Assembly: GCA_013820755.1 (NCBI GenBank) | Contig: JACDHZ010000010.1 | Location: 1 to 32,792, forward strand | Direction: 5' to 3' | Source: Chthoniobacterales bacterium | GTDB taxonomy: Bacteria > Verrucomicrobiota > Verrucomicrobiia > Chthoniobacterales > UBA10450 | DNA: 32,792 nt | In this document: in pieces, positions 1 to 32,792 of the stretch | Layout: every line of letters starts with the position of its first letter | How positions within the stretch are numbered: position 1 is the stretch's first letter | The notes under the pieces: generated by a model | The model's database searches: none | The model's input: the letters and a program-made list of their open reading frames with translations, nothing else | What the model was told of the DNA's origin: nothing | Translations under genes and position numbers: made by a program

Positions 1-536
1 GCGAGACGGGTGAGCACGAGCTCGAGAACACCACCGACTTCACCCGCGCGGACCATGTTCACGTAAAGATCATTGAAGATCTTTGGATGGTGAGACAGGC
101 CCTCCGAAAACGTGTTACCACCCTGAAGTGCGTCAGACAAATTCCCGATCGTCGCTTTTAAGACTTTGTCGCGTTCCTGCTTCGCGAGGACTGTGAGAGC
201 GCGGAGCAGCGGTAGGCCAGCGTCGATCAACGTGGCGAGCTGGCGTGTAAAGATCATTAGCACGCGTGGCTTCACCGTTTTCTTCTCGAAGAGGACGATC
301 CCCTTTTTTTTCGCGGGCGGAGCTGCCAGCGTATGGGCTGCTGCAGGCTTTGAACCTTTCTTTTTCGGACCTTTTCCGTCGCGGCCCGCGACGAGCCTTC
401 CTTCTTCCGCGACGTTTGTCGGAAAGTAACCAGCCTGTCGCAGTTGACCGATTGCGTCGTTGCTAGAGGCGGCTTCAACAAGACCATTCGACTCCTGTCC
501 GCGAGCGTCGAGGGCTGTGTATGAGAAACGTGGCAT
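1..536 (-). CDS. pilC: Type II secretion/type IV pilus platform protein PilC/GspF, N-terminal part (runs off the window)
   Basis: Inner-membrane platform protein of the type IV pilus or type II secretion machine, which couples the cytoplasmic ATPase to pilin assembly. About 178 codons are present; the C-terminus lies beyond base 1. Translation from the ATG at 536 begins MPRFSYTALDARGQE, the usual opening of GspF/PilC proteins. A Lys/Pro/Ala-rich linker follows, then the first T2SSF domain with LMIFTRQLATLIDAGLPLLRAL and, near the window edge, NMVRAGEVGGVLE. All of these are family hallmarks. The gene lies 79 bases downstream of the second GspE/PilB ATPase gene and is probably co-transcribed with it. 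I see no strong ribosome-binding site. The family is certain. Whether it serves a pilus or a secretion system cannot be settled without the pilin genes. Confidence 0.9.
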   Translation of the reverse strand, partial: MPRFSYTALDARGQESNGLVEAASSNDAIGQLRQAGYFPTNVAEEGRLVAGRDGKGPKKKGSKPAAAHTLAAPPAKKKGIVLFEKKTVKPRVLMIFTRQLATLIDAGLPLLRALTVLAKQERDKVLKATIGNLSDALQGGNTFSEGLSHHPKIFNDLYVNMVRAGEVGGVLELVLTRL

Positions 537-615
537 TTGCGTTCGATCAGCCTATCGCGACCAACTCAGGTGTCGAGCTTTGTCGGCCTCGGAGAAAGCA
601 CTTGCAGAAATTTCG

Positions 616-2304
616 CTAAGTATATTTCAACACTTCCTCGATCGTGGTCGCGCCTTCGAAGATGCTGCGCAGTCCATCCTGTCGTAGCGTCACCATTCCA
701 AGCTCCATAGCCTTCTGTTTCAGGACAACCGACGGCGCGCGTTCGTTGATCAACTGGCGCAGGGGATCGCTGATTTTCATCAGTTCGTAAATGCCCTTAC
801 GACCCTTGTATCCGGTGTTGTTACAAACGTCGCAACCTTTGCCGTAGAAGAAGTCTCTGTCGCCGATATCCGCCCGCGATAGCTGCAGTTGATCGAGTAG
901 CGTTCGCCCTGGCTGGAAGGTTGTTCGGCACTTACCGCAAATGCTGCGCAGCAACCGTTGGCCGAGCACCGCCTCCAGCGTTGATGAAATGAGGAACGGT
1001 TCGACGCCCATGTCGATCAATCGCGTCACTGCCCCAGGCGCGTCGTTTGTGTGGAGCGTGGTAAAAACCAGGTGCCCCGTGAGCGACGCCTGGATCGCAA
1101 TCTGCGCGGTCTCCAGATCGCGTGTTTCGCCGACCATGATGCGATCCGGATCCTGGCGCAGGAACGCACGCAGGACGCGCGCGAACGACAAACCGATCCC
1201 GTCGTTAACCGGCACCTGAACGATGCCATCGAGATCGTATTCGACCGGTTCTTCAACCGTCAGCAGCTTCGAATCCAGCGTGTTGATCTTGCGCAGACAG
1301 GAATAAAGCGTCGTCGTTTTGCCGGACCCAGTCGGCCCGGTGACGATGAATATCCCGTTCGGCCGACTGATTACCTCATTGATGTAATCGTAGATGAAAT
1401 CGGGCATCCCGAGCGCCTCGAGATCGAGGTTAACAGTCGAGCGGTCGAGCACGCGCAGCACCACGCTTTCGCCATATTGCGTTGGTAAAGTCGAAACGCG
1501 CATGTCCACCATCCGGCCCGCCACGTTCTTCTGAATGCGCCCGTCCTGTGGCAATCGGCGCTCCGCAATGTTCAAGTTTGCCATCACTTTCACTCGCGAG
1601 ATTACGGGCAGCGCCAGATGCCGCGGCGGCGGTGACATCTCGTAGAGTGCGCCGTCGACGCGATACCGGATTTTGAATTCATTCTCGAACGGCTCGAAAT
1701 GAATGTCGCTGGCGCGATCGTGAATCGCCTGGAACAGGATCAGGTCGACGAAACGGATGATCGGTGTCGCGTTTGCCTCCGCTTCGATTTCTGATGGCGG
1801 CGCCTCGTCACCACGCAACTCCAGGACTTCGCCGTCACCCGTCAACTGCCGGAGGATGTCCTCCATGCTGGAGCTGTCGCTGCCGTAATGGCGCTTCAGC
1901 CGCTCTTCGAGTTGATTTGTCGGCGCGACGACGACGTAGACGTCTTTTCCCAGGGCAAAACGCAAATCCTCAGCCGCACGGAGATCGAGCGGATCGACTA
2001 ACGCAACTGTGATCGCGTTGTCCACGGACCAGAGTGGAAGCGCGCGATGCAGCTGTGCCAATCCGCTTGGAATGAGGCGGAGAACTTCTGGTGGAATCTC
2101 ATACCGCGCGAGCTCGATGTAATCCGTGCCCAAGGCCTCCGCGATCGTCTCGTAGAAACGGCGTTCATCGAGCAGACCATTGTCGACTATTGTTTGCGCA
2201 AGGGTTGTGCCGTTCAGGTTCGCCTCGTGCAGCACCTCTTCCAAGCGCGCGGGTTCAATGATCTGACGCTCGAGAAGAAGATCGGCGACCTGATTGTTGT
2301 TCAT
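616..2304 (-). CDS. pilB: GspE/PilB family assembly ATPase (second of a tandem pair)
   Basis: Cytoplasmic hexameric ATPase that powers pilin or pseudopilin assembly. The 562 residues match the family length. An N-terminal MshEN/T2SSE_N domain covers about residues 1-140. The ATPase core has Walker A GPTGSGKT at 323-330, an Asp box near 350 (TVEEPVEY), and the Walker B region DPDRIMVGETRD at about 385-396. The His box TTLHTNDAPGA follows at about 415. A tetracysteine zinc module uses C456, C459, C491 and C494. It starts 11 bases after the stop of the upstream paralogue, and pilC follows, so the three form one unit. VGETRD replaces the usual VGEIRD, a conservative change. This copy keeps the canonical RQDPD stretch, so it is the likelier main assembly motor; that is an inference. 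Confidence 0.93.
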   Translation of the reverse strand: MNNNQVADLLLERQIIEPARLEEVLHEANLNGTTLAQTIVDNGLLDERRFYETIAEALGTDYIELARYEIPPEVLRLIPSGLAQLHRALPLWSVDNAITVALVDPLDLRAAEDLRFALGKDVYVVVAPTNQLEERLKRHYGSDSSSMEDILRQLTGDGEVLELRGDEAPPSEIEAEANATPIIRFVDLILFQAIHDRASDIHFEPFENEFKIRYRVDGALYEMSPPPRHLALPVISRVKVMANLNIAERRLPQDGRIQKNVAGRMVDMRVSTLPTQYGESVVLRVLDRSTVNLDLEALGMPDFIYDYINEVISRPNGIFIVTGPTGSGKTTTLYSCLRKINTLDSKLLTVEEPVEYDLDGIVQVPVNDGIGLSFARVLRAFLRQDPDRIMVGETRDLETAQIAIQASLTGHLVFTTLHTNDAPGAVTRLIDMGVEPFLISSTLEAVLGQRLLRSICGKCRTTFQPGRTLLDQLQLSRADIGDRDFFYGKGCDVCNNTGYKGRKGIYELMKISDPLRQLINERAPSVVLKQKAMELGMVTLRQDGLRSIFEGATTIEEVLKYT

Positions 2305-2315
2305 TGGCGCCCTGG

Positions 2316-4022
2316 CTAATTCGCGTCGCCCACGGTGATTGAAATAACCTCCTCAGCAGATGTAATGCCGGCGAGAACCTTCCGCACTCCGTCTTCACGC
2401 AAGGTGCGCATGCCCAGCTCACGCGCTTTCATTCGCAGCATCAGCGTCGATTGCCGGTTGTTGATCATGTGCCGCACGTCGTCATCGATCACAAAAATCT
2501 CGAAGATACCCATCCGGCCGCGGTAACCGGTTTGCCGGCAGCGTTCGCAGCCGACAGGAACCATCACCTGCGCCTCACCGAGTTGAGACGCTTCGATGCG
2601 CAGCGCGCGCAGGTCTGTCTGACTCAGCTGTCCCGGTTTTTTGCAGTGCAGGCAGAGCCGCCTAACGAGACGTTGCGCCATGATCGCGCGAACAGAGGAA
2701 GCGACGAGGAATGGCTGCATGCCAATGTCAACCAGCCGGGCGACGGCGGAAGGTGCGTCATTCGTATGGAGCGTGCTGAACACGAGGTGGCCGGTGAGGC
2801 TCGCGTTTGTGGCAATCGCTGCAGTCTCGAGGTCACGAATCTCACCGATCATGATGATGTTAGGCGCCTGGCGGAGAATCGAGCGCAACGCCGTGGGGAA
2901 AGTCATCCCAATCTCCGCGTTCACTTGTACCTGATTGATACCGGTCATCTGGTACTCGACCGGCTCCTCGACGGTGATGATCTTTCGGTCAGGTTTGTTG
3001 ATGTAGTGCAAACAGGCGTAAAGCGTGCTCGTTTTGCCCGAGCCGGTCGGGCCGGTCACAAGCAAAATTCCATCGGGCAAACGCAGCAAACGCTCGAATG
3101 TTTCCTGATCGTCGCTCAGGAATCCAAGCTCAGGCAGGCCCAGAACCAGGCTGGATTTATCCAGCAGACGCATCACAACGCTTTCGCCGTGGTTCGTCGG
3201 GATTGTGGAAACGCGCAGATCCACAGGCTTCCGCAAAATCTTCACCTGAATGCGGCCGTCCTGCGGGAGCCGTTTTTCCGCGATGCTCATTGAACCGGTC
3301 ATGATTTTTAGCCGGCTCACTATGGCTGATTGCAAGCGCTTCGGCGGCGCCTGCATTTCCTGCAGCACGCCGTCGATGCGAAACCGCACCCTGAATTTCT
3401 TCTCAAGTGGCTCGAGATGAATGTCGCTTGCTCCGAGGCGATGAGCCTCGATCAGCAACATCGAGACGAGACGAATAATCGGTGCGTCGGTTTCATCGCC
3501 GCCGCTGAGATCATTTCCGTCGAGCGTTTCGATTCCGAGGTCCCGGAGATCGTCGCCGAGCCTCGCCGCCAGAACATCGGAAGCTTCATCAGCCGTGCCG
3601 TAATACTTGATCAGCGCTTCGCGAATCTTTTCCGGGCTGCTGCAAACGAGGTCAATCTCGCGTTGTAATAGAAAGCTAAGGCTGTCGATCGTGTCGATAT
3701 CGAGCGGGTCGCTTACTGCTACAGTGAGAATTCCGTCGCTAAGCCCTACCGGAATAACCTTGAACCGCCGCGCCTCTTCAGCACGGACCTGTTTGATAAT
3801 CTCCGGCGGAATCACGCGGGCAGAGAGATCGACCCAATCCATGTGCGCCTGCGCGGCGAGTGTCCGTGAAACGTCGACCTCAGCGACGCTTCCGTTGTGC
3901 ACGAGCACATCGACGACGCTTGTGCTGCCGTTCAAGCGCGACCGCGCGTCGGCGATCTGCGAGTCTGTGATCAGGCCTGCGTCTTCGAGGACGCTGAGCA
4001 CATAATCTTCGTTGCGTTGCAC
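2316..4022 (-). CDS. GspE/PilB family assembly ATPase (first of a tandem pair, altered RQDPD motif)
   Basis: A 568-residue paralogue of the adjacent ATPase with the same plan: MshEN-like N-terminal domain, ATPase core with Walker A GPTGSGKT at about 324-331, TVEEPVEY, Walker B IIMIGEIRDLETA at about 389-401, STLHTNDAPSA, and CxxC pairs (CLHC near 457-460, CERC further on) for zinc. The segment before Walker B reads LRQAPN where most GspE/PilB proteins have LRQDPD. I read gcg-cct-aac in the complementary DNA, so two acidic residues are lost. Everything else needed for ATP hydrolysis appears intact. The stop is 11 bases before the start of the second ATPase, and the start is 42 bases after the glmS stop. 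Two PilB-like motors in tandem could build a hetero-oligomer or serve two machines. Confidence 0.92.
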   Translation of the reverse strand: MQRNEDYVLSVLEDAGLITDSQIADARSRLNGSTSVVDVLVHNGSVAEVDVSRTLAAQAHMDWVDLSARVIPPEIIKQVRAEEARRFKVIPVGLSDGILTVAVSDPLDIDTIDSLSFLLQREIDLVCSSPEKIREALIKYYGTADEASDVLAARLGDDLRDLGIETLDGNDLSGGDETDAPIIRLVSMLLIEAHRLGASDIHLEPLEKKFRVRFRIDGVLQEMQAPPKRLQSAIVSRLKIMTGSMSIAEKRLPQDGRIQVKILRKPVDLRVSTIPTNHGESVVMRLLDKSSLVLGLPELGFLSDDQETFERLLRLPDGILLVTGPTGSGKTSTLYACLHYINKPDRKIITVEEPVEYQMTGINQVQVNAEIGMTFPTALRSILRQAPNIIMIGEIRDLETAAIATNASLTGHLVFSTLHTNDAPSAVARLVDIGMQPFLVASSVRAIMAQRLVRRLCLHCKKPGQLSQTDLRALRIEASQLGEAQVMVPVGCERCRQTGYRGRMGIFEIFVIDDDVRHMINNRQSTLMLRMKARELGMRTLREDGVRKVLAGITSAEEVISITVGDAN

Positions 4023-4064
4023 GGGAGATTTGCGCCGCCGACGAAGCTGCGGCGGGATGTTTTG

Positions 4065-5942
4065 CTACTCGACCGTAACGCTCTTAGCGAGGTTGCGCGG
4101 CTTGTCGACGTCTCGCCCAAGCTCCACCGCGAGGTGATAGGCCAGCAGTTGCAGCGGAATGGCAGTCAAGACGGGCATCACGAAGTCAGGCGCGCTCGGA
4201 ACGGTAACCGTGTCGTCAGCGACGCTGGCAAGGCGCTCTGCGCCTGAACCGGAAGTGATCGCAATAATCGGTCCCTTCCGGGCCTTCACCTGCTCGACGT
4301 TGTTCAAGTTTTTCGAGAACACAGCGTCGTCCGGCGCGATGAAGAGGGAAGGTATTTCCGGTCTGATCAGTGCAATAATCCCGTGCTTGAGCTCGGCGCT
4401 CGGATGGCCTTCAGCAAACAGGTAAGTGATCTCCTTCAGCTTCAATGCGCCTTCGAGGGCGATTGGAAAATTAAACTGTCGTCCGAAGAAGAGCATGCCG
4501 GGCGCAGCAATGTATTTCTTCGCGATCGCGCGAATGTGATCGCTCAATTTCAGCGTCTGCTCAATCTTCTCCGGCAGAGCCTCAAGCGCCTCGATGATAA
4601 CGGTCCCTTCCGATGTGGAGAGATGGCGCATCCGACCGAGCAACAGGGCGATCAACGCGAGGATCGTCACCTGCGAAGTGAAGGATTTCGTCGCGGCGAC
4701 CCCGATTTCGGGACCGGCATGCATATACACGCCGCCGTCACTCTCCCTTGCGATTGTGCTGGCCACGTTGTTGCAGATGCCGAGAGTTCGATAGCCTTTT
4801 CGACGGCTTTCGCGCAGCGCGCCGAGCGTGTCGGCTGTTTCTCCACTTTGGCTGATGGCGAACACGAGTGTGTCACGGGTCATCGGCGTGTTTCGGTGCC
4901 GGAATTCGCTCGCGAATTCAATCTCGGTCGGAAGTCCCGCGAGCTGCTCGATCAGGTATTCCCCGACCATCGCTGCGTGTAGGGCGGTCCCGCATCCGGT
5001 TAGCACAATCCTACCGACGTCGCGCAGTTGCGCTGGCGTCATTTCCAGTCCGCCGAGTTTAGCCGTGCACTCCTCTAAGCTGAGGCGACCACGCATTGCG
5101 TCGCGGACCGATCCGTGCTGCTCAAAGATTTCTTTGAGCATGTAGTGCGGATAATCACCTTTTTTTATGTCTTCGTCGGTAAACTCGACTTTGCTGACTT
5201 CGTAACTCCCGCGCTCACCTGCGACAGAGCTGATCTCAAATTTGTCGCGTTCAACCGCGACGACGTCGAAGTCGTTCAGGTAAACCGCGTCGCGCGTGTA
5301 CGCGACGATGGCGCTCACGTCGCTAGCGAGGAAATTTTCGTCTTTGCCGACGCCGAGCACGAGTGGACTGCCCCGCCGGGCGCCCGCGATGAAGTCGGGG
5401 ATGTCACGATGAACAAGCGCAATGCCGTAGGTGCCGATCACCTGCTGGAGTGCAACGCGCACAGCGGCGACGAGACGGTTCTTTTCGTGTTGGGGCGGTG
5501 TGCTGCCGTTGGTTGGCGCGGATGCGTCGTACAGCTTGCCGATCATGTGCGCGAGGACCTCGGTGTCGGTCTCGGAGACAAATTTCGTATCGCCACCTCG
5601 TATCAACTCCTCCTTCAGCGCCTGATAATTCTCGATGACGCCGTTGTGAACGAGCGCGAGATTACCGCTGGCGTCGAAGTGAGGATGCGCGTTTTGATCC
5701 GTCGCCTTTCCGTGCGTAGCCCAGCGGGTATGGCTAATTCCGAATGTGCCTGCGGGAGTGCGCTCTGCGACGAGCTTGCCGAGTTCCGCGATGCGGCCGG
5801 CGCACTTCCGCGTCTCAACTCGATCTCCATTTACGATGGCGACACCTGCGGAATCGTAGCCGCGATACTCCAGGCGCCGCAGGCCATCGAGCAATATGGG
5901 CGCCGCCTCGGATCGACCGACGTAGCCTACAATACCGCACAT
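4065..5942 (-). CDS. glmS: Glutamine--fructose-6-phosphate aminotransferase (isomerizing)
   Basis: Makes glucosamine-6-phosphate from fructose-6-phosphate and glutamine, the first committed step to UDP-GlcNAc for peptidoglycan and lipid A. I chose the ATG at 5942 because it gives MCGIVGYVG. Cys2 is the N-terminal nucleophile exposed when Met is removed; a longer in-frame reading would bury it. The protein is 625 residues, close to the usual 600-625. The glutaminase domain carries HTRWATHG and NGVIENY (about 1-230). Two SIS isomerase domains follow, with GCGTALHA, SQSGETADT and EGALKLKEITY. The C-terminus NLAKSVTVE is the family signature. It is divergent from glgC across 104 bases. No glmS ribozyme-like leader is evident. 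lpxD elsewhere in the window uses the downstream UDP-sugar pathway. Confidence 0.97.
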   Translation of the reverse strand: MCGIVGYVGRSEAAPILLDGLRRLEYRGYDSAGVAIVNGDRVETRKCAGRIAELGKLVAERTPAGTFGISHTRWATHGKATDQNAHPHFDASGNLALVHNGVIENYQALKEELIRGGDTKFVSETDTEVLAHMIGKLYDASAPTNGSTPPQHEKNRLVAAVRVALQQVIGTYGIALVHRDIPDFIAGARRGSPLVLGVGKDENFLASDVSAIVAYTRDAVYLNDFDVVAVERDKFEISSVAGERGSYEVSKVEFTDEDIKKGDYPHYMLKEIFEQHGSVRDAMRGRLSLEECTAKLGGLEMTPAQLRDVGRIVLTGCGTALHAAMVGEYLIEQLAGLPTEIEFASEFRHRNTPMTRDTLVFAISQSGETADTLGALRESRRKGYRTLGICNNVASTIARESDGGVYMHAGPEIGVAATKSFTSQVTILALIALLLGRMRHLSTSEGTVIIEALEALPEKIEQTLKLSDHIRAIAKKYIAAPGMLFFGRQFNFPIALEGALKLKEITYLFAEGHPSAELKHGIIALIRPEIPSLFIAPDDAVFSKNLNNVEQVKARKGPIIAITSGSGAERLASVADDTVTVPSAPDFVMPVLTAIPLQLLAYHLAVELGRDVDKPRNLAKSVTVE

Positions 5943-6015
5943 AGGTTCTGATCGTGACACCAACGCCTTCCAAGCGCAACCGGCTCGGGCGGGGTCACAA
6001 GCCGCAAAGAAGTTG

Positions 6016-6036
6016 CTCAGCGGGTAACTCGCTGAG
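6016..6036 (+). promoter_or_regulatory. Inverted repeat in the glmS/glgC divergent region
   Basis: A perfect 7-base inverted repeat (CTCAGCG and CGCTGAG around a 7-base loop) ends ten bases before the glgC GTG start. An overlapping shorter hairpin (AACTC, GCT loop, GAGTT; 6026-6038) cannot form at the same time. It lies in the 104-base region between the divergent glmS and glgC starts, so it could be an operator or a leader hairpin of glgC. I see no convincing -35/-10 pair here. Confidence 0.4.
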
Positions 6037-6046
6037 TTAATAGCGT

Positions 6047-7384
6047 GTGGATACCCCGAGTCGCTCTTTAGGTGAAGCTGCCTCGGCTGACGGCGTTGCC
6101 CTACCGGCGACCGCCACACAACGGACTCTCGCAGTGATCATGGGCGGCGGAGCCGGAACGCGTTTGTTTCCGTTGACGAAAGATCGCGCGAAGCCCGCCG
6201 TGCCGCTGGGTGGGAAGTATCGCCTCGTCGATATCCCGATCAGCAACTGCCTGAACTCCGGGCTGCGCTCGATCTACGTGCTGACGCAGTTCAACAGCAT
6301 GTCGATGCATCGTCACATCCAGGCGAGCTACAAATTCGACAACTTCACTCGCAGCTTTGTCGAGATCCTTGCAGCGCAGCAGACTCCGGAAGGCTCGGAA
6401 TGGTATCAGGGCACGGCTGACGCGGTTCGGCAGAACATGCGCTACTTCCTCGAGCGGCCGTTCGAATACTATCTGATCCTGAGCGGAGATCAGCTCTACC
6501 GGATGGACTTTCGCGAGCTTCTCCATCAACACATCGCGTCCGGCGCAGATATTACACTTGCCACAAAGCCTGTCCGGCGGGCGGAGGTCGCGGACTTCGG
6601 CATCATGCAAAGTGATAGCGGCCGGCGCGTAGTGCGCTTCGTGGAAAAACCGAAAGAGGAAGCGTTGCTCGAGGGACTGAGGCTCACGGCTCCCTTACTG
6701 GCATCGATCGGTGCCGCGCCCGACCAGGAGCTTTATCAAGCTTCGATGGGCATCTACGTCTTCAATCGGGATGTGCTCGTCGACTGCCTCGACAATGATA
6801 TGGTCGACTTCGGCAAGCACATTATCCCGGCTGCGATCAGGGAGCGGAACGTCAGCGGCTTTATTTTCAACGGCTACTGGGAAGACATCGGCACGATCCG
6901 CGCATTTTACGAAGCGAATCTCGACCTTACCGATCTGCTGCCGAAGTATAGCTTCTTTGACACGAAAGCGCCGATCTATACGCATCCTCGTTTTCTGCCG
7001 GGCAGCAAGATCAACGGTGCCTCACTCCGGCGGGCGATTATCGCGGACGGCTGCATTATCACCGATGCGCACATAGAACGCTCGGTAATTGGCGTCCGGA
7101 GCTTGATTCAGACCGGAGCCACGATCCGCAACAGCATCGTCATGGGCGCAGACTATTTCGAGACCGACCACCGAAGCGTGCCGACGGGCTGCCCGTTGAT
7201 TGGCGTAGGACGCAATTGTGTGATCGACCGGGCGATCATCGATAAGAATGCTCGAATCGCTGATGGCGTCGTGATCACGCCGGAGGGGAAACCCCCGAAT
7301 TTCGACGGCGGGAATTACTTCATCCGCGACGGCATTGTTGTCGTGCCGAAAAATGCCGTGATTCCGGAAGGGATGTGGATCTAG
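6047..7384 (+). CDS. glgC: Glucose-1-phosphate adenylyltransferase (ADP-glucose pyrophosphorylase)
   Basis: Forms ADP-glucose from glucose-1-phosphate and ATP, the committed step of bacterial glycogen synthesis. The 445-residue product has the nucleotidyltransferase signature GGGAGTRLFPLT (33-44) followed by the K/R-AKPAVPLGGKYR loop, then QGTADAVRQ, ILSGDQLYRMD, FVEKPK, ASMGIYVF and YWEDIGTI. A C-terminal left-handed beta-helix includes APIYTHPRFLPG and IDKNARIADGV. These strings resemble cyanobacterial and plant AGPases more than the E. coli enzyme, so 3-phosphoglycerate-type control is possible but unproven. The GTG at 6047 is the first in-frame start; the conserved domain begins at about residue 26, so a later start is conceivable. 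The stop shares CTAG with the convergent lipoprotein gene. Confidence 0.95.
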   Translation: MDTPSRSLGEAASADGVALPATATQRTLAVIMGGGAGTRLFPLTKDRAKPAVPLGGKYRLVDIPISNCLNSGLRSIYVLTQFNSMSMHRHIQASYKFDNFTRSFVEILAAQQTPEGSEWYQGTADAVRQNMRYFLERPFEYYLILSGDQLYRMDFRELLHQHIASGADITLATKPVRRAEVADFGIMQSDSGRRVVRFVEKPKEEALLEGLRLTAPLLASIGAAPDQELYQASMGIYVFNRDVLVDCLDNDMVDFGKHIIPAAIRERNVSGFIFNGYWEDIGTIRAFYEANLDLTDLLPKYSFFDTKAPIYTHPRFLPGSKINGASLRRAIIADGCIITDAHIERSVIGVRSLIQTGATIRNSIVMGADYFETDHRSVPTGCPLIGVGRNCVIDRAIIDKNARIADGVVITPEGKPPNFDGGNYFIRDGIVVVPKNAVIPEGMWI

Positions 7385-7608
7385 CGGCCGCCGCCGCCAA
7401 AGCGGTCGGCCATCGGGCCGAGCTGGCCTGTTGATTCCCACTTCTCCTGCTTGTTCCACGGCAGTGCGGACTCCGGCCCTCTTGACGGATCGGAAACGAG
7501 CTGTGGTTCAGGCTTCGTGGCGCAGGAGGCAAATGCCATAGCCGTGAAAGCAAACGCGGCGAGCTTCGCCGATTCGGGAGAGAAAAATTTACGAACTTGT
7601 GCCAGCAT
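7381..7608 (-). CDS. Small putative lipoprotein, unknown function
   Basis: The 75-residue product, taken from the ATG at 7608, has a signal-peptide-like N-terminus. A positively charged start (MLAQVRKFF) leads to a hydrophobic stretch AKLAAFAFTAMAFAS and then Cys29, a plausible lipobox (FASC). The mature part is short, polar and Pro-rich with a Gly-rich C-terminus (DRFGGGGR). I do not recognise a family. The start lies inside the 3' end of the upstream coiled-coil protein gene, a 20-base overlap, so the two are probably translationally coupled. The ORF can be read from an earlier ATG at 7692, but that would place the signal peptide 28 residues in. The stop codon overlaps glgC through the palindrome CTAG. 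Confidence 0.7.
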   Translation of the reverse strand: MLAQVRKFFSPESAKLAAFAFTAMAFASCATKPEPQLVSDPSRGPESALPWNKQEKWESTGQLGPMADRFGGGGR

Positions 7609-8383
7609 AGATGACGGAATCTCCGGGTTGCACCTGGACGCCTGGCGCCAGACTGCTGCCCACGATATCGGCGATGGCAGTGGCCGGTTCAACCGATGAA
7701 ACGCGAATTTTGCCGATCAAGGTGCCGCCGCGAAGGACCAGCATCTCGCTGTTGGCCTCGACACCCTGGCGGCCGCCGAGATTGAGGACGACAAAGTTAT
7801 AGGCCTGATTCACTGCCAGAACGGTTCCGCGGAGCTTTGGATTGATAATGACTGCACGCACGGCAGCGGCGACCCGCTTGCGAGGAGCTTCCACGCCGCC
7901 GCGCTGATCCTGTGCGCCGCGGATTTTACCCGAGAGGAGCTGCTTCTCGCGCTCGGCGCTGTCGAGTTGTTTGCGAGTGTCCTCCAGCTGCGCCTGAAGG
8001 TCGCCGCCGCCGGGCATTGGCAAGGCATCGGGCATCAGGTCCTTCGGTGCCGCTTCGTCGAGACGCCGCTGTAAATCTGCGATTTGCTGCTGGTCGGCCT
8101 GCAGCTGGGCGTGCAAGTCGGCTCGTTCAGACTGCGACTTCACTAAATCGGCTTCGGCGCTGGCAATCTTAGCGTCCGTGCGAGCGTCTTTCGCAGCGGA
8201 ATCCGTCTCACGCTGGCGGCTCTCTTTTTCTTTTGCCATCCGCGCCTGCTCAGCCGCAGCGCGAGCACTGTCGCTCCTGGCCGCGATCTCGCGGAGGCTG
8301 CGTGCCTTTGTTGTGTTCAGGACGCCAAACACCGCGGACAAAGTGAGGAACAAAACCGTGAGCGTGACGAGAATTTTCGGCAT
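7589..8383 (-). CDS. Membrane-anchored coiled-coil protein with MreC-like C-terminal domain
   Basis: 264 residues. A single hydrophobic segment at about 3-22 (ILVTLTVLFLTLSAVFGVL) should act as an inner-membrane anchor. Residues 25-170 are a long charged helix rich in Ala, Glu, Gln, Lys and Arg with heptad-like spacing, so a coiled coil. The C-terminal third (about 178-264) is beta-rich, with GTVLAVNQAYNFVVLNLGGR, LVLRGGTLIGKIRVSSVEP and VQPGDSVIYAG. This reads like the small beta domains of MreC-type or HlyD-type periplasmic scaffolds. The overall plan recalls MreC but sequence similarity is not strong, and mreB and mreD are not adjacent. It is followed by an overlapping lipoprotein gene, so a shared envelope role is likely. 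The exact function is unknown. Confidence 0.75.
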   Translation of the reverse strand: MPKILVTLTVLFLTLSAVFGVLNTTKARSLREIAARSDSARAAAEQARMAKEKESRQRETDSAAKDARTDAKIASAEADLVKSQSERADLHAQLQADQQQIADLQRRLDEAAPKDLMPDALPMPGGGDLQAQLEDTRKQLDSAEREKQLLSGKIRGAQDQRGGVEAPRKRVAAAVRAVIINPKLRGTVLAVNQAYNFVVLNLGGRQGVEANSEMLVLRGGTLIGKIRVSSVEPATAIADIVGSSLAPGVQVQPGDSVIYAGTSS

Positions 8384-8492
8384 GAGATTCGAGGGGCGGG
8401 GGAAAGCACTCTTCTAGCGCCACGCCTGTGCCGATGGCAATCCTGATTTCGGTACCTACATCAGCACGCGGCGCGGTGGTCTGCTTTCACGG

Positions 8493-8521
8493 TTGCGCCT
8501 CGGGTTCGTTCATCCTATAGA
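8493..8521 (+). promoter_or_regulatory. Candidate sigma-70 promoter for the small basic protein (possibly leaderless mRNA)
   Basis: A -35-like TTGCGC (8493-8498) and a -10-like TATAGA (8516-8521) are separated by 17 bases. The ATG at 8531 lies nine bases after the -10 box, about where transcription would begin, and no Shine-Dalgarno sequence precedes it. A leaderless transcript is therefore plausible. The match to consensus is only partial. Confidence 0.35.
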
Positions 8522-8530
8522 CAACGCTTC

Positions 8531-8680
8531 ATGGGCCAGCAACATCGTAGGACAGTCAAACGCCGTCGTCGCGAGGCCTATCTCGAGCGCAAGAAGGCTA
8601 AAGCGAAAGCTGCCGCACCGGCTAAACGCGAACCCGCGAAGCCCCGCGCGAAGAAGCCAGCAGCGGCTGCGGCCCGTTAG
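8531..8680 (+). CDS. Small, highly basic 49-residue protein
   Basis: A complete ORF of 49 codons from ATG 8531 to TAG 8680. The N-terminal half is MGQQHRRTVKRRRREAYLER, with more lysines after it. The C-terminal half is an Ala/Pro/Lys repeat-like tail (AKAAAP, AKREPAKP, RAKKPAA). Composition is close to that of small ribosomal proteins and nucleic-acid-binding tails. I believe similar short 'GQQHRR...KRRRR..YL.R' proteins occur in related bacteria, but I cannot name a family. The coherent start, strongly basic composition and position in a gap between two genes support it being real. Nucleic-acid or ribosome binding is an inference. It stands upstream of a YacP-like RNase gene on the same strand. 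Confidence 0.65.
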   Translation: MGQQHRRTVKRRRREAYLERKKAKAKAAAPAKREPAKPRAKKPAAAAAR

Positions 8681-8722
8681 CGCACTATCGTACGGTTCGC
8701 GGCCGTTGCGATTTGATCCCGT

Positions 8723-8746
8723 GCTGCACCTCCTCTTAGGTGCAGC
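8723..8746 (+). promoter_or_regulatory. Hairpin sequestering the ribosome-binding site of the NYN RNase gene
   Basis: A perfect 9-bp inverted repeat (GCTGCACCT / AGGTGCAGC, six-base loop CCTCTT) ends immediately before the GTG start at 8747. The 3' arm contains AGGTG, the only Shine-Dalgarno-like sequence for that gene, so in RNA the site would be paired with the 5' arm. No T-tract follows, which argues against a simple terminator. Confidence 0.6.
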
Positions 8747-9151
8747 GTGCGGCCGGATTACCTCATTGTTGATGGACATAGCGTAATCTTCGCATGGCCG
8801 GAGCTCCGCGCGCTGCATCAGCGTCGCACGTCGCTCGCGCGCGAAGCACTCGCCCGCAAGCTGCGCGATTACCAGGATTGGACCGGTGTGCGAGTTGTAG
8901 TGGTTTTCGACGGACGCGGAATCGCCGTTGATGCCATTGCCGAACCTGGTGAAATCCAGATCTTCTATTCGAAAGCGGGCCAAACCGCAGACTCCATCGT
9001 CGAGCGACTCGCGAGTAAATACGGCTCGGACTTCCGACTGCTGGTTGTTACCAGCGATTTTCTCGAGCAGGAAACTGCGACCGCTTGTGGTGCGGAATGC
9101 CTTTCGGCGGAAGGTTTACGCGGGTTACTTGATGAAGCGCGAGCTCCGTAA
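8747..9151 (+). CDS. YacP-like NYN domain RNase
   Basis: A 134-residue PIN-like NYN domain protein of the YacP/Rae1 type. In this family, members are endoribonucleases; B. subtilis Rae1 cleaves mRNA at the ribosome. The protein begins MRPDYLIVDGHSVIFAWPEL, with the family Asp (D9) at the end of the first strand. Further acidic positions follow in VVVFDGRG, KAGQTADSIVERL and LLVVTSDFLEQ, as expected for a metal-dependent active site. The GTG at 8747 is chosen because the conserved first strand begins four residues later and no ATG is available. It is immediately preceded by a hairpin that hides the ribosome-binding site, suggesting translational control, perhaps autoregulation by its own RNase activity. 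It is convergent with the response regulator gene (18-base gap). Confidence 0.85.
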   Translation: MRPDYLIVDGHSVIFAWPELRALHQRRTSLAREALARKLRDYQDWTGVRVVVVFDGRGIAVDAIAEPGEIQIFYSKAGQTADSIVERLASKYGSDFRLLVVTSDFLEQETATACGAECLSAEGLRGLLDEARAP

Positions 9152-9169
9152 CCAGAAAGCAGCAGGCGA

Positions 9170-9631
9170 TTACGCTGCGCCAGCAAGCGCTGTTCGGCCG
9201 TCCACGGAATGGCTGCGCGACAGCGCATCACGGCGTGCCCGTTGCTGGCAGGTCGCGAGCACACGTGAGAGCACACAATACAACTGCTCGATCGGAAGAT
9301 TCTTGCTGACGTAACCGTTAGCTCCTGCGCGGAGCGCAGTGTGCATCCGCTCCTCGTCATAGCCAACGCCGGTAAACACTACGATTGGCAGCGCCGGGCT
9401 CATCTCGCGAATGAAAGAGATTAGGGAAGTGCCGTCTACTTTCGGCATGTTTAGGTCGACCACGACAACGTCGCACTCGTTGTGCTCGAGCCACGCTGCG
9501 GTGCGGAATCCTTGCGTGAGAGACGCGCATGTGTGTCCCTTTTGCTTGAGGTAGGCCACGAGGAATTTAGTGATTGCCGGGTCATCGTCTATGATGAGGA
9601 ACTCAGTGGCCGCTCGGGTGAGAAGTTTCAT
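9170..9631 (-). CDS. Single-domain response regulator
   Basis: A 153-residue stand-alone CheY-like receiver. All phosphorylation residues are present: the acidic triad D15-D17 (IIDDDP), phospho-acceptor D59 in VVVVDLNMPKVDG, T87 in VVFTG and K110 in GYVSK. No output domain is attached; about 30 residues after the domain are polar and probably disordered. It is last in a minus-strand run with the two histidine kinases, aldolase and lpxD, so it could receive phosphate from either kinase. However, a 143-base gap with its own candidate promoter separates it from lpxD, so it may be expressed independently. Confidence 0.9.
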   Translation of the reverse strand: MKLLTRAATEFLIIDDDPAITKFLVAYLKQKGHTCASLTQGFRTAAWLEHNECDVVVVDLNMPKVDGTSLISFIREMSPALPIVVFTGVGYDEERMHTALRAGANGYVSKNLPIEQLYCVLSRVLATCQQRARRDALSRSHSVDGRTALAGAA

Positions 9632-9658
9632 AGCATCGGGTTCTAATTTCTATATCCA

Positions 9659-9687
9659 CTATAGCAACTATCTTGCCAACTTTCGAG
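9659..9687 (-). promoter_or_regulatory. Candidate sigma-70 promoter of the response regulator gene
   Basis: Reading the minus strand, TCGAAA (9687-9682) and TATAGT (9664-9659) are separated by exactly 17 bases and match consensus at four and five positions out of six. They stand 28 bases upstream of the ATG at 9631. The rest of the 143-base lpxD-regulator gap shows no gene and no clear terminator. Confidence 0.4.
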
Positions 9688-9774
9688 TCAGCTCCGCTGT
9701 AGTTGGTCCATGCCAGGACTGCGGGCACTGAGCGGCGGCGAAAGAGTGGACGTCCGGGAACTCGAGAGACTTGG

Positions 9775-10797
9775 CTAGCGGGAGCTGAGCTTCTTTTCGA
9801 TCTCCCTCACCCGAGCGAAGAGCTGGCCGAGCCGATGCACCCACGCCAGCTGCTGTTTCGCTTCACGCAGCGGGACGGCGACCGTACCCCACCACGTGCC
9901 GCCGTCGGCGGGCAGGTCCTTCGAGACGCCTGTGCTCGCGGCGATGATGTTGCGGTCGCCAATCTCGACGTGCCCAGTCACCCCGACCTTGCCGCCCATC
10001 ATCACGTAATCACCGATGCGCGAACTTCCCGCGATGCCTGTTTGCGCTGCGATGATCGAGTGTTTGCCTATCACTACGTTGTGCGCGACCTGGACCAGAT
10101 TATCGATTTTCGCGCCTTCCTTTATCCAGGTGCGCCCGAAACGCGCGCGGTCGATCGTCGTGTTCGCCCCGATCTCGACATCATCGTCGATTTGCACAAT
10201 CCCAATCTGCGGCACTTTCTGCTGCCGGCCTTCGACGACTTCGAAGCCGAAACCGTCAGCGGCAATCACTGCGCCGCTGTGGATGATGACACGCGAACCG
10301 ATGCGCGTACGCTCGCGAATGGTGACGTGCGGGTAAATGACGCAACCCGCGCCGATGGTTGATTCGTGGCCGATATAACTGTTCGCGCCAATGAGCGTGT
10401 CGTCGCCGATAGTTGCGCCCGCCTCAATGACAGCCTTAGGCTGAATCGAAACTCGCGCGCCTAATGTTGCATCCGGTGAGATAAAGCTGCTCGGGTGAAC
10501 ACCCGGCGCAAAACGAATCGGCGGCGGTGCGAGCTTGAGCACCACCTGCTCGAACGCTTTCGTCGGGTTGGCGACGCGGACTTGTGCCGGCTCCATAGCC
10601 TCCGCGAAATCCGCGGGAACGAACACGGCCGAGGCACCGGTTTTTCGCAGCTGCAGCATGTACTTCGGATTTGCGAAGAAAGAAATGTCGCCGTGCGTCG
10701 CTTCGGGCAGCGGTGCGGCGCCAGTGATGAGAAGGTTCGCGTCGCCGTGCAACTCTCCGCGGCACAGCGTCGCGAGTTCTTGAAGAGTAAATGTCAC
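9775..10797 (-). CDS. lpxD: UDP-3-O-acylglucosamine N-acyltransferase
   Basis: Third enzyme of lipid A synthesis: transfers a 3-hydroxyacyl chain from ACP to the 2-amino group of UDP-3-O-acylglucosamine. The product has 340 residues, the normal length. An N-terminal uridine-binding domain (about 1-100, with FANPKY) is followed by a left-handed beta-helix of hexapeptide repeats from about 105 to 290. The catalytic histidine is H239 in NLVQVAHNVVIGKH, the same number as in E. coli LpxD. GFGFEVVEG and ANTTIDRARFG are also typical. The start is GTG at 10797. Its presence shows an LPS-containing outer membrane. It is not next to lpxA, lpxC or fabZ as in many bacteria, but follows fructose-bisphosphate aldolase by 54 bases. 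Confidence 0.96.
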   Translation of the reverse strand: MTFTLQELATLCRGELHGDANLLITGAAPLPEATHGDISFFANPKYMLQLRKTGASAVFVPADFAEAMEPAQVRVANPTKAFEQVVLKLAPPPIRFAPGVHPSSFISPDATLGARVSIQPKAVIEAGATIGDDTLIGANSYIGHESTIGAGCVIYPHVTIRERTRIGSRVIIHSGAVIAADGFGFEVVEGRQQKVPQIGIVQIDDDVEIGANTTIDRARFGRTWIKEGAKIDNLVQVAHNVVIGKHSIIAAQTGIAGSSRIGDYVMMGGKVGVTGHVEIGDRNIIAASTGVSKDLPADGGTWWGTVAVPLREAKQQLAWVHRLGQLFARVREIEKKLSSR

Positions 10798-10851
10798 AAG
10801 GGCGAGAGAATTAGCCCGCCGAATATGTCGCCAACAAAAGAGGAGGGGACG

Positions 10852-11805
10852 CTACCCGCCGACGCTTGCTTGCACGGCGTCCAGCTGACCAGCCGAGCCG
10901 AGCTTCTCATTTTTGTGCGCGATGAAATCGGCGTAGGCTTGCATGAAGACTTTGCCCGGTGGGCGGAAGTCGAACTCCGCGGGTTTATCCCGGAAAAACT
11001 CGCGATGAACCCGCGTCCAAACCAGTCGTCCGTCGGTATCGATGTTCACTTTCGTAACGCCGAGCTTCGCGGCGGGAAGATATTCATTTTCATCTACGCC
11101 GCGGGCGCTTGGATCAAGCTTTCCGCCCGCAGCGTTAATCCGCTGAACCTCTTCGATCGGCACGCTGGAGCTTCCATGCATCACAATCGGCATTCCGGGA
11201 ACCTTCTGTGAGATCGCCTCGATCACGTCGAAGCGCAGCGACTGCTGACCTTTGAACTTGTAGGCTCCGTGGCTGGTGCCAATCGCTGCTGCAAGCGAAT
11301 CGCATCCCGAACGCTTCACGAATTCGACAGCTTCGTCAGGATTTGTGAGGCACGCGTGTCCTTCGTCCACTTTGATGTCCTCCTCAACACCGCCGAGCAT
11401 TCCGAGTTCCGCTTCCACGCTGACGCCCTTAGCATGAGCGCGATCAACAACGCGCTTCGTGATCGCGATGTTTTCGTCGAACGACTCGTGGCTCGCATCA
11501 ATCATCACCGAGCTGTAGAAGCCTGAGTCGATGCAGTCGTAACAAGTGGCCTCATCACCGTGATCGAGGTGCACCGCGAAGATCGCTTCGGGGAAGATCA
11601 CCTCGGCGGTCCGGATGATTGCTTCGAGCATCCGTTTATCGGTGTAACCGCGTGCGCCTTTCGACAGCTGGATGATGAATGGCGCCTTGCTCTGGATACA
11701 ACCGCGGAACAGACCCATGCTCTGTTCAAGGTTGTTGATGTTGTAGGCGCCAATCGCGAATTTCTTGTAAGCGACTTTATAGAGTTGGTCAGTGGTAACG
11801 ATCAT
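10852..11805 (-). CDS. fba: Class II fructose-bisphosphate aldolase
   Basis: Zinc-dependent aldolase of glycolysis and gluconeogenesis, interconverting fructose-1,6-bisphosphate with dihydroxyacetone phosphate and glyceraldehyde-3-phosphate. 317 residues. The active-site block HLDHGD has catalytic D81 and metal ligand H82. E131/E133 (VEAELG) follow, with further metal ligands H179 (GTSHGAYK) and H210 (VMHGSSSV). The phosphate-binding NIDTDGRLVWT lies near the C-terminus. It sits 89 bases after the second histidine kinase and 54 bases before lpxD, all on the minus strand. The gap to the kinase holds a 6-bp inverted repeat (11853-11873, GCGTTT/AAACGC) with no T-tract, so I do not call a terminator. 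Conserved motifs make the assignment secure. Confidence 0.95.
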   Translation of the reverse strand: MIVTTDQLYKVAYKKFAIGAYNINNLEQSMGLFRGCIQSKAPFIIQLSKGARGYTDKRMLEAIIRTAEVIFPEAIFAVHLDHGDEATCYDCIDSGFYSSVMIDASHESFDENIAITKRVVDRAHAKGVSVEAELGMLGGVEEDIKVDEGHACLTNPDEAVEFVKRSGCDSLAAAIGTSHGAYKFKGQQSLRFDVIEAISQKVPGMPIVMHGSSSVPIEEVQRINAAGGKLDPSARGVDENEYLPAAKLGVTKVNIDTDGRLVWTRVHREFFRDKPAEFDFRPPGKVFMQAYADFIAHKNEKLGSAGQLDAVQASVGG

Positions 11806-11894
11806 GACATGTGACTGTTGGACGAGCGCACGCCAAGCTTAGGGCGCTCCCTGCGTTTTCCAATCAGAAACGCGAATCGCCCTTCAGCAACGCT

Positions 11895-13895
11895 TCAGAA
11901 GCCAGTTGGGCTCGCCGGGAGCATCACACTGACAGCGGTGCCGTGCGGATTCGATTCAATATCGACACGCCCGTTGTGGTCGAACACCGTCCGCTTCACG
12001 ATGGGCAGACCCAAACCCATCCCCCGCGGCTTCGTCGTGCAGAAAGGAGAAAAGACTTTCTCCTTCATTTCCGGATCGATGCCTTTGCCGTTATCCTGGA
12101 TGGTAACGAGCACTCCGCTGGCGGTTTGTCCGTCGCGGATAGGCTTCGCAGCCAGCGATATGCGCGCCTTCGGCTGGCCCGTGGTAGCCTCCGCTGCATT
12201 CGCCACAAGGTGCGCAAACGCCTCGGTCAGCGCAGTCTCGTCGCCGAGCACCGGTGGCAGGTCACCAGGCAGATTTGTCTCGATCGGCGTGCCATTCGTC
12301 CCGAACCGGGCGCGTGCGATCTCAATCGCGTTGTTTACAGACGTTCGGAGATCAACCGGCTTCATCACCAACTCCGCGGGATGGGCAAAGTTGTTGATCT
12401 GTGTGATGATGCGATCCAGACGCTCCACTTCCTGCACGACGATCTCATTGAAGTCCTTGCGGAAATCAGGGTCGTCGAAACGTTCCGGTAGCAGCTGCGC
12501 AAAAGTCTTGATGGCGACGAGTGGATTCCGCACTTCGTGCGACATGCTCGCGGCGAGATCCGTCCAGAAGGCAGCGCGATCGACGAGATCCTGTTTCTGC
12601 CGCAGGCTCTCCTCTGCCGTAAGATCATGTATAACGGCGACAGCGCCCAGCGGCGTTTTCTGATCGAGCAGCCGGCGCGTCTCCACCGCCAGGGAGCGGC
12701 GCGTGTTCAGATCGACCCACTGCTGCGGCGGCAAGTTACCTTTAGCATCAAGGGTCTCACGCAGCAGCGCTGCCAACCGCCCGCCAGCAGCTTCAGCAGG
12801 ACGATTTAACACCTCCGCCGCTGAAAGGCCAAGAATCTGTTCTGCGGTGGGATTGAACCAGCGGATGATCGCCTCTTCGTCGGTCGCTACAATCCCAGGC
12901 GGGATAGATTTCAACAGAGTTTCAGCAAGAGTCTTTTGAAGCGTGATCTCCTCATTCAGCAGTGCATTCTCCAGCACGGTGGAGACGTGCTCCGCGAGGA
13001 TCATCAGGTTCTCCAGCTCGGGATAATCAAACCGCTGGCCGGTGACCCTGTGACCGAAGAAAAGCCATCCGAGAACCCGCCCGCGTGCATGCAGGGGCAC
13101 GATCACCTCTGCTCCGAAAGTATCGAGCGCTCGCCGCATCAGCGCACGTTGCGCCTGGTCCGACGCCTGCGGGAGCGTCGTGCGGCAGATCAGGTGAGCG
13201 TGCAGCTCAAACCAGCGAACCAGAGGGTCGCGTTCGCCATATTCGATTTCATAGGTCTCGGGCAGGCAGCGCAGCCCTGCGCGAAGCCGGTAGCGATCGC
13301 TTTGCCGGATACGCGAGAATATCCCGACCCGCGTGACGCTGGCAGCGTCCGCAACGCCCTCGACAACGCTCGCGAGCAGCGCTTCGACATTGTCAAAACG
13401 GCGGAAGACGCGAGGGAACCGCAGCAAAGGCAGCGCAGGTGAATAGCGGTCCGCTGTCATGTCGGCGCGTCGAGGTGCTTCGGGCGCAGGCATCAGCGTG
13501 GTTTGATCGCGCAGCTCGCGATTCTCCTGCAACAGCCGCAGGTGATCGAATGCACGGGACACGAGGCCTTGAAAACGGCGACGGTCGATTTGCAAATCTT
13601 CCGCAGCGTAGATGCCGGATTCTTCAGCTTCGCGCAACGGCTCGGACCGCGGGGTGCCGAGGGCCACGATCAGAACTTCCGGCCATTCGTGTTGGAGCTG
13701 CGCGATCAGGTCGCGCGCATCTTTTGCGCGCAAATCGAGCAGCAGCACGGATGGGCCCGACTGCTGCAGCACAGCGTCGAGGCGATCGAGTTCCGTCACG
13801 TGGCGCACCTGCGCGAGAATGCGCAGGAATGCTTTGATACGGCGGGCCAGGTCTGCCTCTTGTGTGTACAAGATGCATACCGCGGGAGGGCTCAT
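11895..13895 (-). CDS. Soluble sensor histidine kinase (pseudo-receiver, GAF, PAS, HisKA, HATPase)
   Basis: 666 residues without membrane segments. Residues 1-120 resemble a receiver: VLLLDLRA keeps an Asp near 55, but the N-terminal acidic cluster is replaced by CILYTQEAD and the conserved Lys is not evident, so it is probably a pseudo-receiver. A GAF-like domain spans about 165-325 (LGWLFFGHRVTG). A PAS domain follows (about 335-440, GIVATDEEAIIRWFNPTAEQILGL; recognised by its parts). HisKA has phospho-acceptor H453 in SMSHEVRNPL. HATPase shows NAAEA, DNGKGI and GMGLGLPIVK. Its start overlaps the stop of the upstream 7TM kinase by four bases (ATGA). The two share the string NPLV-IKTFAQLLPER around the His, so they are paralogues. 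The partner is unknown; the response regulator at 9170-9631 is a candidate. Confidence 0.9.
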   Translation of the reverse strand: MSPPAVCILYTQEADLARRIKAFLRILAQVRHVTELDRLDAVLQQSGPSVLLLDLRAKDARDLIAQLQHEWPEVLIVALGTPRSEPLREAEESGIYAAEDLQIDRRRFQGLVSRAFDHLRLLQENRELRDQTTLMPAPEAPRRADMTADRYSPALPLLRFPRVFRRFDNVEALLASVVEGVADAASVTRVGIFSRIRQSDRYRLRAGLRCLPETYEIEYGERDPLVRWFELHAHLICRTTLPQASDQAQRALMRRALDTFGAEVIVPLHARGRVLGWLFFGHRVTGQRFDYPELENLMILAEHVSTVLENALLNEEITLQKTLAETLLKSIPPGIVATDEEAIIRWFNPTAEQILGLSAAEVLNRPAEAAGGRLAALLRETLDAKGNLPPQQWVDLNTRRSLAVETRRLLDQKTPLGAVAVIHDLTAEESLRQKQDLVDRAAFWTDLAASMSHEVRNPLVAIKTFAQLLPERFDDPDFRKDFNEIVVQEVERLDRIITQINNFAHPAELVMKPVDLRTSVNNAIEIARARFGTNGTPIETNLPGDLPPVLGDETALTEAFAHLVANAAEATTGQPKARISLAAKPIRDGQTASGVLVTIQDNGKGIDPEMKEKVFSPFCTTKPRGMGLGLPIVKRTVFDHNGRVDIESNPHGTAVSVMLPASPTGF

Positions 13896-16414
13896 GCGGC
13901 GGCAACCTCCCGCTCGAAACGAACCAGCGGCAGCAGAATATGGAACGCCGTCCCTCTAGCCACCTGGCTTTCTACTTCGATCTGGCCGCCATGCTCCTGG
14001 ATGATGCCATGCACAACCGAAAGGCCGAGTCCGGTACCGTAGTCTTTCGTCGTGAAAAACGGATCGAACACGTGACCAATATCCTCCTCACGAATGCCGT
14101 CGCCGCTGTCGCGCACCGTGACGCGCAACACCTCGTCGGTATCGCCGTTCGTGCCGTTGATTGCAGTGACCCATTCCTCGGCCGAACGGATCTCCGTCGC
14201 TACGGTGAGCTCACCACCCCGCTTCATCGCATCCATCGCATTTAGGAAAAAGTTCAGGAATACCTGTTCAAGCTGGTCTGCATCCGCGCGGATGGTATCC
14301 ACATCGGCGTTCCACGAACGAGACAATTTGATGTCCTGCTGGTAAAGCCGATGCCCGACGAGCATCAGGGATTTCTCCAGAACGTCGTGCACGTGCATCG
14401 GCTTTAGGAGCGGCTTCGCAGGACGAGCAAACCGCAGCAGTTGGTTCACGAGCGAATCGATACGATCGATCTCGTGCCCGATGAGATTCGAGAAGGTCTC
14501 GCGGAAATCCGAGTCCTGGTACCGCTCCGGCAGCAGCTGTGCGAAGGTTTTAATAGAAACGAGCGGGTTTTTGATTTCATGCGCCATGCCAGCGGAAAGC
14601 GTGCCGAGGCTGGCGAGACGGTCGCTTCGCCGTATTTGCAATTCGAGGCGCTTCAACGCCGTGAGATCCGTCAGCACCATCAGTGCACCAAGCATTTCGC
14701 CGGCCTCGCCATGGAAGATCGAGCTGCTCGCACGCACGATAAGACTTCTCTCATCCGAGCGGAGAACAATTTCGCGGTGCTCTTCCAGTTTCCCTGACGC
14801 CAATGTATCGCGCAGCACCTGGCCCAAGGCCTCAGGTAGTTCAGCGACCGAGTGGTCGACGACGTCGTGCCACGGTAATTCCGTGATCTGCTCGGCTTCT
14901 TTGTTGAAAACGGTGATGCGGCCTTCTGTGTCGGCTGCGATCACGCCTGTCGTGAGGTTTTGCAGCAGCGTCTCATTGTAAATGCGCGCGTTCTGCACCT
15001 CGGTAAAGAGTTGCGCGTTCTCGATCGCGACCGCGAGCTGCCCGCATAATACTTGCAGAGCGCTCTGCTCAACCGTGCCGTAGATTCTCCCCGACCGGCG
15101 GCCGCCGAGCAGCATGATGCCGACAAGATGCTCGCGGGAGAAAATGGCCATCGCGACCCCAAGCTTCAGCTTGTGCATCTCGGACATCATTTCGTCGAGT
15201 TCGGGCGAGGCACGAACACGATGCAATTCCTCGAAGACGAGAGCCTCGGTTGGTTGAGTCTCGAGGTAGCGGACGACTGGATGGGTTCCGGGCAAATCGA
15301 GCGGCGTATCGTCCGTGTCGGTCAAGCGCTCGGGGTACTGCTGAACATACCCGCCCTTCTGCGACAGCAGGATCATAAGACGATCGGTATCGACCGCCTG
15401 CGCGATTGTGACGCCGAATTGATCGAGCAAATCCCGCAAGGTTGTGACGGAACGCAAGATGCCCGCGGCGTCTTTCATCGTCGCCCGAAAGTCGAGGTGA
15501 TGCGCACGGATGAAGAGACGCTCAGCAAGCCGGCGAGAAACCCCGCGCGCTGGAGCCATCGCGAACGCGATCACGACGGCGGCGAAGACATGCGCAATGC
15601 CGGAGCTGTTGTGCAGAGTCGGGCGCAGTGCCGTTGCGACCAGCCACCACACAAAAGCGTAAAGCGCCAGGAGGTAAGCGCCTAAAACCGCGTAGGACAA
15701 CAGCCGCCGGAGGAAAACGCCTACCTCCATCAGTTTACGAGTGGCGATGCCATATGCGACTACGACGCTAAAGAGAACGACGCGAAACGGCGCGAACCAG
15801 ATCAAGCGCGAAGGATCAACGTAGAAGCCAAGCACGTAAGCCAGGAGCAGAGACAGGCCGAGCGCAGCAAGTCCGCCGGTGAGGATAAATGCAAGTTCAG
15901 CGTGCTCGCTGCCGGTCGTCTCTCGCAGATCCCGCGATGCGGTAAAGATCAAGGAAATTATCGCAGCTATGAACAAGGCTGCGTAAATAAACACTGCAGG
16001 GCCATAGACCGGGAGAGGGGCGGATCCAGACTCCACTGGCAATCTCGCCTCTTTCAGGAACCAGCGCGTCTGACAAAGAATGACCGTGCCCCCTGTGAGA
16101 ACTAACCAGCTGCGGGAGTGCCGGAGTAATGCGTTCCAACTGATGTCGCGCAACCGCACCGACAGGCGCAACATGTTAAGGACTGCCAGATAGAGTGCCC
16201 CGGCTGCAGATGCTTCCCTGATGCCGATTTCCGCCATTGCCGCGTTTCTTGCCGTAAACGCGCAAAAGAGACTGCCAAGCCACGCCGCAATGGCGACCGA
16301 GAGCAGGAGAAAGCACTGGTTTACGCGCCGCCTCGGATTGGACTGAAAAACGGCAAAACCAAGCGCGACCTGTAAAGCCAGCGCAGTCAGCGTCGGGATG
16401 GAAGCGCTATTCAT
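13892..16414 (-). CDS. Membrane sensor histidine kinase (7TM-type N-terminus, GAF, PAS, HisKA, HATPase)
   Basis: 840 residues. The first 300 or so hold eight or nine hydrophobic segments, matching the 7TM-type input region of PrsK-like kinases. A GAF domain spans about 320-475 (MAIFSREHLVGIMLLGGRR). A PAS domain follows at about 485-590 (TTGVIAADTEGRITVFNKEAEQ in part), then HisKA with H612 in GMAHEIKNPL. The HATPase has NFFLNAMDAM, DSGDGI and GTGLGLSVVHG. Both ends overlap neighbours by four bases: its ATG lies in the stop of the ketosynthase-like gene and its TGA in the start of the soluble kinase. The three therefore form one coupled operon. PrsK kinases belong to exosortase/PEP-CTERM systems, but no exosortase gene is visible here, so that link is weak. 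The signal sensed is unknown. Confidence 0.9.
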   Translation of the reverse strand: MNSASIPTLTALALQVALGFAVFQSNPRRRVNQCFLLLSVAIAAWLGSLFCAFTARNAAMAEIGIREASAAGALYLAVLNMLRLSVRLRDISWNALLRHSRSWLVLTGGTVILCQTRWFLKEARLPVESGSAPLPVYGPAVFIYAALFIAAIISLIFTASRDLRETTGSEHAELAFILTGGLAALGLSLLLAYVLGFYVDPSRLIWFAPFRVVLFSVVVAYGIATRKLMEVGVFLRRLLSYAVLGAYLLALYAFVWWLVATALRPTLHNSSGIAHVFAAVVIAFAMAPARGVSRRLAERLFIRAHHLDFRATMKDAAGILRSVTTLRDLLDQFGVTIAQAVDTDRLMILLSQKGGYVQQYPERLTDTDDTPLDLPGTHPVVRYLETQPTEALVFEELHRVRASPELDEMMSEMHKLKLGVAMAIFSREHLVGIMLLGGRRSGRIYGTVEQSALQVLCGQLAVAIENAQLFTEVQNARIYNETLLQNLTTGVIAADTEGRITVFNKEAEQITELPWHDVVDHSVAELPEALGQVLRDTLASGKLEEHREIVLRSDERSLIVRASSSIFHGEAGEMLGALMVLTDLTALKRLELQIRRSDRLASLGTLSAGMAHEIKNPLVSIKTFAQLLPERYQDSDFRETFSNLIGHEIDRIDSLVNQLLRFARPAKPLLKPMHVHDVLEKSLMLVGHRLYQQDIKLSRSWNADVDTIRADADQLEQVFLNFFLNAMDAMKRGGELTVATEIRSAEEWVTAINGTNGDTDEVLRVTVRDSGDGIREEDIGHVFDPFFTTKDYGTGLGLSVVHGIIQEHGGQIEVESQVARGTAFHILLPLVRFEREVAAA

Positions 16415-17655
16415 TCAGGTCGAACCCGCTCGACCACAAGCGTGCTGGCACTCCCCCCTAAGCCACGCACGTTGATTAGCGCGCAGTCGACGACGCCGCG
16501 CCGCGCGTGGTTGGGAACAATGTCGAGGTCACATGCCGGATCAGCCGTCTCATAGTTTGCCGTCGGAGAAATCAAGTTGTCGCGCATCGTAAGGGCGCAG
16601 GCGATCAATTGAAAAGGGCCGCCCGCCGCCAACGGATTCCCCGTCACACCTTTGATAGAACTTACAGGGATCGACCACGCATGCTTCCCAAACACACGTT
16701 TGATTATTTTTGTCTCCATGGCATCAAGGAACGGGTGGCCGGGGCCGTAAGCCGAAATGTAATCCACGTGTCCAGGACAACGGCTGGCGTTCGCGAGCGC
16801 GAGTTGCATAGAATGCTCCAGCCCTGAAGCCGGTTGTGCTGGATCGAAATCCCGCTGGCTTGCATACCCGCTAATCTCCAAATACACGCGTGCACCCCGC
16901 GCTTCGGCGCGTTCCAGATTCTCGATGACGAAGACACCAGCACCTTCTGAGATCACGCCAGAGTCTCTCGTTAGGTCGAACGGCCGGCTTGCCTTTTCTG
17001 GCTCGGCGTTGCGTAGGGAGCTTAGGCCAGTCGCGGTAAAGCTCGCCATAGCTAGAGGCGTAATTGGCGCATCAGCTCCGCCGGCGATTGCAATCTCCGC
17101 TTCGCCCGACCGAATCATTTCCGCGGCAATCGCAATCGCGTCTAGCCCGGACGGACACGCCGAGGAGATCGTCGCCGCGTTCGCGCATGAGCCAAGTTTA
17201 TCAGCGATCAAATTGGCAGCCGCTTGCGGCTTCGACGCACCAAGCGCCGTTGGCGACACTCGATCGGGGCTTCGCTCCGTCACGTCGTGGAACACGCGCT
17301 CGATGACATCCAATGCACTCGTGCTGACGCCGATCACAACTGGCGTCGGACTTGGGAGCTCAAGATTTTCTAGATTGAGGTCCGCGTCTTTCAGAGCCAT
17401 CATCGTGGCTGCGTACGCGAGTTGCGTATGGCGCGCCATGCGGCGGGGCTTCATTTCTGGATCAATGTAGTCGACTGGATCGAATCCTTTCACCTCTCCG
17501 GCGATCCGACTCCTGAATGCGCTTGCGTCAAAAAGCGTAATAGGTCCAACACCGCTGCGTCCTTGACATAGGGACTCCCAGAACGCCGTCAGCCCGGTTC
17601 CGTTGGGAGCAAGAACACCGATCCCCGTGACGACTACACGATTTCTTTTGATCAT
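16411..17655 (-). CDS. Beta-ketoacyl-ACP synthase II (FabF)-like protein lacking both catalytic His
   Basis: A 414-residue thiolase-fold protein aligning with FabF over its whole length (VVVTGIGVLAPNG at the start, GLGGSASTLVVERV at the end). The nucleophile is present: C167 in SSACPSG. However, the two His of the Cys-His-His triad are replaced. Where FabF has NAHGTST this has SAYGPGH (Y303), and where FabF has KSMTGH this has KGVTGN (K335 kept, N340 in place of His). The gatekeeper Phe is Leu399. Decarboxylative condensation should therefore be lost or much reduced, while acyl loading on Cys may remain. This differs from chain-length factors, which lose the Cys. It overlaps the 7TM kinase gene by four bases. 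No ACP, acyltransferase or ketoreductase is adjacent. Transacylase or acyl-sensing functions are inferences. Confidence 0.85.
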   Translation of the reverse strand: MIKRNRVVVTGIGVLAPNGTGLTAFWESLCQGRSGVGPITLFDASAFRSRIAGEVKGFDPVDYIDPEMKPRRMARHTQLAYAATMMALKDADLNLENLELPSPTPVVIGVSTSALDVIERVFHDVTERSPDRVSPTALGASKPQAAANLIADKLGSCANAATISSACPSGLDAIAIAAEMIRSGEAEIAIAGGADAPITPLAMASFTATGLSSLRNAEPEKASRPFDLTRDSGVISEGAGVFVIENLERAEARGARVYLEISGYASQRDFDPAQPASGLEHSMQLALANASRCPGHVDYISAYGPGHPFLDAMETKIIKRVFGKHAWSIPVSSIKGVTGNPLAAGGPFQLIACALTMRDNLISPTANYETADPACDLDIVPNHARRGVVDCALINVRGLGGSASTLVVERVRPE

Positions 17656-17678
17656 GATGAAGAGGCGAGCAGTTTCCG

Positions 17679-17707
17679 ATTCTAACGTCTACGTTAATTA
17701 GAGTCAT
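17679..17707 (-). promoter_or_regulatory. Candidate sigma-70 promoter of the ketosynthase-like/kinase operon
   Basis: On the minus strand, ATGACT (17707-17702) and TAGAAT (17684-17679) lie exactly 17 bases apart and match the -35 and -10 consensus at four and five of six positions. The start codon at 17655 is 23 bases beyond the -10 box, giving a short leader. It fits the operon's only sizeable upstream gap. Confidence 0.45.
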
Positions 17708-17734
17708 TCTGCTTTTATGCTGCTACGCCGACTC

Positions 17735-17763
17735 TTATTCACCAAATTTTCGACTTATTCACA
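17735..17763 (+). promoter_or_regulatory. Pair of DnaA-box-like 9-mers, 20 bases apart
   Basis: TTATTCACC (17735-17743) and TTATTCACA (17755-17763) are tandem repeats with a centre-to-centre distance of exactly 20 bases, about two helical turns. The second fits the E. coli DnaA-box consensus TTATNCACA fully and the first misses by one base. An AT-rich stretch lies between them. They lie midway between two divergent operons, so they may bind DnaA or another regulator. Confidence 0.4.
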
Positions 17764-17775
17764 AGATGCATCTTG
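17762..17775. promoter_or_regulatory. 14-bp perfect palindrome, candidate operator
   Basis: CAAGATGCATCTTG is a perfect 14-bp palindrome that starts within the second DnaA-box-like repeat. It lies 108 bases before the start of the receiver-kinase gene and 107 bases before the divergent ketosynthase-like gene, so a dimeric regulator bound here could control both operons. Confidence 0.4.
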
Positions 17776-17821
17776 CATGCCGCAGTTTTTCCCGTCAGCG
17801 TCGTTTCCGTCGCCGGCGTAG

Positions 17822-17827
17822 TATGAT
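17822..17827 (+). promoter_or_regulatory. Candidate -10 box for the receiver-kinase gene
   Basis: TATGAT matches the -10 consensus at five of six positions and lies 42 bases upstream of the ATG at 17870. No good -35 box is seen 16-18 bases upstream, so an activator or another sigma factor may be needed. A CGCCGGCG palindrome (17811-17818) precedes it. Confidence 0.3.
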
Positions 17828-17869
17828 GGTCCACGCGGCACGTGCTTAGCTGTAAGTGGTTCGCCAGAT

Positions 17870-19024
17870 ATGACGATCTCTCCCGATCAACCGCAAATTC
17901 TTGTCATTGATGATGAAATTGGACCCCGCGAGAGCTTGCGGATGCTCCTGAAACCTAATTATCAGGTCCACACCGCCGATTGCGTTGAGACCGGGATTCG
18001 TTTGCTCCGCGAGAAGAAGCCTGACGCTGTCATTAGTGACATCCGAATGCCCGGCGCGAGTGGCATCGAAGGCTTGCGGCGTATCCGCCAGATCGATCCG
18101 CATGTAGCGGTGATCATGCTCACGGGCTTCGGCGCGCTGGAGACAGCGCAGGAAGCATTGCGCCTCGGCGCGAATGATTACATCAACAAGCCATTCGATG
18201 CGCACGAAATGCGCGATGTGATCAGCCGTAATGTCGAACGGACCAGAGTGCAACGAACCGGCGAGCATGCCGCCAGCGACATCAAAGAACTCAACAACCG
18301 GCTGCTGAAGGAACTTGCGCAAAAAGAGCGGCTTGCCTCGTTAGGTCAGGCGTCGGCTGAATTTGTTCACGATCTCAGTAACCCGCTCACGATCGTCTGG
18401 GGTTACGTGCAGTTACTCGCGAAAAAGCTGGAGAAGCAGGAGAATGGCGAGTCGACGCCGAACGGCACGAACTCCGCGAAAGAGCTGAACATCATCGAGC
18501 AGAATGTCCGCCTGTGCCGTGAACTGCTCACGATGTGGCAGAACTACGGCAGCGGAGAAGCATCACCGCACAAGGTGATCTCAGTTTCCGGAATTGTGCG
18601 CGAACTCATCAACGGCCTCGGCTCCATCGCAAGGCAGAACGGCGTCCAGTTTTCGAACGATATTTCGGGTGATAGTTGCAGTTTGCTTGGCGATTCAGTT
18701 CAGATCACGCGTGCGATCCAGAACGTGATCGTCAATGCGATTCAGGCCGCGGGAGAAACGAAGGGCGTGGTGAGTGTTAGTTGCGCTCGTAAAGAATCCT
18801 GCGTGGATGTGGGGGTGCAGGACAGTGGGCCGGGAATGACCTCCGGGCAGCTCCAGCGGATATTCGACCCTTATTTCACTACCAAGCAAAATAGAAGCGG
18901 CACGGGGTTGGGACTGTATATCACGAAGAAAGTTGTCGACGACCACAAAGGCTCGATCAAAGTCGACAGCACTCCAGGGACTGGAACGACGTTCACCATC
19001 CGCCTGCCGCTGCTGAACAACTAA
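17870..19024 (+). CDS. Receiver-histidine kinase protein (REC-HisKA-HATPase)
   Basis: 384 residues with the receiver first. Residues 8-125 are a complete CheY-like domain: D14/D15 in LVIDDE, phospho-acceptor D57 in VISDIRMPG, T85 in MLTGFG and K107 in INKPFD. HisKA follows, with H167 in EFVHDLSNPLTIVWGYVQLL. A HATPase domain closes the protein (NVIVNAIQAAG, DSGPGM, GTGLGLYITKKV). There is no sensor or membrane domain, so it is an intermediate in a phosphorelay, activated through its own receiver by another kinase. It is divergent from the ketosynthase/kinase operon over 214 bases and stands 100 bases upstream of the LanB-like gene on the same strand. A weak terminator-like hairpin follows it, so read-through into that operon is uncertain. 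Confidence 0.93.
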   Translation: MTISPDQPQILVIDDEIGPRESLRMLLKPNYQVHTADCVETGIRLLREKKPDAVISDIRMPGASGIEGLRRIRQIDPHVAVIMLTGFGALETAQEALRLGANDYINKPFDAHEMRDVISRNVERTRVQRTGEHAASDIKELNNRLLKELAQKERLASLGQASAEFVHDLSNPLTIVWGYVQLLAKKLEKQENGESTPNGTNSAKELNIIEQNVRLCRELLTMWQNYGSGEASPHKVISVSGIVRELINGLGSIARQNGVQFSNDISGDSCSLLGDSVQITRAIQNVIVNAIQAAGETKGVVSVSCARKESCVDVGVQDSGPGMTSGQLQRIFDPYFTTKQNRSGTGLGLYITKKVVDDHKGSIKVDSTPGTGTTFTIRLPLLNN

Positions 19025-19032
19025 GCACGCTC

Positions 19033-19050
19033 GGAGCGTCAGCTCCTTTT
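19033..19050 (+). terminator. Weak intrinsic terminator candidate after the receiver-kinase gene
   Basis: GGAGC and GCTCC form a 5-bp stem with a four-base loop (GTCA), followed directly by TTTT, nine bases after the kinase stop. The short stem and four Ts make it weak. The remaining bases up to 19124 contain no ORF large enough for a typical precursor peptide. Confidence 0.35.
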
Positions 19051-19124
19051 CGTCGACGGAGGCGTTTCGTCTTTGTGTCTGACTTTGCCTTGTCACTGCG
19101 GGCAGGTTCCGGTTTCCTGCACCA

Positions 19125-21557
19125 GTGTCCGGACCATATCAAGTCGCGCCGATTTTCCTGATTCGGATGGCCGGTGTGGCGTTCGAGCCGCTCGATCGAC
19201 TTGCTACGCCCCACACTGTTCTGCTCGCGCGTGAGTTGATCCAGGGGAAGCGTCTCCGAGCAGGCGCAAGGGAGGACGCAGAAAAGTTTTTCCATTCGCG
19301 CGAGCGCCTGCTCTCAGTTGCGGCCTACCAGGCCCTACGCACAGCCGTTCGGCTCGAAAAGCCGCCGGCAGCAGTCGAAGGCGATTTGCCGAGAGTGTTC
19401 ACGAACTACGCGACGGCTTCTCATCGTGTCGCAGAACTCGAAGCGGAACTCGACGGCGCACTCGCACTCGAAGTCGCGGCTACGCGCGCTTCCCTTATCG
19501 AGAGCAGCGCTCTGCTGCAGCGCTATCTCGTCTTCGGCGCTGATAGCGTGCGTCGACTCCTGACAAAGCAACTAGAGGAATACCCTGCTGATCTCTCGAC
19601 AATGCGCCCACGCAATAATCCTGCGCGAAAAACCGAGCAGACGTTGTTGCTCTTCCTGCAGCGGGTCGCGGCGAAGAACGACACCTTCAGTGAATTCGGA
19701 CCCGGAGGTTGGGGGCGCAGTGACGCGCAGACTTCGGCAATTCTGATGGATCCTGAGGATGCGGTCGCTCGGCGGGAAGTTTTTCTCGAGCGGTGGACGG
19801 CGCATTCCACTGCTGCCGCGATAAACGCAGACGAGGAAGTGTTCGGCGAACTAATGCCGCATCTGGATCCGAATGGCTCGCTCAACGGAACAACGTTCAT
19901 TTCCAAAAACACCGGAGAGGTGACTGCACTTAGTCTGCACGAATTGGAACTCGCAAAACGCTGCGATGGGAAGACGCCGGTTCACGCGCTGACGGACGAG
20001 GTGTCGACTTTGCGGAAACTGGTAGCTGATGGGGTTCTGCGCTGCGCGATCGAAGTGCCGGCACTTGAGCCAAACGCTTTCGACAGACTGCGGGAAGATA
20101 TCGCATCGTGGCGAGGTGGCACCGCGCGAGATAAATGGCTGCCGGTTGCGGACGAAATTGCGGAGCTTCCGCGCCGTTTCGACACCACCACCGACAGCAA
20201 CGAACGACAACAGCTTTTATCGCAGGCATACACATCTCTCCGAAGTGCTGGTGCCGCAGAAAGAACAGGGCACCGGTTTCTGTACGCGGCTGTGAACCCG
20301 ATTGGCGAAGAATGCTTCCGTGAGTGCAACTTCGCGATCAGCGAGAGGCTGATCGGCGAAGTTCCCGCTGAAGCCGCGCTGTGGATCGATTTCTGGCGCG
20401 ATACGTATGCCTTCATTGCCAGCCGGGTAGCCGCTGGACTGAGGCAGATCATGGAACAAGCGGCGCCCGGCGCGACGTCGGTGCCGCTCCCCGCGTTTCT
20501 GCATATGTGCGAAACGGCGCGGCTGCCGCTTACCGGGCCGGGTTTGATTGGACTTGCCGTACTGGCATTTCAGGAAGTGAAAGCAGCGTTTCGCGAACAG
20601 TTGACGCCGCACCTTGCGCTAGACGAGTACGAACTCACGGCCGCGGATTGCCACGTCATCCGCAACAAATTTCAATACGCGAAGTTCGACGAATATACGT
20701 TTCCGTCCGCCGATCTTCAGATCGCCGCCACTTCCACGGACGCGGTACAGCGCGGCGAGTACCAGTGGATCATCGGCGAACTGCATCCGCCTGCCGCGCT
20801 GCTCCATCATGGATTTTACTGGAGCTGTCCTGACAAAGCCGCGCTGAACCGTGCCTTCGCCGCGACCGTCTTCGGCAAAGCCACGGCGCATTTCGGCTTC
20901 TTCGCTGCGGATTTCGCGTCGCACACGACGATCCGTGTTTTCGACGCGATGCCCGAACTGACGAACTTCGTAGCGCCGCAGCGCGGGCATCCCAGCTGGC
21001 GAACCACCCGACCAGCCGACGCAGAAGTGTATGTGGACCCGGAATCCGGCGACGTATGCATTCGCGCGATCAAGTCGCACGAGTTCCTCGGTTCGTTCGC
21101 GCGGGCATGGCTCATCCCTCTTGGCTTTCATCCGTTCCAGTTCGGCGTCTCACCACACACGCCTCGGTTGCGTTGCGGAAAGGTGATCGTGCAACGTCGC
21201 TCATGGGCGGTGACACTGGAGGAGCTCGCACCAGGCGACTTTAACGGCCTTTCGCGTCACCTCGTTCTGACTGTTGAACAACTGCGAGCCGCTCGTGGGC
21301 TGCCGCGGTATGTATACATTCGCCCGACTGAAACGGCGCTCCGTCGCAGCGGCGCGGAAGGCCGCGACAAAGACACAAAGCCGATCTTCATCGACCTCGA
21401 GAGCTACCTCTTTCTCGAGATATTCCACCGCTGGCTCGCGAAAGCGGGGGAGCTCGAAGTGACTGAGATGCTACCCGATCCGGACCATCTCTGCTGGCGC
21501 GAAGCGACGGGGCGACGCACTTTCGAGCTGCGCACATTGATCGTACCGCGCGCATGA
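19125..21557 (+). CDS. LanB-like lantibiotic dehydratase family protein, glutamylation domain only
   Basis: 810 residues of the lantibiotic dehydratase N-terminal family. Full class I LanB enzymes glutamylate Ser/Thr of a precursor using glutamyl-tRNA and eliminate the glutamate with a separate C-terminal SpaB_C domain. Family marks here are the opening FLIRMAGVAFEPLDRL (11-26), LLLFLQRVAAKNDTFSEFGP (174-193), RGHPSW near 660, PRLRCGKVIVQRR (from 680) and KPIFIDLESYLFLE (about 752-765). The chain ends about 45 residues later, so the elimination domain is missing, as in split LanBs and in peptide aminoacyl-tRNA ligases (PEARLs). The start is GTG at 19125, five codons before the conserved region. 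The stop overlaps parA by four bases. No precursor, LanC, protease or transporter gene is nearby. The substrate is unknown. Confidence 0.85.
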   Translation: MSGPYQVAPIFLIRMAGVAFEPLDRLATPHTVLLARELIQGKRLRAGAREDAEKFFHSRERLLSVAAYQALRTAVRLEKPPAAVEGDLPRVFTNYATASHRVAELEAELDGALALEVAATRASLIESSALLQRYLVFGADSVRRLLTKQLEEYPADLSTMRPRNNPARKTEQTLLLFLQRVAAKNDTFSEFGPGGWGRSDAQTSAILMDPEDAVARREVFLERWTAHSTAAAINADEEVFGELMPHLDPNGSLNGTTFISKNTGEVTALSLHELELAKRCDGKTPVHALTDEVSTLRKLVADGVLRCAIEVPALEPNAFDRLREDIASWRGGTARDKWLPVADEIAELPRRFDTTTDSNERQQLLSQAYTSLRSAGAAERTGHRFLYAAVNPIGEECFRECNFAISERLIGEVPAEAALWIDFWRDTYAFIASRVAAGLRQIMEQAAPGATSVPLPAFLHMCETARLPLTGPGLIGLAVLAFQEVKAAFREQLTPHLALDEYELTAADCHVIRNKFQYAKFDEYTFPSADLQIAATSTDAVQRGEYQWIIGELHPPAALLHHGFYWSCPDKAALNRAFAATVFGKATAHFGFFAADFASHTTIRVFDAMPELTNFVAPQRGHPSWRTTRPADAEVYVDPESGDVCIRAIKSHEFLGSFARAWLIPLGFHPFQFGVSPHTPRLRCGKVIVQRRSWAVTLEELAPGDFNGLSRHLVLTVEQLRAARGLPRYVYIRPTETALRRSGAEGRDKDTKPIFIDLESYLFLEIFHRWLAKAGELEVTEMLPDPDHLCWREATGRRTFELRTLIVPRA

Positions 21558-22333
21558 AAATCATCGCACTCGCAAATCAAAAAGGTGGCGTTGGTAAGAC
21601 GACGACAGCCGTCAACCTCGGCTGCGCGCTGGCGCAAAGAGGACATCGGATCCTCCTAATCGACCTCGATCCGCAGGCCAACGCCACAAGCTGTTTCGGT
21701 ATGCAGGATCTGGAAGGTGAAAGCTTATACGAACCGCTGCTTCGAGAAGCACCGATCGCGGACAAGGTGCTGCCGACTCGGCTCGACAAGATGTTCATCA
21801 TTCCGGCTGACCTTGATCTTGCCGGCGCCGAAATCGAGATAGCGCGGGGTCCTGACCATCTCACGCGGCTTTCTGAAACTCTCGAGCCTTTCCGCGCGGA
21901 TAATGCTTTCGATTACATCTTCCTCGATTGTCCACCTTCCCTCGGGATCCTGATGACCAACGCTCTCGCTGCTGCCGACGAGCTGATAACCCCGATTCAG
22001 TGCGAATTTTTCGCGCTCGAGGGCTTGGCGAAGATTGTGCGCGTTATCGAGCAGGTGCGAAAATCCGGTGCAAACGATCGCGTCGAGATCGCTGGAATTG
22101 TGATGACGATGTTCGACGGGCGCACGAACCTGAGCGGCCAGGTGGTGGCGGAAGTGCGGGCGCACTTTTCAGACAGGGTTTATGATACCGTGATCCCGCG
22201 AACGGTTCGCCTGAGCGAAGCCCCGAGTTTCGGCAAATCGATTTTCGAGTACGATCCGAACGGTCCGGGCGCCCGTGCCTACAGGGCGTTAGCCGATGAG
22301 TTCATCCGTCGGCACGCGAGCGAGACAACGTGA
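21554..22333 (+). CDS. parA: ParA/Soj-type ATPase
   Basis: 259-residue P-loop ATPase of the ParA/MinD superfamily, the DNA-bound ATPases that segregate chromosomes or plasmids or position protein cargo. The deviant Walker A KGGVGKTT occupies residues 10-17, and the A' strand LIDLDPQANAT gives D37 and D39. Walker B is FDYIFLDCPPSLG, followed by TPIQCEFFALEGL, standard for Soj. It lacks the N-terminal DNA-binding extension of plasmid ParA. The ATG lies in the stop of the LanB-like gene and its own stop overlaps the acetyltransferase start, so it is an internal member of this operon. No ParB gene follows and I saw no parS-like site, so it may be a positioning ATPase with another partner. That is an inference. 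Confidence 0.92.
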   Translation: MKIIALANQKGGVGKTTTAVNLGCALAQRGHRILLIDLDPQANATSCFGMQDLEGESLYEPLLREAPIADKVLPTRLDKMFIIPADLDLAGAEIEIARGPDHLTRLSETLEPFRADNAFDYIFLDCPPSLGILMTNALAAADELITPIQCEFFALEGLAKIVRVIEQVRKSGANDRVEIAGIVMTMFDGRTNLSGQVVAEVRAHFSDRVYDTVIPRTVRLSEAPSFGKSIFEYDPNGPGARAYRALADEFIRRHASETT

Positions 22334-22860
22334 TCCTTGAAACTGATCGATTGCTGCTGCGCGAATATGTGCAGGCTGATGCGGAGGCGTTTTTCCGGCT
22401 GAATTCGGATCCGGAGGTATTGCGTTTCACTGCGGATTCTCCGTTGCGGAGCACGGAACACGCGCGCCAAATTTTATCCAGCTACCCGATCGCCGATTAT
22501 CGTAGGTATGGATTCGGTCGGTGGGCGTGCATCGATAAACGGACTCGCGCCCATTTAGGATTCGCCGGCCTTAAGTACCTGGAAGAATTACAAGAAGTGG
22601 AGATTGGGTTCCGGCTCGTGCGCGCGTATTGGGGGTTCGGGTTGGCAACCGAAGCTGCAAAGGCTGCCGTCGCGTACGGATTCGAACACCTCTCGTTGAA
22701 AAGCATCATCGGCTTGGTGATACCGGACAACATTGCTTCAGTCAGAGTGCTGCAAAAAATCGGATTGAAATTCAGCAATCAAGTCTGCTGCCGCGGGTTG
22801 GAGCTCGAACGGTATACCATTAGCCGGCAGCGGTTCACAAAGCGTAGCTCCGACCTATGA
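22330..22860 (+). CDS. GNAT N-acetyltransferase, RimJ/RimL type
   Basis: 176 residues of the RimJ/RimL group (Acetyltransf_3), which acetylate N-termini of proteins such as ribosomal proteins or small-molecule amines with acetyl-CoA. The start MILETDRLLLREYVQADAEA is diagnostic. YGFGRWACIDKRT, HLGFAGLKYLEE, EIGFRLVRAYWGFGLATEAAKA (in parts) and NIASVRVLQKIGLKF supply the acetyl-CoA loop and the conserved Asn/Ser-x-x-Val-Leu-x-K-x-Gly element. The GTG start at 22330 overlaps the parA stop (GTGA), and the stop overlaps the carbonic anhydrase start (ATGA). Within a RiPP-like operon a tailoring acetylation of the LanB product is conceivable, but a general role is equally possible. Confidence 0.9.
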   Translation: MILETDRLLLREYVQADAEAFFRLNSDPEVLRFTADSPLRSTEHARQILSSYPIADYRRYGFGRWACIDKRTRAHLGFAGLKYLEELQEVEIGFRLVRAYWGFGLATEAAKAAVAYGFEHLSLKSIIGLVIPDNIASVRVLQKIGLKFSNQVCCRGLELERYTISRQRFTKRSSDL

Positions 22861-23531
22861 AATCCCTGAAACATCTTTTCGATAACAACAAGGCGTGGGC
22901 GGACCGGCTTCGCGAGCAGGATCCGGATTTATTTCTTAATCTCTCCCAGCAGCAGTCACCGAATCACCTTTGGATAGGCTGCTCGGACAGCCGCGTGCCC
23001 GCGAACCAGATTGTGGGTCTGCTGCCTGGAGAACTCTTCGTGCACAGGAACGTGGCTAATCTTGTGGTGCATACCGATCTCAACTGTTTGTCGGTGATGC
23101 AATTCGCAGTGGATATACTGAAGGTCGGGCACGTGATCGTTTGCGGTCACTACGGCTGCAGCGGCGTGCGAGCCGCCCTTCGGCGCGACAGGCTGGGGCT
23201 GAGTGATAACTGGCTGCGCCATGTCCAAGACGTTCGCGAAAAACACGAGAAGCCTCTTGCGACTCTGCGTGGCGAATCAGAGGCATCAGATCGCCTGGCC
23301 GAGTTAAACGTCATCGAGCAAGTAGCAAATGTCTGCCAGACGACAATCGTCGGCGACGCGTGGGAACGGGGACAGGAGCTGGTAGTGCATGGCTGGATCT
23401 ACGGCTTACAGGATGGTTTGCTCCGAGACCTGGATATCACCGTCACAGGCGCAGACGATGCGGTTGCCATTTATCAGGAGGCGGTTACGGCCTTGTTCGC
23501 GAGCGGTCCGGACGTAACATTTCGCCTCTAG
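22857..23531 (+). CDS. can: Beta-carbonic anhydrase (Can-like)
   Basis: Interconverts CO2 and bicarbonate. 224 residues, close to E. coli Can (220). The zinc ligands are C42, H98 and C101, with the Asp/Arg dyad D44 and R46: IGCSDSRVPANQ, then VIVCGHYGCSGVRAAL. These positions coincide with E. coli Can. FVHRNVANLV and VVHGWIYGLQDG are also standard. The HRNVANLV region and spacing fit the type II, bicarbonate-regulated group. The ATG overlaps the acetyltransferase stop by four bases, making it the last gene of the coupled set; dop begins 25 bases later. A metabolic link to the LanB-like enzyme is not obvious. It could be an ordinary housekeeping gene fused to the operon by genome compaction. 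Confidence 0.96.
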   Translation: MKSLKHLFDNNKAWADRLREQDPDLFLNLSQQQSPNHLWIGCSDSRVPANQIVGLLPGELFVHRNVANLVVHTDLNCLSVMQFAVDILKVGHVIVCGHYGCSGVRAALRRDRLGLSDNWLRHVQDVREKHEKPLATLRGESEASDRLAELNVIEQVANVCQTTIVGDAWERGQELVVHGWIYGLQDGLLRDLDITVTGADDAVAIYQEAVTALFASGPDVTFRL

Positions 23532-23556
23532 TCAGCAACGGGCTATCTTCGCTCGG

Positions 23557-25083
23557 ATGGAACGGGTGTTCGGGATCGAGACGGAGTACGGGATTACGAT
23601 CGACGGCGCGGAGTCCATCGACGTCGTTGCGGAGTCGATCGAGCTGGTGCGCAGCTACATGGGCCACGGCGCGCACATGAAATGGGATTACGAACTCGAA
23701 GATCCGCATCAGGACGCGCGTGGATTTCGCGCGAGCGAGCTGCTGCAGGACACGGATGAGTCGGCTTACTTCGAGATCGATAAGAGCCGGCCGCTGCGGT
23801 TTGAGGAGATCAAAACCGACCTCGTGCTGGCGAACGGCGCCCGATTTTATAACGATCACGCGCACCCCGAATATTCCACGCCTGAGTGCACAACCCTCCG
23901 GCAGATTATCGCTCACGATCGCGCAGGGGAGCGCATCGTCGCGGAATGCGCGCGCCGCCGAAACCTGGAACTCCCCGACGGGCAGGAAGTGCGGTTGTAC
24001 AAGAACAACACCGATTTCCTGGGGCACAGCTACGGCTGCCACGATAACTACCTGATGCGAAGAGACGTGTCGTGGGATTGCATTGTCGGCGGCATGCTGC
24101 CGTTCCTCGTTACGCGACAGATTTTCGCGGGAGCAGGGAAGCTCGGGACCGAAGCGGAAAGCGCAGCGGGTAAGCCTGGCATCTATCAGATTTCGCAACG
24201 CGCCGATTTCTTCAGCGTGCTCGTGAGCATCGATACGATGAACCGCAGGCCGCTCGTGAACACACGTGACGAGCCCCACGCCACTTCGGCAAAGTATCGG
24301 CGATTCCACGTGATCGTCGGCGACGCAAACATGAGCGAGTGGACGACCGCATTAAAGGTCGGGACCACTGCGCTCGTGCTGGAATTAATCGAGCGCGGCA
24401 ACGTGCCGGACCTCGAGCTCGCGGAGCCAGTGCAGGCGATCAAAACAGTTAGTCGTGACCAGGATTACAGTTGGATTTTCGAGCTGCGCGACGGTCGAAA
24501 GATTTCCGCAGTCGACGTCCAGCGGCTTTATCTCCAGGCGGCGCAGGACATGGAATATCCTCCAGAAGGAGATACGCGATGGCTTCTGAACGAATGGGAA
24601 ACTGTCCTGAACGACCTGGAGCGTGACGTCGAGTCAACGCGCGATCGGGTCGACTGGGTGGCAAAAAAGTTTTTGCTGGCCGCCATGCAGGAGGAGGAGA
24701 AGCTCGCATGGAGTGATCCCTGGCTGCAGGCGATTGATCTCGAATATCATAACGTCGACCGCGAAGCGGGATTGTTCCATGCGCTGGAGCGTCAGGGTGC
24801 GATGCGCCAGGTTGTTAGTGCTGACGACATCGCCGCGGCAATTTTCTGCCCACCCGAAACGACGCGCGCGTATTTCCGGGGGCGCTCGGTCGCGAAGTAT
24901 GCGCCTGCAGTCGAGTCAGTGCAATGGGACGAGGTCGTGTTCGCTGACAACGGGAGGACGCAACGCGTTTCTCTGCCGGAAGTGTCCGCCGATGCGCGGT
25001 TGGAGCGACTGAACGCGCTATGTCGCGAGGAACCCGCGATCGGTGAGTTCCTTACAGCGCTGGAGGAGATCGACAGCGCCTGA
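23557..25083 (+). CDS. dop: Depupylase/deamidase of the Pup pathway (Dop, PafA2 family)
   Basis: Member of the glutamine-synthetase-fold Dop/PafA family, which deamidates the C-terminal Gln of Pup and removes Pup from proteins. 508 residues, matching Dop. The N-terminal FGIETEYG supplies metal-binding E8 and E10. Then KWDYELEDP, a 30-residue polar insert at the Dop-loop position, and NDHAHPEYSTPEC with D100 as the likely nucleophile. ISQRADF, NTRDEPHA, YRRFHVIVGDANMSE and TRAYFRGR follow. WDYE and DHAHPEYS favour Dop over PafA. Neighbours are carbonic anhydrase (25 bases upstream) and convergent glgP. No Pup/UBact, pafA, ARC/Mpa or proteasome gene is in the window. Dop outside Actinobacteria is known with UBact-type systems, including Verrucomicrobia, so a distant locus is expected. 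Confidence 0.93.
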   Translation: MERVFGIETEYGITIDGAESIDVVAESIELVRSYMGHGAHMKWDYELEDPHQDARGFRASELLQDTDESAYFEIDKSRPLRFEEIKTDLVLANGARFYNDHAHPEYSTPECTTLRQIIAHDRAGERIVAECARRRNLELPDGQEVRLYKNNTDFLGHSYGCHDNYLMRRDVSWDCIVGGMLPFLVTRQIFAGAGKLGTEAESAAGKPGIYQISQRADFFSVLVSIDTMNRRPLVNTRDEPHATSAKYRRFHVIVGDANMSEWTTALKVGTTALVLELIERGNVPDLELAEPVQAIKTVSRDQDYSWIFELRDGRKISAVDVQRLYLQAAQDMEYPPEGDTRWLLNEWETVLNDLERDVESTRDRVDWVAKKFLLAAMQEEEKLAWSDPWLQAIDLEYHNVDREAGLFHALERQGAMRQVVSADDIAAAIFCPPETTRAYFRGRSVAKYAPAVESVQWDEVVFADNGRTQRVSLPEVSADARLERLNALCREEPAIGEFLTALEEIDSA

Positions 25084-25092
25084 AACAGGCGC
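25076..25092. terminator. Hairpin across the dop stop codon, possible bidirectional terminator
   Basis: GCGCCTG and CAGGCGC form a perfect GC-rich 7-bp stem around AAA. The stem spans the dop TGA and lies in the 21-base gap before the convergent glgP stop. No T-tract flanks it on either strand, so it may act as an mRNA 3' end stabiliser or a Rho-dependent pause site and not as a classical terminator. Confidence 0.4.
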
Positions 25093-25104
25093 GCGACCGC
25101 TGCG

Positions 25105-27660
25105 CTAGGACCAGGTGATCAGTCGCAACTCGTGTGGCTGGATCAGGTGGGGATGAGTCGGTATCACACGGACGCTGAATCCGTACGTGCCGCTCTCCAT
25201 CGCGGGTACGGCGCCGCGATAAACGTATTCACCGCGTGACATGCCAGCGTCAGCGCGGTTCAAGATCGTGACGCTCGGATTTCGAACGCCGTCAATTTCG
25301 GCTTCGCCGTGATATGCTTCCACGCGGACATGCTCAGGAGCGATACTGCCGAGATGAACTCGAGCCGAGACCTCCAACGATTCGCCCACGAGGATGTTCT
25401 GCGGGTCATTGTTGGCGACCTGCACGTCCAAGATGCGCACCTGCGGCCAATCATGTCGCATGCGGGATTTCCATTGGCTCAGTTCCGTGGCGGCCCGGCA
25501 GTTATCGCGCGCGAGTTCCTGGTATCCTCGCGCGGCCGGCGTATAGAGCCGCTCGGAATATTCTTTCACCATCCGGTGAGTATTGAAGACCGGCGTGACG
25601 CTGCGGATCGACTCGCGCATTAGCTGCAGCCAGGCGAGTGGCAGTTTGCCGTCCGGCTTTGCGTAGTAGAGCGGGATGATCTGGTTCTCGAGCAGTTGAT
25701 AAAGACTGCGCGCATCGACGTCACTTTGGAAGTCGACCGTGCCATCATCAATCTCAGCACCAATAGCCCAGCCGTTTTTGCCGTTGTAACTTTCGCACCA
25801 CCAGCCGTCGAGCACGCTGAGGTTTAAGCCGCCATTCGGCGGCAATTTCATGCCACTGGTGCCGCTTGCCTCCAGTGGACGCAGTGGATTGTTGAGCCAG
25901 AGATCCACACCCTGAACAAGCCGCCGTGCGATGTACGTATCGTAATCTTCCACGAAGACGATCCGGTTCTCGAAACCCGCTTCGCGGCTGAATCTATAGA
26001 CCTGTTGGATCAGGGCTTTGCCGCCTTCGTCGCGTGGATGGGATTTGCCGGCGAAGACGAACTGCACCGGACGGGTTGTATCGTTCAGCAGCCGTCCAAG
26101 CCGTTCCTTGTCGCTGAACAGCAGCGCCCCACGTTTGTAAGTCGCAAACCGGCGTGCAAACCCAATCGTCAGAATCTCGGGATCGAGGACGTGGATTACA
26201 TCCCGAATGGCCTCTGGCGATTCGCCCAAGCGCCGCCGCCGCGCGCGGACGCGGTCGCGGACGAAACCAACCAGCCGCAGCTTCAGTTTTTGGTGCGCCT
26301 CCCATAGCTGTGCGTCCGGAATGTCGATGACGCCACGCCAGAATTCGACATCCGTGAGGCGCTCCTCCCAATCGCCAAGATACTTGGTGTAGAGAGCGGA
26401 AAATTCCGGCGCCATCCACGTTTTCGTATGGACACCATTCGTGATGCTGGTGATTGGGACTTCATGTTGCGGCACGCCAGCCCACACCTCTTTCCAGAGC
26501 GATTGACTGACGCTCCCATGGAGTTTGCTCACCCCGTTTGCGTGCCGGCTCAGGCGCAGCGCGAGGATCGTCATACTGAACGGATCGGTCGCATTGAGAC
26601 GCGATTGGCCGAAAGAGAACAACTCTTCGAACGGGATGCGGAGTTTTGTCGCGAAGTCGCCGAAGTAGCGGCGCATCATCTCCAGCGGAAAGGCGTCGTT
26701 ACCCGCCGGCACGGGTGTATGTGTAGTGAAAACATTGGCTGCCGACACGAGCTGCAGCGCGGCATAGAAGTCGAGATTCTTCTCCGTCACGAAAAGCCGG
26801 ATACGCTCGAGCGCGAGGAACGCCGAGTGGCCTTCGTTCATATGGAACACTTCGGCTTCGATCCCGATCGCGCCGAGCGCCTTCACGCCGCCAATCCCGA
26901 GCACAATTTCCTGCCGTATCCGCATTTCCAGATCTCCGCCGTAAAGCTCAGCCGTGATCAGACGGTCTTCGGGTGAGTTTTCAGGCGTGTCGGTGTCGAG
27001 CAGGTACAGCGTCACGCGGCCGACGCGCAGCTCCCACACTTTCGCGAACACCTCCCGCTCGAGAATGCGCACAGAAATCAGCAGCCGATCATTTCCAACG
27101 CGCGCCTCCCGAATTGGGAGATGGTGAAAATTTTGGTTCAGGCTAATCGCCTCCTGCACGCCATCTTTGTCAATCTGCTGCTTGAAGTAGCCGTGCCGGT
27201 AGAGCAGCCCAACCGCGACAAAGTTGAGGTCGAGATCGCTCGCTGACTTACAATGGTCTCCGGAAAGAATGCCAAGGCCGCCGGAGTAATTCGGGACTGA
27301 TTCGTGGAAGCCAAATTCGGCGGAAAAATACGCGACCGGTTTCTTCATCGCAGCCCCTTTGCCGGTTTTTCCGTAAGTGTCCTGTCGCGCGAGGTACGCG
27401 CGAAAGGCGCCGTGAACCTGCTTCAACTCACGCAGAAAATCGTCGTCCTCTGCGACCTCTAGAAGGCGGGCCTGACGTGATAACTGCAGCATCCGGAGCG
27501 GATTGTGATTCGTGCGGTTCCAAAGCTCGGGGTCGAGATGGCGAAACAGCCGCCGCGCCGAAGGCTCCCACGTCCACCACAGGTTAAAGACAATCTCTCT
27601 CAGCGCTTCGAGAGCCGGAGGAAGGGTGGGGATGACGTTGTAGGTTTGATACGTCGGCAT
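25105..27660 (-). CDS. glgP: Alpha-glucan (glycogen) phosphorylase
   Basis: Releases glucose-1-phosphate from alpha-1,4-glucans. The 851-residue product is of the shorter bacterial/archaeal-like alpha-glucan phosphorylase type, with the DUF3417 N-terminal domain (PALEALREIVFNLWWTWEP). The core follows: YFSAEFGFHESVPNYSGGLG, HMNEGHSAF, TTHTPVPAGND and FARRFATYKR. The PLP-lysine is K605 in EASGTSGMKLPPNGGLNLS, then DGWW. The last 110 or so residues (from about 740) form a beta-rich tail after the catalytic domain. Together with glgC it gives synthesis and breakdown of glycogen, but the two genes lie 18 kb apart and in different transcripts. It stands convergent to dop and 84 bases downstream of the rhomboid gene. 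Confidence 0.96.
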   Translation of the reverse strand: MPTYQTYNVIPTLPPALEALREIVFNLWWTWEPSARRLFRHLDPELWNRTNHNPLRMLQLSRQARLLEVAEDDDFLRELKQVHGAFRAYLARQDTYGKTGKGAAMKKPVAYFSAEFGFHESVPNYSGGLGILSGDHCKSASDLDLNFVAVGLLYRHGYFKQQIDKDGVQEAISLNQNFHHLPIREARVGNDRLLISVRILEREVFAKVWELRVGRVTLYLLDTDTPENSPEDRLITAELYGGDLEMRIRQEIVLGIGGVKALGAIGIEAEVFHMNEGHSAFLALERIRLFVTEKNLDFYAALQLVSAANVFTTHTPVPAGNDAFPLEMMRRYFGDFATKLRIPFEELFSFGQSRLNATDPFSMTILALRLSRHANGVSKLHGSVSQSLWKEVWAGVPQHEVPITSITNGVHTKTWMAPEFSALYTKYLGDWEERLTDVEFWRGVIDIPDAQLWEAHQKLKLRLVGFVRDRVRARRRRLGESPEAIRDVIHVLDPEILTIGFARRFATYKRGALLFSDKERLGRLLNDTTRPVQFVFAGKSHPRDEGGKALIQQVYRFSREAGFENRIVFVEDYDTYIARRLVQGVDLWLNNPLRPLEASGTSGMKLPPNGGLNLSVLDGWWCESYNGKNGWAIGAEIDDGTVDFQSDVDARSLYQLLENQIIPLYYAKPDGKLPLAWLQLMRESIRSVTPVFNTHRMVKEYSERLYTPAARGYQELARDNCRAATELSQWKSRMRHDWPQVRILDVQVANNDPQNILVGESLEVSARVHLGSIAPEHVRVEAYHGEAEIDGVRNPSVTILNRADAGMSRGEYVYRGAVPAMESGTYGFSVRVIPTHPHLIQPHELRLITWS

Positions 27661-27699
27661 TGAGGCGGTATTTAGAAACGAAGCGCCGATTGTGACAGT

Positions 27700-27728
27700 A
27701 AAAACGGGAGCAGCAAGCGTTCCGCTCC
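27700..27728 (-). terminator. Intrinsic terminator candidate after the rhomboid gene
   Basis: On the minus strand, GGAGCGG and CTGCTCC form a 7-bp stem (one G-U pair) with an eight-base loop, followed by CG and a run of five Ts. It begins 16 bases after the rhomboid stop and would separate that gene from glgP. Confidence 0.5.
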
Positions 27729-27744
27729 GACGCTGAAAATTCGA

Positions 27745-28782
27745 CTACGTGGGGTCGAACTCTCCCGGTTGCGAGCGAACAGGTTCTGGAGCAGGCGCCT
27801 TTCGCACCGCGAGCAGTAATCCGACCACGAATCCCACGGCGAATCCGCCGAGATGTGCTGCCATGCTGACCTGCGGCGTAAAAATGTCGAACGCGCTCTG
27901 GATCACGAAGATAAGGAGAATGCTTCGCAGCGCGCTGCGATTTTGCGCGAGGTGTCGCTCACGCAAGAGCACGCCCGCCCATACCCCAACGATTCCCATC
28001 ACCGCCCCCGATGCGCCGACGAGCTGACCGGAGGGAAATGAGCCGAATCGCCACATGAGCGCGACTTGCAGACACGCCGCGACCCCGCAGAGCAGATAGC
28101 TCGTCACAAATCGAGCGGAACCGATCATCTTCTCCAGCGTTGGCCCAAAGAACGACAACGCAAAGAGGTTTACGAAGAGATGGAGCGCCCCGTAATGCAG
28201 GAACATTGCTGAAACGAGGCGCCAATATTGATGGCCCGTGAGAACGGCATCTGGGTCCATTGCACCGAGCCGGTGGAGGGTGAGAGGATTCGTCGCGCCG
28301 CCGCGAAAGATTTCCGCCGCGAACATCACGACATTGATGGCGAGCATCAGAGCGACCGCAGGCGTCATGCGAACACGCGGCTGCCCAAAAAGCGTCGGTA
28401 GTGCTGGTTCGAAACGCCGCCCGTGCGCATGCGCCGACTCGAAAGCTGCAACGAGATTCTCGTGGCGGACGAGGCTTTGGCGGGGGTGGACGCACCGGAG
28501 CACATGCAAAATGCGCCGTGCGCGTCGGAACTCCCCGCGTTGTGCCGATTCTATCGCTTTCCTGATGGCGACCGCAGGAAGAAACAGAAGACAAAACCAG
28601 GCGCCGCCCGCAATGAACCCTGCGTTGGAACGCGCGAATAAGACGGCCATTGCTGTCACGAGCAGCACTAGAATGGCAGCGCGGCGCCAGCTTCGGTCAA
28701 CGCCTCCACGCCATGTGCGCGTAAGCAACACAGCCGGCGAAATCCAGGCGACGAAGAGCAGGATGTGGTTCAGGTCGAGCAC
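27745..28782 (-). CDS. Rhomboid family intramembrane serine protease
   Basis: 345-residue membrane protease that cleaves substrates within the lipid bilayer. An N-terminal extension has two or three hydrophobic segments (1-75) and a polar, Arg/His-rich loop (about 80-135). The rhomboid core follows from about 140: YWRLVSAMFLHYGALHLFVNLFAL (in parts) with the HxxxHxxxN-like element, catalytic S258 in GASGAVMG, and catalytic H310 in MAAHLGGFAVG. The C-terminal tail is Pro-rich and cytosolic or periplasmic. The start is GTG at 28782, giving MLDLNHILLFVAW. It is divergent from the DsbA-like gene (110 bases). No substrate is evident. The catalytic dyad and overall topology make the family clear. 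Confidence 0.93.
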   Translation of the reverse strand: MLDLNHILLFVAWISPAVLLTRTWRGGVDRSWRRAAILVLLVTAMAVLFARSNAGFIAGGAWFCLLFLPAVAIRKAIESAQRGEFRRARRILHVLRCVHPRQSLVRHENLVAAFESAHAHGRRFEPALPTLFGQPRVRMTPAVALMLAINVVMFAAEIFRGGATNPLTLHRLGAMDPDAVLTGHQYWRLVSAMFLHYGALHLFVNLFALSFFGPTLEKMIGSARFVTSYLLCGVAACLQVALMWRFGSFPSGQLVGASGAVMGIVGVWAGVLLRERHLAQNRSALRSILLIFVIQSAFDIFTPQVSMAAHLGGFAVGFVVGLLLAVRKAPAPEPVRSQPGEFDPT

Positions 28783-28892
28783 GGCCGGGGGTTCTGAGGC
28801 GGACTACTGCTCATGATAGACGTGGGAGGCCAGAGTGTTAGGATGACCGCAGCAGAAGCGATCAACCTTCAACGTCCGAAGCCTAGCGTTCA

Positions 28893-29564
28893 ATGGCAGA
28901 AACAACCCCGCGCCTCACCGTCACCAGCTATCTCGATGTGATCTCATCGTGGTGCTTCTGGGCGGCGCCTGCATGGCGGGAATTGCAGGAGCGCTACGCC
29001 GGGCGGGTGAAATTCCAATGGAAGGTCGCGTTGATGGATGAAAGCGGCATGCCGAGTTCACACGCGCAGATGGAATGGTTTTATCGGCGCAGCGGAATGA
29101 TGATGCGGTCCCCATTCATGCTGAAGTCAGCGTGGCACGAGGCGGGAATGACTGAATACCTCGCCCCGAACGCGGTGGCGGAAGCGGCGAGGGATATGGG
29201 TGCAGGTGGCGACCGAGTATGGCTGGCTCTTGGCCGCGCAGGTTTGCTCAAGGGACGCAAAACAGGGCGGTGGGAAACCGCCGCGGAGATCGGCGCCAAA
29301 GCTGGCGGATTGGAAGTAGCGAAACTGCTCGAACGCGCGAAATCGCCTGAGATCGAAGCTCGCGTTCGTGCGACGACGGCCGAGTTCCATGCGATGCAGG
29401 TGAATCAACGCCCCACATTTGTGATTGATACCACGATCGGCGATCGCGCTGTGTTCGCCGGTTTCGCCAAGGTGGCGCCCATCGCTGCGGCGATTGACGC
29501 GATGCTCGACGATCTGGCATTCTACGATGCGCACGCCGCGCATTTCGGCGAGCCGCCTGCGTAG
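28893..29564 (+). CDS. DsbA family thioredoxin-fold protein with a single active-site Cys
   Basis: 223 residues of the DsbA/FrnE/2-hydroxychromene-2-carboxylate isomerase superfamily. The first strand LTVTSYLDVISSWCFWAAPAW holds one cysteine, C21, at the N-terminal position of the usual CxxC; the second is Ala (CFWA). The cis-Pro loop is present (NQRPTFVID). A helical insert lies between (about 60-140). With one active-site Cys it cannot work as a normal dithiol oxidase. A glutathione-linked transferase/isomerase role, as in HCCA isomerases and kappa-class GSTs, or a monothiol reductase is more likely. No signal peptide is seen, so it is cytoplasmic. It is divergent from the rhomboid gene and upstream of infC by about 220 bases. 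The substrate is unknown. Confidence 0.8.
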   Translation: MAETTPRLTVTSYLDVISSWCFWAAPAWRELQERYAGRVKFQWKVALMDESGMPSSHAQMEWFYRRSGMMMRSPFMLKSAWHEAGMTEYLAPNAVAEAARDMGAGGDRVWLALGRAGLLKGRKTGRWETAAEIGAKAGGLEVAKLLERAKSPEIEARVRATTAEFHAMQVNQRPTFVIDTTIGDRAVFAGFAKVAPIAAAIDAMLDDLAFYDAHAAHFGEPPA

Positions 29565-29783
29565 GACTTAGATTAATCTTGCGACGGAGCCGATGTTGCT
29601 CTCAACTTCCGGTCGGCTGGCGCATGTCGCTCGCCTGTCGTTGCAGTTAATCGCAGCTGCGGCGAGGCAGGAGTGTTCGGTTGGCGAGAGCCACGCCGGA
29701 GAAGTGCGATGAAGACGACACACGGCGACGCGGTTCACTCCCTTCTTCGCTGCTCGGAGCTTTGATTTAACCTGCAACCACAA
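29565..29783 (+). other. infC leader / intergenic region (219 bases)
   Basis: No gene is supported here. It holds two 10-bp palindromes, AGATTAATCT (29570-29579, just after the DsbA-like stop) and CGCAGCTGCG (29652-29661). A GGAG (29756-29759) lies near the infC start region. The length is consistent with a structured regulatory leader, but I cannot assign it to a known class. Confidence 0.4.
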
Positions 29784-30368
29784 ATTCGTGTAAACGGCCG
29801 GATTCGCGCACGCGAAGTCCGGGTCATCATGGGCGCCACCGCCGAACAGCTCGGCGTGATGAAATTGTCTGACGCCCTTCGCAAGGCGCAAAGTCTGGGG
29901 CTTGATCTGGTGGAAGTTGCGCCGACGGCGAATCCACCCGTCTGCAAAATCGTCGATTTCGGAAAGTTCCGTTACGACATCGCCAAGCAGGAAAAGGAGA
30001 AGAAATCCTCGGGCACCAAGCTAAAAGAAATTAAGTTCCGCGTGAACATCGACGATCACGATTACATGACGAAGATCCGTCATGGCGAAGCGTTCCTCGA
30101 CAAGGGGAACAAGGTTCGCGTGCAGCTGCAATTCCGCGGCCGCGAGATGGCGCACCAGGAATTCGGCATGCAGCTGATGTACAAAGTGCGCGATGATCTG
30201 AATGGCATGTCGCAAGTCGAAATGGAACCAAAAGCGGCTGGCCGAAACATCACGATGACACTGTCGCCATTGCCCGCTGCGCGGCGGAAACGGCGGTTTT
30301 CCGTCGCGGCCGACGATGCGGATGCCGAGGCGCAGAATGAAGTTGAGAACGCGACGGCAGAGTCCTAG
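29784..30368 (+). CDS. infC: Translation initiation factor IF-3, non-AUG start
   Basis: IF-3 binds the 30S subunit, keeps subunits apart and checks the start codon. Using only ATG/GTG/TTG the ORF would begin at 29829, but that removes the conserved start. In frame upstream lies IRVNGRIRAREVRVI, the standard IF-3 N-terminus. The frame is open back to a TGA at 29763 and contains two rare candidates, ATT at 29784 (chosen, 194 residues) and CTG at 29772. The CTG gives the same N-terminal length as Bacillus IF-3 and has GGAG 12 bases upstream. Non-AUG infC starts underlie autoregulation in E. coli. Domains: N-terminal to about residue 80 (GLDLVEVAPTANPPVCKI), C-terminal from about 90. rpmI and rplT do not follow. 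The stop shares CTAG with the convergent phosphodiesterase gene. Confidence 0.92.
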   Translation: MRVNGRIRAREVRVIMGATAEQLGVMKLSDALRKAQSLGLDLVEVAPTANPPVCKIVDFGKFRYDIAKQEKEKKSSGTKLKEIKFRVNIDDHDYMTKIRHGEAFLDKGNKVRVQLQFRGREMAHQEFGMQLMYKVRDDLNGMSQVEMEPKAAGRNITMTLSPLPAARRKRRFSVAADDADAEAQNEVENATAES

Positions 30369-31198
30369 CTCAGAGCCGCGGCCGGCTCGGGAGGAGCAGG
30401 CGCCACTGCGGACGCAGGTACTAATTCGTTAACGCGCCTGATGCTCATCGCGCGCCCGGTATTTTCGTCTACCCCCACGATCGCGCCACAGAGCCGCACG
30501 TCTCCTTTCGCCACCGGAAACTGAGTCGGCAAATTGGAGATGAAGCGGTGAATGATCGGGTCAATCGCTCTTCCGAGAATCGACTCCGAAGGACCGCACA
30601 TTCCCGCGTCACAGAGGAAGGCTGTTCCGCCGGGGAAAATTTGTTCATCGGATGTTTGCACGTGCGTGTGTGTGCCGATCACGGCGGATACTCTGCCATC
30701 GAGGAATCTGCCCAACGCAATCTTCTCGCTTGTCGTCTCCGCATGCGCATCGACGAAGATGACGCGCGTCTGTTCAGCGATTTCCGCGACCGCTCGATCA
30801 ACAGCTTCAAAAGGGTTCTCGAGGATCGGCTGCATGAACGTTCGGCCCTGGACGCTAATGACACCCACTTTGCCCTTTGCCGTTTCCAGCACAATGGAGC
30901 CGTTTCCCGGCGCGCCAGCTGGATAGTTCACAGGACGTAGCAGCCGCGGTTCGGTCGGGATGAATGAAGCAATCTCCTTTTGGTCCCAGATGTGGTCGCC
31001 GGTCGTGACCACGGACGCGCCGGCACGCAGCAAGTCGATGGTGATCTTCGGCGTAATACCGCGACCGCCGGCTGCGTTCTCACCGTTCACGACGACGAAG
31101 TCGATTGCGTCCTGTCGCTTCAAGTCCGGCAGCCGCGCTATCACGGCGCTTCGACCCGGTTCACCGACGACGTCGCCGAAAAAGAGGATCGTCAACAT
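30365..31198 (-). CDS. YmdB-like metallophosphoesterase (TIGR00282 family)
   Basis: 277 residues of the YmdB family, a dinuclear metal phosphodiesterase active on 2',3'-cyclic nucleotides; in Bacillus it affects biofilm and motility decisions, and it is often encoded near RNase Y. The motifs are in order: LFFGDVVGEPGR, VVNGENAAGGRG, TTGDHIWDQKE, FVDAHAETTSEK, IGTHTHVQT, FLCDAGMCGP. These supply the metal-binding Asp, Glu, Asn and His residues. The last 25 or so residues are Ala/Pro-rich and probably disordered. The start ATG at 31198 faces the divergent amidase start only 41 bases away. The stop overlaps infC by four bases, so transcripts of the two genes are complementary at their 3' ends. 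Confidence 0.93.
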   Translation of the reverse strand: MLTILFFGDVVGEPGRSAVIARLPDLKRQDAIDFVVVNGENAAGGRGITPKITIDLLRAGASVVTTGDHIWDQKEIASFIPTEPRLLRPVNYPAGAPGNGSIVLETAKGKVGVISVQGRTFMQPILENPFEAVDRAVAEIAEQTRVIFVDAHAETTSEKIALGRFLDGRVSAVIGTHTHVQTSDEQIFPGGTAFLCDAGMCGPSESILGRAIDPIIHRFISNLPTQFPVAKGDVRLCGAIVGVDENTGRAMSIRRVNELVPASAVAPAPPEPAAALS

Positions 31199-31239
31199 CG
31201 CGCGAACATCGTGTTAAATACTTCGAAGTCCAAACCGTG

Positions 31240-32535
31240 ATGCTTCTCCTGCGCGTGCCTTGTCGAAAGATCACGTTCCACGCTCTGGCGGTAGTAGCCG
31301 TGACGCAGTTCGCACTCGGTGCATCGAACATCAGTCCGCTTGGGAAAAGGCCGGAGTGGTCGTCTCTCAAGCAGTATCAAGAAACAATAACGCATGATGA
31401 ATTCGCGCGCCTGCTGCAGAACATCTACTGCCCGCGCGGAGTCGACGCTGAGCTCATCTTAATCGACTCCGAGGGAGCCCGGCTCACAATCGATCGTGAG
31501 GAGAAGAGTTATTTTAACCTGCGGTTCGCGCGAGACGAGCAGTCTCAGAAACCAGCGCCGCGCTCATGGCGCCCCGCAACCGCGCTTCCGACCGCCCCAA
31601 AAAACCTCGATCTTGCGGGTATCAAGGTCGCCATTGATCCCGGGCACATCGGCGGCCGGTGGGCGCAAATGGAGGAGCGCTGGTTTCAAGTGGGCGACAG
31701 CAAGCCTGTGCAGGAAGGCGACATGACCTTGCGTGTGGCGAAGTTGCTCGTGCCGAAGCTGCGGCGACTCGGCGCGAAAGTGTCGCTCGTGCGTGACAAG
31801 GCCGAACCTGTCACGCCAAAGCGGCCAGCCGACATGACAGAGGTCGCGAAGCAGATTCTACTACGAGGGGGCGAAGCGACGCCCCGCGAAGACTTTTCCG
31901 GTCCGACGGACCCGGAGAAGGAGCACACGATCCGCTGGCAGGACGAGCTGCTGTTTTACCGCAACAGTGAGATTCGGGCGCGCGCCGAGATCGTTAACGC
32001 GCAGCTGCGCCCGGATATAACGCTTTGTCTGCACTTCAATGCCGAGGCTTGGGACGATCCTCGAAGTCCAAGACTGACAGATCACAATCACCTCCATCTG
32101 CTCGTTAACGGCTCATATTCTCAAGCGGAGCTCGAGTACGATGACGTGCGCTTTGAGATGCTCCAGCGGCTACTCAGCCGCGCACATCAGGAGGAGCTAC
32201 CACTGGCGGAAAGCTCCGCAGCGGCAATGGCGCGCCGCACAGAACTGCCGCCATACGAGTATACTACAGAGAACGTCATTAAAGTTGGCGCTACCGGCTA
32301 TGTGTACGGCAGGAATCTAATCGCGAACCGCTTGTTCCAATGTCCGGTCGTGTACTACGAGCCGTATGTGATGAACAGCGATGAAGTGTTCTGGCGCATC
32401 CAGGAAGGCGACTATGAAGGGATTCGCAACGTCAATGGAACCGATCGGCCCAGCATTTATCGGGAATATGCGGACGGAGTGGTCCATGGGTTGCTCGATT
32501 ACTATCGCGCGGCCCGGAACAAGCCGCGCCGTTAG
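31240..32535 (+). CDS. N-acetylmuramoyl-L-alanine amidase (Amidase_3), exported
   Basis: Peptidoglycan amidase cleaving between MurNAc and L-Ala of the stem peptide. Taken from ATG 31240 the product has 431 residues and begins with a signal peptide (MLLLRVPCRKITFHALAVVAV, cleavage likely after about 27). An earlier in-frame start at 31105 would lie inside the opposite ymdB-like gene and bury the signal. A GTG directly before the ATG is an alternative. The domain from about 125 has zinc ligands H136 (AIDPGHIGG), E159 (QEGDMTL) and H265 (LCLHFNA), with a catalytic Glu likely in VVYYEPYVMNS. Residues 195-240 form an insert in the fold, larger than in compact AmiC-type domains. The first 120 mature residues are a separate unknown region. 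The stop overlaps aroB by four bases. Confidence 0.88.
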   Translation: MLLLRVPCRKITFHALAVVAVTQFALGASNISPLGKRPEWSSLKQYQETITHDEFARLLQNIYCPRGVDAELILIDSEGARLTIDREEKSYFNLRFARDEQSQKPAPRSWRPATALPTAPKNLDLAGIKVAIDPGHIGGRWAQMEERWFQVGDSKPVQEGDMTLRVAKLLVPKLRRLGAKVSLVRDKAEPVTPKRPADMTEVAKQILLRGGEATPREDFSGPTDPEKEHTIRWQDELLFYRNSEIRARAEIVNAQLRPDITLCLHFNAEAWDDPRSPRLTDHNHLHLLVNGSYSQAELEYDDVRFEMLQRLLSRAHQEELPLAESSAAAMARRTELPPYEYTTENVIKVGATGYVYGRNLIANRLFQCPVVYYEPYVMNSDEVFWRIQEGDYEGIRNVNGTDRPSIYREYADGVVHGLLDYYRAARNKPRR

Positions 32536-32792
32536 AGCGTTGCTACAGCGCGTTCGACATCCTCCAGCGTGACATCGCTGGTCAGACGAGCGGCACCAAG
32601 CCGGCGCACGACTACAAAGCGCATTTCACCGCGTTCGAATTTTTTGTCTGCTCGAATCGCTGGCATTATCTTAGCGCGCGGGAAATGAGCCGGAAGCCGG
32701 ACCGGCAGATCCCGGCTTTCCAATGCTTCGAGCACCTGTTGCCGCTCGCAATCCGCGAATCCGGCGGTGCGTCGCGAGATCTCGCACGCCGC
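32532..32792 (-). CDS. aroB: 3-dehydroquinate synthase, C-terminal end (runs off the window)
   Basis: The last 86 residues of AroB, the second enzyme of the shikimate pathway, which cyclises DAHP to 3-dehydroquinate with NAD and zinc. The frame is open from the window edge to the TAA at 32534-32532. It contains the family block ADKKFERGEMRFVVVRRLGAA, normally written DKK...G..RFVLL..IG.A, and the closing helix VTLEDVERAVATL. The upstream part is outside the window, so the start and active-site His residues cannot be seen. The stop overlaps the amidase stop in TTAG. Confidence 0.88.
   Translation of the reverse strand, partial: AACEISRRTAGFADCERQQVLEALESRDLPVRLPAHFPRAKIMPAIRADKKFERGEMRFVVVRRLGAARLTSDVTLEDVERAVATL

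Follow-up and report, generated by a model that had tools for sequence, protein, structure and literature searches.

Organization of the locus

The window, by which we mean the whole stretch of 32,792 nt that was analysed, carries on its minus strand an open reading frame with an ATG start that encodes a FabF-like ketosynthase (KS) of 414 aa. The genes for two histidine kinases, HK1 and HK2, follow KS on the same strand and form an operon with it, and a receiver-histidine kinase gene (RRHK) is divergent from KS. The features are listed in Table 1. An earlier sequence-only reading of this DNA gave neither the strand nor the kinase-operon context.

Table 1. Positions of the KS gene, its key codons and the associated features in the window
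Feature	Position	Strand	Evidence or remark
KS, FabF-like, with C167, Y303, K335, N340 and L399	16411..17655	-	Pfam, residue alignment, predicted fold
C167 codon TGT (E. coli C163)	17155..17157	-	Cys in every readable member except one
Y303 codon TAC (E. coli H303)	16747..16749	-	
H307 codon CAC (E. coli T307)	16735..16737	-	Non-conserved; mostly Asp among relatives
K335 codon AAA	16651..16653	-	
N340 codon AAT (E. coli H340)	16636..16638	-	
L399 codon TTA (E. coli F400)	16459..16461	-	
HK1, 840 aa: about 7 TM helices, GAF, PAS, HisKA, HATPase	13892..16414	-	Start overlaps KS stop by 4 nt
HK2, 666 aa, soluble: GAF, PAS, HisKA, HATPase	11895..13895	-	4-nt overlap with HK1
Stand-alone receiver domain protein, 153 aa, no DNA-binding domain	9170..9631	-	Syntenic in much of the window's family
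RRHK, divergent receiver-histidine kinase protein, 384 aa	17870..19024	+	In conserved layout
Sigma-54-like promoter site CGGCACGTGCTTAGCT, imperfect -12 element, toward RRHK	17836..17851	+	Predicted; position conserved in the window's family

The stand-alone receiver protein is a probable, though unproven, partner of the kinase module. A fold search with the sensor part of HK1 recovered GAF domains and no known lipid sensor. Genes for an LpxD-like acyltransferase and a class II aldolase (9775-10797 and 10852-11805, both on the minus strand) lie close after HK2, here and in much of the window's family, and may share its transcript. An 810-aa protein is encoded at 19125-21557 (plus strand). It matches the lantibiotic dehydratase N-terminal family over a short stretch only (residues 670-736); its gene adjoins RRHK in most genomes of the family and is not part of the wider module. 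Further away there is a Pup ligase family protein (23557-25083, plus strand; 5.8e-166). Pup ligase is a marker of the pupylation-proteasome system, and the case in the window lies outside the Actinomycetota. At 616-2304 and 2316-4022 (minus strand) lie tandem genes for two MshEN-domain type II/IV secretion ATPases.

Active site of the ketosynthase

KS matches the Pfam families ketoacyl-synt (7e-46) and Ketoacyl-synt_C (4e-20). Among proteins of solved structure, those nearest in sequence are FabFs (B. subtilis 4ls5, 3.8e-87), to which KS is approximately 38% identical, and the predicted structure (mean pLDDT 89.8) superposes on the solved FabFs with a TM-score of approximately 0.94, which corresponds to a KAS II fold. 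In alignments with these proteins C167 lies opposite the active Cys, Y303 opposite the His of HGTST and N340 opposite the His of TGH. The sequence-only reading had named C167, Y303, K335, N340 and L399 and had proposed that the Cys is retained and both catalytic His are replaced. Translation of the open reading frame and the FabF alignments confirm the five residues and with them the pattern. The KAS III-like Cys-His-Asn set is absent from the window protein because of Tyr303.

KS scores below the cut-offs of the curated FabF models (TIGR03150, 359.8 bits against 493.75; NF005589, 342.2 bits against 387). Its residues, which do not include the Cys-His-Lys-His set, these cut-offs and the gene context together rule out an ordinary FabF. 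Chain-length factors share with KS a ketosynthase fold in which catalytic residues are lost; however, they lose the Cys and are paired with an active KS. In the window the Cys is kept and there is no partner KS adjacent, which rules out this class too. Three further ketosynthases are encoded in the window's genome (L002, L003 and L004), each with an intact Cys-His-Lys-His set. Normal condensing enzymes are thus also present, and the window KS is therefore free for a different role.

The sequence-only reading had also pointed to a nearby histidine, H307, and its position four residues past Y303 is right. Most relatives, and four members of the window's family, have Asp at position 307, so H307 is no conserved substitute and was rejected as a rescue histidine of general occurrence.

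Conservation within the family

About 20 further genomes from the family of the window (f1, which includes L047, a locus from a Chthoniobacterales MAG) encode orthologues that are 59-81% identical to KS. The residues in question are common to these independent genomes, so a sequence error at the KS codons is ruled out. The Cys-Tyr-Lys-Asn set occurs in 17 f1 sequences, counting the window. Cys167, Lys335, Asp311 and Glu314 are retained throughout f1, and N340 is kept in all f1 copies that cover that position. Replacement sites are constrained (pN approximately 0.17-0.20); a dN/dS ratio is not given because synonymous sites are saturated (pS approximately 0.75-0.82). This constraint rules out a pseudogene. 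Several of the genomes in the set are fragmented metagenome assemblies.

Distribution of the KS-HK1-HK2 module

When 388 genomes of the phylum were searched with a profile, approximately 40 further KS members came up, most of which score higher than the FabF background. A quick tree, some of whose branches are long, separates the KS clade from FabF (SH-aLRT support 99%). In every locus with enough flank HK1 lies downstream of KS, nearly always with HK2 after it, and short overlaps (often 4 bp) are usual. The layout of the window, with KS, HK1 and HK2 on one strand and RRHK divergent, is found in every f1 locus that is flanked by enough sequence, and also in G036, which belongs to another family. 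In Pontiellaceae B1224 the KS-HK1-HK2 order is kept and RRHK is more distant. Some Pontiellaceae-like genomes (L101, L115) encode a FAD-linked oxidase-like protein of approximately 540 aa after RRHK.

The reverse search with HK1 gave a nearly identical set of genomes. There are two genomes, G154 and G304, in which HK1 has no adjoining KS, and the remaining exceptions that were checked are contig ends or divergent copies. In the G304 locus (L154), HK1, HK2 and the divergent genes for FadL and RRHK are present, and KS alone appears to have been lost from between them. KS is thus not indispensable, as these two genomes keep HK1 without it. Conservation in the module cluster does not extend to any other biosynthetic gene. 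In a plasmid collection the top KS matches were generic FabF-like proteins and there were no matches to HK1. This architecture and its conservation make it very probable that KS is a dedicated component of a signalling module.

Variation of the active site across the KS clade

At positions 163/303/335/340 (E. coli numbering) the commonest set among the readable members is C-H-K-N (32 members), followed by C-Y-K-N (17), C-H-K-C (six), C-N-R-H (four) and C-H-K-S (two). The sets C-H-K-I, C-W-K-I, C-N-K-I and E-H-K-D are rare, with one or few members each, and one C-H-K-I entry is a frame-broken fragment. The FabF set, C-H-K-H, is found in no readable module member. Position 303 can thus be Y, N or W, position 335 can be R, and position 340 can, beyond Asn, be C, S, I or H. 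FabF residues T305 and T307, which face the pantetheine, are replaced in nearly all members. Of the four catalytic positions, that of the Cys varies least, and only one divergent member has lost it. This KS (L155 3-965, genome G419) adjoins HK1 and is truncated by the contig; it has Glu at the position of the catalytic Cys and a Cys two residues before. A sub-clade of four loci (L117, L120, L131 and L134 in genomes G069, G066, G117 and G260) has Asn303 and Arg335, keeps His340 and has FadL.

Judging from these residue sets, the loss of H340 is widespread and typical of the phylum-wide KS clade. The loss of H303 is a later change within f1. His and Tyr interchange at this position in f1, since G012 has His303 and is nested among Tyr members on the tree.

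FadL, the NtrC-type regulator and sigma-54-like sites

Outside f1 there is usually a FadL-family outer-membrane gene (Pfam PF03349) between KS and RRHK, directed away from KS. A gene for an NtrC-type regulator often follows HK2 in these loci, with receiver, sigma-54-interaction and Fis-type domains or with receiver and Fis-type domains by Pfam. Sites resembling sigma-54 promoters with a score of at least 14 are directed toward fadL in 18 of 36 loci, compared with 1.05 expected, and toward KS in three loci. In f1, sites with an imperfect -12 element are directed toward RRHK in 12 of 16 loci (0.43 expected); all of these sites are predictions, and related loci are not independent. The expected numbers were obtained from other parts of these loci, and all sites were scored by a simple scheme made for this analysis. 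RpoN is encoded in the window's genome.

There is no match to FadL (PF03349) in the whole of the window's genome, and FadL is missing in 22 of 24 f1 genomes. The losses of FadL and of H303 coincide through one or two events, which is no evidence of cause. The circuit of the relatives is not wholly transferable to the window, because FadL is absent there and the linked receiver has no DNA-binding domain.

Possible role of KS

Taken together, the data suggest that KS reports fatty-acyl groups to a signalling system, or makes a fatty signal for it, rather than serving membrane-lipid synthesis. The reading that we tentatively favour is that KS may be an acyl-accepting, non-elongating accessory protein of a lipid-responsive two-component module. 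The architecture of the module can be read directly from the DNA, whereas sensing by KS, including the state that is sensed, is what we infer. The sequence-only reading had suggested that such a protein might bind acyl groups without condensing them. This is compatible with all of the findings, since the Cys is the most conserved of the four catalytic residues and changes are tolerated at both His, at the Lys and at T305/T307; the one divergent member with Glu in place of the Cys argues against an acyl acceptor.

In FabF both histidines serve malonyl decarboxylation and condensation. If KS accepts acyl groups, an acyl group would be passed from acyl-ACP or acyl-CoA to Cys167 by thioester transfer, and the resulting acyl-enzyme would not be turned over by elongation because both of these histidines are replaced. 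KS in its acylated or free form would then contact HK1 and set its kinase activity, and the output of HK1 would reach the predicted sigma-54 promoters, at fadL in most lineages and at the RRHK gene in f1. A precedent comes from Xylella, where RpfF without catalytic activity continues to support signalling with partners of the RpfC type (PMC4504480). The strictest form of this proposal, a covalent acyl sensor of KS fold whose Cys loading is read directly by the histidine kinase that controls, in most lineages, a sigma-54-dependent lipid-uptake channel, is possible but rather doubtful.

The main rival of an acyl acceptor is a signal synthase, in which a KAS III-like Cys-His-Asn site would make a hydrophobic ketone, lactone or acyl signal for the kinase, with FadL aiding its uptake in a layout like that of RpfF/RpfC/RpfG; in f1, where Tyr303 is present, the synthase would be altered or inactive. 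We regard this as somewhat unlikely, although several observations speak for it. The Cys-His-Asn triad is functional in other condensing enzymes, namely the KAS III priming enzymes and the substrate-cyclising TAS1 KS domain, so that the C-H-K-N members, which have the commonest set, may be catalytic. Additionally, RpfF and RpfC are a synthase-kinase pair that bind each other (PMC4504480), and long-chain AHL signals enter Sinorhizobium through FadL. However, His303, Lys335 and Asn340 each differ among module members, which is unexpected for one conserved chemistry, the pantetheine-facing threonines are replaced, and biosynthetic genes other than KS are not conserved in the cluster.

The absence of FadL from most of f1 and the replacement of H303 in 17 sequences, together with the two genomes elsewhere that have HK1 alone, could instead mean that in f1, where FadL and then the second of the two His were lost, KS is a decaying remnant that is disappearing, or a mere structural scaffold for the kinase. 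This is improbable given the strong purifying selection, the intact frames and the retention of Cys167, Lys335, Asp311 and Glu314 across f1; a scaffold needs no Cys. The same four residues, the FabF fold throughout and the LpxD-like acyltransferase gene downstream in f1 would fit an active condensing enzyme of unusual specificity that is merely an operon-mate of the kinases, for example one making a modified fatty acid under kinase control. We think this very unlikely, because both decarboxylation histidines are replaced in the window protein, H307 is non-conserved and the neighbours across the phylum are signalling genes, not biosynthesis genes.

Comparison with known systems

KS resembles FabF/KAS II (TIGR03150) in fold and length and in having the Cys, Lys335, Asp311 and Glu314, but both His, T305, T307 and the Phe gate are replaced and the gene sits in a kinase operon. 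It is like the TAS1 KS domain and KAS III in having Asn for the second His, a feature that most of the KS clade shows; in contrast to these the window KS is also without the first His and is a stand-alone protein of KAS II fold. KS0 domains lose the His of HGTGT and keep the Cys, and in the window SAYGPGH replaces AHGTST. KS0 is, however, a domain of polyketide synthase assembly lines, whereas the window KS is encoded by a stand-alone gene.

Genes for TodX/FadL channels are found beside two-component genes in toluene catabolism. The FadL-type gene of the relatives is likewise beside kinases and divergent from KS, but the window's genome has no such gene. TodX is a FadL-type channel (PMC7728783), and channels of this type carry fatty acids, long-chain AHLs or aromatics; in Sinorhizobium FadL imports long-chain AHL signals. 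The ligand of the relatives' channel may thus be aromatic or otherwise hydrophobic. The RpfF-RpfC-RpfG (DSF) system also has an acyl-handling protein of enzyme fold encoded beside a membrane histidine kinase and a regulator (PMC4504480), but RpfF is a crotonase and KS has a KAS II fold, there are two kinases in the KS module, and its relatives have the sigma-54 and FadL linkage.

We class the KS module among two-component systems that employ an accessory protein to handle a ligand. The known routes of fatty-acid sensing in bacteria run through transcription factors, kinases that respond to the membrane, and quorum sensing linked to a crotonase, and we know of no described two-component system with a ketosynthase as its sensing subunit. 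Our searches of the open-access literature found no paper that describes such a link between a ketosynthase and a histidine kinase. The parts are each known and the combination appears to be undescribed. If the proposal is correct, a partner of ketosynthase fold that is tied to a histidine-kinase operon throughout a phylum would link transcription to acyl-ACP status, or to a new lipid signal, in a new manner. The natural series of active sites in the clade (C-H-K-N, C-Y-K-N, C-N-R-H and C-W-K-I) allows the catalytic groups needed by signalling to be tested.

Follow-up and report, generated by a model that had tools for sequence, protein, structure and literature searches.

In one family of soil Verrucomicrobia, the LanB-like gene of the window (the whole stretch of 32,792 nucleotides that was analysed) is part of a signalling module that is conserved, and it disappears when the module is lost. 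We propose, with a probability of roughly 70%, that the module is made of two divergent operons, one encoding a KS-like protein and the histidine kinases HK1 and HK2, the other RR-HK, the LanB-like protein and ParA, which share a promoter and provide a kinase-controlled ligase, the remaining genes being bystanders (Table 1). In the literature consulted (PMC11962472, PMC11212132), PEARL-type enzymes belong to natural-product gene clusters, and no description of the kinase/KS-like/LanB-like combination was recognised in the portion of the open-access literature covered. If our proposal is correct, a conserved PEARL-type copy wired to three histidine kinases would suggest that tRNA-dependent amide formation is also used for regulation or housekeeping, and the module would represent a small, testable gene set.

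Table 1 Features of the window and their relation to the module
Feature	Position	Strand	Remarks
HK2, histidine kinase (GAF-PAS-HisKA-HATPase), 666 aa	11895–13895	−	module member; same position in relatives
HK1, histidine kinase with PAS and weak GAF, 840 aa	13892–16414	−	module member; N-terminus hydrophobic, judged by eye
KS-like (FabF-related) protein, C167-Y303-N340 replacing the Cys-His-His triad	16411–17655	−	module member
Divergent intergenic region	17656–17869		common to both operons
RR-HK, receiver domain and histidine kinase, 384 aa	17870–19024	+	module member
LanB-like protein of 810 aa, a stand-alone glutamylation domain (PEARL-like)	19125–21557	+	module member; GTG start
ParA, 259 aa	21554–22333	+	in the LanB-like operon, yet independent; probably housekeeping chromosome ParA
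GNAT acetyltransferase, 176 aa	22330–22860	+	bystander
Carbonic anhydrase (Pro_CA), 224 aa	22857–23531	+	bystander
Dop (Pup deamidase/depupylase family), 508 aa	23557–25083	+	bystander
Carbohydrate (glycogen-type) phosphorylase with DUF3417	25105–27660	−	next to Dop at 11 of the 19 Dop loci from relatives

Conservation and joint loss of the module

In relatives, RR-HK precedes the LanB-like gene at 46 of 49 loci, and in a set of 20 loci the KS-like gene is a neighbour of the LanB-like gene at 18. Across 73 genomes of the family, with up to eight candidates scored per genome, KS-like and LanB-like genes occur together in 40, LanB-like alone in four, KS-like alone in one and neither in 28, a pattern of presence and absence that is clustered by genus. 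Both genes have been lost together at least twice, once in genus g4, where LpxD adjoins ParA, and once in a genome (G005) that keeps only the tails of HK2 and RR-HK; since the co-loss of adjacent genes may be a single deletion, it weighs less than that of scattered genes. At one locus (L048) the LanB-ParA pair is kept, and the KS-like and RR-HK genes do not lie alongside. The block was seen in one family only, except for one partial block in a sister family; one of the genome searches behind this distribution scored no more than two candidates per genome, and the absences in that search are therefore soft. In one sister-family genome, a PaaK-like ligase occupies the place of LanB. As for the rows compared, A1 omits L051 (cut); A2 omits L036, L039, L048, L049, L050 and L051 (absent, partial or split; L051 not given); A4 omits L036 and L048; and A3 comprises 10 of 20 rows.

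The restriction to a single family, bar the partial block, is compatible with an operon of convenience, in which unrelated kinase, KS-like, LanB-like and ParA genes were fixed by drift. We regard this explanation as unlikely, given that the order is kept across genera, with LanB-like proteins 52–62% identical to that of the window and active-site-type residues invariant, and that a conserved promoter element is common to the two operons and losses are joint.

The divergent intergenic region carries paired TTATTCAC boxes at positions 17735 and 17755, as well as a palindrome, CAAGATGCATCTTG, at 17762–17775, and among the loci searched the box pair is confined to the region between the KS-like and RR-HK genes. 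The sequence TTATTCACA at the paired boxes fits the DnaA-box consensus, and the minimum of the cumulative GC skew of the window, at 16001–18000, contains the box site. A replication origin at the boxes was rejected because this minimum is shallow (−0.11) and falls where the genes turn, because the box site shows no skew extreme on 280 kb and 220 kb of two relative contigs (G018:C11 and G035:C42, respectively), and because the region is lost in g4 and G005.

The LanB-like and KS-like proteins

The LanB-like protein matches the glutamylation domain of TbtB over nearly its full length, in the C-terminal part by sequence, and its fold is that of the glutamylation domains of TbtB and NisB, as judged from a structure model of modest quality (pLDDT 64; rmsd 7.5 to TbtB). 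Residues R14, R180, D530, R691, E801 and R803 are present in 20 of 20 rows, and they would fit those described for TglB and BhaBCTrp (PMC11962472), an equivalence that rests on profile alignment and spacing. The Glu/Arg pair (E801 and R803) and the N-terminal Arg (R14) would correspond to residues of an ATP-grasp-like site. An RRE-like domain, at about residues 238–310, is found in 13 of the 20 rows and missing from seven; according to the tree, this region underwent three or more changes, the core being kept, and the same study describes the RRE as perhaps unimportant for PEARLs.

The fold, together with the RRE-like region, might suggest a class I lanthipeptide dehydratase divided into two proteins, of which the LanB-like enzyme would be one and whose precursor is unlinked, a possibility that we find distinctly improbable. 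The elimination domain Lant_dehydr_C (PF14028) is absent in 57 of the 58 genomes searched, including that of the window (92% complete), and in the exception (G015) it is sited in a separate gene, encoding a full-length LanB; moreover, R803, the arginine of the PEARL Glu/Arg pair, is present here but aligns to a gap in that true LanB. A weak PF04738 match in another genome (G119) lies inside a 912-aa ORF, which by its look we take to be a helicase, and was dismissed as false. The LanB-like protein is most likely an aminoacyl-tRNA-dependent ligase. It might be a classical PEARL that extends its own scaffold peptide, the gene for which would lie at another place in the genome; the PEARL-type residues and the presence of the RRE-like region in 13 of 20 rows argue for this. 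We hold it to be possible, though rather doubtful, as visual inspection of the three gaps within the block revealed no conserved small ORF (of at least 25 aa), and the RRE-like region, although perhaps unimportant in PEARLs, varies around a core that is kept.

The KS-like protein is related to ketosynthase-type structures such as PDB 4ls5 (E 3.8e-87), while both catalytic histidines are gone and the cysteine is retained: the combination C167, Y303 and N340 (C-Y-N) is found in 15 of 15 rows, versus C-H-H in the PDB relatives shown. Two other KS matches, from outside the family (G111 and G212), have the ordinary C-H-H, and nothing in the stretch inspected matched the module kinases.

ParA and the genes downstream

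Of the 49 LanB loci in relatives, 46 have ParA after LanB (35 of 38 once 11 exact duplicates are set aside); at one locus, L026, LanB has no ParA within the following 1.5 kb. At the 28 relative loci with both genes, the spacing between ParA and the last LanB codon that was matched is −1 in nine, 2–7 in ten and 37–187 bases in nine; among these loci, L042/L103 and L046/L104 are probably the same contigs, their lengths being equal. A ParA match is present in 51 of 58 genomes, as the sole copy in 48 of the 51, with one strong ParA in the genome of the window, and ParA persists in genomes that lost LanB. As the genomes mostly hold a single close ParA, which endures without LanB, the ParA at the end of the operon is most likely a housekeeping chromosome-segregation ATPase. 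ParB occurs in 52 of the 58 genomes, away from ParA (the two are not adjacent in the four ParB stretches inspected), and none was found in the incomplete genome of the window. Searching a defence library returned weak matches only, to ParA and receiver domains.

The first-pass annotation had joined the LanB-like gene, ParA, GNAT, carbonic anhydrase and Dop into a single, spatially positioned system for modifying peptides or proteins. Re-reading of the bases agrees with the arrangement that it described, with four ORFs coupled by 4-base start/stop overlaps (ATGA at 21554, GTGA at 22330, ATGA at 22857) and the ATG of dop beginning 25 bases past the carbonic anhydrase stop, all on the same strand. 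The five family matches are Lant_dehydr_N (1.2e-11), AAA_31/ParA (3.6e-56), GNAT (4.7e-32), Pro_CA (2.1e-51) and Pup_ligase (5.8e-166), the first of which upholds the LanB-type assignment, with aminoacyl-tRNA use being probable; likewise, no described RiPP cluster was recognised around the LanB-like gene, as had been stated. Overlaps of 4 bases also join the KS-like gene to HK1 (16411–16414) and HK1 to HK2 (13892–13895), and they are therefore nothing special here. As to the supposed operon joints, the one between the LanB-like gene and ParA is kept across one family, whereas the others do not recur in relatives.

Although the three overlaps and the 25-base gap in one genome, together with the LanB-ParA joint kept within the family, speak for a single system, we consider it highly improbable and reject it because synteny in relatives fails. 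GNAT lies on the opposite strand at every one of the 28 loci of relatives in which it was observed (21 without exact duplicates), being there 29–44% identical to the GNAT of the window; ParA outlasts LanB. Neither carbonic anhydrase nor Dop appears at any of the 49 relative LanB loci, most of which extend only ~1.5 kb past LanB, and LanB, Dop and carbonic anhydrase lie on three separate contigs in all 15 genomes that place all three. Scattering in sister genomes, which the first-pass annotation had named as refuting its reading, was observed for three of the five genes. We also discarded the idea that carbonic anhydrase and Dop are linked: in relatives, carbonic anhydrase is found at 0 of 19 Dop loci and Dop at 0 of 19 carbonic anhydrase loci, the two never coming together across the 38 loci checked, and nothing on such a link was found in the portion of the literature searched. 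For the most part, the apparent operon of five genes is a local accident. The window is probably the meeting point of two unrelated segments, with the module on the left and an ordinary Dop-phosphorylase neighbourhood on the right, between which GNAT and carbonic anhydrase would have been inserted through local rearrangement.

Dop scores 490.5 bits against the TIGR03688 equivalog (cut-off 492.3), its own PafA score being lower (388.1), and a second gene of the Pup_ligase family is present in the genome of the window. Around Dop and PafA, a rough scan for small ORFs with G-E or G-Q as their last two residues yielded no convincing Pup-like gene. The real companions of the LanB-like gene lie upstream; these, a KS-like gene and genes for three histidine kinases, had been overlooked in the first-pass annotation.

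Proposed mechanism and known systems

In the two-operon module that we propose, the three sensor kinases would control how one metabolite is made or used. The LanB-like enzyme would activate a carboxylate with ATP and join to it an amino acid from aminoacyl-tRNA, in the fashion of PEARLs, and the KS-like protein, presumably incapable of condensation, may hold or transfer an acyl group, with ParA, the probable chromosome-segregation ATPase, carried at the operon end. We infer the use of ATP and tRNA, the acyl transfer, the regulation by kinases and the nature of the product. More tentatively, and with odds that we place well below even, the module could be a fixed chromosomal, kinase-controlled unit in which a scaffold-free PEARL-type ligase and a KS-like acyltransferase yield an aminoacylated acyl signal or cofactor, the PaaK-like ligase replacing the former in the sister family.

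Comparison with ParABS chromosome segregation highlights a similar distribution, with mostly one close ParA per genome and ParB in most of them, but here ParA ends the RR-HK-LanB operon instead of lying beside ParB in the stretches inspected. The KS-like protein shares fold family and sequence with FabF/KAS II, from which it differs in that Y303 and N340 take the place of the histidines, departing from the Cys-His-His triad. With the LanB glutamylation enzymes TbtB and GodF, the LanB-like protein has in common the fold over nearly its whole length; unlike them, it has ATP-type residues, no elimination partner was found in its own genome and no thiopeptide genes were recognised beside it. In contrast to the PEARLs (TglB, BhaBCTrp and AmmB, as well as SnaE, which acts on a non-ribosomal product), it has a degenerate KS and three histidine kinases as neighbours and not a recognised biosynthetic cluster, no scaffold peptide is seen in the gaps of the block and the RRE-like region is not constant. 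It resembles them in being a stand-alone LanB glutamylation domain with no elimination domain, and in its C-terminal Glu/Arg pair, its N-terminal Arg and its Arg/aromatic pair 40 residues apart.

The right-hand genes of the five-gene row

In the MAG carrying the window (3.02 Mb, 316 contigs, 92% complete), ORF calling and reading of the bases reproduced the ORFs, start/stop overlaps and 25-base gap of the row encoding a LanB-like enzyme, ParA, GNAT, carbonic anhydrase and Dop, and the domain search upheld all five family names. The first-pass annotation had inferred one system from these genes, which the relatives do not support: LanB, full-length Dop and the close carbonic anhydrase lie on three different contigs in 15/15 genomes where all were placed (G001-G003, G006-G008, G011, G015, G016, G023, G024, G029, G030, G035, G036), and GNAT, present in 28 relative LanB loci (21 distinct; 29-44% identity), is on the opposite strand every time. 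A phosphorylase gene adjoins Dop in 11 of the 19 relative Dop loci (11/15 in family f1, 0/4 in other families); with flanks of at most 1.5 kb, carbonic anhydrase is absent from all 19, as is Dop from all 19 carbonic anhydrase loci. From the contig split and these loci, we take the right-hand side of the window to be Dop's usual surroundings and the joint to be local. The joint may be an assembly join, but the start/stop overlaps at the joints argue otherwise. We conclude that the right-hand genes are ordinary neighbours and that the left-hand block is a real module, of which no description was found in the open-access literature.

A second Pup_ligase-family gene, PafA-like, was seen in G000 (L002, L096); no small gene in its vicinity was recognised as Pup-like. 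In the left part of the window, adjacent 562-aa and 568-aa genes fall in one protein cluster and are probably paralogues.

Coordinates of features in the window and in relatives
Feature	Location	Strand
Adjacent 562-aa and 568-aa genes	window 616-4022	-
Paired TTATTCAC boxes and palindrome, between two divergent operons	window 17735-17775	
PafA-like gene	G000:C163:12924-14231	
HK2 and RR-HK remnants	G005, L128:4778-5042	
Full-length LanB with the 72-codon ORF after it	G015:C33, L144:1318-4746	
PaaK-like ligase	G099, L179:7482-8753	

Distribution and loss of the divergent module

The module comprises a FabF-related KS-like gene with two histidine kinase genes (HK1, HK2), divergent from a receiver-histidine kinase gene (RR-HK), LanB-like and ParA. 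The LanB-like protein occurs in 44 of 117 relative genomes, every one in family f1 (13 genera). Of 387 genomes sampled evenly across the phylum, with no more than two candidates scored in each, three had it, all again f1; named records matched are Verrucomicrobia, Spartobacteria and Chthoniobacterales. We read 50 LanB loci (L004-L053), the window among them; the 49 relatives include 11 exact duplicates, leaving 38 distinct. ParA follows LanB on the same strand in 46/49 (35/38 distinct); sequence stops <100 bases from LanB in L028 and L051, and L026 runs 1.5 kb past LanB without ParA. RR-HK lies upstream in 46/49, the exceptions being L022 and L033, with little or no upstream sequence, and L048. 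The KS-like gene adjoins the block in 18 of the 20 loci of the LanB-like match set (L036 is too short to judge; in L048, RR-HK and KS are both missing at that place), closely trailed in longer stretches by two histidine kinase genes. Carbonic anhydrase and Dop occur in none of the 49 relative loci, 34 of which extend at most about 2 kb past LanB. L026 (G024:C206) carries, beside the full gene, a second C-terminal LanB-like fragment, and ParA is on a different contig.

Among 73 genomes (G000-G072, taken as f1; the KS-search set of 213 is assumed to include them), 40 carry both KS-like and LanB-like genes, four LanB alone, one (G031) KS alone and 28 neither (KS-like threshold E<=1e-95, at most eight candidates scored per genome), counts which, the genomes being related, are no test of independence. 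The LanB-only genomes are 66% (G002), 66% (G004), 85% (G014) and 74% (G055) complete. Two losses of the module are visible. In genus g4, LanB is found in 0/16 listed genomes, and in the three genomes read (G009, with two stretches, G021 and G027) LpxD and ParA are 0.9-1.1 kb apart, ParA lying between LpxD and GNAT plus what we take to be UDG-like genes (L124, L126, L127). In G005, LanB, KS and HK1 are gone, and only short pieces of HK2 (37 residues) and RR-HK (57 residues) persist between an aldolase gene and ParA, remnants that require more than one clean deletion, or misassembly.

A close ParA (E<=1e-30) occurs in 51/58 genomes, as a single copy in 48 of the 51, and is also carried by families without LanB (best copy 55-67% identity), where ten stretches have neither LanB nor an f1-type RR-HK beside it; in L133, a kinase gene, 35-36% alike, lies about 4 kb from ParA. 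ParB is at other sites in 52/58 genomes, with no ParA in four ParB stretches, and was not found in the window's own, incomplete genome. The ParA of the LanB operon is read as probably the chromosome ParA.

Promoter region and KS-like protein

The 214-base divergent region holds a pair of TTATTCAC boxes at a distance of 20 bases, together with the palindrome CAAGATGCATCTTG. The exact pair, defined as TTATTCAC, 8-16 bases, TTATTCACAA, occurs once each in 34/178 fetched loci, by position always directly upstream of RR-HK. No further copy turned up on either strand of the 1.30 Mb scanned, a total in which overlapping loci are counted repeatedly. Of 19 aligned regions, 12 have the exact pair (absent from L040-L043, L046, L047, L053) and 15 the CAAG-6-CTTG form. 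TTATTCACA also fits a DnaA box. Boxes and palindrome are a possible site for DnaA or another regulator, common to both operons; skew along two long contigs gives no mark of a replication origin there.

The KS-like protein aligns with FabF along its length and keeps Cys167, but has Tyr303 and Asn340 in the 15/15 rows given, where FabF has His. By the chemistry of FabF, the KS-like protein should be incapable of condensation; we infer that it may hold or transfer acyl groups. Three KS matches fall outside f1, one of them in G099 (family f4), where HK2, HK1 and KS (C-W-N) diverge from RR-HK and a PaaK-like ligase replaces LanB, 101 bases past RR-HK by the start codon that we chose. This ligase matches a phenylacetate-CoA ligase in the PDB (3.6e-13) and nothing in Pfam, and by eye the promoter pair was not seen in the divergent gap. 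In this single-genome case, carboxylate activation would be common to both downstream enzymes, LanB-like and PaaK-like.

The LanB-like enzyme and known ligases

Pfam Lant_dehydr_N matches the C-terminal part of the window protein and both ends in relatives; Lant_dehydr_C was not found in 57 of the 58 genomes searched. The predicted model (pLDDT 64) has TbtB as its best match, spanning residues 17-803 (Z 10.6, rmsd 7.5, 606 aligned), followed by GodF, MibB, NisB and MadB. Its residues 238-310 match RRE domains; this region is absent from 7/20 aligned rows, which takes no fewer than three changes on the tree. G015 has a true full-length LanB (1066 aa), and the 72-codon ORF after it has a tail, ...GGMANTGPTCGGETCATRS, that resembles a class I lanthipeptide precursor.

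We regard the class of the LanB-like enzyme as fairly secure. For peptide aminoacyl-tRNA ligases (PEARLs), PMC11962472 names Glu801, Arg803 and Arg10 of TglB and Glu813, Arg815, Arg34, Arg715 and Phe755 of BhaBCTrp; the LanB-like counterparts, assigned by spacing and profile alignment to TbtB, are E801, R803, R14 and R691, in 20/20 rows. Residue 731, likewise a counterpart, is Tyr in 19 rows and Phe in one (n=20), and D530 is, at a guess, the counterpart of Asp558. The G015 full-length LanB has a Glu aligned with E801, but a gap opposite R803. According to PMC11962472, ATP is required by PEARLs, but not by LanB dehydratases. SnaE is a known PEARL-type enzyme without a carrier peptide, as PMC11212132 describes.
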